Shown here: piece after piece, positions 1 through 64,000 of the stretch
Position numbering within the stretch: position 1 is the first letter of the stretch
Layout of the letters: each line of letters starts with the position of its first letter
Source of the DNA: Apostichopus japonicus
Lineage: Eukaryota > Echinodermata > Holothuroidea > Aspidochirotida > Stichopodidae
Reading direction: 5' to 3'
NCBI RefSeq assembly: GCF_037975245.1
Contig: NC_092564.1
Coordinates: 8,405,984 to 8,469,983 of the forward strand
DNA: 64,000 nucleotides
The notes under the pieces: model-generated
Databases searched by the model: none
Seen by the model: only the letters and a program-made list of their open reading frames with translations
What the model was told of the DNA's origin: nothing
Made by a program: the position numbers and the translations under genes

Positions 1-325
1 TAAATAGTGATACCAGTTAACAGCAAACTGGCAAAAATGTTTCTATGGTATACTCTTTCATAATTCAACATACTTTTCTGTTCTTGTAGAATGCTTAAGA
101 GAATCACTTGTTTTTAAATAATACAATCACATTCCTTTGTTTCAAAGCTAACCATACAAATACATGGGTCCCCCAAATGTTTTCAGTGGTATATATGCCA
201 ATCTGCAAAACCTGATTTTGTTCAAAACAATGGCAAAGCAAAAACACACCGAACAAACTGGCTTTTAATTCTTGGCAAACGGAAATAATGAAAGCAAAAG
301 AGGAGGAAAAAAACGATAAACTTAC
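1..325 (-). other. Intron DNA of gene D at the left edge
   Basis: No exon or repeat is recognised here. A B-type module would be expected next, to the left of the window. Confidence 0.6.
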
Positions 326-3300
326 TTGCTCCACACGGAAGTTCTTTACAAGATATGATAGATTCCTCTGTACCGAGGAGTGGATCGACGGTTCTGAAGG
401 AATACTCCGGGTTGGGATCATCTCCCCTGGTGAACTCTACACAGACGTGTGTCAGTTCGTCAGTGCATCCGACCGATCCTACATCAAACTCGGTTGTGAT
501 ACCATCTATGTCTACTGGTTCTCCAGGGGTGAAGGTAGTCGAAGCCTGATCTTGGTCCAAGATTTGTCGGTTCTCGTTGACACGAGGTCCGCTGCCACGC
601 CCGTTGTCGCTTCCGAAGATGGACAGGCGCCACAGGTCGTCGCCCTCTAGGTTACGGGATGTCGGCGTGAACAAGGCGCTGGCATCGATGGTAATGTCCG
701 TGGGTACTCCCGGTATCGGGTTTGGTGCTTCTAGTTCCCAGTCCAAGCCGGTCGCGAATACACCTGGTATGGGGGAAATCATGGGACACAATGAGAAGCA
801 TCTTGATCTTCTAAAATTTGGCAGAGAGTTTGTTAGTAAAGTGTGTGTGATTTGAATGTTTTGTCTTGTATGTATTTTATGTCTGTATGTGTTTTTAGTG
901 TGAAGGCATCCATTCACACAGAAACATAAACACAGAGGGACGAACATAAATTATAACATATAGCCCATGACTGAGGCCGAGTGACCTTGGATCTGAACAA
1001 CCATGGACATCATCAAAGTCAAACAAATCACAGAAGGCAAACACAATTCTTGTCTCATCTCAAAAAGACATTTTCTTGTTTTTTTTCTTCTTTATATATT
1101 TGAACAAAAGATATCATGATGGTCACAAGCTGGTCAGAAGGTTCACACAGACCAAAGTCATGTGGTAAAGAAGAATAGAAGAATGACATACTTGCCCTTT
1201 TCACTTTGCTCCTGAACTTAACCTCGCTGATGCTGAGGTACAAACCAATCCATCTTCTTGTCAGCTAAAAATTGGTACCTGTTTGTTAGTAACATTTAGG
1301 GTTTTGACACATAGAATAAACACATAAAGACACATACACATATAAACAGACACATGAAAGGCCACCAGCACTTTACACAAAAAGTCACTTACCTTTTTTC
1401 TTAGAAATAAAGGATAAGTAAGAAAGAAAAAAAAGGAATACTTACCCATCTATTTACACACTTGACCTACCTCACCCTATATCAGGCACTTCACCTGCAA
1501 ATACAATAACTATAAATGATTCTTGAGCTTGTAAAGCAGACCTTGACAATTCAAGCGGGCACATGAAACCATTACAGAGGGATCTGGTATAGGGATAAGG
1601 TTGAAGACAACATCTGGTTCAAGGCCTTTCTCCAGCTCGACGCAGACAAAGCGGGCCTCTCTGCAAGATATCTCGGATGCATCCAAGTTGTAGTTTACCC
1701 TCTTAAAGACCATTGGGTCGGTTAAGCCAAGCATCTGGTTCTGCTGTGACGGATTTAAAACCTGCAAAACAATTCAAGAAAGGGGAAAGAAATTCATTTC
1801 AACAATTATGATAACGGCTACTTACTAAAATGCAGTAATTGACTTTAACTGACCTCCATCCCCGTCGCCCCCCCCCCTCCCCCCCCATGATTGTGCTATG
1901 TATGTTGATACAAATGTTCAATCAAACATTCAGCAACTTCAATGTATTGAATTGGTATCCATAGCCTCTTCACAGACATCCTTGACATCAAACAAAGGTA
2001 TCAAGCACAATAAGTATAATTCCCATCTCAAGTGCTTACCAAACAAATGTGCAGAATGGCTTGAGAAAATGTCAACTAATCTTGAGGATTAGTGAAAAAA
2101 AGTTTGTTACAACTGTTAGAATTTACATCTAATAGGACACAAGGACAAAAGATATTTGTAATCAATTGCCCCATTCAGATTTAACATAGAACAGAAATGA
2201 ACTGTTGCAGTGGTGATTATGAAAAAAAGAAAAGGAAAAAAAAGACAAACTATATTACTAATCATACAGGCTTACAAGTAGTTCTAAGTTATTAAGCCCA
2301 AAAAACATCCTCCTCCCCTCCCCTCTCCGATCTCTGATATTGTTATTGTCAATTTTGATCTAAACATTTTGACAGATCAAGAAAACGATTTGTACTATAG
2401 TATGTTACCTGCAGGGTCTCGCTGTATCTTGTCCCCGATCCATCCCTGTTATTGCTCCCAAAAGCCCTCAATCTCCATAGTCCTTGCCCGGCCACCCCTA
2501 CTTCAGCACCTGTGACGGACACCTTCATTCTGATTGGATTTGAGTTGGTATAAGGATCAAGTGCACCGTTCATCAAAGTGTTTTGAACCTGTAGCACTTT
2601 GACATCTGTGTAACAGAAACACAAATCATACTCATGAGGTTAGGATGACACTTCTTTGTCCAGGTCTCTCAATATATTCATCATTTTAATTTGATTTGGA
2701 CATTGCGTTGAGAACAATTCTGAGGTTAACTCTGCCTTTCATGCACCAGTGATGCTAAGTTTTAGGTCATTGTTTCTATAAACAGTTTAACAAGAGTCCT
2801 TTTGGCTCTTCAATAAACAACAGATAGCCCAAGGGGCTGTCACCTGCAAATCATTTGTCCTGGGCAAAATTTGAGACGCATTGCAACCTTTACAATTGGA
2901 TTGATATCAAAAGTCACGCTACAGGTTTTTAGAAACATCATTTTGGAATGCTCGAACTTGTTTTTACTGGTTTGTAAAAAACCAAATATTTCCCGGTCAT
3001 TCCTTGAAATCATTGAAAAGCTCAGGTTTGCCATAAGTTGTTGCACAGCTGCTGTTCTAATTGCTAGAAGTGTCGTATATAAATTTAAACCAGGGAAATT
3101 TTGAATATTTAAATTTAACTTGAAATAAAAACTTATATTTCAACCTGGAAAATATCTTAAACCCTGGCAGATACTAAGACATGAATCTCTCTCTCTCTCT
3201 TGTCACTTCTCTCTCGGCAAGATTTAAATCTGAACAGAATGAAAGATATGTACATTGTGAATGGCAGACCACCACCAAATGAATCAAATACAATGCATGA

Positions 3301-6300
3301 CTGACACTCACTTGCTAAACAGGGCGATTCCTTGCAGAGGGTAAGAACATCTCCAGATGGCAAAATTGAAAACTGGAAGTCTGTGGATGCATTCAAGCTT
3401 TTAGTAAACTCCATGCAACCGTAGACAAATTCTGTGCACCCAATGGCTGCCACGTCGAACATGGCAGCACCGTTAGTGAAAGTGAGCTTTTGAGAGATGA
3501 GGTCGTAGGAGCCTTCGGTATCATCCAGAACCTGACTGACGTAATTAAACCTCTCTCCGGAACCGTCTTCAAATTGGCTCCCAAAGAGACCCAATCGCCA
3601 GAGGTAATCGCCAAAGACTTGACTGCTTTCGTCCGTGAAGGTAACTTCGCCGCTTATGGAAATCGGGTTTTCTATCCCTGCAATGACGTTATCCGCCCGG
3701 TAGACCCAAGAGAGACCGCTTGCCACCACACCTATTGAAGAAGCAGTTCCTCTGTTAGCAAACACGCCAAAAGTTATCTTTTTTGATAGTAACATTGTGG
3801 GGAAAATTATCAAACAAATATACCTGATGTGACCTAAAAAATGAGTATGAAGAATTTTAACCCTTGACTCAAGATGATGAGAAAATTCTGACACTGATGT
3901 CATTAAAAGATGTATCGTTTTTATTCCTTTGCCGAAGATCACTTAATGTAGTCAACATTTCAACTCTCCAGCATTGAAATAGTAGCAAAAAGCATTCTAA
4001 GTTTATCTCTTCCTATGTTGCAAGAAACACTAAATGGAACAAATTTTACAGGGGTAGTAACTGTTACTTATATATAACATAAACACCTCCCTATGAATGT
4101 CTTTCTTGTGTCAGAGGATACCTGTTGTGTGTTTTTCTCTTTCATAAACAGGTTCTTGCTCTATTTATTTCAATACTTTGCATCTAATGAAAGTATATTG
4201 CATTAATATGAACATCTTTAATGCTATTAAATTAAGTCTCGAAGTGATATTTTTCGCATAATAGTCCTTAAAATGATTTACATATTTTCTGCTACTGTAA
4301 ATTTTATGCTACTTGCAGGATCAGCATTGTTGTAAATATTTTAGAAAACCAGACAATGGGTAACTCAAGTCACAAACTACAATAAACAATTTTTATATCA
4401 AGCTGGTGGCTCCAATCAATTCCTCTTTTCGGAGACATTTCATTGTCCGAGTCTTGAATGTCTGGGAATAATTGAATGAATCAGCAACACCGAGAGAAGG
4501 TAATATTGTAATCTTTTTACAGCAGGCTAAAATTTATAGGTCAACATAACATCTACAGGATCATATGGTTGGTAAAGGTGTAAAGAGTGGTCACATGATG
4601 AGGTGAAACAAAGTATGGTGATGGAAAATGATAGTTAGTGTCCAAATCATGGATGAAGAATGGTAATACCTTGTTACTGACTACTGGAAGACGGTTTGGC
4701 CTTTTCAGATGCGTTTTCCTCGAGCCGCTTGGTTCCTTCTGCTGGGATGGAGCTTAAATGGAACTCTTGACTTCCCATCATGCGACTGGGATTAATTACA
4801 TGTGAAATGGATGGTTTGGGCATCACATGAGCTGGGTATGGATGAATGTATGGGTATGAAACCTAAAGTAAACAAATGAACATGTGTGAAACACCTCTGA
4901 CAAATGAAGCTTGTGATATACTTACCGACTGACCCATCCCCACTCCCCCCCCCCAACCCCTCTACCATAGGGAATTGTCAGAGTCATGGGACCCTCAAAC
5001 TATTCCTCTATGAACAACCCAGCTAAGGATGGACCGTGGTGAGAGTGAGAAAACTTCATAGTGCATGCATCTGACACACCTGTACAATCATTGGGAACGC
5101 ATGAAATCATGACGCTCTCATCGGGATGGGGGATGAGTTTGAATACTGTGCTGGGATTGTCTCCTTTCATTATCTCGACACAAATGAATTTTGCCTCGTT
5201 GCATGCTCTGTTTCTCATGTTCAGGTTGAAGTCCACCTCTTCGAAAACGGTCGGACGGTCCAAGAAGAGCGTCTCTCCCTGCTGCTCTGGAGTGAGAACC
5301 TAGATGGTTGATAGAATAGAAGAATAAACAAGAGAGAGAGAGACAGTAAATTCTTTGAGAACTACAAACTATTTATTAATTTACCGATCAAAGATCGATT
5401 TGTGCGAATCAGTTAGGTTTGGCTTCCCCATGAAGAGATGATGCCACAAGCAGAAAACAAACAGCCCTCTATAGTAAAACTTACCTAACTCAGACACAAA
5501 GGTGTGCACACCAGACACTTTCATTACATGGCATCCATGTAAGGTTTAAAAGTAACAAATGTTTCCCATAATTTCTCAAACGTAATGTTTGTTTATACAA
5601 AAAATATCAATGCATCAAAACATTGGTTCTCAAAGATAAAGAAATTTCTATTCAACTTCTATTGTCAAACAACAAAGAATATATATCTGGACTATATATC
5701 TAGACTATTTAGCTAACATTTAAGTTATGGGTTCTCAGAAGAAATGGTATTTACCTGATTAACTTCACCAATCCTTTCACCTGAGCCATCGTCATTTCGG
5801 CTACCAAAGGCTTTGAGCCGCCACAGACCCTCTCCAGCGACACCAACGTTACGAGCAGTCATCTGTACCCTAAGAGTTAGGGGATTTCTGGCGGTCTGGC
5901 TATTGACCTCACCAGACTCCACAGTATGACTCAACGATGTCAGAAGTACATCTGATAGCAAATAATAAAGGCAGAGGCAATTAATACTCTTGTAGCTGTC
6001 AATCAAAACAGATAGAAGTTTCAATTCTTTAAACCCACATTTTTCATGCTTATTTCATAAGATACAAAGGTATGACCGAAACAGTATTTGTTGCACATTG
6101 TTACGATTGATCATGTACATATTCCTCACAGAGCCATGTACCTACCATGCGACTGAATATTTCTCTCAATCTCAGTAGGGCATCAATGCTGTTACAACCA
6201 TCGTGAATATTCATAACTTGAAGAGGAGTTACGACAGAAAATAGTTAACTGTCTCGGACAGATTTGTTGCAACATTTCCTTCATCTATGAGCTAGTTTTT

Positions 6301-7742
6301 TGAAGTTCATCCCTTAAATTTGATCGTTCCTTGTGTGCTTTTTTGCGAGACAAAAGTAACAGACGATATGTTCTTCAGATGCCCAATGTTTCCTTTGATT
6401 GGAAAATTGGTACTGTACCAATAGATCGGCCAGTAAAATGTTGCATTAACAGTAACAATTACATACACTACACAATACACGGCTGCAGTAATTTTAGTCT
6501 AATAGGTGGTGACATAACATAGCAAACCAATCTTTTCTTAAACTTGAAGGTGGTGTTATATCAACATTTGAAAAAAAGTCTTACTCGCAAGACACTCAGA
6601 TTCCTTGCAGAGTGTCAGAATGTCTCCCTCCGGTATAACGCCAAAGTAAAAGTCCGGATTGGGATTGGAGCCTTTGGTAAACTCCATGCAGGCATACACA
6701 TACTCTGTGCAACCAATCGCTGCAACATCAAACATGGCAAGACCGTCGTTGTAGTCAATCTTCGTGCCTACGTAATCAATCGCTGCTTCAACCTCAGTCA
6801 AGACCTGGTCCACGTAATTGAACCTAGGACCACTTCCATCTGAACGGGTGCTTCCGTAAAGACCTAGACGCCAGAGACCCGTCCCAGATGTTGGAGTACT
6901 GTCTTGGGTGAAGGTGCTGGAAGCGACGATATTTAAAGGGTTTTCCATTCCGGCAATGATGTCGATTCCGCTATAACGCCACGACAAGCCGGTAGCGAGG
7001 ACACCTGTTCAAGTTTTAAAAATGGTATACACAATTATCAGTTAGCATGATATTAAATTGACTAGTATGATCTAAAATTTCAAATTTATTGTTTATAACA
7101 ACTTGTTGAAAGTTCAGAAAAGCTCACTGAGGGTTGGAAAATGCTGCAAGTGTCTTATCTTCCAATCTTTAATACGAAAAACGTTTAAATTGCAACATGG
7201 CACACAGTGACCTTTTAAGTCAATTTGTCAATGCCATGAATACTGTTCTGATTGTTTGAGATTTTTCATTCCTTCAAACGGGGAAAGTTACACAAACTAG
7301 CAACATCCATAGTAAACCAACTGCAGATGAAATAGGTCAACAGCTATCTTTTGTCGTTGAACATCTGTACAAGTTATAGACCTGTATACACGAAGTGTTG
7401 TCTGTCTTTCTCAATTCTGGGCACTATTTTCACATATTTACTCCAGTCACCAATCAGAATCACTGAAGACAATCCACAGTTAGAGGCACATAGATCATTG
7501 ACAGTACCAAATTAGAGCATATTGTTATATCAACGATTGACCAGTACGTATAATGTAATCTAGAGCCAAGAAACTTCCAGCAACAATTCCAAAACAACAA
7601 ATTAGTTTCTGTCTTGGAGTTTTCCTACAATTTTTATAGTAGAAATGAAAACAGATCCATGTTGTTCATTACAAACAAGTAGAAATTGATCATGATGATT
7701 ATAAAATATATATCATATACATAATATATAAAATATATATTA

Positions 7743-7783
<41 letters not shown>

Positions 7784-8120
7784 GATATATATAGATATAT
7801 ATATATGAAAATCGTAATGAGTTGGAAAATCAAGAATAGTGAAAAAACTTCCAGCCCCCACCGGGATTCGAAACACGGGCCTTCCGCTCTGTACGCGGAC
7901 ACCCTTACCACTATTCTATGGACGCTGATTGTATGTCCTGAGGTTCGAAACCGGAAGGTCGTAATTCCACTGTAGGCGTTTGTCACCTGTATCGATCAAT
8001 ACTAGTTCTGTTTTTGGTGACATATTTGCCTCACTCTAGAGATCAAACATGAAGCTAACCAACTCGAAATCATTTGTGATTCCTAAAGCCGGATCTCGAA
8101 AGAGATATATATATACATAC

Positions 8121-8152
<32 letters not shown>

Positions 8153-11100
8153 GTATATATATATTATTTATATATATATATGTATATATATTATTTATAT
8201 ATATATATAAATTTCTCCTTTCTTTCTGAAAGGCAGTTAGTAGATGCAGGTTAGACATTGAACAAGGACGAAGAGGATAATACAGGTTGTCTGTTTACTT
8301 ACATTGAATGTTTCCGTATGATGTATGACTCTGTCGAAGCTACTGAATGAGATATTTAAACAGACAGTTGGACACTGGTAGATGGCCTACATGAAACACA
8401 AAATGAATGACTGCTACACTTAAATGAAATGAAACATGCATACTGTAGTAGATGCAATTGTACCTATAGAGGTGAAAATACATGACAATGATAACACACA
8501 CACAAATATCACTGTATATCACTATATCAAATATCACTGATAATAATAATTTAGGAATCCGATTGAAACCAACCCAAATGTCTATCCTGGTCAATTTGAA
8601 GGTTTTTAAATTTTTTTAAATAAAGAAATGTTTCCTTTCAATCAACTGACTATTATTAAATGATGATTTATACAGGGGTGAGGGTTTCCTACATCTTGAG
8701 TATTCCAACAAAATTATGACTATTCCAAAACAACCCTTGACCGGAATCACAAAGCTCTTCGATAAGTTTTAAAATGCTAGTAGCCAATCTCGAGGTCAAT
8801 GGGATGAATTCAGTTATATTCATTTACTCATACACTATCCAACATGGGATGCTATACATGGGTAAAGTTTATTCAGATCTTGCGTTGCTCACACAACTTG
8901 CAATAATTTTTGGGTGTTTCCTTACTAGACTATTCACAGTTGTACTGTGAGGGGAATCAACTATCACGTGTGCTATCCACATCAGTTCCAAAACTAGACG
9001 GCTCTCGAAGTGACAGATCTGTTACTTCTATAGATCTGTGTACAGTACACGATATTCAAACAGCATTCTATTCCAAACAAGTTCAATCCAAATGGTGATC
9101 ACAACAGATACGATGAATGGTAAAATATAAAGTACACATACGTACACATGGAGTGATTTTTCTCTAAATTGACATAAATTCCATGAAAAATGCAAAATGA
9201 GGGACAAAAACAGAAACATTTTGACATGTGAGATGGTACATTGACTACAATTATCTGGTAAATTGGACAAAGTACTAACTCCTGTACATCTTCCATTACA
9301 GAATATGAGGAATAGCTACCAGTTTGAAGCATAAACAAAAAATGTTGTCACCCCTTCAGATTGCAACTAACATTTCTCAATTTAAAAATATTGTCCTTTA
9401 TTCCTTTCTAGAACCCGAAAGCCAACAGCACTTACATGTTGTATCTCTTCTTAAGATCTGCCGACATGTATATAAATTGAGAATTGAGCCTTAACAGATA
9501 ATGGAGAATGATGATAAAAAAAATTTTAAAAATGTTTTCTCTGATTGTCAGATGCCAAGCAAATTGGTCCTTTGTACATAATTGCAAAATTGGATATTTA
9601 GTTATAGCATATTATTGGTATTGATTGCTTGAAAAATACTTGGACCTTTTCACGATTTTGGAGCAAGTTCTGTTGTTACATAAACACAGATCTTGCGCAA
9701 GTGTATAGAGACATATTGCAGATCATAAAATTACAGCAAAATGGTCCTTGCACAGTGCTCAGCAAATTAAAATTGCTCCTAGGTAGACAATTTCATAAAC
9801 TTTTCCTACAAAATTATAAATCATCCCTTTTCTTGAATATCAAGTTTACATATTTAGTAGTAAACCTTCTGTCCTGTGTGAAAGAAAATCTTCTCCAAAG
9901 GAATGCAAGCACTTTTTGTTTTCCTGCTAAATTGGGGTGAACTTTGCTCTAACAGCAGATATAGAGATGGATCTGAATCAATTTCAATCTTTACCTGCTG
10001 AAATTCCTCTTAGCACTCACCTCTGCAATCTGTTATTTCATCACAGTCCGTAAGGACCCTGTCCGTTGGAAATCCATTAAAGTTAAAACCGAGATCGTAC
10101 GGCACGACCGGAGCGTCTCCCCTCTCGAGTCTGGTGCACACAAACTTAAACTCTCCACAACGCCCTTCCAGACCATCAAATTCAACTGCAACGTCTGAAA
10201 ATCCAAATGGTTCTTTCTTTTTGAAGTCCATAGACTCTTGGTCTACGCTAAGAGACTGTTCCCTGTAAGAATACCTTCGTCCAGTTCCATCTGCTTTGGA
10301 ACTGATCCAGCTGCTAAGTTTCCACAAATCCTCTCCTTTTGCACCAGTTGTGTCAGAATTTTCTTTAAATTTTATATCAACATCTACATTTATAATCTGA
10401 GATTTGCCTGGTTCAATGAATGTTCCAGGCTGAATTAAAGTGATCACTTCTCTGGCGATGACATCTGTCAGAGGAAAAGCAAAAAATGAAATGATCAAAT
10501 TTCTTCATCATCCATCTTTTCTTACTGTACTCTTTAAGGTCACACCCCCTTTTTTTTAATTTAAAATGTTATTTAGTTTCAAGGTACAACTTTCTCCAGG
10601 CTACTAAATTTCACTAAACATTAGTAAATTGGTTCTTGATTACTAACATATTGTAATGGTGCTTGATTGTTAGTTATTTTGTGTCATTCCAGTCATTTCA
10701 TATACTATTGAATACACAAACAGGACTGATGGGGGGGGGGGGGGATCATGAAGTTTACAACCCTGGGGCAATGGATATTTAGGATGGGTGTGGGCAGGAG
10801 TGAAATGTCTCTCACAAGATCACATGTTTCATACTCACTGTAAGGGCACAGAGGACAGCATTCCTCTATTAATATAAGTGGATCACTACAGCTTTGCGCT
10901 GGACAACTCTCTATAATGCATGTTGTGGTTGAGTTATAGCAATTACAAGTTGTACATGGATCCACCTTCCATTCCGACTCACTAACATGTGCTGTGCCTC
11001 TGTAAATGCATGGTAAGTCATCTACCACATCTGAAATATGAAGCAAACGTTAAGGAAACTATCTAAAAGTGAATAATACATGCATTCAACTGTGCCATTG

Positions 11101-14100
11101 GTTGGAAACTAAGCTATTGGACAGGGTGGCTACTACACTACTACTACAACAAGACAACTTTCCTACTGCATATCTTTACTTTGAACATGTTACTTTGAAT
11201 TTATCTAAGTGAGATCTCTTTGTGACCCATTTGAATATTCATTTTCCAAAGGGTATCAAACCAAGATGTCAAATGCTGACAAATTTTAAGATATTTTAAA
11301 TATAAAATGTCAAAAACTGTACTGTAAGAATCTTTATGATTTGCTATCTGTAAGTTAAAGCTCATAACTATTTTTCCTTATCAAACTGCTTCAATTTGTT
11401 GCAGCCATCAATTCACTAGTTACAAAGGACAGAGTTTGCAAATGTAGGTTTATGTGATCCACTGTCACGAATAAACAATCTTTCAGAAAATGAAACTTTG
11501 GTTTGTTATCGTTCATTGATCTTGCAGTGCTTTAGGTACAGTGCTTGGTGTGCCATGGGGTGGATGGAAACAATTTGACCACAATGAGATCGAAAAGTGG
11601 AATCAAGTTATTTTAAGTCTTATAGTGCAAAAGGGAACTAGTAACACAGATAAAAATGACAGGATATCTCCAAAAATAATGTGAGGAAATGTGTGGATAA
11701 ATATCAACTAAATTAAAAAAAGCAAAAACATACAAACAAACGAGTAAACAAACAAATAGCCTACCTTTATCAATCTATCAATCCTTTTCTATGCTTCACA
11801 AAAGCTCAGTCTCAGCATGCTCTGGGGAAGGTAGCTTGTGGCACCAGTAGTGAATGCTCCAACAGGAGAGGTTGTGTATGCTTTATATGTGCTAGCCAAC
11901 ACAATATGTACTTACATATTTGCATTACATATTTTATATATATATATATATGTCACCACAGAATGTTAACCAATATATATATATAAATTTGAATCTTACA
12001 AATTAAAATTTAAAAGAAGGTAATAAATAAGAAAATAAAAAAACAAAGGCTACTTGTGTGTGACCATGAGATGCTTTTCAAAAGGATTATCTACAAAACT
12101 AAATTATTTATAAAGTATTGACCCATGTATTAAAACATTATAAATCAATTTGTTTTTGCACAAACTGCGAGGTATTTTCTAAGTCATTTTTCCTACATCT
12201 GTGGGTAGACCACACAGCTGCTGCTTATTGGCAACTGTGGAGGTATCTAAAAAAGATCACAAAGAATTCAAGTTAGATGTTAATGTTGATGAAATATTTG
12301 AATGTTGAATAAAGTGGAGAATAAGACTGTTGGATATTGTTAGGGAAGATGGATGATGCTTTTCTATTTTACAAGTTTCTTCAACAAATGAAGGTTTTAT
12401 TTGTGTCACATTTTTTTTTTTTTTTCTTGAGTCTAATTTTGATTAGCTGAAACAGTGAAATGATTGGACAGTTGGTTATAGATGTAATCTAAACAGTTTT
12501 CTGTATAGTTGTTTCTGAAGAGAGATTACAAAATTGATGCAGCTTAGATGGCACAATTTTGAAGCAAGACAGTCCAGAAATAGGTTTTTAACCTTTGACC
12601 TTAGTGAAAACAGAGTCGAAGGAATATTGGCTTTTAAATTTCCTTTGGTGACTGATATCAGAATCGCAAGCCTCTGTGTGGGACTACAAAGTTTCCTGTG
12701 CTGACAGATTCTGGAAAAGCCTATAGGTGTGCTTTGATCCTATCTAGTTCTGGCGGAAGGATAATTTACATGGTACCATTTTAATTTGGTTGATCAATTC
12801 TAAACCTTCCTGGAAGCTAATGCCAAAAAATAAAAAAAAATAAATTTATGTGTAAAAAGAGACCTACATTTTTCTAGTTTCTATAGTTGACAAGAGCTAT
12901 AATGTAGGCATGATAGGAATTCTTGAAATACATTTGCCAAAGGTCTAGTTGTTGGATAGTTCTAGTTGTCAATGGTTGAGGATATATATTTTGAGCAAGT
13001 TTGATTTTATGTCCAAAGCAAGAAAGGGTGAGTTGGCAACCAATGCAGCTGTCAGAAAAATAGTTTTCTACAAAAAATGAAAGTGCTTGCCTATATATTG
13101 AGCATGGTGAGGAGGCATGCAATAATAATATCAGAACACGGAACCATAAGGGCAAGTTTATAGTTTTGATTTACCGAGAGAGAGAGTGAAAAACTAAAAG
13201 CTGCAATCTAGACCAAAACTTTATAAAAGCTTCAAACTTAAAATTAGATTCTAGTCAAAAGATTATTCAGAAAGGGGTATAAAACTGCACAAATCATGCT
13301 ATAAGGAGAAATTTGCAGAGCTCAGCCTTAATCAGTTATTCCTTGGAGGTCTCTTTCTGGTAGCACCTGTCACACCTAGTAATTATTGGCCTGGGAACAA
13401 GTTTCAGACTGATAGGCACAGGTGCAGTCTGTACTGTTTAGAAACTGTAAAACACAAACTCAAACTAATGGTCCAGTTTTGAAATTCAGCACATTTTTAT
13501 TATTATTCTCTTTTTTGGGGGGAGGGGGGTTTGCTGCGAATATTAACACCCCCAATATATGCTCCCGTGAAAAGATAAAAGAGTGACAAATAAGGGATGT
13601 GTAGACAAATTACAGGCAGGGTAAAATATTGGTGGTGACAAAATAGAAGAGCATCATCCAGAAAGATACAGGGGAAGACAGTCAGAACAATCACATAAGA
13701 AATGGAAAAACAGCAATGACTTTAAATGTCCAGACCAACGACTGAATAATAAATAATATTCTGGACATGGCGGATCAAATATGTAATGAATATGCAAGCA
13801 AAAAGACAAGAGCTCTCCCCATGCATGACTGGTGTAGTTTGTCCCTTCTCTCTGAATCTTCTATAAAATATAGACAACTTAGCCTAAACTGTAAAATCAC
13901 TATAGCCTGAGTGGTATAATCTTATACTGACTTTAATTTTATTTAAAGTAGATCTCTTCGTGCCTTTCAGTTTAATCTAAAGATCATAAATAATCAACTA
14001 AAATGCCCTTATGTACAGTAGATCAAGCAGAGACATCATCTTCAAGAAATGTGTAGGCTTCTAACTATGATATATACTATGTGTTAGTCTTCTTACTAAT

Positions 14101-17100
14101 GTTACTTGTTTACACCAATGGAAATATAGGAGCTTTTAAAGGATTTTGGGGGGAAACAGCAGATCTATAGAAAAGTAGCAACTTTGTTCTAGCCATGCAT
14201 AGAAGGAGGTAAGTTCTGATTCTTCCTTTGAAGTTGCAATGTGTTAATTCATATTAAACTATTCATGTGAATTAAAAACAATTTTTCTACAATACAGTAG
14301 GTTCAGTGCATATGGACAAGCTGATATGTACTAAAGTTCCTATTTTGCTTTTCAAGATAACAGTTATCATCATAATATTTAATCAAAGAAAAATTTATGT
14401 AACAAGGAATCTACTTGAAACCATCTACTGTGTCTCATTCCCTCTAATCCCCCACCCCCACCCCCTTCACCTACACTACACTGTAATTCCAACAGCAGCT
14501 TAATATTTACTGTCAAGAATTATACTATTAATCACAAATTCAACCACATTGTCTGAAGCCTTAATTAAGTACAGTAAGAATAGGAGGCTACTGCTCAATA
14601 GTTGATTGAAAATTGTCTCCAACACAATTTAAGTCTATTTCTAGATAACTTTTAGTCAGAAAAATCTAGCATAAAATTTAGCAACCTGAAACTTCATGAT
14701 TATTTTCAATGAGGGAATACTAGTTGGCTCTATAGATTTATACCAAAAAAATCTCAAAACTAGAGAACTATTGACAAAGTCGAACTAAAATTTCAGACAA
14801 GATACAAATTCTCATTTGACTGATTTGAGGAAACTAAGTTGTAGACATTTATTATTGCAAAACAGCAAAATTAATATCATATATAAATTGTTAACCTAAT
14901 AATAAAAAGAAAAGAAAAAAGAGAGGAAAAGAATAAGCCCAATGATTGAATACAATGTAGTATGAACCTGTAATGTCCCTGACAAAAATGCTGTTCTTTC
15001 AGATTCTAATAACTGTTACCTACATTCACAGACACTGTGGTTTGACCTCAATGGCTTTTGCCTGGGAAGTACCTCTTTTCAGACAGTGTAGCTTGCAATT
15101 TGCCTCAGCATTTTAGCCACGTCTGCATAAATTCCACAGCATTCCGTAGCGGTATTTTGAACTGAGGTCACTCTCTCCATCAGCAGTAAAACTGATTCGA
15201 CTTACACAGAGTTACCGGAAAGGAAGTGTAGGCCTACATTTATCAAAATGGCTGAACTACAGAGACTATCATACCTTGCAATTTAATCATGTTCATACTA
15301 CCAGCTATAAACTTCTAAAACATTCAGAGTGCTTATGCTACTGTTTTCACAGACAATGGATTCATGTTTTGCATGTATCAAACCCAAACATTTAACCCTT
15401 TTAGGAAAATGGACAAATTTCAGAGTTAAATATTGCAATAATTTAACAAGGTACCAAAACAGTGAAGACTTTCATATTCGTATACCCACAGAAGTTTTTT
15501 CTCAACAACAAGCTGTCACAAACCTTGAACAGTAACTTGGATTGACGCTGACATAGATCATATGCATGGTAGACTCCTCTATGAATTGAACTCCATGGTT
15601 GATAATTTGCCACCCTTTGAAAACTAACTGTTAAAAACTTCAGAAAATGTGTCTTTGGAAGATAATTTTGTTTGCTTTCACTGTTCACCTACCAAATAGC
15701 CTTCTCAATTTGTTTAAGTACATACAAATAACCATATCTAGATGACATACAGTTATTATAATACCCCTAAGATTTTTGTAATGCAGGGGTGGGACGGAAG
15801 GGAAAAGATGTTATCCTGTTTAAATGTTGTTATATATATGTTGTTCTTGTTGTTGTTTATCCATCTTCTACACTACTTCATTCACCCCCTGTATTAACTA
15901 ATATTGCTTCCAACTAATGAAGGACGAATGACTTATGTGTAACTATGGCAACTAAAATGATAGGATGATCAATGATGCTATCACAGTTTGCAGTTAAACT
16001 ACAATGTGATGAAGTGAATATGCAAATGAAATGAGTCTACAAGCAAAGACAAAACAAAAATAAACAGAATTATGCAAAAAGCTCATCTTGTATTATTGAA
16101 AGAATAGTGTGCAAGCAAAAAATACTACAAAGTCAATTTGTTTAAAACAGAAAGACACATAGATAGAAGCTAAACAAAAAGCTGCGAAATGATATGTAAC
16201 TGTCAACTAGTATTTGGATGTATTCTATGTAGATAGTGTGAGTCCCTCGGTGATGCAGGCAGAGGACAATGACCCCAGCCATTAAAGATTAAATGATTGA
16301 TTGATTGATTGACTGACTGATCAATTGATGATGCTCTGTGCAGATCAGCTGCATGGATTTTTTAAATGACACAATCATGAGCAAAATGCTGAGTTTAAGA
16401 TCAATTTAATTTAATCACAAATACTTATTCTTGTAGCCTTCGTATATCAGCACTCTCATAGTCACCACAATGTGTATACTGTGTTGTAGCATAGAATAAT
16501 ACTGAGCTTAGGCTAGGCTATGACATTATCATCATACATATTTGTAGTACAAGTTCCACACAAGTTCATTATAACACTTTCATTAATAGAAGTTGTTTCC
16601 TAGAACTGTCAATTATTATTTCCAAATATCACTTCAACAATACATATTGTACTATATCCTACCAATAAAATTAGTCCAACCATAATAATGTAGTTCAACC
16701 AGTACAATGTGCTAAATGTGTAAATGTATACCCCCAAGTGATCCACAAGCTACCTTCCCATTGATCAAATACTCACCAATCGTATGGGGAGCAAACTTTT
16801 TCTCTCATTAAATCGCAAAGCAGAGGGAAACAATTCCCTTCCAGATACTCACAAATATATTTTGAAGCATGCATATCCTGATTTATTTGTGTTCTATGTT
16901 AGTATATAACTGTATATCACAGTTGATCCTGCTACGTATGGGCTTGATTCAGTCAGTCGCAACAGATAAACCCTGATCATCAACATGTCTATGGCTTAAT
17001 ATTTTAGAAATTCAGAATTCACAGCATAGGCTGATCTCTTATTATGTCGTTTCCAACCATAGGGAGTATTGGGACAATCTTATCCTACACTTTATCCGAC

Positions 17101-17550
17101 GAATGTCACCGCACTACCGTACGACCAGTAACTAGGCCTACACAACATTTAGGTAACCGAGAAAAAGAGTTGAACAAAGAACATTAAAATGGCATTTTGT
17201 TCATAGCTCATGTAATACTTTCCTCGACAACCGCGTTCAAATTTCGTAGAACAAAACTGGATGAAATTCGTGTTTCGATGATACGAAAATCAATGTTTAC
17301 TAACTGGTAACCGAATCATGCATGGGGAGCTACTGCTCCAGCTTGCCTATCCATTCGACAAAAATGACAAAATCTAAAAAAGTAATATCAACGACAAAAT
17401 TATACATTATGCTAACGTTTTCGACATGAAATATGGTTCAAACTCACCCTTTTCAATCTTAGTGACGCTATCCTTTTGTGCAAAGGTGGCCCCGATGAGG
17501 GCTAGCACACACAGTAGACGTAGGGCTTTGCCTACAACGGAGCTATACAT
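1..17550 (-). CDS. Gene D: 5' part of a second SURF-containing procollagen-type gene
   Basis: The gene starts at the ATG at 17548-17550 and runs left out of the window. The visible exons encode a signal peptide, one von Willebrand factor C module and six SURF modules: 17448-17550, 10839-11030, 10021-10464, 6585-7004, 5755-5951, 5080-5299, 3312-3731, 2409-2605, 1542-1761 and 326-763. All junctions agree in phase. Signal peptide, then VWC, then SURF array is the N-propeptide layout known for sea urchin fibrillar collagens with SURF domains, and the tandem neighbour is such a collagen, so a second fibrillar chain is the likeliest identity. No Gly-X-Y repeat is visible here, so a non-collagenous SURF protein such as fibrosurfin remains possible. 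The VWC module argues for procollagen. Confidence 0.88.
326..763 (-). CDS. Gene D SURF module 6 (A type)
   Basis: This 438-nt exon, phase 1 to phase 1, encodes 146 residues beginning GVFATGLDWELEAPNP. It carries DLWRLSIFGS, GRGSGPRVNENRQIL, VGCTDELTHVCVEFTRG and SCKELPCGAS. The last exon base opens a phase-1 intron (donor GTAAGT). The gene continues beyond position 1; no further exon is visible in 1-325. Confidence 0.93.
764..1541 (-). other. Intron between SURF modules 5 and 6 of gene D
   Basis: AT-rich intronic DNA in which I see no exon, repeat array or RNA gene. Confidence 0.7.
1542..1761 (-). CDS. Gene D SURF module 5, second half
   Basis: This 220-nt exon, phase 0 to phase 1, reads VLNPSQQNQMLGL, then SCREARFVCVELEKG and SCARLNCQG, giving all four cysteines. 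Phase and length fit module 3b. The donor that must be used is GTCTGC, unusual beyond the GT; no better donor keeps the conserved C-x-G ending. Confidence 0.88.
2409..2605 (-). CDS. Gene D SURF module 5, first half (B type)
   Basis: This 197-nt exon, phase 1 to phase 0, carries NPIRMKVSV, GVAGQGLWRLRAFGS, RDGSGTRY and ends at ETLQ, the same split point as module 3. The acceptor is a clean GTTACACAG. Confidence 0.92.
3312..3731 (-). CDS. Gene D SURF module 4 (A type)
   Basis: This 420-nt exon, phase 1 to phase 1, encodes 140 residues beginning GVVASGLSWVYR. It carries YLWRLGLFGS, EDGSGERFNYV, AIGCTEFVYGCMEFTK and LCKESPCLAS. It is the same length as module 2 and close to it in sequence, as expected of a duplicated copy. 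Confidence 0.95.
3732..4673 (-). other. Intron DNA between the candidate exon and SURF module 4
   Basis: No exon is visible. If the exon at 4674-4862 is terminal, this stretch would hold its 3' UTR. An AATAAA on the minus strand at about 4160-4168 (tttatt on plus) is the most obvious downstream polyadenylation hexamer, about 510 nt past the TAA. Confidence 0.45.
4674..4862 (-). CDS. Candidate alternative terminal exon of gene D
   Basis: Behind a good acceptor (TTTGTTTACTTTAG) lies an open frame of 62 codons ending in TAA at 4674-4676. It reads VSYPYIHPYPAHVMPKPS at the start and ends KAKPSSSSQ, a composition that looks coding. The other two minus-strand frames carry stops. It is in frame only when joined in phase 0, that is after the exon at 5755-5951 with exon 5080-5299 skipped; joined after 5080-5299 (phase 1) it hits a stop. 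The result would be a short secreted isoform of signal peptide, VWC, two SURF modules, half of a third and this tail. It matches no domain I know. It could also be chance or part of a nested gene. Confidence 0.35.
   Translation of the reverse strand, partial: VSYPYIHPYPAHVMPKPSISHVINPSRMMGSQEFHLSSIPAEGTKRLEENASEKAKPSSSSQ
5080..5299 (-). CDS. Gene D SURF module 3, second half
   Basis: This 220-nt exon runs from phase 0 to phase 1. It continues with [16 protein letters not shown], then RACNEAKFICVEIMKG and the closing pair SCVPNDCTG, so all four SURF cysteines are in this half. Its size is identical to module 5b at 1542-1761. Confidence 0.93.
5755..5951 (-). CDS. Gene D SURF module 3, first half (B type)
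   Basis: This 197-nt exon runs from phase 1 to phase 0. It encodes the N-terminal half of the module, including GVAGEGLWRLKAFGS and DDGSGERIGEVNQ. It ends precisely before the VL of the QVL motif, and the second half follows at 5080-5299. Exon length and split point equal those of module 5a at 2409-2605. Confidence 0.93.
6585..7004 (-). CDS. Gene D SURF module 2 (A type)
   Basis: This 420-nt exon, phase 1 to phase 1, encodes 140 residues. Landmarks are GVLATGLSW at the start, GLWRLGLYGS, DGSGPRFNYV, AIGCTEYVYACMEFTKG and the closing pair LCKESECLAS. It is strikingly similar to SURF module 4 (shared FDVAAIGCTE, CMEFTK, LTLCKES), and with module 3 it makes the first copy of a duplicated dyad. 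Confidence 0.95.
7720..8215. repeat. AT-rich microsatellites flanking the SINE head
   Basis: Two arrays of (TA)n with occasional G or C (about 7720-7806 and 8103-8212) flank about 300 bp of non-repetitive DNA that includes the tRNA-like head at 7855-7923. They are simple-sequence DNA with no coding meaning. Confidence 0.85.
7855..7923 (-). repeat. tRNA-derived SINE head
   Basis: On the minus strand there is an A-box-like TAGAATAGTGGTAAGGG and a B-box-like GTTTCGAATCCC. A 5-bp anticodon stem, TCCGC paired with GCGGA, encloses the 7-nt loop GTACAGA. The acceptor ends do not pair, so this is not a functional tRNA but a SINE head or tRNA pseudogene. It sits between two AT microsatellites. Confidence 0.6.
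10021..10464 (-). CDS. Gene D SURF module 1 (B type)
   Basis: This 444-nt exon, phase 1 to phase 1, encodes 148 residues. SURF landmarks are GEDLWKL, a DGTGRRY turn, the core RCGEFKFVCTRLERG with two cysteines, and a terminal pair DCDEITDC (C-x5-C). It is the most divergent module of gene D. Its C-x5-C ending is shared with the partial module at 63957-64000 of gene U, which may therefore also be a first module. Confidence 0.88.
10839..11030 (-). CDS. Gene D exon 2: von Willebrand factor C module
   Basis: This exon is 192 nt with phase 1 on both sides. It encodes 64 residues with ten cysteines in the VWC pattern: a first Cys after DDLP, CTTCNC in the middle, and the diagnostic CCPLC near the end. 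VWC modules form the Cys-rich domain at the N-propeptide start of many fibrillar procollagens. It follows the signal-peptide exon directly and precedes the SURF array. Confidence 0.92.
11031..17447 (-). other. First intron of gene D (6.4 kb)
   Basis: No exon, RNA gene or intact mobile element was found. It contains a short (AT)n stretch at about 11934-11950, a poly-T run at about 12412-12426, a TGAT-type microsatellite at about 16290-16325, and otherwise AT-rich unique-looking sequence. Large first introns of collagen genes often carry enhancers, but nothing here identifies one. Confidence 0.7.
17448..17550 (-). CDS. Gene D exon 1: start codon and signal peptide
   Basis: This 103-nt coding exon encodes 34 residues plus one base (phase 1). 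The protein begins MYSSVVGKALRLLCVLALIG and continues ATFAQKD. A basic start, a hydrophobic core and a small-residue A-x-A-like end form a classical secretory signal, with cleavage expected after TFA. The donor is GTGAGT. It joins the VWC exon in frame across a 6.4 kb first intron. The ATG is the first one after the candidate TATA box. Confidence 0.85.
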
Positions 17551-17639
17551 GGTTGCACAGTCTCCGTGAACCTCCAGAAAAAATAAAATTGAAAATTCAA
17601 AGCCCCAAAAAAGAAATTTCCCAGGCAGGCTCTCAACCG

Positions 17640-17720
17640 ACTGCCAGGGCTACTGTTAGCTTATATGCTGGTTATTATGGGATATGTGGCAGAGCAGTGT
17701 CACACTGATGGCCAATGGGT
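17640..17720 (-). promoter_or_regulatory. Candidate core promoter of gene D
   Basis: On the minus strand a TATA-like GCATATAAGC (TATAA at 17661-17665) lies about 110 nt before the ATG, which would put initiation near 17630-17636 with a short 5' leader. An inverted CCAAT box (ccaat on the plus strand at 17712-17716) lies about 50 nt further upstream, a usual position for a CCAAT element. This is motif evidence only; an upstream non-coding exon cannot be excluded. Confidence 0.4.
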
Positions 17721-20700
17721 TCTGGGTTGCCGCTAGCAACCAGACTACTAGGTAATTTGACACGCAGCTACTTTTCCTGTGTGAGCCAGTGGTGAACATG
17801 TAAGGCCTTACACAAACGCCTGTTGTGAAACTAGCTTGTGCCCTTGTCCAGTCAGCAGTAAAACCGATACAGGATATTTTGCAGACACATTGGGTTTACT
17901 TGTTGGGGTACCTTCTGTTAAGTGTATGTACTTTTTGCTGGTTTGCAGAGTGGCAGGTTTGATGGAGGAGATATTTCCTTCCTGACTCACAGCTGTTGGA
18001 AAGTTTGATGGGTGTAAATGCAGCTATAAGCAGAAAACACAATTATACTTGAATCTCTGAAAATTAAAGGAGCTTGGCACATCACAACTCCACCCTAGGC
18101 TCTGAAACCACACCTTACAGAACAGCTCAAAATCTGCTTGAACTGTATAAACTAAATGGTCGATTGTCACTTTTACAATGTTTGCAGGGCGGAGGGTTGA
18201 TGCAAACAAAATTTGATTTATAAAAGGAAAATACGAATAAACAAATATGTAACAATAAAAATAAATAAATACATACAAATTAAAAAGTTGGAGAGTGGTG
18301 GGGTAGAGGGAGTGCCAAGAAAAAGAAAAAAAACTAGCAAAATAAGTTTTGACAGGTTTCAGTTTGAGTGTACCTTTCACTTAAATGTTACGTTGATTTT
18401 AATTAAGTGCATTGTCTGTTTTTATATTGTTCAACCAATGACAGCCACTGTAATTGATCATGAAGACTTTAAAACAAAAAGAGTTACAGATCATCCTTTG
18501 CCACAATTCCCAATATAATTGAATTCAAATAATGCTACAAAAAAATTCTAGGGAAACTTTTTTACATTTTAATTGCAATGCTTCAGTCCACACAATGTAG
18601 TGCCCATATGCCCATATATCTTCTACAAAATACATTAATTTGTATAAGCTAGCTACTTTAATTATGAATATATATCAACCACCACACGTTTTTGAGAGAT
18701 TATAACTGAAAAATAAAAACCAGAGAATGAAAAAGACAAAAAAAGTGCTACTTTCCCCCTTTCATCCATTCTGCATGGGGTTGTGGGAGAGGCATGCATA
18801 TGGAGGCCGGGTAAGGGGGATTTTTTACCATATCACAGAAGAAGTAAAAAAGTTTCACAATAAGCAATTCTACACCGCTCTCACAGCAAATATTGCAATA
18901 AGCCAAATCTCCTTGCTTACCCCAACTTTCATTTCAAAGAAACACGCCTTTAGATGCATAATACCTATATGTGGCCCCTATGACATGGGACACTATGGAC
19001 AGATGCTTGTCGATTTTTTTTGGCCTGAAGGGAGATTTATGATCCGTAGCTGACGCACTTGTTGTGTCTGACCCTATTGGCATCAGTCAGGAAGGAAATC
19101 ACAGTTATCACCAACATCTGTATGGCTTCCTGGCAGGGAATTGTGGTCTTATACTCAAAATTAGATCATTTCTCTGCAGGAACCATCTGTATAATGGCTT
19201 CCTCCTAACCTGTCCATCCGTTTGGCAAAATGCAATATGGTTTACCTTCATATTTCTTCTCTTACGAAACGTTTATTGTATGAGCATTGTCTACCAGAGA
19301 GAAAAAAAGTTAGTAGCCACATCTTATTTTCTGCAAATTTAAGGCAAGTTGCCAATAAATCATAATGAATCAAATTCATACAGCAAATATGAAAAAGGTA
19401 AAAGAAGAAGCTAGTACCATAATCAATGAAGAATCAAACAATCTTGTTTCAGGAGGATGCTGTGGAAAGAGTGAATGGCGGAGGTGGGGGGGGGGGGGGG
19501 AATATGAGGAAACTTAACCAATGAAAACTACCCAACAGAATTTTGCAGACACCTATGTAAAAATATTAAAACATTTCTATTGTATTGTTGCATGTTTCAT
19601 GATTGGACAGGGAGAGGGGAATTGCTAGACAAAACTTTTCATTGTGGGGGATAGAGGGGGGGGGGGGGGTAAATTTTCGCATATTCCTTGTGTCTGTTAC
19701 AATGTACAAAAGGTGGGGCGAGGAGAAAAACAGGATACATAATATCAAGTTAGGTCACCTAATTTTATCTTACTTCAAAATAAAACTATTTCTCCAAAAT
19801 TATACCACAGCTAAGTAACATCAACTGGTTTTAATGTTGTTCCTTTAAAAGCTATTTTGATAAGATATCACAGCAATTTATTTATTCCTTACCATGTCTG
19901 GGAAGCCACAGAATAATCCTTAAATCATACTAAACCGCACAAAGACTTACCCCCCCCCCCCCTTAAAACCCTGGTATACCACAAATGCCAGAGTTTTCTT
20001 ATATCTAGGCTTAGATATAGAAATGCTAAAGCCCCCACATTGGTGTTATTGCTATGGTTGGAGGCACTGAAAAGTTAGTGTAGATGGCAGTGGTTGGAGG
20101 ATGTTAGTTCACCATGTGCAGTAACAAACAAGTATTAATACTGCGCCACCGACTTGGTACTGGAACATCAATCTCAAGCATTCCGATTTATTTTATTATT
20201 TTTGTCATCGGGTTTGAATATCTCTGGTCTTAATTTCAAAATTAACTGTTAACATCATGTGTCTTACTGTTGCCCTAAACTATATACATCGTTGAAAGAT
20301 TGAACATTTCTGTGACAGAAAAGCTCTAGCGCCCTCTTTTTGAGGTAGCATAGAACAGATACAAAAGTGTTGCTTGACAGGTTATCTATTTTATTTATTT
20401 AACATTATTAAGGGTAAACTCGGTTAGCGTAAAGCTAATCTCCCCGAAGCCCTGAAAAACAAAAGCAAAAGTAGAATAAAATATAAAATAATCAAATAAG
20501 AACAATAAGAACAATAGTGATTGTGTATCGGTTGTTTTTCAAATAAAACTTGTGACTCTAGCAATTAATTAGATTGGAGAACCACTAAAAGCAGTCAGTA
20601 ATGAAAAGAGAGAGAGAGAGAGAGTGATACGTTTATTCGCTATTACTTGTTTGCTCGCTGTTGATGAGTTTGGTTTGCTTTTAAAGTGTCCTTTATTTTA

Positions 20701-21530
20701 TATTTTTCTAAAAGAAGTGTTTACCTAAATAGAAGTAATCCCTCAGCTTTGGAATGTGTGAAGTATTTCATAATTCTTGCAGGAAACAAAATCGTCCACC
20801 CTCTGCTCACCCTCCCTTCCTCGTTCATACAGCTTTAAACGTTCTTAACCATGATAAGCAATATCGTAATCTTCTAGTGAATTGACAATTAGCTTTCTTA
20901 AAGCCGATTCTAACCATGATCGGTCCAAATAGATATTAACCTGCTTTGGGCCCGGTGACAAGTACCGAAAAATCTCGCCAAATAGTGGAATTGACGAACG
21001 GCTAGTATTGATATGTAACGTGCATTAAATAAACCAAAAGTGTCCCATTTACTCCTTAGGGCCCATTATTTACATTTAGATATCCTTCTTCTTTAATCTA
21101 CCGTCGGGTCCAACCCCCCCCCCCCCCCCGAAAAAATAGTATTAAGGCATATAGACATGGTACACACTAAGGGGCGATGGGAGAGGGTTCACTCTGGGGC
21201 ACAAACTTCGAGTGGCATTGAATGTGTGACTTTGATTTGAGAGGACGAAGCACAAAGTTACTTCAAAACCTTGCAACAAAATAGAACCGCTGTTCATACC
21301 GCACGAAAAAATCCTGGTCTGATTTGTTGGTTCAACTTTGTAATTATATATTCTTCATAATTGATTAGTATAGGGCATTGATTCTATTTCCCAACAAGAG
21401 AGCACCTTTTAAGTAACAATATGACTGTTTTTAATTAGAAGAATGGAACGATGGCACTTTTTAATAACAAATGGAGCACTTTAATTGATAATTTGTGATT
21501 TTCACAAAATAGATGGTGGGGAAGGCACTT
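17721..21530. other. Intergenic DNA upstream of gene D, no gene seen
   Basis: About 3.8 kb of AT-rich DNA with several poly-G or poly-C tracts (about 19480-19500, 19647-19668, 19951-19962, 21114-21130) and a (GA)n microsatellite at about 20611-20625. Open frames of 60-108 codons here lack splice context, domain similarity and coding-like composition, so I call none of them genes. Confidence 0.65.
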
Positions 21531-21535
21531 GCTAC

Positions 21536-23930
21536 AGGCGCGTATCCAGGGGGGCGTTGGGAGCGCGCGCCCCCAGGATAAGAAAATGAGGAGAGAGAAA
21601 AAAAGAGAGGAAGGAGAGGAAGGAAGGGAAAAGAAAAAGAAGAAAGAGAAAAAGGAGAAAAGGAGGATGCAGAAGAAAAACGCTAAAACACCGGGAAGAG
21701 GAACAGTGACATAATTACAGCTCTGATCCCTATTATATACACAGGGTAGTCAGTGACGGATCGAGGATTGTGGAAGGGGGATGCACTTCAGCCTACCCCT
21801 TACACCGACAACTCCATTTTGACGTTCAATTTTCCCTCTCTCGCTAATATATATATAGTATTTCATGACGCGTGTGTGTGTATGGACGCATTAAACAATT
21901 TGTAAAATTGTGCTATGGCACCAACTCTGGCTGGTCTTGACTCGACCGAGTCGTCGAGGAACATGACGCATTTCGGTATTAGCCCAGGATCTATATGCGA
22001 ACTGCACTAGACATATGTCCTTCGATGCAACACTGCCATCCAGAGAAAAAATGTTATACACCCCGACTTGAATGCTAATTGTTACCACAAACCTAGTGCC
22101 GTAACTCATACAATGAATCTAAAAATTAAATTCCGCATGCGATTTGAGAATTGAGCACATTTCCTGTGAATATCCTGAAGTGGATCCAAGGGCGTATCAT
22201 TGCCGGGGGGGGGGGGGCGCACCAATCGCTGCTACAGATTGTTCCCATCTGCATGAAAACGCGCGCCCCACAAGCCTACGCCCACCCCTCTAATCGGTTC
22301 CCGATGAGTTACGAAACTTAATTAATGACCTTCGCCCGTAGTACCAAGACTTTGAAAAAAATCCGGCACCACACCACTTCATCGATAACAAGTGATCGGG
22401 TTGTGTTTTAGTGACGTCTCGAGGTCGTGCACTCCCGATTTTGCAATTTCCCAAGATCAGGCCCCGAAAAATCCCAAGAAATCCCAAAGACACTATACTG
22501 TATGGATATCTAGCGATATCTATGGGGATGAAAATCCCAAGGTCTTCCCTAAACTGAAGGCAAATGGAGAATCGAAGCCTTCAGTGTGTAATGAACTGTG
22601 CGTCTTTCGAAATGAAAAGAATGTGGGCCAATAAACAGAAGAAAGTTATTAATTTCAGCCTCATTTCAATTATTCGAATTTGTAAAGCAAACAGCAGATA
22701 TTACATCATATCGGTGAGCATGAAAATGGCGTTTCAAGATGAACAGCCTCCAAACTGTAGGCTTTGTGTGTAGTGTTCGGTTTCGGAAATATCTGGTACT
22801 TTTTCATTTCCTTCAACGAAGTTTTATAGTAGCCGTTATAAGAGGTTTTAATATTTGTACACCAATACATGGGCGCATATCCTGGCGGGGACAGCGGGAC
22901 GCGTCGCCACCCAACCTTTTTTTTCAGTGGTGGGGACATGATATACCGTGTCCCCACCAATTTGTCTTGACCAAACGTTGCCTTTTTAAATGTCCCTGTA
23001 TTGAACTTTGGCGCAGTTCAATTGATCCAGAATTGTGCAAATGCTATACTATAAAAGACGAGAATTATTACTATTGACACTGTTAGGCGTGACTTCTCCG
23101 CTGAAGTATTAACACATTCAATCATGTGAAACATAATCTATACACGAAACTGTTAAATTGTGGCCAGCAAAACGGACTGGGTGCGAACAAAACAATCGTT
23201 AACAACTCACACTGTGTGTTGCCAATTTGAGCTAGCTTCACGTCCAGTTCTCATTTTATTATATTTATCACATAGGACGGAAATCGCATTTGCGGCAGTC
23301 TATAATTATTTTCTGGGAGAGTACCCCAGACGCATCGTATACAAAAGTCTACTTGGATTATTTGTCCCCTGATTTTTTTTCTGCAGACGCCCATGTATTT
23401 CCCCAAACTAAATTTCTAAGCCTTAGATAGTATCAGAGAACAGACACGCGTCCCCACCATTATCCAAGACTGATCTGCGCCCATGCACTAATAAATTAAC
23501 TGTGTCTGAATTTTCAAACATTCCCTCAACATTCTTCATCATACTCCCTCTACTCGTGCAATTTTGGCCGGTCTGTTAGGGGTTGAAGGAGGTTTTTCTA
23601 TATTGGTTGTCCATAGATGAGATTTTGTGCAACATTATGGGTATGTTTTGAGGTGAATTTATTTTAAAATTCTGAACAATTAATGGGCTTAAAACCTTGA
23701 AAAGTGGGGCTAACAGGTATTGTGTGACGCTACGTAGAATCACCTACAAAAGCAATGATCCACAGGAGATGCCATGAGGTCGAACATGATGTGTGACTTG
23801 TGACAATCTTGATAAAGGTTATGGATGAAAAAAAAAACTATTGGGAAATACTTGGTTCTCAGGCAAAAGTATATACATCTGGTTGGTCATTTTCAAGCCC
23901 GAGATGTGCCATTTCCGGTAATCTGGGTGG
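21536..23930. repeat. Dispersed repeat, copy 1, with a later MITE inside
   Basis: Stretches here match a second copy at about 25064-26290: the purine-rich block at 21585-21716 matches 25064-25171, 22667-22760 matches 25166-25255, and 23500-23910 matches 25880-26290. Between 21717 and 22665 copy 1 carries about 0.95 kb absent from copy 2. The left edge, caggcgcgtatccagggggg, resembles the terminal repeats of the elements at 24584-26836. The transposon family is unknown and no transposase frame is visible. Confidence 0.7.
22868..23485. mobile_element. hAT-like MITE, copy 1
   Basis: The element starts CATGGGCGCATATCCTGG and ends ATCTGCGCCCATG, an imperfect terminal inverted repeat. It is flanked by caccaata (22860-22867) and cactaata (23486-23493), an 8-bp duplication with one mismatch. 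The interior repeats cgtccccacc-type motifs. A sibling at 25255-25812 shares the ends and interior but sits at another position of the host repeat. The 8-bp duplication and CA terminus fit the hAT superfamily. It has no coding capacity, so it is non-autonomous. Confidence 0.75.
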
Positions 23931-24699
23931 GGGGGGGGGTATCAAAACCAGAAATGTTCTTGTAATCACTAAAATGGTGTGTGGGGGAGGGGTGGAGTCA
24001 CACACCCATCTCCCTGTACAAAACAAAAGAACTAAAACCGTAAGTAATAAATTGTGGACTAAATTTATTCCGGGACATTTTTAGCCATACCATCTATAAA
24101 GAAAACTATTTGTTTCCATGTGACTTGGGATACCTTACGATACTCAATACAAATCATTGATCTTGTAAAGATTCTCATTCCTCTTCTTGAAGTTGTTAAA
24201 ATCAAGTAATGGAATCAGTAACACCGATGTCATACAATCCCACCTCTCCCAAACCTAACACAGCCCAGTTACTGATAGGCTATGGAGACCACAGTAATGT
24301 TGTCAAGGATGCATCTCACCCCCACTCTTTAGTTATTAAGCGATTGGCATCTCCTATTTTGTCAGTCTTCAGAGGTGTGGAAGGGGGGGGGGTAGGCGGT
24401 GGGGTTCATAGGTAGGAGTTGCATTTAGCTCTTTCATTGGTTTCAACACAACTTATTTTGTTGCAAGTGCACTACAGTAATGTATCGGTCTCGAAGGGTT
24501 GGGGAAAGAGCTGTAGTGGTTTAAGGGTATGGATTCTGCTCCATCACTGGTTTTAAAACAACTGATTTTTCCATGGTGTGATTCAGGCGCGTAGCCAAGG
24601 GGGGGGGGGGGGCGAAGGCAAGGTTTAAAGCCCATTATTTGAGCATATTTTTTAAATTTATTTTGAATGTTTTTATGATATCGCCAGTGGCGGAGAAAC

Positions 24700-24790
24700 A
24701 GGGTGGGGGGGGGGGGGGGGGTTGGGGGGTTTTAACCCCCCACTTTTTGAAGAGGGGGGGGGTTGGCCCACACAATCAACCCCCCTAGTT
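24700..24790. repeat. Long poly-G tract with palindrome
   Basis: Inside the left end of the middle element a run of about 18 G is followed by the self-complementary ggggggttttaacccccc and another 9-G run. It has strong potential for G-quadruplex or hairpin formation. Run lengths in such DNA are prone to sequencing error. Confidence 0.7.
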
Positions 24791-25254
24791 TTTGCCAGTA
24801 ATGTTCTGTTATAACCTATGTTATGTGCTCCAAATGGCATAATAAATCAAATTATTAAATTTGAAATTGTTAAAGTCATTTCAACCTTTTACCTGGTAGG
24901 CTACATCAACAATTAACGACCGAAAACCGAGTTAGAATTGACCCACACATTATTTCTAGCCCCTTTCCCCCACCCTGCGCATTGGAACAACAGACATACA
25001 CAAAATAACGTTTTGCTGCTGTTGAATAGCTTTGGAATTGTATACCCTTGCCAACTTCAACGAGGTGAAGGAAGGAAAAGAAAAAGAAGAAAGAGAGAAA
25101 AAAGGAGAAAAGGATGGAGTAGAAAATACGGCAAGAAAACGGGAAGAGAAAGAGGAACAGTGACAAAATTATTCGAATTTGTAAAGCAAACAGCAGATAT
25201 CACATCATATCAGTGAGCATGAAAATGGCGTTCCACGATAAACAGCCTCCAAAC

Positions 25255-25812
25255 CATGGGCGCAGATCCTGGTGAGGACAGCGGGACGCGTCCCCACCAA
25301 CTTTTTCAGTAGTGGGGACATGATATACCGTGTCCCCACCAATTTGTCTTGACCAATAGCTGCATTTCAAGTTCCCTGTATTGAACTTTGGCGCAGTTTG
25401 ATCCAGCATTGTGCAAATGACATGCATCAGTTCTCATTTTATTGTATTTTATCCACACTTGTTAAATATAGGACGGAAATCGCATTTGCGGCAGTCTATA
25501 TTTGTTTTCTGGGAGAGGACCCCAGACCCATCGTACATACAAAAGTCTACTTGGATTATTTGTCCCCTGATTTTCTTTCTGCAGACGCCCATGTATTTCT
25601 CCAAACTAAATTTCTAAGCCATGAGATCTAAAACTTAAGGAGGTTTAGGAGCATCATTAGGTCTGGGAAGTGTTATTTCCAGCGATCTGGGAGGTATATT
25701 TGCCCAAAAAAGATCGTACGCTACGCGCGAACCCATGGTCCCGCTCCGCTTAGATAGTGTCATAGATCAGACACGCGTCCCCACCATTATCCAAGACTGA
25801 TCTGCGCCCATG
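25255..25812. mobile_element. hAT-like MITE, copy 2 (innermost)
   Basis: It starts CATGGGCGCAGATCCTGG and ends GATCTGCGCCCATG. Flanks are ctccaaac (25247-25254) and ctcaaaac (25813-25820), an 8-bp duplication with one mismatch. In copy 1 of the host repeat this site is unoccupied: cctccaaactgtagg runs straight on. Relative to the sibling it carries about 95 bp more between taagcc and ttagatagt, so the sibling has an internal deletion there. Confidence 0.75.
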
Positions 25813-28168
25813 CTCAAAACTGTCGATGTGTGTAGTGTTCGGTTTCGGAAATATCTGGTATATTTTTATTTCCTTCAACGAAATTTTTTAGTAGCCGTCT
25901 GAATTTTCGAAAATTCCCTAACCAACATTCTTCATCATACTTCATCATACTCGTGCAATTTTGACTAGGGTTTGAAGGAGGTTTTTCTATATCGGTTGTC
26001 CATAGATGATATTTTGTGCAACATTATGGGTATGTTTTGAAATGAATTTATTCACGAGAATTGTGAATTTTCAAATTCTGAACAGTGGGGCTGACGGATA
26101 TTGTGGGCCGCGATGGAGAATCACCTACAAAAGCAATGATCCACAGGATATGTGATGAAGTCGAACATGATGTGTGACTGGTGACAATCTTCTAAAAGGT
26201 TATAGATGAGAAAAGAAGTATTTGGAAAAAACTTGGTTCTCATGCAAAAGTGTACATATGGTTGGTCAGTTTCAAGCCCGAGAAGTGCCATTTCCGGTGA
26301 TCTGGGGGTACCAAGACCAGAAATTTTCTTGTACGCTGCGCGCCAACCAATGGTGGCGCTCCGCTTAGATAGTAATACGCGCCCCCTGGTTAGAAAATCC
26401 TGCATACGCCCCTGGTTAAATGCAGCTTTTCAAGGCCTGGGCAGTGTCATTCACTGCAATCTGGGAGGCAATATTTGCCAAAAAATTCTTGTGCACTTCG
26501 CGCCAACTTATGGTGGCGCTCCACTTAGATAGTGAGCCAGCAGTTATGACTTTTTATTTCATCAATGGCCTGCAACCCCCCCACTTCTGACAAGAAATCT
26601 CCGCCACTGGATATCGCTAGTAATTTCAAAAGAGAAAATACTAAGATGCAACTTACAGGGCCAGAGAAGTGCCATTTCCAGTGATCTGGGCGGCATTTTC
26701 AGCCAAAATTTTCTTGTAGTCTTCGCGCCAATCATGGTGGCGCTACGCTTAGATAGTTTGCAATGTCGTACCAACGGCTCTGGTAGTTTGCCTACATTTT
26801 CGCCCCTCCCTTGGCAAATCCCTGGTTACGCGCCTCATGTGATTGATGTATCCCCTTGTTTCGGTCTTTGGGGAAGGAGGAGGGGGAGGAGGGTGGTCTG
26901 GGAAGGAGGTGAATGGGTTCATGGGTAGAATTTGGAGTGCACTACAGTGATGTTCACAGGGATCCCATCCCATCCATTAGTTAATATAAGGCATCCGTGT
27001 CTTCTCATCTATCAGCCTTGAGACGAATTGATGAAAAGTGGTCAGGGCTCAGGGATAGGATTTGAGGATTGCTCTTTCATCTCTCTATAAAAGCCTCTCC
27101 TTTTCCCTGCGTTAGTCGTTAAGGAAATGTGTCTCCTCTTGTGACAGTCTCTCAGTGTATGGGGAAGGAATTGTAGGTATTCATGGGGGGGGGGGAGATT
27201 CTAAGGGAGATGTAGGCGTTCATGTGTAGAACAATTTTGCTCTTTCATGTTCAAACACAACATTCTCCTCATCCTTAAGCAAGACATAGGTATGATAAAG
27301 TAATGGGCATCACCTCATCTGTCAGTCAGGGGATGAGGGGGGGGGGAATGAGGATGAGGGTTAAGAGTTGGATTTTCTCTTTTATAAGTATTAAAGCATC
27401 TCACTTTCCCTCCCTTAGTCATTTATGAATGGGTGTCTCCTCTTCTGTCAGCTTTCAGAGGGTTGGGGAAGCAGGTGTAGGGGTTCATGGGGGTGGAGGG
27501 GGGGGTGGGAAGTTGGAGATGGAGTTTGCTCTTTTATGTTTCAAAACTACTTATTTCACCTCCCTTAGTCACAAAGTACTATCTCCTCTTCTGTTAAGTC
27601 TTAAGAGGGGGTCGAGTGGGGAGGTTGGGGAGGGGGGGGGGGTAAGGGCAAGTTGAATTCTTCTCTTTCACCCAGTTTCAAAACATCTTTATTTTTGCTT
27701 CTCTTAATCATTAGGCAATTGATATCCATCTTCTGCCAGTCTTCCCTGGGTTGGTTGGAGAAGGAGGCTTGGAGGTTCATGCCTTGGATTTGGATTCTGC
27801 TATTTCATCTGTTCAAAATGAACTTGCATACTTTTCCACAAGTTCACAGGAGTGATGTTGACAGAGAACAGACACCTGTCCACACTTATTAATTGGTTGG
27901 TACTTCTGTTTTCTTTTAATCTGACAATCTTCAGAAATAGTGCGTTCAAAATCTTTATACCAGACTTATAATTTCCAGTTGAAATTTCATAGAGTGCAGG
28001 AACCTTTTTTTCTTTTTTTTCCCCCTTTATTGAACTCTTCTGGGTACTTTACCAATTGTTAGCAAACTTTGTTTCTGTTCAAGTGTGCAATTTGTAATGC
28101 TTTGCTCTCTCTACAGGAGAGTTTAGCCCCTTCACTTTCTTCAAACTATCTGGCAAACCTAAATTATA

Positions 28169-28233
28169 GCACTAGAGTGTGGGAGCACTACAGTGTGGGC
28201 CCTAGAGTGTGGGAGCACTAGAGTGTGGGACCG
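28169..28233. repeat. Short tandem repeat, about 16-bp unit, four copies
   Basis: The unit cactagagtgtgggag appears four times with one or two changes (for example cactacagtgtgggc). It lies in the 3' flank of gene U, about 1 kb beyond the stop codon. Confidence 0.75.
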
Positions 28234-28975
28234 ATAAAGTTGACATAGAATGGGGCAGGGAAGGGGCCATTTTATGCGGCTGAGGAAAGAGGAACATATC
28301 TAGATTGCTTTGATGTTAAACTTTTAAGAATTTGACAAATTAGAGAATTTGACAAAAAGACCGAAAGAGAGAGAGAGAAAAAGAAAAGAGGCTGGGCAAG
28401 ATAATTCCCGTAGCATAGCTGTTTATTACATGACAAACAATGATAAAAAAGAGAAAAAAAACGATCTGTTTAGAAAAAATAGTTTCTCTTTTTTTTTTAT
28501 TACAAATTACCATAGCACTGGTTTTCCCTTCTGTGAATAAGATAAATTCCTTCCTGGTAGGAATGGGTGGAATGCTAAAAAAATCTTTGAATAAATGGTA
28601 AAAGTCACCATTAGCCAAAGAATGTCCACAAATTGATTGATTGGATCCACAAAAATATGAAAACAAAAGATTTCTATGAAGGCACAAGTGATGTTAAAAC
28701 TCCACAATGTTACTTCTGAAAATAAGATATTTATTGATCAAAAGTGGCAAGGACTGGCATTTTGTGCGGGCCGTATGTGTAAGCATTGATACCACAGATA
28801 AGGCACGTCTCAAAAGTAATAAGAATAAAAAAAAATAATAATAATAACAACAGAATTTTAAATTCTTTTATTTCAATGATTTTTACATAAAAAAAAAAGA
28901 GAGAGAAGGTTGAGCATTTCCTAATTTGAAAACCAAGTACATTTTAAGATTTTTTTTTTTCCATTTTTAACATTT

Positions 28976-28981
28976 TTTATT
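28976..28981 (-). promoter_or_regulatory. Candidate polyadenylation signal of gene U
   Basis: This is the first canonical AATAAA (tttatt on the plus strand) after the stop codon, about 260 nt downstream of it. Another at 28867-28872 is equally canonical. Confidence 0.4.
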
Positions 28982-29237
28982 GGTAAAAAAAAGGAATAAA
29001 AAAAAAATTCCCTAATTTTCTTGCAGCAGCTCCTCAGCCCATCTTCGGAAGAAAAAAATGAAAAAAAAAAAATGAAAAAAAAATACCCCACCTCCTGAGA
29101 AAATTTGTAGTAACTTCGTAATTGAAGGTTTTTCTGCGAGGATTGCAAAGGCTACGGGAATAGGAAAAATCGTTCATGAGAAACTGTGTGACAGCAGGTG
29201 AGGAGCCTTTGCAAGTACTAATGAAAAAATATTAGCC

Positions 29238-29384
29238 TCATGCGAAGCATACTTTGCCCATATCCAACCCAAATTCTTGGTTATCTGCACCTAGATCACC
29301 AACTGAGAAGTCCTCAAATGGTAAGTTGTCAGTTATATCTGTCTCGTAATCCAATACGACCCTACCCCATGAGTCACTCTGGCT
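29238..29384 (-). CDS. Gene U last exon: end of fibrillar C-propeptide and stop
   Basis: This 147-nt exon includes the TGA at 29238-29240. It encodes [15 protein letters not shown] at the start and ends [14 protein letters not shown], the hallmark ending of COLFI domains (compare DQEFG..VGPVCF in vertebrate chains). It carries the last conserved cysteine. The acceptor is CCTACAG, phase 0. Confidence 0.97.
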   Translation of the reverse strand, partial: SQSDSWGRVVLDYETDITDNLPFEDFSVGDLGADNQEFGLDMGKVCFA

Positions 29385-32300
29385 CTGTAGGTGGAGAATA
29401 AAATAAAAAAAAGGTCATAGTCAATTGATGATAGGAAAATTTGTGACTTTTGCTATTTTTTTATTTTGTTCATCTTCTTGTTCATCCACCCTACTGCAGG
29501 AATGCAAATATCAGGTTTGTGATATTATCATCTACTCTAGGAATGGAATAATTAATGGTTGTGATGTCACCTACACTTTATTAGAAATAACCATTTTTTT
29601 TCCACCCCATGCTCTTAACTTTGATGTGCTCAAGTCAAAATTGCCCATTTATTAAATGTTTAGACATATTCTCTATCTAGGTTCGGACATAACCTTTATC
29701 GATCATTGCACAATAACATGCATCATAACAAGAATTCATTAACGACTCATCCAACACACAACCTATAGAGGATTAATTATGCATAGCTTTTATGACTATG
29801 GAGTACACAAACGGATATGATACTTGGCCCAAAAACATGGAGCTCTACCTTAAATGTGGTAAAGAAATAAATAAAATAAATAATAAATCATAAATAATAA
29901 ATATACTTGGGATGGAAGGGAGATTTACCTGGCAGGTATTTTCAAGGATTTGATAATCCCTCATGACATCTTCTCTGCTGTTCAGGAATTCTAGGTTAGC
30001 AGCTACATTTCGGCAATAGAATGTCACAGACTGCTTGGCGCTTATTGAGAGCAAACGAAGGAAGACCAGTTGAGATTTCTCAGCATATGTGAATTTCTCT
30101 CCTCCTCTCATAGAGCTGTAATAAATCCTCTTGGGTTTGCCTGTGTACCAGGTGGCATTTGTAACCTGATAATAGTAGTCAAATTGAAATTGAAATGATC
30201 AAATTCATTTGATATTTACGAGCTCTGTTCCATGCTATATATATATATATATGCAAGGTTTGATTTAGGAATAATGAATGATAAATAAGAAATTTTAGGT
30301 GTAAAGAGTGATGATGGATTGATGATGGTAAAAGCAAAATTAATTTTACTATAATGAAAAAAAAAACCCCAAAAAAACCCATTCACAATCTACAGATGTA
30401 TGAATTTCCCATACACAATTAATTTTACAAAATTACATGAATTAATCTTTGTGAACTTACAAGGTGTGTTTCTGGAGTCAAGCATGTTGCCTTGTTAGTC
30501 TTGTCACAGAAAGCCTGGAAAGCATCGTCGGTGCAACCGAGATTAGGATCAACCCAGTAAATTCCTGCGAGAAAAAAATAAAAAATAATAAAACTAAAAC
30601 TTAGAACAAAAAAGAATGGTTTTTGCATCATTGTGTACTCTCAACTGTTTAAAATTAAGACTAAGTCAAACAAAACTATAACCAACCAACACCCCCCTCT
30701 CCGTGTACTTTTTGCTCTTTTGCTTTAACGTAGCACACACAGAGTACAGCAGTCCACATGATTGGTCTCCAATTCCAATCATCCTTCAATCAAAGAATTG
30801 GAGTAAAAGTACTGGATATAAAAGCCCTCTTGTAACCCGGCCAGGAAAGAGAGAAGACTTGGAAGGGGCGAAAGAGGTGAAGACTTTGTGGAGAGAGAGG
30901 GAGGGAAGGGGGGGGGGCATAAAGGGGTATAATTTGTGCTAACCTGATTCTTTGTCTGGGTGATCAAGGAAAAGGTTTCTGCAAGAGCGTGTGGCATGGA
31001 GTTTGCTATCACCAGATGGTTGCTTCAGGGCCTTGAAACGGTTGTTGATGTCCTTCAGGGTAGCCAGGATTTCTGGTTCTTTGTTCTTGGCATCAACATT
31101 TGCATCATCTCCGTACTGTCGAATGAATAATCATACAACGTGTTAATTAGTTATGTCACGGATTTAGATTGCTCTACCATAAGAAACTATCTTGTCTCTC
31201 CATTCATCAAAACATAAAGAGAATTTTGGTTTCTAACTCTAAAATCCCTCCGTCCCTCCCTCTTGCATCTTTACAACAACAAAATTGTCTACCTTCTTTA
31301 AAATATCTTTTTTTTTACCAGTGCTCGACATTTGTGGGTTTGATTTTATTTACCTACCCAATGTTACATGAGCTACTTTTTCATATTTAAGTCAACAGAG
31401 ATGCTTTACTTCTTATCACCATAATCATAAGTTCCTTTACAAAATGGTTCCATTTACATTCTGAGATAAAACTTCCATAGAATGGGCATTGATTTCTAAA
31501 CACCTTAGAGGAAAACGGTTGAGGAAACCTGAAATAAAAACATTCCAAATATCATAGAAGATAAACTTACATAGTATGGGCTTGGCCCCTTATCTTGTCC
31601 ACTGACAACTTGATTTGGGTATTGTGAGTAGGTGAATCCTTGCTGTAATGAGGCAAACAGGAGAAAAAGAAATTAATTTCATGCAAATCAACAGAATAAA
31701 GTGATGCACCAAACTGTGGCTCTTGTTGTTAAGTTACAATTTTTTACACTAACTTCTTCTTCTTTTTTAATCTCTTTTAAACACATATTCCAATGAATAA
31801 ATATTTCAAATAGTTATATATCTTTATCACAACTTTCAGACACAAATAATCAACTTATTTTTACTCTCGTTATGTGACAACAATATCAACTTACCACTGT
31901 TCCTGGTGGACCCTATTGAGGGAAGAAAACAAAAGAAGACATTGTTAGGATGTTAAAAGTAATACTGTTAATAAACAATTAAACACAAACAAAAGACATA
32001 CCCATATTTAGCCAGCTTTCAAACAGGCGTAATAAAACAGAAATTTAACGTCGTATCATAGAATGTAAGGATTCATTGGTATTAAATGATGTAATCATAT
32101 TTTTTCTAGTATTTTACACTATTGCACTTTTATCACATCATCCAAGATATTGTTGTGAACTGTAAGCTTAAATTTTTTGGGGACAAGTCTCTTTAGATAT
32201 TAGATATGCAACATTAAATGGCTGAACACATGCAGATGGATATTAGGTTAGGAAGTCTGTATGATTGGAGCCTTGCCAAATACCCATCTAAAATGGCTTC

Positions 32301-35300
32301 AGCAACTCAACCACAAAAAAAAACAAAGAGTTGAGAAAGAACAAGAAAGGAACTTATTTATGCATAAGCTTGCCAAATATTGAAAAGTGAATACTCACAG
32401 GTGGACCTGGTGGTCCTGGTGGACCTTGAGAACCCTGTCGTCCTTCTGATCCTGGTGGACCACGTGGACCCTGAATGAAGCAAAAGGAAGGAATGTATTA
32501 GAAAACATCCTTACAAGAAAGACTTAATGTTCAATCAAATATAATAGAACTACTTGAACAAAATTTTAATTTCATGGGTACGACTTGCATAAATATCAAC
32601 AATTTTGCTAAATACTCTTTAAGGATATCACATTTTGAAAAAAAACCTACAATTTAAATTTATCTGGACTCTCAAAGACGATGAGTGACGAAACATCTCA
32701 ACATGATTTTCCAGATATAATTATAAGGAATGAATTGTCAAAAGTACCAGCTAACTTAGTATTCCTGTAAGTCACCATTTCTGCATTTGAAGCAACCTCG
32801 TCTTGCGACTAAAACACATTAAGTTATTATAGCAATATGTTTAGATGATTATCTTTCCACCTTTTCTTAGTCTTTTCTAAAAGTTAAATCACTGTGTCTT
32901 TTTTCAGTACATAGAGTGAGCAGCATCTGTTCATTGTTTGTAAAAGGATAGTTTTTACAAGAAAATACTGTTAAGCTTATAAGAGTGAACCGTACCTCTG
33001 GGCCATCGAAACCACGGGGGCCAGTAGCACCATCCATACCTGCAGCACCACGGTTACCTGGTGATCCCTGGAAGGCAAGAGGAGGGAATAATGAAGGGGA
33101 TTATAGAAATTTCAAAAACAAATCAGCATGTCACATCACACAATGTAAACTTATGCCAACTTCCAAGAAATCTTTCCATTACAGGTTGAACATTTATGAC
33201 ATTCAGTTCGGAAACATTTTAGTGTCCAATTTGAATGTTTCACCTTTCTCAGAGTAAACCTATTTCTTTCACATATTTTCAACATTTACTAGAAACAATG
33301 GAAATTGAAATAGGATCATATGACGATACTATGGATCCCTTCTCACTTTTGATTAGACCGGTTCTCCTTTCGTATGTACAACCCACCCCCCACCCCACCC
33401 CTACCCCACCCACACTCCCTAACCAGGGAGAAAAAGAAGCCCCTTCTATCTCCTGCATGTGGAAAGCAGACTTTTCCTGCTAAAAAGCAATCAAACCAAT
33501 TCAGGCAATACACACCATCTCTAGCTTGCAGAAGGTTCAATACATTAACAGATAAATCACATGTACTTACTCTCTCGCCAGCTGTTCCTGGGGGTCCTGG
33601 GACACCAGTGTCACCTGGAGAACCCTACACAGAAAACACAAAAAAAAAGCTTGAAGATTGATCAAATACAATATCAAATAACTGCATATATTTGTCTGAA
33701 AATCAATTTCTATACTGCAGAAGAGAAGAAATTTACTAAACCTGTAGAAAATAAATTATAAATCAAAATAAACAACCACTGTTCAGATAACCCTAGTTTG
33801 ATGAAGAATTTCTTAGTACCATGATATGATTAAAAAGAAGTAAGTTATGATCAAGATTTTTCTTCAAGCTTCAAGTTTACAACAATCGAGAATGTCTCTT
33901 CTTTTTGTACAGCAGGTCAAGATTTGTACTTGTTGAGTGACTCCTAGTTTTATGAAAATATTTCATTTTTAGACTCCTATGTGCTTGGCAGCCCAAACCT
34001 TTATCCTGTGCCTGCAACTGGTAATAGTCGCCTGACAAAAAGCAACTAGTGTCACTTCTCATGCCTATTCATAAAGTAATCGTTCTAGGCTACTAAGTTG
34101 TCATAGCACATTGCCTATTCATGAAGAAATTGTTCCAGGCTATTGAGGTATCACCTCTCATTGATAATTGTTCTAGTCTTCTTAAGGTGTCGCATTACAT
34201 GAAGTAATTGTTTTAGGCTATCAAGGTATCGCTGCTCATCCATATTCATGATGTAATTGTTCCAGGCTATTAAGGAAAAAGATAATAAACCAAGTTACTT
34301 ACAACAGGTCCTGTCAAACCTTGGAGACCAGTGGGTCCTTGATGACCTTTAGCACCCTATGAAAGAAAACCAAAGTGAAAAATGAAAATATTACTCTGAT
34401 GATGTGATTTGATTTATGTATTTAATACAACATGAATTTTGTTTGTTATTTCAGTATAATTGCAAAACTTTGTTAATCACACATTCTTCAACCTATCTGA
34501 ACGGGCAAGTCTTAGCATCGACGATACTTCTTTATGAAGAGACTATACCACAATGACAAACCATTTTTTCTCCCCTTTAAGTCATTTTTTTCACATGGCA
34601 ACTAAATATTAAATTGTGGTTTCATAAAATTATCATGTGTATTCTTTTCAATGGCACTAGAATGGCTGTTGAGACTATATGACACTCACCTGTGGGCCAG
34701 ATGGACCACGTTCACCAGTTGCACCAGCAGGTCCAGTTGGGCCCTGAGAGAGAAGAAATAGGTTATCATAATTAATTTTTTTTATACAATATTTCTTTAT
34801 ATCAATTATTTATTTTAATTTGTTATTCCAGCACACACTTGCTGTAGGGTGAGTTTAAGGCTTTGTGTATGCAGTAATCAACAAATCAATTAAGCAAATT
34901 AACATAGCACCTAAATATCCAAAGCCAAGCTATATATGTTCAGCGGGGCTTACGAGACAAGTAAATGCTTTTGAGAACAGAAAATCTGAAGTTTCCTTTT
35001 CAAAGTATTGACATTTGGAGCTGTTTTAAAGTCAGTGGGAAGTATATTACTAAGAGAAAATTAATGCTAAAGAGAGCTGAATCAAAAATATAAATCATTC
35101 TTCATACTATTACTGTCTAAATCTGAGCAACACTAAGTAAACTTCACACACAATGACAGTTGTTTTTTAGTACTAACTGAGGCCAGTGTAAATGATGAAC
35201 AGAGAGAAATTGCTTTTAATCATGTTTAACATAAGCTGATAAAAGCTGTCGACTTACAGTTGGTCCAGCAGGTCCACGTTGTCCAGCAGGTCCTTGGGGT

Positions 35301-38300
35301 CCAGTGGCGCCTGGGGCACCAGCTTCACCACGCTCTCCTGGGGCACCATTTTGTCCAGCAGCCCCCTGTCATAAAAGATGTCAAAGAAACTTGCAGGCAG
35401 GTGATGGACACAATGTAAATCAAACTGGAAATGACTTTTGCAAGCATACTTTGTGAGAAAAAAAATATATATATCGACTTGAAACTTTTTCATAAAAGGT
35501 TTGTGTACATCTTTTCATTTAATAGGTAGAGATTTTTATATCTTTAGGTGGGAATTAAATCTTGACTTCTTTAGGGTAGACAGTGATCACAAACCTGAGG
35601 TCCTGGGCCACCTTGAGATCCTGGGTTACCGGTTGCACCAGTGTCTCCCTTCTCACCACGTTGTCCGGCTGGGCCTTGGGCACCATCACGACCATCTTCA
35701 CCCTGAAGATCATAAAATTAAGCAACTTTAATAATAAAGATTATACCAAATAATATTCTCTTCTCTTCAGCAAAAAAATCGTCAGAGAAAGGTTCAGTAT
35801 ATGGAATGAAACCCATTCAGATCATAACTGAAATCTGCTTCCATTTCTTCAAACAGTGTCAACGCATAAATATTTTAACAAATGAATAATTGCTTTTGAC
35901 TCTGTCTTTAATTCTACTATATAAACTCTTTTGGAAACTTTTAGTGGGGTAACTTTCCTTACATATTAATTACTTTACAGAGTTTTTGCTTAGCTTCATT
36001 GCTTCACACATGTATTGACTCTCTACAACCTAATTTTGACTGTGAAAATCTCTTTTGGACACAACTTCCTTTTATATATTCAAGACTTAATGCAGGTCCT
36101 ACAGATTTTCCAGTTATGGAGACTTTGTATTTTCTGAGCATCAAATAGTCTTTGCTTCAAAGGATTCAGGAAAATTGTGTGGCAACAATGTAAATATTTC
36201 TGTAAATTAGTGCAGCCCAAAATTCTTGAGTTGAATAAAAAGGAAGCCAAAAAAAGCGAGAAGTGTTAGCTCAGTGGTTAACACCAATGCCTTTCAATCG
36301 TAAGGTCCCCGTTTCGAGTCACTCCAAGATTAATGTATGTCGTCCAGTTACAGAGTTGTTGAAAATTAACAATAACTAATCATTGACGTTAAATATGAAT
36401 GTAAGAGACTGACTTTGGCCAGCTTGCGGCTTTGATAAGCCAATGAGACTTCTTTGTGAGTTCCTGCTTGCAGGATGATCTAATATACATACAATACATA
36501 CAAACAAATGATTTTACTCACATCTTGTCCATTGGCACCAGCTGCACCAGCAGGTCCTGGAGCACCAATAGCACCAGGAGAACCACGGTTACCTTGAGAT
36601 CCTGGGGAACCAGTTGCACCTTGTTCACCCTGTGAATGTTTAAGAATGCCATGGCATTGTAATCCAATTAAGGCAACAGAAGTTCACTTAAACATGTTAA
36701 CGATGTTTCACTATTAAACACACGCAACTAACAGGAACTGGGTGACAGAGTAATTGGAATTAAATTACTACTAGCTTGTATTTGGAATGGAATGTAACCT
36801 TCCTGGAAATTAGAGCCTCGTTAATTATTTTCTCTTCTTGACTTTACTGTTATGGCCATTTGCTGACAAATATATACGATTCACACTCTAAGTTTTTTTT
36901 TCATGGAATCAAGACTGTGGTATAAATCTTTGATACATATGCTCTCCTTAGGGACACATTTTTTGATTAATTATTGACTAATATTGATATTTTTGCAACT
37001 ATCATTATTCTTGAGTGATGATACAACTAAAATATCACCAGAAAGCGTAGATTGAATATCATTGTCAAGAATGAAATGTTATACTTACAGGACCGCCTGG
37101 TGCTCCTGGGGGTCCACGTGGGCCCATGCTACCGGCAATACCCTACAAATATGAAATGTTAAAAAATTAGATTAGAGAAGGGTTCTCAACTGAAGCTCTA
37201 TCTGACAAACCTCTCACAGCAACAACAAAAAAACAACAATAACAGCAGTAGCAAAGTGAATAAATATAACCTGAAACAAGTTACAAACAAAAAAACTGAC
37301 TGGGAAAATATAATAAACTATAGAATACAAAACTGGATCATGCTCACATGCTCTCAGGGAATCCTGAGCATTGTCACTATGACTGGCAGTATCGGCAAAG
37401 AATAGGCCAGATAGGGATAGCCAAGAAAAATAAGGGGTGGATAGCTCAGATGGGAGAATCCTGGGTTTGTAATCCAAGAGGTTCGAACTGGATTAAATCC
37501 TGTTCTATTCAGATAAATGGCTTTGCTCTTTTCCATTAAATAAAACTTTAGCGGCTGCTTAATCGATCAGATGAGCTACAACATTGAATAATCAGAGATA
37601 ACTTCGGATTAATCTATAGCGGAATTCTTGAAACCGAGATCGTTTTAAAACGTTTTGTGAGCCATCTTTAAGATCTTAAAGAGGATTCATGCTTCACATT
37701 TCTAATTGTAACACATCTGCATTAAATACGGAGTGCCCTCCTTCCGATATCAAATTCTATCCGGAACAACCAAAACTGTGAAAAAATTCAAACTTACGAG
37801 AGGTCCAGAGGCTCCTGGTGGGCCTGGAGGTCCAGCGGGTCCAGCAGATCCCTGAAAGAATGCAACAAATTGACATGGATTAACTTAAGCCTCCGTGGTG
37901 AAAAAAAAAAAAAATCGCATTTATATCATAATAACTTTTTCCTTTCTGACATACTATTAAGAATAAAGATTCATTTAGCAATATATATCCCTCAAGATCA
38001 ATCAAAATGACAATATCTTATGTCATGCATGCTCCAGGACGATAAGTTTTTTGCAAGACATTTGTTGGAAACAAGTGCACACGTATGATTCCGCTCACTT
38101 TCTCTGTTTATCGAAGAAAAGCATTTAAAAAAAGAAGAGTAGTGTATTATTTAGCCACTTACAATATCACCGTCGCTTCCACGGTCTCCCTTTTCACCAC
38201 TAGCACCTGGTGCTCCGACTGGTCCTTGGTCTCCATCGCGTCCAGCTACACCGGGATCGCCACGCTCACCCTGAGGGGAATTAAAAATAGATCGACGTTA

Positions 38301-41300
38301 CTACTTGAAACACGCCGCCTCGCAATGAATCAAAGCAGCTGTGCTACAGCTAAGTTGTAAATACTGTAATACTTTCCACTCGGCTCTCTTTTAAAGGTTA
38401 CTTCAACTTTACTTGATACAGATGCCATCAGCAACACTTAGTGATCAAAAGTGGTGAACAGTTTCTCCATATAAAGGCGACCTTTCCATAATGCAAAATA
38501 AGATTGCATTTCCTATGCACAATGTGTGACTACCTTACCTGATAATTATAACAACATATCATGTTAACGTAAGTTCTTCCTGATATAGTCAAAAAGTCGA
38601 AAAAGTGTAAAAAGTCGAAAACTTGGACTGAAACGAAGAAAGAACACATTTTAAGAGAAGGAAGAAGCAGCCCCCTCCCCCTTCCCCCCCTACCCAAATT
38701 TGGCTAATTAACTTACTGGGGCACCTGGGGCTCCAGAAGGTCCAGTTTGTCCAGCAGGCCCTGGTGGTCCCTGTGAGGAAAATGACAGATTGAATGAGAG
38801 TAAAAAATAAGACAGATGAAAGTGCACCCCCCTCATAGTTTCATAATATTATTCAGTCTATAGTTAAAATATGAGCAATATTCAAGCAATGAGGGCATTT
38901 TTGCTGTAGCATCATATTTTAATATTTCACCAAATAAACTCTGCAACCATAAACTATGTAGTTAACATATGAGCTTGACAAATATCTCCATGTTAAAATG
39001 GGATCTTCAGGATTGTTTGACGTTTCGGAAAATTTGGCAATTTCGATGGTTCATCCAAAAACTTACCAGGCACTCCTGCAGAGTGACAGAAAGAAATATT
39101 ATCTTGCAAACAAAATGATGAAGGTTCTAAAATAAAGGCAGGCCCCCTTAACTGATCGTTGGGAGTCAGAACTGTAGGTACTGATGTCACACTCACCTGG
39201 TTACCTTGTGGTCCACCAATACCTGGGTTACCGACTGGACCCTGTGGTCCAGTGTTACCAGCTTCACCACGTTCTCCTTGAGCACCTACAGCACCAGCTG
39301 GTCCCTAGAAATTAATTAAAAGAAAGAAATTAAAACATATACATAAAATGTTATCACTTCTGTGGACAATCTCGTTCAAAATTTGCTCTTTACAAAAAAT
39401 ATTTTGGTTGATTATTAGACTTCTTCTTCATTTATTCCCCAAAAGGACAATATATTCTGATAGAAGAAGAAGACAAACTTGATTGATACAAGCACTGTAG
39501 AGTCATCCCCATCCATGCATTTAGTAATGTTCCATTTCACTCAATTAGATGCATGATTAAAAACAAAAGTAAAACAAGTAATGAGGTTGATTCCATCCGC
39601 AAATCAAAATCAAAATCATGGGTTTACCTGAGCGCCTGGATCACCAGTAGCACCGGCAGCACCAGCAGGTCCAGTTTCACCACGGATACCAGAAGGTCCG
39701 GTCTCTCCACGGGCTCCAGGAGATCCTGGTCGTCCCTAAAATACAAACAATTTTACCAATACATATCAGGTTTTCACGTATCATGAGACAGGACATGTCT
39801 GTAGACACGTACTGCAACACGGACATTCCGAAGAAAATACAATAACCGAATAATGTCGTATTACTTGTTGGTAAAATCCTGGCTGCCTTTCTAATCTAAT
39901 TTGTAGATTTACCCCTGACTGCTAATAACATTCCCCATTCTAGGTTTCATGTTTTTTTTTTTTTCTCCTTCTTCTTTTACATTAGCCTCTTTGAAAGAAG
40001 TACAAAACATTCATACTAAACCATAAAAAAAAGAAAGCTTTTGAACTTTAAAGTCAACCATGAAAAAAAAAAAAAAAAAAAAAAGCAGATGAAATTTCTT
40101 TGCAGGTTCATTCACAACTGGACTTGTTTTGGTGATTTGGAAATATTTCTAACTTTTTTCCTAACAATTTTTGATCTTTGGGTGGAAGAAGTAAATTCGT
40201 TTTCTTCTTTGATACTTACAGCAGGACCTGGGAATCCTTGTGGTCCGGCTGGGCCGTTAGCACCACGAGCACCAGCGTCACCACGAGCACCTTGGGCACC
40301 GGCAGGTCCTGGAGATCCTTGGTCACCCTGTCACATGGAAAGAAGAACAAAGCGAAAGTTAACTCTGAATTCACCTCCTTTCTCTATTCTGTCTTACTGA
40401 AATTTAATTACAAGAAACCATTCTTTCAAAAGTAACACACAGTAAATACTAAATGCATCCAGGAAGCTTTATTTATTTTTGCAGGCATTGTCATAAAGAC
40501 TTTTCCTGATACAGAGGTGGCAATATCAGGTTTTGACACTGTCATCACAAATAATGAAGACATTTTAGATGCACTTTCAAACAAAGGTTTCTTTTTTTTT
40601 GGGGGGGGGGGTGGGGGGGGTTTCAATAAATAGAGTCTCTCTTTACATTGATAGGAAGCAATCATCAGTCACAATTGTTCTTTTGAGAATGTTTTAAGTT
40701 ATGTTTTATTTACCTTTTCACCTGGGCTTCCTGTAATTCCAGTTGGTCCAATGGGTCCAATTGAGCCCTGTTAGAAGAAAACAGAAAGAAAGGCATGGAC
40801 ATAAGTAAGTTGCATATCATTCAATTACTGGGTGTAAAGGAGTCTTGTCACTATGGTCACAGCAAATCAAACAGTACAAATTTAAGATATCAATTCATCT
40901 CAGATAATTATGAATCTCATGACATATCAGAACTAGCAGAAAAAAGGGCAAACGATACCTGAATACTACTGTAAATGTCCTTCTGGACATATCCAAAGTA
41001 CCACTAAATCAAGTAGTGTATATACAGAATGTCATGTTATGGTGCAGGAAGAGCCCTAAACAAAAAACCCAATAGAAATAATACTATGGTGGTCTGGATG
41101 TCCATAGGAGTCTATCGGGCCACTAATTTGAATAAAGGAACTCACTCTTGGGCCAGCGGGTCCAGTTGGGCCTGGTCGTCCTTCATCACCATCTTCACCC
41201 TATTGGAAGAAAAAATATGACCAAATATCAATTAATGGGCACAAATTTATAATTTCAAGGCTTGAGGTCTCATTCTAACTGTTGTTGCTATGGCAACACA

Positions 41301-44300
41301 TTAAACTTGTTTACTGATAGATTGCACATATGGTTTCAGACACCTCTCAAGATAAAAGGATACAACTAATGTTTTCAAACGTGTTAATGGTGACAGCCCC
41401 CAAAACAATTTGGCCTACATTTCTACATACCAACTGCTATCTGACGTTCTCAACCAACCACTTCTAAGGTTAACCTATCTAAAAAATATCAAACAGACAC
41501 TTACTGGTGGTCCACGAGATCCACTTGGTCCTGGTGGTCCACGAGGACCTTGTTGGCCTCCCAAACCTGGGCCTCCTGGGGGTCCTTGTTCTCCCTTTGG
41601 TCCTGGAGCACCCTAAGTGTTAAAAATGTCAATTCAAACAGATCATGATACATTCTACAATTTTTGGGTGGTAAATTAATACAGAAATGAATGTACTAAC
41701 AAACAGCCTTTGAACCTACTCACAGCAGGACTTCTACTTCCAAGTGGTCAATAACAATAACAATAATCAACTCGGTTCCAGATTAGCTGATCCCTTGTTA
41801 AGACATGACGCTCCCTTGATTAAATTAAAATGCATGATTTTCAATCTGGTCAAGCTTCCTCCCAATAAATATCAGCCTATATATATATAATCTTCTATGA
41901 TTATCACAATTTTTTGTTGTTGAAAATCACTGATTTGGAGGTAATACTATATAGAAGGATTTGTGAAACAACAGCAATTTTTTGGTAGTGCCTACTAGAG
42001 CTTGCCCATAACTCTTCTGCTTACACAGGCACCAGTGAATGTCACTCATCTCATTATTTCGTTTCAACTGAGATAATTTGAAGTACTTACAGTGGCACCA
42101 TCTTGTCCAGCACGTCCAGAAACACCACGTCCACCTGGACGACCACTTGGACCTGGTGGGCCACGGTCACCTGGGCCACCACGCTCACCCTGGAGGGGAA
42201 AATGTACAATATTATACTGATGGTGAAGATGGATTCTTTTTGGTTTGTTCTAGTGATACAAACCAATGGAAACTGCAACTTAAAAAGAAAATATTCTTAT
42301 GTTCTTCATGAAGAAATTTTCAGATATACAGTTGATACTATATATTATCATTTTACATTATTGGAAATCTAGCATTATAAAACATTTCAGTAGATAATTT
42401 GCATGAATGTACGTTTTACACTGTTTTGATACATGCAGGTTTGAATGAATTCTTTGGCCAGTTGCCTAACATTTCCAGGGCCAAAACGACATATACTTGT
42501 TGGTGCTTATTGGTTAGTTGAATTCATTATTTGACAACTTACACGATCACCAGGGTTGCCAGGGGCACCAGTTTCACCTTGTGGGCCAGCGTCACCAGGG
42601 GCACCAGATTCACCTTGTGGGCCATTTAGACCAGCTGGACCCTACAACCAAAAATAATCATGAATTACAAAAGTTCAAATTGAAAATTTACACAGTAGCT
42701 AGACTCCTCAAATTTTGACTTATGATACAGAGGTTCTTATAGATGTGACTTCGTAAGGCAGAAATTATTTAATGGTTTTGTGACTGAGCATGGCAAAGTT
42801 TCAAAGTGAATAACCTTGTTACCTGCACTAATAGTTGCACAAATTTAATCTTATGGCAGCATAACAAATCTCCACCTGCTCATACTTCTCTGTATTTCAG
42901 ATTTATACATTTTACATTAGTTTTGAAATTTGTTAAAAGCCAGTTTTCAAATATTTTGTAAGTAACTAAATAAAATCAGATGATTTCCAACTATTGATGC
43001 TGTATTACCTGTTGTCCTTGAGGTCCTTGCAGACCAGGAGCACCACGTTCACCAGCTACACCTGGAGAACCTGGAGCACCAGCAGGTCCGGGGTTACCAC
43101 GATCTCCAACCTCACCCTACAGAATAAAAAAATAAATAATCGATCATTTCTACTAATTCTTTTGTGTACAGGGATGAGCCTGGGGTAAAAACAAATCACG
43201 GAACTTTGCAATAATTGCGGTATAGGCTCCAGTTTGTGTATGGTACAGTGTGTTAGGATAATAGTTTTTGTCCCCGAGGTAGAAAAAAAATCACAGATAT
43301 TCCGCGAATTCGCGGAAAAAGCTCATGCCTGTGTGTATGACTTGCCAACCATCTATTCAAAGGTATGTGTTAGAAAATGGTGAATCAATGGGTTGGAACA
43401 CCATAACCAATTTTGTCAAGTTTTTTTCCTTGCATATTTGACCCATATTTGTGAGTTTTTTTTTTGTTTTCTATTTTCATCAGGTTACTTTCAGAGATTA
43501 TTTGCTTGCTAGCAGCAGGTGAAACACACTTTGTGTACTTTTGTACCATTTATAAACATTTCTAATCGATGTGAAAGATTTTCAGCTCACCCATCAAAAC
43601 TTTTTTCCATAACTGAAAAATAAGTTCACAATACAAGGGAGTGATCATACCTGAGGGCCAGCTGGACCAGGGGGACCTACTTGTCCATCACCACCACGAT
43701 CACCTTGAGCTCCTGGGGCACCAGTCAAACCTTGCGCTCCTGGCATACCACGCTGACCCTATTGAGAGAAACAAGGAAAGTAAAATATAAAAATTAAGGA
43801 CAGGAGGACATTGAAGACACGTTATATGGTCCCCTCAATATGTTTGAAGGGAGAGTGGGGGGTGGGGGGGGTGAGGTAAGATGACATGATACCTTACACA
43901 GAATTTTTAAATTGGGATCAAAATGACAGTCAGCATTTCTGGGCTAATCAAAAATAAAAGAATAAAAAATATTAATCATATGGCTATCCCAACGTATTGA
44001 GGGCTTATACTTGGGTGATTGATCTGGTCAGAAATAGTAGAGATATAAGAAATCTGTAATGTGTGGTTTTGATTCAGAAATCTTTTAAACCCACCACTCA
44101 TGTTGGAGTTCTTGCAACGTATTTGGCAAGAATTATCACCGTAAGTCGTAATGATAGATTATCCTAGATTATTAAGAATAAGCTGGGGGTCTCCTTGCAA
44201 GGGAAAAAAAATGAGGACAGTCTAAACAGTGGAGAGACAAGGTAGTTCAAGGAAAAAAATTAACCTACCGTTGCTCCAGTGGCTCCTTGACGACCGTTCT

Positions 44301-47300
44301 CGCCTGGTGGGCCCTGATGGTAAGATTAGAAAATGAAAGAATTACCCCCCATGGAAGTAAAGAACAATCAGTAATTGGGCTTAAAATACTTGAAAAAATA
44401 AATGCAAGCTGAAAGGACTTGTAAGTACAGAATTCAACAATGTTTGCATTGACTAATAAATTTTGAGGGACAAACATCACTCACTAAATTATTATATAAT
44501 AAATGAAATTATTATTGGTTCTTCTACAAGTCATATAGCTTCTATCCCTATAGAGAAACCGAACCACCAAAATACATCTATTGTTCATAAATAATAAACA
44601 AAGACAAGTCAAACTTCACATCTCTAGAAAAAAAAAAAAAAAAGGTATGAGAGTTTGCTACTCGACAGTGGCGAAAGTATTTTAATTGATGCCAGAAACT
44701 TACTGGTGGTCCTGGAGAGCCATCTTTGCCTTGTTTGCCTGGGTTTCCACTCAGTCCCTGAAAATATGAACAAAGACAACATGAAAGATTTTATTTCATT
44801 AAATCATACCCTTTTACTCTTAAATTATACCCTTAAATCATACCCAAGCAAGTTATGCTTGCAGGAGGATCTAAAGTACATACATACAATCCATACTTAC
44901 TGTACACACAATGTAAAACTAGCAAAAGCAGGCGTAGTGTTGGAAAGATCATGAATCAGTTGCAGTATTTCACAGGGCCTGTTTTTGGAGTTTCTTTTTT
45001 TTTTGCTATATTTTTGAGACTAAATTACTCTTCATCCCCATATTCCTCCAGCCCCCAATCTTAATGATCCCAGGCTTCATGGATGTTGTTGCCCCCTGGT
45101 TAATTGAAGTAAATCCATGCATAAAGGGGATTCATTAAGAAGGGGGTCAAAACAGATGTTTGTTGATCAAAACTTCTGTGGAAGAAAACCTCCAAAGGCT
45201 AAGAGAGGAAAAAGTCTTCATGTGGGTGTTTTTTTTCATTGCATAGGGAAAGATGCATCTTCTTACAAATATTACAATGCTTTTAATAAGGAAAGGACAT
45301 GATAACCTACCCTTGTTCCTGGAAGTCCTGGGTCTCCGTTACGTCCTGGTTCACCACGAGAACCCTTGGATCCTGGGGATCCTGGTCCACCTCGAGCACC
45401 AGTTTCTCCCTTTGCACCGGCAGCACCGGCAGGTCCAATGGAACCTGGGGCTCCGAGTTGGCCCTACAGGAGGAAAGTAAGGCAGTGTGCAATGACTAAA
45501 TCATAACATAATAATATTCAAGATATGTCACAAGTACCATCCAATGAACAAACAGCTTTACATTGGCACCTGGGGCTCCGAGTTGGCCCTACAGGAGGAA
45601 AGTAAGGCAGTGTGCAATATACTAAATCATAACATAATAATATTCAAGATATGTCATGAGTACTATCCAATGAACAAACAGGTTTACATTGTCATATCAC
45701 AGAATGAGGTTAAGTCTTTTTAATTTTTATAAACAGCAGTTCTTTCTATCTACACATATAGCTAGACAAGATATTTAGTGTGATATATATCATACAATAA
45801 TCAGCCACTATTGAATAACTCAAAAGGTACGTGTGCAAGTAGATCAGCAAATTTTTTTACTCCAAAGATCAAGATGTAACTTACTCGATCTCCAGCTGGA
45901 CCTTGAGGTCCAGCAGGTCCAGTTGAACCACGTGGTCCCTAAAAAAACAAAAACAAGAATAGATGAATAATTCGTACTTAATTATGCTAAAGTATTAAAT
46001 AATATTAATGTTTATCAATATTCATTGCTTGCTCTATGGATACTTTTCATGCAGTGTAATTCCACTATTATTAAGTTAAAGTGGCCAAGACCGGTCTATA
46101 TTCCAATGTACACTATGAACAAAAGGCATCCAAAGGAGCCCAAAAGGAAAGAACTATACACTCTAAGAATCATACACACTTAAGATATGCACTCTAAGAA
46201 TCATACAAACACACTTAAGATGTTCACTCTACGAATCATACACACTAAAGATATACATTCTAAGAATCATTCATAAATACTAAAGATATAAACTCTAAGA
46301 ATCATACACACTAAAAATATACACTCCAAGAATCATACATACACACTAAAGATATACACTCTAAGAATCATACATACACACTAAAGATATACACTCTAAG
46401 AATCATACATACACACTAAAGATATACACTCTAAGAATCATACATACACACTAAAGATATACACTCTAAGAATCATACACACTAAAGATATACACTCTAA
46501 GAATCATACATACACACTAATGGTATACACTCCAAGAATCATACATACACACTAATGGTATACACTCTAAGAATCATACATACACACTAAAGATATACAT
46601 TCTAAGAATCATACATACACACTAAAGATATACACTCTAAGAATCATACATACACACTAAAGATATACACTCTAAGAATCATACATACACACTAATGGTA
46701 TACACTCTAAGAATCATACATACACACTAATGGTATACACTCTAAGAATCATACACACTACAAAATATTGCAGTCGAAAAGAGAAAAGATAAAAGCAAAA
46801 CCTGCATTGCTTGACAAGTTGCTCAGTTTCTCTGCACATTTTTTAAGGATTGAACAAGTAATAAAATGATAATGTGCATACCCTCTCGCCGCTAGCTCCA
46901 TTTGCTCCTGGTGGGCCTTGTGGGCCAACATCACCCTGAAATAAAACAAACAAAAGGTGTAAGATGGATAAGTTTCAGAAGGACCATTGCATCAAACCCC
47001 CCCCCCCCCAAACAAGACATGGTTAAAAATGGTTGAATAATACTACATTATCACCCCAGCTTAGCTAAATCAATTCAGCTTAGCTAAATCTATTTAAAAC
47101 TTGTCTGGTTAAGTCCAATCGAAACAAACTTATAGCCTCGTATACAAAACAGAACTTACAGGTAGTCCGGTGGGTCCTTCTTCACCTTGTTCACCGGGGG
47201 CACCAGCGACACCTTGGTCTCCCTTAGATCCAGCAGGTCCTTGGCTTCCTGGGGCTCCCTGAATTAGAACAGAGAAGCAGACAGTAGAGAATAAATGTCA

Positions 47301-50300
47301 GCAGCGAAAGGCTATTTTTCACTTTGTATCAATCAAGCGATGTGGAAAAGAACACATTACTTAAGTATCCCAATACATCCACCGTAAAAAAACCACTCTC
47401 TAAGATTGAAACATTTCTTGAAGAATGATAGCATTGGTTATTTTTCAGTAAGAAATACTTTTTACATCGCCTTTATTCTCATTAAAGGCATTGCATGGCA
47501 AATCTTAAACATAATCCAGACCGAACCTCCAATTTGTTGGAAAATTCTTAATCAGTTTTGCCTTTACTTCACACACGTTCCCAAGATGCCACAAATTTCT
47601 TGAAATCCCTTCACACCACCACCACCTCCACTCTTTGGGAGGATTTTATTAAACGTGTAATGTGGGCCATATGGAGTCACACAATATACATGATTAAGTG
47701 TATTCAGAATAGCACCCTTTGTGAGGAATATAGTTCAAGATAATCATTGGCCCCTACTTCAGTATAGATACCTCAGGTTCAGACTTCCCTGTGTTGTTAC
47801 ACAAGTCAGTGCAAGACAATGTCTCTATTAGAAGTTATTCATTACTTAAGCAGTGACACCCCAACGTAAATTATCACAATTTGTCAATGCAGCAGAGCCT
47901 AGCATGTCTAACATTAAACGACCCAGTATGTACGGTAAGATGTATATCAGGCAAGCAATGTAGTATCTACATCAGATAAGTCCCCAAATGGAGATTGAAG
48001 TTGATTAAACTAAATGTTTTTTTTGTTTGTTGTTTGTTGTGTGTTTTTTTGTTTTTTTTTTAAAGGGGGGGGGGGGGGCAGTTTAGCTTATTGTTGATCT
48101 ATACATTAACCATACCACATATATATGTAAGAGACCTTGTTATTTAACTTACATTGGGTCCACGTAGTCCTGAGAATCCGATAGGACCTTGGGCTCCGGG
48201 TGCGCCCTAAATGAAAGAGAAAAGGTCAGGTACGAAGTAAGACCAATGCGGACTAATGCAATTTTTGAATAAGGATTACTTACCATATGAGATGCTCAAA
48301 AATGTCTCCAATATCACTAAGATTAATGGATTAAATGTCAAAAAAAAAAACATCTGCTAACCTATTAAACATGAGTAGCAAAACAAGTTAAATATTTCAT
48401 TAATGGAATTGAGGAATACAGCAGAAGGTATACTTACAGATGCTCCCTTAGCTCCTGGGTTACCATTCATTCCTGGAGCTCCTTGGAGTCCAGCCTGTCC
48501 CTGTTGTCCCTCTGGGCCACGCTCACCACGGCTTCCCTGTTGGCCTTGTGGGCCAGTAGCACCTGGAGATCCGGCATCACCTTTAGGTCCAGAACTTCCT
48601 GGGACACCTGGGGCTCCTGGAATTCCAGCACTTCCCTGGAAAAAGGAAATGACAAAAAGCAAAATTAGGATTTTATCAACTGACATAATCAACAACAAAA
48701 ATACACTTTAGTAGTCGCTACCAAATGTTTGTAACATCCTACCACATTGTACCTTAACAACAAAAAATGTTTCAATATCTGTTTCACCTATTACTAGTTT
48801 TAATCGATGGAACTTTGTCATAAAAATTCATTACAATTTCTCTCAATAATATTTTATTTCACTATTGACAAGTTTGAACTAAACTATGAAAAGCATTGTT
48901 AAAGGTAATTACAACAGTATGAAGACAATGCCTCATTGACATGAACATTCATGTGGTGCGACATATGTTGCTTGATAAGCACATTGCATATACAGGACTA
49001 GTCCCTTTATTACACCCAATCTCTCTTCATGATGGTGACATCACTTCCAAAGTTTAGCAAAAAAAAAGAAAAAAGAAAAAAAAAAGATGTCCACTCACTG
49101 GAGGTCCTTGGGCACCTGGAGCACCATCAGATCCAGCAGGTCCCTACAAACAGCAGGAAAAATATATATATATATATATTACTTCCACAGTAAAAATAAG
49201 AAAATGGTTAATATATTAAACAAGTTTGATTGAAATTCAGGATATTAGTTATATCAGTCCTAATCTTCCTTTTTTCTTGTGTGGCATATACAAAACACTG
49301 GCTCGACTGCTCGACCAGCAGAAAGTAACAGATTAAAATAATTTCATAGTCTAACATACCACCCTCCTTCTCCATGAAGCAATCTCTGAAAGCAATATGC
49401 ATACAATCACTTAAAAAAAAAACCCACTCCATTTGCTTCTACATCGTTTTCTTGATTCCATGCATCAACAAATTCAAAGAAGGAAACAAGAGTTCATCTG
49501 AGTTCTACAGAACATATTCCTCCAGGTCTACCTGAATCTACTCATTATTTCTCACATACAATTCTGATACATCCTCCTCCCACTACCGCCACCCCCCCCC
49601 CCCCACCTCCCCCAAACCATCCTCTTCTCCCTAAAAAAAAATAGACCTGATTAAATGAAGCTATGTAACCAAAAAATAACCACATGAGCCAAGTATCCAC
49701 TGCTGCAATATGTTAACAATTTTCTCTTCTTAAATCGAAATAATTCTTACAAAATGGAGCAAAGAAAACTCACAGTATCACCAGAAGGTCCAGTTCGGCC
49801 TCTCTCACCAGGGGAACCCATTGGACCCTGAGAAGAGAGAATATGAAATTGCAATAAAGTCATCATCAGCCCTTGTAAAATTACACAATATTGAGGGTAT
49901 AGGTTGGGCATGTTTGGTTCATTTCAATGTGGCATATCTCAGTGGAAGTACAGTACGCAGTTTTGTTAATGTTTCTCTTGATGTTATCGAAATGGAAACT
50001 AAAAATAAGTGTTAATACCAAGAAATACCAGAAAGCAACTTACAGCAGGTCCTGGGGCTCCAATGGATCCAGCTGCTCCATCGTTACCACGCTCACCATC
50101 GTCTCCTCTCTCTCCCTTTTGGCCTGCTCGTCCAGAGTAACCTCTGTGTCCCTTAGGGCCGGATGGTCCTGGGAATCCATTTTGTCCAGCTGGTCCAGGT
50201 GGTCCTGAAGGCCCTGCTGGTCCTGGGTTACCATTGGCACCATCCTTTCCTGCAGATCCTGGTCGTCCTGGGCTTCCTGCAGGTCCGGTTAATCCAACAG

Positions 50301-53300
50301 GTCCAGTTGGTCCTTGCTCACCTGGTTCACCAGGTGCTCCAGTCAAACCGGCAGGTCCCCTCAAACCAGCCTGTCCTGGTGGACCACGTTGGCCTGGTTC
50401 TCCAGCCATCATAGCTTGAGGATATCCCAAACCAGCTGGCATGACAGGTCCCTTGTATTGTTGTGAAACCTGGGCTTCAGCAGTCAGTTGTCCTGATGGT
50501 CCTGGGGGCCCTGGAGGACCTGGTGGACCAGGAAGTCCTGGGACACCATCAGCACCGGATCCACCCTAAGACAATTGAGAGTTTACTTTCAGTTAATATT
50601 CATAGCAAAAAGCTAGCTCAACGCACGATCATAATTAAAAACTTCAGAAATGCATGAGGAGAAAGCAAAGCATTATGTTCATAATTTCTGATCAGTACTG
50701 ATTACATCTTTTACTGCAAAATGGCCAAAATGCTTACTCTGGGTCCTGGAATACCGATATTTCCTTTTGGTCCAAGTGGTCCCCTGTCGCCCTGTAGGAG
50801 AGAGGGAAAGAAATAATGGAAGGTGAAAAGTTTGATGACATTCAAAATGGCTGGAAACTTGAAAAGAGTTGAAATTTGATTCTAGAGGCATCATTGAGAT
50901 ATCATTAAATCATTCCTATAACCAGCTGGGTTTGTTTTACGGCAAGTATGGCACTTCACTAACTAACATATCACCAAATTCACAGACTTACACTAGCGCA
51001 AGACCTTATTCATACAAATACATATTAGTATATTATCAGGTATTAAACTTGCAATATATTTTTTGGGGGGGAAAATAGGTATAAAACACATCTGTGGCAA
51101 CACAAGAAGCAACAACCCTAGCAATAAGTTCATGCACCAGCATGCAATATGTCATCCAACATCCTGGGTTTTTTGGTATAGTAGGAAGATGTATAGAGTC
51201 ACATCACTAATGGTTATTATGGTAATACTCACAGGTCCACCTCTACCGCCTGGGGGGCCTGGAGGTCCGGGAATCAAATCCTGAGAAGGGGAGGAAGAGA
51301 AAGCAAAGATGTTAGATGAGGCTTCAAAAATAGGGCAAAGATAAACATTCTACCAAGACTGTTTATGAGGAATAAATTATCTTTCCCAAGGTTATTTTGT
51401 CGTCACCTCAATGTCCTTTTTCTACCAATATATTTATAACTAATGCTTTGGCTTGATACTGCATGCAGTGTGGATTATTTGACCTGACATAAAACTGGGG
51501 GTCAAACTGGAATAAACCTTAATACATGACTTTACTAAAGAGATAGGGGAGAGTGAAGTAGAAGAAGGCAATGAAAGAAGACATTTAGAGCTTTAGAACC
51601 AAGTCAACAAAAAGATGATAAAACACTTACTCCACTTCCAATAACGGGTGTCTGGCCTGGTTCTCCTTTGGGGCCTTTTGGGCCAGTTAAACCATGCTAA
51701 AGAGATGGAAAAGGTATAACAGTGATCAAATGTGAATAGGTCTCAAGAATAAAAAAAGTGTTATATGATCTTGGTCCATGTCACATTTAAGAAATATATT
51801 CGCAATATTAACAATTTAGACTCCTAGCTGTGCCTTTACCTATCATTTTCTTCTGAGAAGTAAACAACAAATTCTATGGAAAAATTTCAACAAAGATATT
51901 TCCATCTTTAGATCATAATTGGAACATAAAGATATTCTTTTGATTATGATACATTAAATCCAACTTGAAAAATATTAATTGGTATGCAAATAAATTGAAT
52001 TGAAGTATAACTTGATGAGTTGAGAATTACATTTGTCATTTATAGGGGGAAAAAGGGTATGTTTATCAAGAAAGCACTCACCACATCTGATCATTCCCAG
52101 GTAAAAAGTGTGATGGGTTGAAAATATACAGGTTTCAAGGAAAAGTAGTGCAGAGAAGGAGAGAAAAATGATAATTTTAGTGAAAAAAATGTACTTTAAA
52201 CGTTTCACAAGATTTTTAAGACCCTCACAAACTTGACCATCCATCTTCACCATCTTATTGTTTGATGACCGGAAAAAGAAAAAAAGATTGAGTGTGATGT
52301 GACATTTATCTTTGGCAATTTGACAAGGTTAAAATCAAACAGTTACTTACCAACAAGTTAAATTTAAAACAACATGCAACAGAAAGAAAGAAAAACCTTT
52401 CTTGGCATAAAATAAACACAAAAGATGAACAATTAAAAGTCTCATTTCATGCTATCTTAAACTTAGCTGGTCCTCATGGTGTTATCATCGAGGGGGTAGT
52501 GCATGCATCCACTAACCGACAACAGGTTTCGGTCTTTCCGCACAGTTAAGTTCCTCACAATCTCGCAAGGAACCTGGTCTAGATCCCATGAATTTGATTT
52601 TATCATTGCCTCTCATTAATTCCACACAGAGATATAGTTGCTCCTCACAGCTCAACTGGTCTCTCTCAAGCATTGTGGCTAAGTTATTAAACTCCAGGCG
52701 TTCGCCCGAGTGGATATCATAACCGGATTGCTCAATGTTAAGAAGTTGCCTCTTGAGGACATGCCTTGTGCCATATCCAGCATAGTCATTTGAGATGTAG
52801 GCTTCCATACGCCAAAGCATGTCACCTACGGCATCACCACTTTCCATACCAGCCAATATTTGCACCCCAAAAGAAAGGTGGTTTGTGTCCACGTCCCTGT
52901 CCAAGAGGCCTCCACCATTGTACAGGTCCAGTTTGGTTTCCCTAATGACTATACCCAAACAATGAACGTTGAAGCAATCGATCAGAACTCGCTCATCTGG
53001 GATGGCATTCAGTTGAAATTCAGGGTTGGGTTCTGCACCTTGAACTAGTTCAGCACAAAGATACATGATATCTCCACATTCCACTCCTGTCATGTTAAAG
53101 TAATGTTGTACATGGCCAAAGTTCATTATGCTCGGAGGAAACAACCCTGTGCTTCTTTGATTTGGGGCCAGAACTTCGGAAACCTGATTAATTCTTTCTC
53201 CAGCTCCAAATGGGTTGAGACTACCGAAGACATTAAGATTCCACAAATCGAACCCCTGTATACCACCAGACTGGAGAGATGGCGTAGCAGTTAATCTGAA

Positions 53301-56300
53301 AGTGACACTATTTTCACTCTTCCCTTCCATCAGTTCAACAGGTCTTCCAGGCTCTGCTTCAACGTCAGTTAGCTCTATACCTATAGATAAGATACAAATA
53401 GGATACAAATATAACTGTTTGGTGAGATGCAAAATTTTCACAACTGAACTTTACAAAGATGAATATAGCACAAACTGGAACTCAAAATATGAACTGGACT
53501 TCAATCTATAGTTCCAAATTCAACATATGAAGTGACTAAATTACTAGCATTTATTTTATACAACAACTCTTCAGCATCACAAAACACATAGACAGGAAAT
53601 AGCAAAAAAATATTTTAATATTTTTCAAACCTTTTCAGAGTGATTGCTTACCTCTCATGCATTCTTGGAATTTACATTTGATAATGCTTCTATCACCCCC
53701 TTCGATGGTCATTCGGAAGTTAACCTTTGGTTTCCTGTTTTTGGTAAATTCCAGGCACAGATATTGGTAGTCATTACTACACCCTGCAAACTCATCCATG
53801 TCAAATTCGGCCTGTACTCCATCGATTCTCATCGTCTGGCCTCCTCCTTCCAAAGGACGTGAAGCCTGATACTTGTTGAGGATTTGCATCTTGCTATTCA
53901 CACGGGGGCCGTCACCGTTTGGCGAGGAACTTCTGAAGAGTGCCGCTCTCCACAGTCTTTTCCCATCCACGCTAGCACTGGTTCTCGCCGGATCCACCTG
54001 AATGTTTATTCCCAAGAGTTCAGAGCCGTTAGGCTTTTTGGGTCCTTGTACAGTAAAGTCCCAGTTCATATCAGTGAGGACAACACCTGAGATCATACAA
54101 AAAGGAGAAGGTAACGTTTAAAGTGTGATGGAGGTTTATAAACACCATTACAAAAGATCTCAAACTGAAGACAAAACTAGCTTCAACTTTCAAACAAGTG
54201 CCAAGCTCTTTATAATCTCTAGAAAAGGAAAGATTTCATATCAAAACTATTCAAGATATGTATGTCTGTTTGTAACACTTACAACAACCAATCACCTAAA
54301 GAGGAACTTTTAAAAGTGAGATATTACTGTTCTGACAATCAGGCTGGTAGCACAAATGAAATTCTTACCGTGGCAAGACCCTTGAGGAACAGGAAAACAG
54401 TCTGTAAGTACCTCATCATTTGGTATGCCCATCATGCTAAATTCCACAGAAGCAAGTGGGTTTTGGCTAAGTTCTGTGCAAATGTAAGGGACATCCCTAC
54501 ACCTCACGTTGGTCATATCAAACTGGGTTCGTAAATAGTTGTAATCAAGCATTTCACCAGGATCTGTGATGGGTAAGCTACTGTAGTATTCAGAGAGCAC
54601 CTGCTCTTGGCGACTGACTTGTCGCCCAGCACCAGTGGGAGAGGTACTTCCATAGACGGCCAACTGCCAAAGATTAAGCCCGGTAACACCAGCACCATCA
54701 GGACTTGTTGATGCCACCGTGTTGAAAACAACAACATTATCGGATTGGCCTTCATACAAATCAACATTTAAAGGCGAAGACTCTAAATTCTTGATCAGGA
54801 CATCTGCCGAGTAAAACAAAGAGCAAACACTGAAAGGTTGATGGCATTACATCTTACATCTCTACAGTACATCACATTATCAACAGGGATTTGTGTTAAA
54901 ATATTCTCACTATGGCTAACGCTTTACAATATGAAATAATTCATTAAACATGCATTGCAGCATTAAAAGACTTATTTCACAAAAGAGAATGAACAATGAA
55001 TTTTCATCCAAGTTATGGATTAAGCAAGTAGTATAACAATTCCTGTATGGAAATAGATCATATGACTGTTAGTTCCAAGAGATAGGAAGTTGAGAAAATG
55101 ATATAGTACGTGTACTTTCCATCTACTTCAGGATTAATGTGGAAAACTATAGCTGTTTTCAAAAGAAATGAGTATTCATTAGGATAAATGACTATTATAA
55201 TTACAATAGAACAACATGAACTATATAAATAACAAGATTATTTTAAAGAGAATGTACAAGTCTGTTTGTGACCTTACCTTTGCAATCTTGCTCCTGACAA
55301 TTGACTAAAGTTTCTCCACCGTTTTCCACCTCAAATTTGAAATCAGGATTTGCCATGCTGCCTTTGGAGAATTCAAAACACAAGTACCTCTCATCACTGC
55401 AACCAAGTTCCTCAGGCAAGAAATTAATGGGGATATCGTCAAACATTAGCGATGCTCCTCCTTGTAATGGTTGGGCCTGGTAGTAAGGGTCCAAGAGTTG
55501 GGTCTGATAATTACTTTTAGGCCCACTACCAGTTGGTGATGAACTTGTGAACATGCCCAGACGCCACAATTCTAACCCTCTAACATCTCGACTTTCCGGA
55601 GTTGTAGGGACATCAACGTTGATGTCCAACCTCATCGGTTGGCCATATATCAGGTTTCCCATCATTGACGTCCAATCCAAGGATGTGGCAACGACTCCTA
55701 CACAGAAAGAAGAAAAACACGTCAAGAACCGTACTGGTAATAAACTAGTCCATGGATATAGATGAATACATTTTTTAACTTGGTAATCAACACAACATTA
55801 CGTAATGCAGTAGTCATCGGTACTCTGTTCGTAACGTTAAAATGTGTTTCAAACCTCTACTGATCTAATTAGCATAACCATTATTTCATTCTTGAATGAC
55901 AATAGTTTTGCTCTAACATAGAAGAAGAAGAAGAAGAAGCACTCTTTACCGTGACAGTTTTCCTCCGGGTTCAAATCCATGCACTCTGTTACCACACTCT
56001 CGTCTGGTTCCGTCTGAAAGGTAAACTCGGCGGAGGCTCTCTCATTTTTGGACAGCCTGAGACACAAGTATTGAGCTTCTTCACAGTTTCTGTCCTCCAT
56101 GTCCAAGTTAACATCCACAACACCAAAGTCTAGAGGTACGTCAGGGTCCAATCCTTCACCTTGTTGTTCAGGTGTCAGTACCTGCTCATCTAGTACTTCC
56201 TCCGGTCCAGACCCATCTGGATTTTGACTCAGGAAGGAGGTGACCTTCCAGAGTTGATCCCCATCGATACTGTGGGAGTCATCGTCGACCTGAGCCACCA

Positions 56301-59300
56301 AATCGATCTTCAATTCGTTCATGGGACTGTTCTCTACAAAGATGGGCTGTTCTTCGAAGGTTGGGTTTAGGTCGTTGAATATAGCCTCTGTAATTCAAAC
56401 ATAGTAAAAGGTGGGTTAAAAGAAAGTAAATGTTTTATGCTCTGAAAATATAGGTAATTCAACCCTTCATCCATCATATCAGTTGTAGTTCTATATCTCA
56501 TCATCAAAATTTGTAATGAAAACATTTTCTAGTGTCACTTACTTGCTTGACAAGGGACCTTTTGACATCGAACTATGCTGTCCCCTTCAGTTGTCTCAAA
56601 CTCAAAGTCTGCACTCGGGTTCTCTCCCTTGCTGAACTCTACACACATATACTTGAAATCAGCACAGCCCACAAGACTAGTATCAAACTCTGTGGTGATG
56701 TTATCCAGTGAGAGTGGTTGACCACTGATCAAGCTTTCATCGAGTTGATCTGGGCCTAGAATTTGTTCCTGTTCACCCACTTTAGGACCACTGCCGTCAG
56801 GGTTTTGGCTGCCAAATACACCCATCTTCCAGAGATTTTGACCGTCTACAGACCCACTGTCATCAGCAGGAATTATGTCAGCATCTATGGTGATGGTTGG
56901 TATTTCATCGCCAGTGACCTCTGGAAAGTCCAGAGTAAAATCCAAATCATCCACTTTCACCCCTACAGAGAAGAAAAGGGATTAAAGATGTGGTCAGCAC
57001 CTGCACTTGATAAAACTTACTGTGCTTGTGGTGATCATTGGGTAAATTTATGTAGCAGTTTTTAGCTAAACTACTTTTTAAGTTTGAAGTATTCTTAAAC
57101 AAATGGAATTTTATCAATAACATGTTTAGAGTGTCTGCAGACTTTTTGACACAATTCATGACAACAGCTCAGGCATTTACAAGGTACCCATGATTTATGA
57201 GGGGTACATCAGAGGTCACCTTTATGAGAACAAGGTTAAGACCAGAAATACCAAACTACAATTAAAGCCCTTGCAAATTTATATCAACCCATTTTCTTTT
57301 TTAATTGTTATTTTCTTACTGATATATTCCAGTGCTGCAAATTAAATCTGATTTGTCACACTAAGAATTTTCACCATGACAACCAATATAATCCTTTACA
57401 ACGACCTAAATAAAATCAGAAAGCTAACCTGTGCAAGTGTTTTCTGGATCCAAGTGGATACACTTGGTAAGGCTTGATCTGTTGGGTCTGACTCTGAATG
57501 TGTAGTTGATTGATGATTCTTCATCCTTGGTAAACTCAAGACATAGGTACTTAAGATCGTGGCATTTCAAGTCGGACATATCGAGGTTTACCCTCATTCT
57601 ATCAAAGATGAGGTCTTGGTCGTCCTCTAACGGTAGATTCTGCTGCAACCTCGTCAAGACCTCTTCTTCTAAAATTTTCTCTACGACTGAACCGTCATGA
57701 TTTGGACTGAGGAATGCTTTCATGTTCCATAGGCGGCTGCCAGTCACCTCTGTGGATTCATCGTCCACTATGGCAGTGACATCAAAGTCGATGGGGTTGT
57801 TAGGTTCACCCTCGGTGATGACTGGAGGATTAGTGAAGTCAGCATCCATGTCATCGAAAATTGCCTCTGTAAAATCAAAAGAAAAGATAACAATTACTGA
57901 CAATCAGGTATGAGAGAGAATGAAAATTTAAATAAATTTGGCGCAAAATAATTTAACATGTATAATCTAGTCTGAACACACTTGAACAATATTCTTTACT
58001 GTTATGAGATTAAAAAGGCTCCATTCAGATATGTGTAATTGGGATGACTACTGATATTGACATAAGTACCCGATGTTCATAAACACTTACTTGGAGGACA
58101 CGGTACCAGCTCGCACCGTACTATGGCATCCTCACCGCCCACTGTTTGGAACTGGAAGTCTGGGAACGGTATTTCTCCTTTCTGGAATTCCAGACAGACG
58201 TAATTATAGTCCGTGCAGCCGACATCGGCAGCATCGAATGGAGTAGTAATGTCATCAAACTCTAAGGGCTGATTACTGTCTAACGATTCGCTGGCTTGAC
58301 GAGGTGTGAGGATCTGCTCTACATAGCCTTTTCTCGGCCCACTCCCTCTGGGGCTCCGACTGGTGAAGACCCCAACTTTCCAAAGGTCGATACCTTCCAA
58401 ATCCCTGCTATTTGGGGAGGGCAAGATATCAACATCAACCACAACAGGAGTGTCACCGTTGGGAAGAAGAGGGACCTCAACATCTACTTCCATGTCTTCA
58501 ATCAAGACACCTGTTGAGACAAAGAAAAGAGAAGAAACTAAAATTTTCTGCAAGACATGGTACTCATCTACAGAGTGGGATGGGCAAGGGGGAGGTGCAG
58601 GTATATGTGAGGGGAGTTTAATATAAGGTTTTAACATATATTAAGTTACTTTAAATGATTAAACATTACTGAAGAGATGATTATACTTTAGCGTTCTCCT
58701 CACCTGTACATGTAAGTGGCTGGCATGACATGAGAGGTCTTTGTAAAGAAGTTTCCAAGACGAAATCCGTGTCAGATTGTTCGATCTTATCGATTTCGGC
58801 GCAAAGGAATGCAGAGTCATCACAGCTCTGGCCAGTTAAGTCCACATCGACTGTCACTTCTCCAAAGTTTATCGTTCCTCCGGGTGTCAGAGGTAAACCT
58901 TGTTGCCGGGGTCTTAAAACTTGACTTTTAAAGTTTCGTCTCTCTGAGCTATAAGGATCTGAAGTGATGTAAGTAGAGAGTTTCCAGAGATGATCTCCGT
59001 CGACTCCATTTGAATCAGGAGTTGCGATTGCCCTCGTGAGAAAGCTAAGTCTATTTCTGTCTCCCTCAACAATATTGGAATCCTCCATATAAGTTTCAAG
59101 GGTTTCTAGAACGACTCCTGTAAAACAAAACAAACAAATAAACTAATTTAATAATGATATTAGGTAAGCATAGGATATAAACTGTTGTAAGGTATCAGTG
59201 GTAAAAAAGGTTCATTAGTAAAATTTCAGTGCTGAACATAATGAAAATCATTTGTGTAAACTGCTGCAATAATACATAATATGTTAATTATAATTAAATC

Positions 59301-62300
59301 GGTATAGATGTTTTCAATACTTACTCGAGATGCAATCCACTTCCTTACACGAGCGGATTCTATCGTCACCAAGAGATGTCCTAAATAAATAATCCGGCAT
59401 AGGATTTCTTCCTTTCTGTAGCTGTAGACAGAGATAAGGAAACTGACCACAACCGATGGAAGAAATATCGTATCTTCTAGCTAGATCTGAAAATTGCAAG
59501 GGAAGATCTGGTCCGGCAGGTGTGGATTCATCAGTAAAGTCCAACAGTTGCTCCACAAAGTTAAATTGTAACCCTGTTCCATCCTCATACCTGCTGCCAA
59601 AGAGCGAAAGCTGCCAAAGACCGTCACCATCCAAGGGACGACTGTCCTTAGCAATCTTTGCCGTCGCCTCAATGACCATTGGACTGGGTTCCCCGATGGT
59701 TACTCCTTCTGGTGTTTCATACTCCCATTTTAGGTTCTTGACAATTAAACCTGTGAAAGAATAATATGAATGATTGTAACATGAACAACTCTCTGACATA
59801 GACAAGAACATACATTCACAAGGCTAATGCTTCAACAAGACTTTGTCATATTAACCAATCCAAGCAAGTTAAACTGTGATCATTAATAAAAAATTAATTA
59901 TTTCATCTTCTTTCATGTTTTCTCTTTTCTTTAAACAATGATGCCGAAATGAGTAAAAAGTTTCAAGCTTACTTTCACACCCAATAGGAGAACATTTCAC
60001 AAAATCTCTGTCATCGTTGGCCAAGATTGTAAAGTCTACACTGGATTCAGTATTTCTTGAAAATTCCACACAGATGAATCGCACTTGATCGCAGGTCAGC
60101 CCAGACATATCGAAGTTAGTCCTCAAGGTTCTGAAATCTAACGGCATGTTCGGATCAAAATTTTGATCTTGTTGACCGTCATCAAAGACCTGGACCTGTT
60201 CGTTATATCTTGGTCCAGTCCCATCAGGGGTATCGCTACCGTAAAAATTGGCCTGCCATAGATTGTCACCTTGCACTTTGTTACCAGACAGAATGGCACT
60301 GACATTTGAAATAAGAGGATTGGTCTGCCTGTCATCTAAAACCTTTCCTGAGACATCAAAGTCTAAATTTGTCAGGAAGAGTTCTGTCAGAAAAAGAAAA
60401 CGATCGTGAAATAATGGAGGTAGCACAAAACAGAAACAGATATCATTCGATTTTGCAACATTTTAACACATTTGGTCTTTCTCTATGTGGTAATAAAGTG
60501 TGATTGATAACAAGATTTACAAGTTACTTCAAGATTATAAAGACTGAGTCTTATGTAATGTACATTAGAGATTAATGTGTAGATTTGCAGTTTACTTTTT
60601 TAGCAATTCTAGTAATTTGTTCTACCGATGGAAGAAAAGTGTTCACTGTCAAATGACTTTCTAACAAAATATGAAAAATAAATTTTATAAAGCATAAACT
60701 TGGATTCCGAAGCTCACCTGATATACAATCTGCATCTTTGCAAGTAATAATAGAATCTCTCCCACTTTTGGTTTGAAAAACAAAAGGCGGATCAGGGTTG
60801 TCTCCTTGTTCAAATTCCAGGCAGAGGTACTGATACTGGTTACAGCCGATGGTACTGAAGTCGAATCTGGTATTGATGGCATCAAAGGTCAGTGGGAACT
60901 CTGTCAGCAGAGTAGAAGAAGCATCTCGGGACATCAGAATCTGACGATCCATCCCGATTCGATCACCGAGACCGTTAACATTTTCACTGCCAAATACATT
61001 TAGCTTCCACAGATTCTCACCGGAAATAATTGTACCGGTGTCATCAAATGTTACGATGGCATCAATAACCAGAGGGCTTCTTTTGCCAATGACCAGGTCT
61101 GGGGTATTGTAGTCCCACTCAAGGGTTCTAGCTGTCACGGCTTTGTAGAAGAAAAAACAAAAAGAACAAATATAATAGAAGAAGAAACAATGTCATTCAC
61201 TGCTATCCTAATCATTAATCATCTTGTATGGGGGGACTCATTGTTCCAACCACTTAAAGCATTTCCTCACTACCTCCCTCCCCCCACCCCAATCCCTTCT
61301 CTATGCATCTCCTCTCAATTTAGAACCTTATCAAGTAACAATCCTTCAGCACTATCAGCCCTCCCCTCAATCAAGTTGCAAGTTTTGCCAAGATGGTAAG
61401 GAAGACTATTTTTTTCAAGTTTTTGAGAGTGGTGCAGGAGAGAGTGACACTGGACAGGTGGTCCAGCCTTAAACAAACAATCCAAATAAACACGAAACTG
61501 TTAATTCTTGTGATATATGCAAAATAAGATGCGGTCCATGTAAATCATTAGAATTACCTTCACACTTTGCAGGAACACAAGTGGTAAAGACACTGTCGTC
61601 CTTATCCCTGGCCGGTCGCAGATAGAAGAATGTCGAGGACCCTTCGTGTTTGGACAGAGTGACACAGATGTACTGTACCAGAGTGCATGTCGTGTCTGTG
61701 GTATCCAAGTTGAAGTTGACCCTGCCAAAATTGAGAAGTTGTCGAGGTATAAAAGTTTCATCACGTTGTCTGTTCATGAGAACCTGATCGACCTGACCGT
61801 ACTTGATACCACTGCCATCTTCGTTGCTGCTCCCGTAGGCTGCGAGTACCCACAGTTTGGAACCGGCTACACCCACTTGGCTGGCATTGACTGAGACATC
61901 CAACGATATGGGGTTCTTTGGAGCATCGTTGGTGATGGTGTTCTGGATTGGATTGACGTTCACTTTGTGGACGTATGTTACTGTTCGAGGAAGCGAGTGT
62001 AAAAATTGATAAGTAAAAAGTCAATTATCTATGAGAAAACAACACACATTTGTACATACAGTTTGCAAGTTATGATGATAATGAAAGAGGACAAACAGCC
62101 CTCTTTTTTACCTCTTACTATTTCTCCCACTATTCGCTTTTTTCAATGTAGTATTTGCAGATTTGCTTGAACCAACTTTAACATCTGATTAAAAGGAAAG
62201 TGAAAATATACTTACTTGCCTGACACCGCGCCCTTTTACAGAGTACTTTCACTTCATTGTCACTGATGCCGTCCTCCACTACACTTATGGTGAAGTCTGG

Positions 62301-64000
62301 TGTTGGCGCAGGTCCTTTGGTGAACTCCATGCACACATAGCTGAAATCGTTGCATCCTACGGCAGCAATGTCAAAGTTAGCAGTCCCGTCTTCAATGTTC
62401 AACGGCCGAAATCCAACAGTGCTTAACGAAGCTTCTATGGCATTCAGTGTCTGAGGGACATAGTTAAACTTCTCCCCAGACCCATCTTCATTTCTACTTC
62501 CAAACATACCAAGTCGCCATAGATTGTTTCCAGCCATATCTCTTGACCTTGCATGGAAGCTGACATCAGCTGTAATTGTTAGTGGATTTGTGATACCTGC
62601 TATGACATCGACTCCTTCGGAATTCCAAACTAGTCCTCGGACAATAACACCTGTGGATGATAGATGAATCGATACAGATGATTATATTATATTGATCCAA
62701 CTGCTAGACATTAATTCAGTTAATTATCTGTATTTATGCTTGATTTTACATGTAATTACCAATTAATTTTTCCCTGATGATGCCTTTATTTAAAATGCAA
62801 CTTGCATAAACAGAATGTTTTGTCCTAATTTTTGTTGTAAGAAACAAACTTGGCATCTAATAATTCCTTGCAACAAATATTCTTCCCAATTATTATTCCA
62901 TCTCTCATCACCTCCGATGATCACATTCAAAAATCAATTATGCAAGTGAAATATATCTTCTAAATCATAGTGTACAGGTCAAATTCTTGGAAATCTTGTA
63001 AATAACAAATAATTAATTCCTCAATTCTGAAGAAAAAAAAATATATATAACAAGTATTTTAGTCAAATAACCTCACTTGGAGATGAGTAAAACTGAAAAA
63101 AGTCTATCAATGATTGAACAGTTGATGACCTAATCAGCAATTTACAAAATTTGGGAGGCTTGGGGGATGTGTTCCACATTTATTCTATGTTGGTTATCCA
63201 GCCTGGGGTAGGTATTGTGAGAATATTTCAATGGTTACTTTACACATCAAGCTTAGACATGGTGACTATATTGTCTTGACAAGTATTTACTCTTTCTGCC
63301 ATTCACTATCCTTCCACAGGAAGCTTTAGAGGTCAATTATTCAGTAATGACAAGCTATCCTCTCCTTTACTTTATTATGAAGAAAAATTAATACAACAAG
63401 AAATGTTTTCTGTCAACAATGTGATAATCCCACGATGAGTCAAAAGAGGTAGGAAATGTCTCTCGGAAGGAGATAATCATGCCTAGACCAATTGATCGTG
63501 ACTTCAGGAGGAGGATGATGAAAGACACATCCCTGACAACGTAACCAAACCACTTGACTTTTCCCATGTGCTTTTCATTTTGGATGCCAAGGTTTTTTGG
63601 ATTTCGTTGAATAGCTTAAGTAGAGTAGCAAGATATTGGTGAATAAAACAGATCTTATGGGTCTCACAGGTACAAGTATTTAGACTTCTTAGATGAAACT
63701 CAAGAATAGGCCATCTGATAGTCACCGCATGCAACATTTTCATAAATAAAATGCTATCTTGTTTTGAAGACTGAACTATTTTTATAATCATTTTGTGAAT
63801 TTTCAACTTCACATTGCTATGGCAACAAGTGTGATGGATGGGATTTAATTTCTGTTTACAATTCGATGTTCTCCTAACAGGACATGTTCTCTCCCCTCCC
63901 ACCTCCTGACCCCAATCCCTTCAGCATGAAACTGATAGCTAGAAGATAGTTCTCACCTGAACAGGTAGTTAGCATGACACAATCCTGGTAAGTGGTGGTC
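29238..64000 (-). CDS. Gene U: SURF-containing fibrillar procollagen alpha chain (2-alpha-like), 5' end outside window
   Basis: This gene encodes a secreted fibril-forming procollagen chain, read on the minus strand from the right edge to the stop at 29238-29240. Domains in order are 16 SURF modules, a short interrupted minor helix, an N-telopeptide, 338 uninterrupted Gly-X-Y triplets, a C-telopeptide and a fibrillar C-propeptide (COLFI). My exon model gives about 3,500 residues in the window. SURF exons join in phase 1 and helix exons in phase 0. The C-propeptide lacks the second of the eight canonical cysteines, as in vertebrate alpha-2(I), which suggests a heterotrimer partner. SURF modules are known from sea urchin 2-alpha and 5-alpha chains; which of the two is orthologous I cannot decide. 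One junction, between 52517 and 51696, is unresolved. The signal peptide and any VWC domain must lie beyond position 64000. Confidence 0.95.
29929..30165 (-). CDS. Gene U C-propeptide exon with FLRLLS core
   Basis: This exon is 237 nt, phase 0 on both sides. It encodes [12 protein letters not shown], the conserved QLVFLRLLS helix and VTFYCRNVA, and ends ILENTCQ. Cysteines in YCRN and TCQ correspond to the intrachain pairs of COLFI. A possible N-glycosylation site (NAT) lies at its start. The vertebrate glycosylation site before YxCxN is replaced by KQSVT. Confidence 0.96.
30461..30564 (-). CDS. Gene U C-propeptide exon with calcium-binding loop
   Basis: This 104-nt exon enters in phase 1 and leaves in phase 0. 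It encodes [20 protein letters not shown] and then [23 protein letters not shown] matches the calcium-binding DPNxGCxxD loop of fibrillar C-propeptides. Three conserved cysteines are present. Confidence 0.96.
30944..31115 (-). CDS. Gene U C-propeptide start with C-proteinase site
   Basis: This 172-nt exon, phase 0 to phase 1, begins YGDDANVD. With the preceding PYY this forms a procollagen C-proteinase (BMP-1/tolloid) site, cleavage expected between Gly and Asp, like RA-DDAN in alpha-1(I). A coiled-coil-like [13 protein letters not shown] follows, then [15 protein letters not shown]. The first canonical cysteine is present and the second is replaced (LDH where alpha-1 has MCH). Confidence 0.95.
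31571..31642 (-). CDS. Gene U C-telopeptide exon
   Basis: This 72-nt exon, phase 0, encodes 24 residues, [20 protein letters not shown] followed by SPYY. It links the helix to the C-propeptide and carries one lysine, the expected cross-linking residue of a fibrillar C-telopeptide. Confidence 0.93.
31895..31912 (-). CDS. Gene U last helical exon, 18 nt
   Basis: A very small phase-0 exon encoding GPPGTV. It has an AATAG acceptor and a GTAAGT donor. With it the helix counts 338 triplets. Confidence 0.85.
32399..36629 (-). CDS. Gene U triple helix, C-terminal third (9 exons)
   Basis: Exons at 32399-32470 (72 nt), 32996-33067 (72), 33571-33624 (54), 34303-34356 (54), 34690-34743 (54), 35258-35365 (108), 35595-35702 (108) and 36522-36629 (108), continuing at 37089-37142 (54). 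Each starts with Gly and is phase 0 with GT-AG borders. Exon 34303 begins GAKGHQG, the counterpart of the vertebrate GIKGHR cross-link site. The last two (72 and 72) plus the 18-nt exon add to 162 nt, three times 54, so only intron positions have slid here. Confidence 0.95.
36262..36510 (+). mobile_element. tRNA-derived SINE
   Basis: The head carries an A-box TTAGCTCAGTGGTTAACACC and a B-box GTTTCGAGTC at 36262-36325. A body of about 180 bp follows, ending with a small hairpin cctgcttgcagg and an atac-rich tail. It lies in an intron of gene U on the opposite strand. Confidence 0.7.
37089..43758 (-). CDS. Gene U triple helix, middle part (16 exons)
   Basis: Exons at 37089-37142, 37798-37851, 38163-38270, 38717-38770, 39197-39304, 39628-39735, 40220-40327, 40714-40767, 41146-41199, 41505-41612, 42091-42189, 42543-42641, 43009-43116 and 43651-43758. 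Lengths are 54, 99 or 108 nt, the ancestral 54-based series of fibrillar collagen genes. All are unbroken Gly-X-Y without imperfections; charged triplets such as GER, GDR and GEK are frequent. Introns are 0.2-0.6 kb. Confidence 0.96.
37436..37491 (+). repeat. tRNA-derived SINE head or tRNA pseudogene
   Basis: The A-box TAGCTCAGATGGGAG and B-box GGTTCGAACTGG enclose an anticodon-arm-like stretch with TGT in the loop. The acceptor stem does not pair, so it is not a functional tRNA. Confidence 0.55.
44269..49827 (-). CDS. Gene U triple helix, N-terminal part (11 exons)
   Basis: Exons at 44269-44313 (45 nt), 44704-44757 (54), 45311-45463 (153), 45885-45938 (54), 46882-46935 (54), 47160-47258 (99), 48153-48206 (54), 48438-48635 (198), 49099-49143 (45) and 49774-49827 (54). 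The 153- and 198-nt exons are multiples of nine and look like fused smaller exons (for example 45+108 or 54+99, and 99+99). Unbroken Gly-X-Y throughout. Confidence 0.96.
44855..44905 (+). repeat. SINE 3' fragment
   Basis: atgcttgcaggaggatctaa and the following acatacatacaatccatac match the end of the SINE at 36262-36510 (tgcttgcaggatgatctaa and its tail). Only the 3' part is present. Confidence 0.6.
45443..45691. repeat. 124-bp tandem duplication covering a collagen exon edge
   Basis: The stretch acctggggctccgagttggc through tttacattg occurs twice, at 45443-45565 and 45568-45691, nearly identical. It copied the 5' end of the 153-nt helix exon (45311-45463) with its acceptor and upstream intron into the intron. 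The few differences suggest it is recent. Confidence 0.88.
45562..45588 (-). pseudogene. Exon fragment created by the duplication (27 nt, probably unused)
   Basis: The copied exon edge reads GQLGAPGAN. It keeps its acceptor and happens to run into a GTAAAG that could act as a donor, giving a 27-nt exon in frame and in Gly-X-Y register. The helix already counts 338 triplets without it, so it is probably skipped. Confidence 0.5.
46150..46757. repeat. Intronic minisatellite, about 35-bp unit
   Basis: About 17-18 copies of actaaagatatacactctaa followed by gaatcatacatacac, with variants aatggtata and copies lacking the tacata part. It lies in the intron between helix exons 45885-45938 and 46882-46935. 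The left edge is the most degenerate. Confidence 0.93.
50044..50565 (-). CDS. Gene U exon: minor helix end, N-telopeptide and first 40 main-helix triplets
   Basis: This exon is 522 nt, phase 0, unusually large for the helical region. It reads [15 protein letters not shown] and more Gly-X-Y, then a non-helical [13 protein letters not shown] segment up to YPQAMMA, then the main helix from [16 protein letters not shown] fits an Ala-Gln procollagen N-proteinase (ADAMTS-2 type) site, and the lysine in QYKGP is a likely telopeptide cross-link residue. Triplets 28-29 are GPKGHR, the counterpart of GMKGHR in alpha-1(I). Confidence 0.95.
50738..51696 (-). CDS. Gene U minor-helix exons (3 exons)
   Basis: Exons at 51631-51696 (66 nt, [18 protein letters not shown] and IGSG), 51233-51280 (48 nt, [16 protein letters not shown]) and 50738-50791 (54 nt, [18 protein letters not shown]). 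They form the short N-propeptide helix, interrupted by the non-collagenous TPVIGSGDLI. The first of them starts in phase 0, which does not match the phase-1 end of the SURF exon at 52517. Confidence 0.9.
51697..52516 (-). other. Intron region containing the missing link exon
   Basis: Apart from the 5-nt candidate I see no coding exon. A strong-looking donor (GTAAGTAA, at 52343-52350 on the minus strand) has no usable acceptor that gives plausible protein. Confidence 0.5.
52082..52086 (-). CDS. Possible 5-nt micro-exon linking SURF array to minor helix
   Basis: The SURF exon ending at 52517 leaves phase 1 while the exon at 51631-51696 needs phase 0, so a linking exon of 3n+2 nt is required. 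ATGTG, preceded by GATCAG and followed by a strong GTGAGTGC donor, is the only candidate I found that fits; it would read VVDVHGLTG. The branch and pyrimidine context is mediocre. A longer exon that I failed to see is equally possible. Confidence 0.25.
52517..53380 (-). CDS. Gene U SURF modules 15 (B) and 16 (A) fused in one exon
   Basis: This 864-nt exon, phase 1 to phase 1, holds two complete modules. Module 15 begins [14 protein letters not shown] and contains [28 protein letters not shown] and DCFNVHCLG. Module 16 begins [14 protein letters not shown] and contains [27 protein letters not shown] and DCEELNCAE, ending RPKPVV. The intron that normally separates modules is absent. Module 16 is the most divergent A copy (no Gly before the first Cys) and borders the minor helix. 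Confidence 0.94.
53652..54086 (-). CDS. Gene U SURF module 14 (A type)
   Basis: This exon is 435 nt, phase 1 to phase 1. It begins [16 protein letters not shown] and contains [37 protein letters not shown] and KCKFQECMR. Confidence 0.95.
54369..54803 (-). CDS. Gene U SURF module 13 (B type)
   Basis: This exon is 435 nt, phase 1 to phase 1. It begins [14 protein letters not shown] and contains [28 protein letters not shown] and the wide terminal pair [11 protein letters not shown] (C-x7-C). Confidence 0.95.
55278..55697 (-). CDS. Gene U SURF module 12 (A type)
   Basis: This exon is 420 nt, phase 1 to phase 1. It begins [14 protein letters not shown] and contains [36 protein letters not shown] and NCQEQDCKG. 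Confidence 0.95.
55950..56387 (-). CDS. Gene U SURF module 11 (B type)
   Basis: This exon is 438 nt, phase 1 to phase 1. It begins [15 protein letters not shown] and contains [35 protein letters not shown] and [13 protein letters not shown] (C-x8-C). Very acidic. A (GAA)n tract at 55921-55939 lies just outside its donor. Confidence 0.95.
56543..56962 (-). CDS. Gene U SURF module 10 (A type)
   Basis: This exon is 420 nt, phase 1 to phase 1. It begins [14 protein letters not shown] and contains [36 protein letters not shown] and [10 protein letters not shown]. Its central sequence is the closest of gene U to the A-type consensus. Confidence 0.95.
57429..57866 (-). CDS. Gene U SURF module 9 (B type)
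   Basis: This exon is 438 nt, phase 1 to phase 1. It begins [15 protein letters not shown] and contains [33 protein letters not shown] and [13 protein letters not shown] (C-x8-C). It resembles module 11 (EAIF start, same length, C-x8-C end), suggesting that the 8-9 and 10-11 dyads share a recent duplication. Confidence 0.95.
58091..58510 (-). CDS. Gene U SURF module 8 (A type)
   Basis: This exon is 420 nt, phase 1 to phase 1. It begins [17 protein letters not shown] and contains [36 protein letters not shown] and [10 protein letters not shown]. Same length as module 10 and similar in sequence. Confidence 0.95.
58704..59117 (-). CDS. Gene U SURF module 7 (B type)
   Basis: This exon is 414 nt, phase 1 to phase 1. 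It begins [17 protein letters not shown] and contains [34 protein letters not shown] and SCQPLTCTG. Confidence 0.94.
59325..59750 (-). CDS. Gene U SURF module 6 (A type)
   Basis: This exon is 426 nt, phase 1 to phase 1. It begins [16 protein letters not shown] and contains [36 protein letters not shown] and [10 protein letters not shown]. Similar to module 4 (LKWEYETP versus LEWDYNTP). Confidence 0.95.
59973..60383 (-). CDS. Gene U SURF module 5 (B type)
   Basis: This exon is 411 nt, phase 1 to phase 1. It begins [15 protein letters not shown] and contains [36 protein letters not shown] and KCSPIGCES. The shortest full module of the array. Confidence 0.94.
60718..61140 (-). CDS. Gene U SURF module 4 (A type)
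   Basis: This exon is 423 nt, phase 1 to phase 1. It begins [17 protein letters not shown] and contains [28 protein letters not shown] and TCKDADCIS. The acceptor is taken at CTACAAAG; an alternative AG 15 nt further in (after GTGACAG) would also keep frame and drop five residues. Confidence 0.92.
61558..61980 (-). CDS. Gene U SURF module 3 (B type)
   Basis: This exon is 423 nt, phase 1 to phase 1. It begins [15 protein letters not shown] and contains [36 protein letters not shown] and TCVPAKCEG. It is the counterpart of gene D modules 3 and 5 (shared QVGVAG..LW, VDQVL) but lies in one exon, without the intron that splits those at Q-VL. Confidence 0.94.
62216..62650 (-). CDS. Gene U SURF module 2 (A type)
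   Basis: This exon is 435 nt, phase 1 to phase 1. It begins [19 protein letters not shown] and contains [36 protein letters not shown] and [10 protein letters not shown]. It is the gene U counterpart of gene D modules 2 and 4 (shared VIAGI/MxNP, CMEFTKG). Confidence 0.95.
62651..63956 (-). other. Gene U intron between SURF modules 1 and 2
   Basis: About 1.3 kb of AT-rich intron. I see no exon or recognisable repeat; the long open frame at 63504-63902 has no SURF motifs and no fitting splice sites. Confidence 0.65.
63957..64000 (-). CDS. Gene U SURF module 1 in window, 3' end of exon only
   Basis: The last 44 nt of an exon are visible, ending in phase 1 before a GTGAGA donor. They encode [14 protein letters not shown]. 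The Cys pair spaced C-x5-C matches only gene D SURF module 1 among the modules seen, so this may be the first SURF module of gene U. The rest lies beyond the window. Confidence 0.8.

What the first reader, a model, noticed from the sequence alone, without database searches (positions are those of the whole stretch)
31895..50403. Helix of exactly 338 triplets with vertebrate cross-link spacing
Adding the exons gives 3,042 nt, 338 Gly-X-Y triplets including a terminal GTV, with no interruption. That equals the 1,014 residues of the vertebrate alpha-1(I) helix. The two K-GH cross-link sites, GPKGHR and GAKGHQ, fall at helix residues 84 and 927, 843 apart, the same distance as residues 87 and 930 of alpha-1(I), but shifted by one triplet. 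The shift means one triplet fewer at the N end and one more at the C end, while the spacing that governs quarter-stagger cross-linking is unchanged.
Basis: partly seen in the sequence, partly recalled or inferred. Interest (0 to 1): 0.72.

Follow-up and report, generated by a model that had tools for sequence, protein, structure and literature searches.

The report
Ordinary echinoderm-type fibrillar collagen gene
This is the gene for a normal fibre-forming collagen of sea-urchin type whose rod has the standard length and the standard cross-link sites; the counts are right, but this is what such collagens are expected to look like.

Summary
Every number in the finding is correct. On the minus strand, 34 exons from 50403 to 31895 splice to 3,042 nt: 338 uninterrupted Gly-X-Y triplets with KGH at 84 and 927. 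Without gaps the helix fits vertebrate alpha-1(I) and alpha-2(I) best when shifted by one triplet; 31 of 33 helix exon junctions agree with that (COL1A1 exon sizes recalled). One triplet is missing at the N end and GTV is added at the C end.

About 338 triplets is the published norm, KGH sites are known across animals, and vertebrate alpha-1(V) uses lysine 84. Stagger is set by telopeptide-to-helix cross-links, and those distances are 943 and 948 here against 937 and 943 in rat alpha-1(I). The chain does encode a D-stagger of about 235 residues.

Exactly 338 assumes that an 18-nt microexon is included and a duplicated 27-nt in-frame exon candidate (45588-45562) is skipped; otherwise 336, 339 or 341. 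The gene has a COLFI domain lacking Cys2 and at least 15 SURF-type modules; a second VWC/SURF-type gene follows in tandem.

The parts
52515..62681 (-). 15 SURF-type four-Cys modules of the N-propeptide (14 open stretches, two modules in 53450-52515); by eye, the end of a further module at about 64000-63957
   Evidence: translations; own HMM built from these modules, so their recovery is by construction; no Pfam hit at E 0.01 in the 6 stretches scanned; the name SURF comes from PMC2852846 and not from a model
51631..51696 (-). start of minor triple helix ([16 protein letters not shown]...)
51233..51280 (-). minor triple helix exon
50738..50791 (-). minor triple helix exon
50044..50565 (-). junction exon: end of minor helix, N-telopeptide with YKGP lysine (17 residues before helix residue 1), and helix triplets 1-40 (50403-50044) including K84 in GPKGHR
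49774..49827 (-). helix triplets 41-46
49099..49143 (-). helix triplets 47-51
48438..48635 (-). helix triplets 52-73
48153..48206 (-). helix triplets 74-79
47160..47258 (-). helix triplets 80-90
46882..46935 (-). helix triplets 91-96
45885..45938 (-). helix triplets 97-102
45562..45588 (-). 27-nt in-frame exon candidate GQLGAPGAN inside a 126-bp tandem duplication (45439-45691); not in the 338-triplet model
45311..45463 (-). helix triplets 103-119
44704..44757 (-). helix triplets 120-125
44269..44313 (-). helix triplets 126-130
43651..43758 (-). helix triplets 131-142
43009..43116 (-). helix triplets 143-154
42543..42641 (-). helix triplets 155-165
42091..42189 (-). helix triplets 166-176
41505..41612 (-). 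helix triplets 177-188
41146..41199 (-). helix triplets 189-194
40714..40767 (-). helix triplets 195-200
40220..40327 (-). helix triplets 201-212
39628..39735 (-). helix triplets 213-224
39197..39304 (-). helix triplets 225-236
38717..38770 (-). helix triplets 237-242
38163..38270 (-). helix triplets 243-254
37798..37851 (-). helix triplets 255-260
37089..37142 (-). helix triplets 261-266
36522..36629 (-). helix triplets 267-278
35595..35702 (-). helix triplets 279-290
35258..35365 (-). helix triplets 291-302
34690..34743 (-). helix triplets 303-308
34303..34356 (-). helix triplets 309-314, K927 in GAKGHQ
33571..33624 (-). helix triplets 315-320
32996..33067 (-). helix triplets 321-328
32399..32470 (-). 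helix triplets 329-336
31895..31912 (-). 18-nt microexon GPPGTV, helix triplets 337-338
31571..31642 (-). C-telopeptide with DKGP lysine (18 residues past the helix)
30944..31115 (-). end of C-telopeptide and start of C-propeptide; YG/DDAN resembles the vertebrate C-proteinase site YYRA/DDAN (that site is recalled)
30461..30564 (-). C-propeptide exon
29929..30165 (-). C-propeptide exon; carries most of the gaps against vertebrate C-propeptides
29238..29384 (-). last C-propeptide exon with stop codon (KVCFA*)
   Evidence: COLFI domain as a whole E 7.9e-56

Best explanation
The locus is one gene for a clade-A-like fibrillar procollagen of echinoderm type. Three chains assemble through the COLFI C-propeptide, fold into a 1,014-residue rod, lose their propeptides and align in fibrils at multiples of D (about 234-236 residues). 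Telopeptide lysines (N: YKGP, C: DKGP) are oxidised by lysyl oxidase and join helix lysines 927 and 84 of neighbours staggered by 4D. The one-triplet offset from alpha-1(I) arises because the single triplet encoded by the vertebrate N-terminal junction exon is absent and one extra triplet (GTV) is added by an 18-nt microexon at the C end. Shown here: sequence, register, exon correspondence (on recalled COL1A1 sizes), D periodicity, domain content. Inferred: assembly, cleavage, hydroxylation and cross-linking.
For: 338 clean triplets and K84/K927; single ungapped register; 31 of 33 exon boundaries on ancestral 45/54-bp boundaries at shift +3, 23 of 33 strictly, hypergeometric P 9e-17 for the strict count (COL1A1 sizes recalled, and one helix triplet taken for the first end exon as in PMC4450265); COLFI E 7.9e-56 and alignment to solved C-propeptides of alpha-1(I) and alpha-1(III); minor helix, and telopeptide lysines in the XKGP pattern of PMC5120351; hydrophobic D comb Z 6.0, reached by 0 of 150 triplet shuffles; 15 SURF-type modules.
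Against: No RNA or protein evidence. No echinoderm relative could be compared (no genome held for the window), so echinoderm origin and orthology rest on domain anatomy and literature. The C-terminal site reads KGHQ rather than the usual KGHR. In the combined charge-plus-hydrophobic score the strongest single staggers of this chain were 551 and 745-746, not multiples of D, and charge alone gave no significant D in 228-241 (p 0.40).
Confidence: 0.92

Rival explanations
1. The helix is not fixed at 338: the 27-nt candidate at 45588-45562 is spliced in (341 triplets), and/or the 18-nt microexon is skipped (336, or 339 with the 27-nt exon), giving helices of variable length.
For: The tandem duplication copied the acceptor and start of exon 45463-45311. 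The copied acceptor has the same 23 scored letters as the real one, which scores 14.7 bits when left out of training (real acceptors: median 13.8). The copy has an in-frame 27-nt Gly-X-Y exon ending at a GT. In 15,467 nt of helix introns (acceptor at least 6 bits, any GT donor, length a multiple of 9 up to 198) it was one of two hits; the other was a single 9-nt triplet.
Against: Its donor is weak (2.6 bits; only 2 of 34 real donors score lower), and two out-of-frame GT sites in the same stretch score higher (4.4 and 5.9 bits). Very short exons tend to be skipped (general knowledge). Three extra triplets would move K927 by 9 residues. Exact 338 agrees with vertebrate exon homology.
Confidence: 0.08
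2. The match in length and lysine spacing is a coincidence of independent gains and losses of triplets.
For: Low sequence identity (26% at X/Y positions with alpha-1(I)); in 1 of 12 segments against alpha-1(I) and 2 of 12 against alpha-2(I) another shift is slightly ahead.
Against: The +3 register is best or tied in 11 of 12 segments against alpha-1(I) (two ties) and in 10 of 12 against alpha-2(I) (two ties); 31 of 33 exon boundaries agree.
Confidence: 0.02
3. The tandem duplication at 45439-45691 is an assembly or allele artefact and the true gene lacks it.
For: Copies are 94% alike; only one assembly seen.
Against: The copies differ at several positions, which a simple assembly error would not create (inference). 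The 338 count is unaffected either way.
Confidence: 0.2

Closest known systems
Sea urchin 1-alpha and 2-alpha fibrillar procollagens (PMC2852846, sections 5, 6, 7 and passages)
   Same: SURF modules before a minor triple helix, standard helix, COLFI; [quoted passage not shown]
   Different: No sequence could be compared; this chain has 15 modules plus what looks like the end of another at the window edge; orthology to 1-alpha, 2-alpha or 5-alpha not settled
Vertebrate alpha-1(I)
   Same: 1,014 residues, KGH pair 843 apart, exon boundaries (recalled sizes), COLFI
   Different: Lysines at 87/930 there, 84/927 here; telopeptide-to-helix distances 937/943 there (rat), 943/948 here; Cys2 present there, absent here; KGHR at both sites there, KGHQ at the second here
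Vertebrate alpha-1(V) and alpha-2(I)
   Same: alpha-1(V) cross-link lysine at 84 (PMC7988497, passages); alpha-2(I) lacks one inter-chain cysteine (PMC5353611, passages)
   Different: alpha-2(I) sites are 87 and 933, 846 apart; the second alpha-1(V) site was not found in the passages seen

Membership tests
Fibrillar collagen (clade A type) | uninterrupted major helix of about 338 triplets | tested here: met
   338; norm from PMC2852846
Fibrillar collagen (clade A type) | COLFI C-propeptide | tested here: met
   PF01410 E 7.9e-56, 189.4 bits against cut-off 26.2
Fibrillar collagen (clade A type) | minor triple helix and telopeptide in the N-terminal part | tested here: met
   51696-50404
Fibrillar collagen (clade A type) | 45/54-bp-derived exon structure with intact Gly codons | tested here: met
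   31 of 33 boundaries, misses at residues 984 and 1008 (COL1A1 lengths recalled)
Fibrillar collagen (clade A type) | KGH(R) helix sites and XKGP telopeptide lysines | tested here: met
   GPKGHR, GAKGHQ, QYKGP, QDKGP; patterns from PMC5120351
Fibrillar collagen (clade A type) | phylogenetic placement in clade A | not tested
   no tree built; the 5 solved hits of the C-propeptide were alpha-1(I), alpha-1(III) or fusions with alpha-1(I)
Echinoderm SURF-type procollagen | tandem four-cysteine SURF modules between VWC and minor helix | tested here: inconclusive
   15 repeated four-Cys modules before the minor helix; any VWC of this gene lies outside the window; no reference SURF model hit in Pfam
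Sea urchin 1-alpha orthologue | closest relationship to 1-alpha rather than 2-alpha or 5-alpha | not testable with these tools
   no echinoderm sequences held
alpha-2(I)-like heterotrimer chain | loss of C-propeptide Cys2 | tested here: met
   7 Cys; the Cys2 column holds Asp here. Consequence for assembly not tested

The most novel reading that the evidence does not exclude
The fibril of this animal runs on a slightly longer molecular stagger than vertebrates, about 235-236 rather than 234 residues, with no insertion in the helix. Hydrophobic self-matching peaks at D 234.7-235.7 in 12 of 12 (correlated) parameter settings against 233.0-234.0 for alpha-1(I), and both telopeptide-to-helix lysine distances are longer by 5-6 residues, about what 4 x 1.4 would need. 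Against it: in the combined score alpha-1(I) itself peaks at 235.0 with a bootstrap range (233.3-235.3) that touches this chain's 235.67 (235.0-235.7).
Probability: 0.1. Interest if true: 0.5.

Novelty: new member of a known kind. Interest (0 to 1): 0.2.

Why it matters
It is another case in which rod length, exon frame and cross-link sites are kept over a very long evolutionary distance, as published work predicts. It also shows that the ends of the helix can slide by one triplet while the rod stays in register, although PMC4450265 (passages) argues that a change in the end-to-lysine distances of 87 and 85 would be lethal; vertebrate alpha-1(V) K84 already points the same way. The longer telopeptide distances and the D of about 235 residues raise a small testable question: whether the stagger in residues is truly constant among animals.

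Tried and rejected
Tried without result: searching the window's own genome (none held); reading the original sea urchin gene paper PMC298483 (not held); finding papers on tandem SURF collagen genes in echinoderms (8 listed of 277, none on the point by title). K924 of alpha-1(V) was not found: 0 occurrences in PMC7988497. PMC10381214 on echinoderm matrix was seen in passages and gave no helix lengths.

Results against or weaker than my reading. Charge-only stagger analysis gave no significant D in 228-241 for any of the three chains (p 0.33, 0.35, 0.40), so the D result rests on hydrophobic residues. In the first, cruder score the best combs were D 234 for alpha-1(I) and 235 for this chain, but this chain's top single staggers were 551 and 745-746. 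The alpha-2(I) control was weaker than alpha-1(I): over all D p 0.24 combined and 0.067 hydrophobic, within 228-241 p 0.02 and 0 of 150. In the segment test the +3 shift was tied at 526-675 and 751-900 and just behind at 826-975 against alpha-1(I); against alpha-2(I) it was tied at 226-375 and 676-825, and behind at 526-675 by one match and at 601-750 by two. The exon-boundary test fixes the shift only together with the number of helix triplets in the first end exon; I took one, as PMC4450265 says. The phmmer alignments contain compensating gaps; I did not take these as indels.

Rejected: that the K-to-K distance controls the stagger; that K84 is a peculiarity; that the Gly-X-Y-like runs in other frames or G-rich introns are exons.

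Full report
What is there. The minus strand carries a fibrillar procollagen gene that runs from the upper edge of the window (probably beyond 64000) to a stop codon ending at 29238. In order: 15 four-cysteine modules of SURF type plus what looks like the end of another at the window edge, a minor triple helix (51696-50485), an N-telopeptide, the main helix (50403-31895), a C-telopeptide and a COLFI C-propeptide.

Check of the count. I spliced 34 exons with GT-AG introns; each begins with a whole Gly codon and ends with a whole Y codon. The product is 1,014 residues with Gly at each third position, last triplet GTV, and KGH at 84 and 927 only. The helix holds 15 lysines and only two histidines, both in the KGH sites.

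Is the correspondence with alpha-1(I) real? Against rat alpha-1(I) (PDB 3hqv_A, letters; 957 of 1,014 residues) the X/Y identity without gaps is 167/636 at a shift of one triplet and 77-114 at 21 other shifts. Against alpha-2(I) it is 145/639 against 68-101. In 12 overlapping segments of 150 residues, with 14 shifts each, the same shift is best or tied in 11 against alpha-1(I) (two ties) and in 10 against alpha-2(I) (two ties); where it is behind, it is by one or two matches. Exon boundaries give a second test: with COL1A1 exon lengths from memory and one helix triplet in the first end exon, 23 of 33 boundaries coincide at that shift, and 31 of 33 when fused vertebrate exons are split into their 45/54-bp units; at the nine other shifts tested 0 to 7 coincide. 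The recalled lengths then leave five triplets for the last end exon, and one and five is what PMC4450265 states (passages). The test fixes the shift only together with that number. The two misses are the last two boundaries (984, 1008), where this gene has exons of 72, 72 and 18 nt. So the missing triplet is the one that vertebrates encode in the N-terminal junction exon, and the added one, GTV, lies where alpha-1(I) has the first residues of its C-telopeptide.

Does the spacing set the stagger? In type I fibrils helix residue 87 is linked to a C-telopeptide and 930 to an N-telopeptide of another molecule (PMC4450265, passages). The relevant distances are telopeptide lysine to helix lysine. 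Here they are 943 (N-telopeptide K at position -16 to K927) and 948 (K84 to C-telopeptide K at 1032). In rat alpha-1(I) they are 937 and 943: chain residue 9 to 946, and 103 to 1046 (1046 from the equal-length 50-residue range for 3hqv_A, whose letters were not printed). So the claim that the governing spacing is unchanged is not right, though the change is small and could be taken up by telopeptide folding. As a direct test I scored each helix against itself at all staggers. Hydrophobic matches give a clear D comb: this chain best D 235.67, Z 6.0; alpha-1(I) 233.0, Z 6.9; 0 of 150 triplet shuffles reached either. Over 12 correlated settings this chain gives 234.7-235.7, alpha-1(I) 233.0-234.0, alpha-2(I) 233.0-234.3. 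In the combined score the gap shrinks: 235.67 for this chain, 235.0 for alpha-1(I), 234.67 for alpha-2(I), and charge alone is not significant. In the cruder combined score the strongest single staggers of this chain were 551 and 745-746, with D multiples lower in the list. The stagger is kept; a difference of one to two residues is suggestive only, because one chain of an unknown trimer was analysed and the known 234 is itself recovered only to within about one residue.

What is known. PMC2852846 (sections 5, 6, 7 and passages) gives about 338 triplets as the prototype, 54-bp exon units, SURF modules in some sea urchin chains, absence of most of the chain-recognition sequence in invertebrates, and that Cys2 or Cys3 can be missing. 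PMC4450265 (abstract, passages, discussion) treats convergence on 1,014 residues. PMC5120351 (abstract, passages, results, discussion) describes KGH(R) and XKGP sites across animals, with exceptions among sea urchin chains. PMC7988497 (passages) names alpha-1(V) K84, alpha-2(V) K87 and alpha-2(I) K933. The finding is therefore a correct description of an ordinary family member.

Two splicing choices matter. The terminal GPPGTV is an 18-nt exon of its own with good sites (acceptor 15.1, donor 9.0 bits). A 126-bp tandem duplication at 45439-45691 (94% match) copied the acceptor and the first codons of exon 45463-45311. The copy reads GQLGAPGAN, 27 nt in frame; its acceptor has the same scored letters as the real one (14.7 bits left out of training), its donor scores 2.6 bits, and two out-of-frame GT sites nearby score higher. 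If the donor is missed, the frame runs into a TAG in the intron (sequence). The plain helix is the likely product; 336, 339 and 341 triplets are possible.

Assembly. The C-propeptide has 7 cysteines; the Cys2 column holds Asp. In vertebrates alpha-2(I), which lacks one inter-chain cysteine, cannot form homotrimers (PMC5353611, passages); that this is the same cysteine is my reading of the alignment. By analogy this chain may be the partner of a heterotrimer, which is inference. With 15 or more SURF-type modules it fits the predicted long form of sea urchin 1-alpha at least as well as 2-alpha, but no sequence was available to test it.

Verdict: observation confirmed, interpretation partly supported, new member of a known kind, low interest.

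Noticed in passing
window 225-11049, minus strand: A second gene with a VWC-like cysteine-rich stretch (11049-10708, by cysteine pattern only) followed by six SURF-type modules (eight HMM hits, two pairs read as modules split by introns: 10504-10013, 7008-6559, 6054-5728 with 5299-5003, 3942-3160, 2639-2352 with 1773-1513, 950-225) lies downstream on the same strand, so two SURF-type procollagen genes seem to sit head to tail. No helix of the second gene is in the window; 4 stretches scanned had no Pfam match above cut-off.
   Followed up: partly
window 45439-45691: 126-bp tandem duplication that copies a splice acceptor and creates a 27-nt in-frame Gly-X-Y exon candidate.
   Followed up: yes
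window 31895-31912: An 18-nt microexon encodes the last two helix triplets; skipping it would give a K84 to C-telopeptide distance of 942, close to the 943 of alpha-1(I).
   Followed up: partly
window 25724-26528, minus strand: A 30-base motif (CTAAGYGGAGCGCCACCATNNNTNGGCGCG, up to 3 mismatches) occurs 3 times against 0 expected, perhaps a dispersed repeat behind the gene.
   Followed up: no
window 29929-30165: The C-propeptide is shorter than the vertebrate ones, mostly between its fifth and sixth cysteines with a further gap before the fifth; this is about where the chain-recognition sequence lies (recalled), most of which PMC2852846 says is absent in invertebrates.
   Followed up: partly
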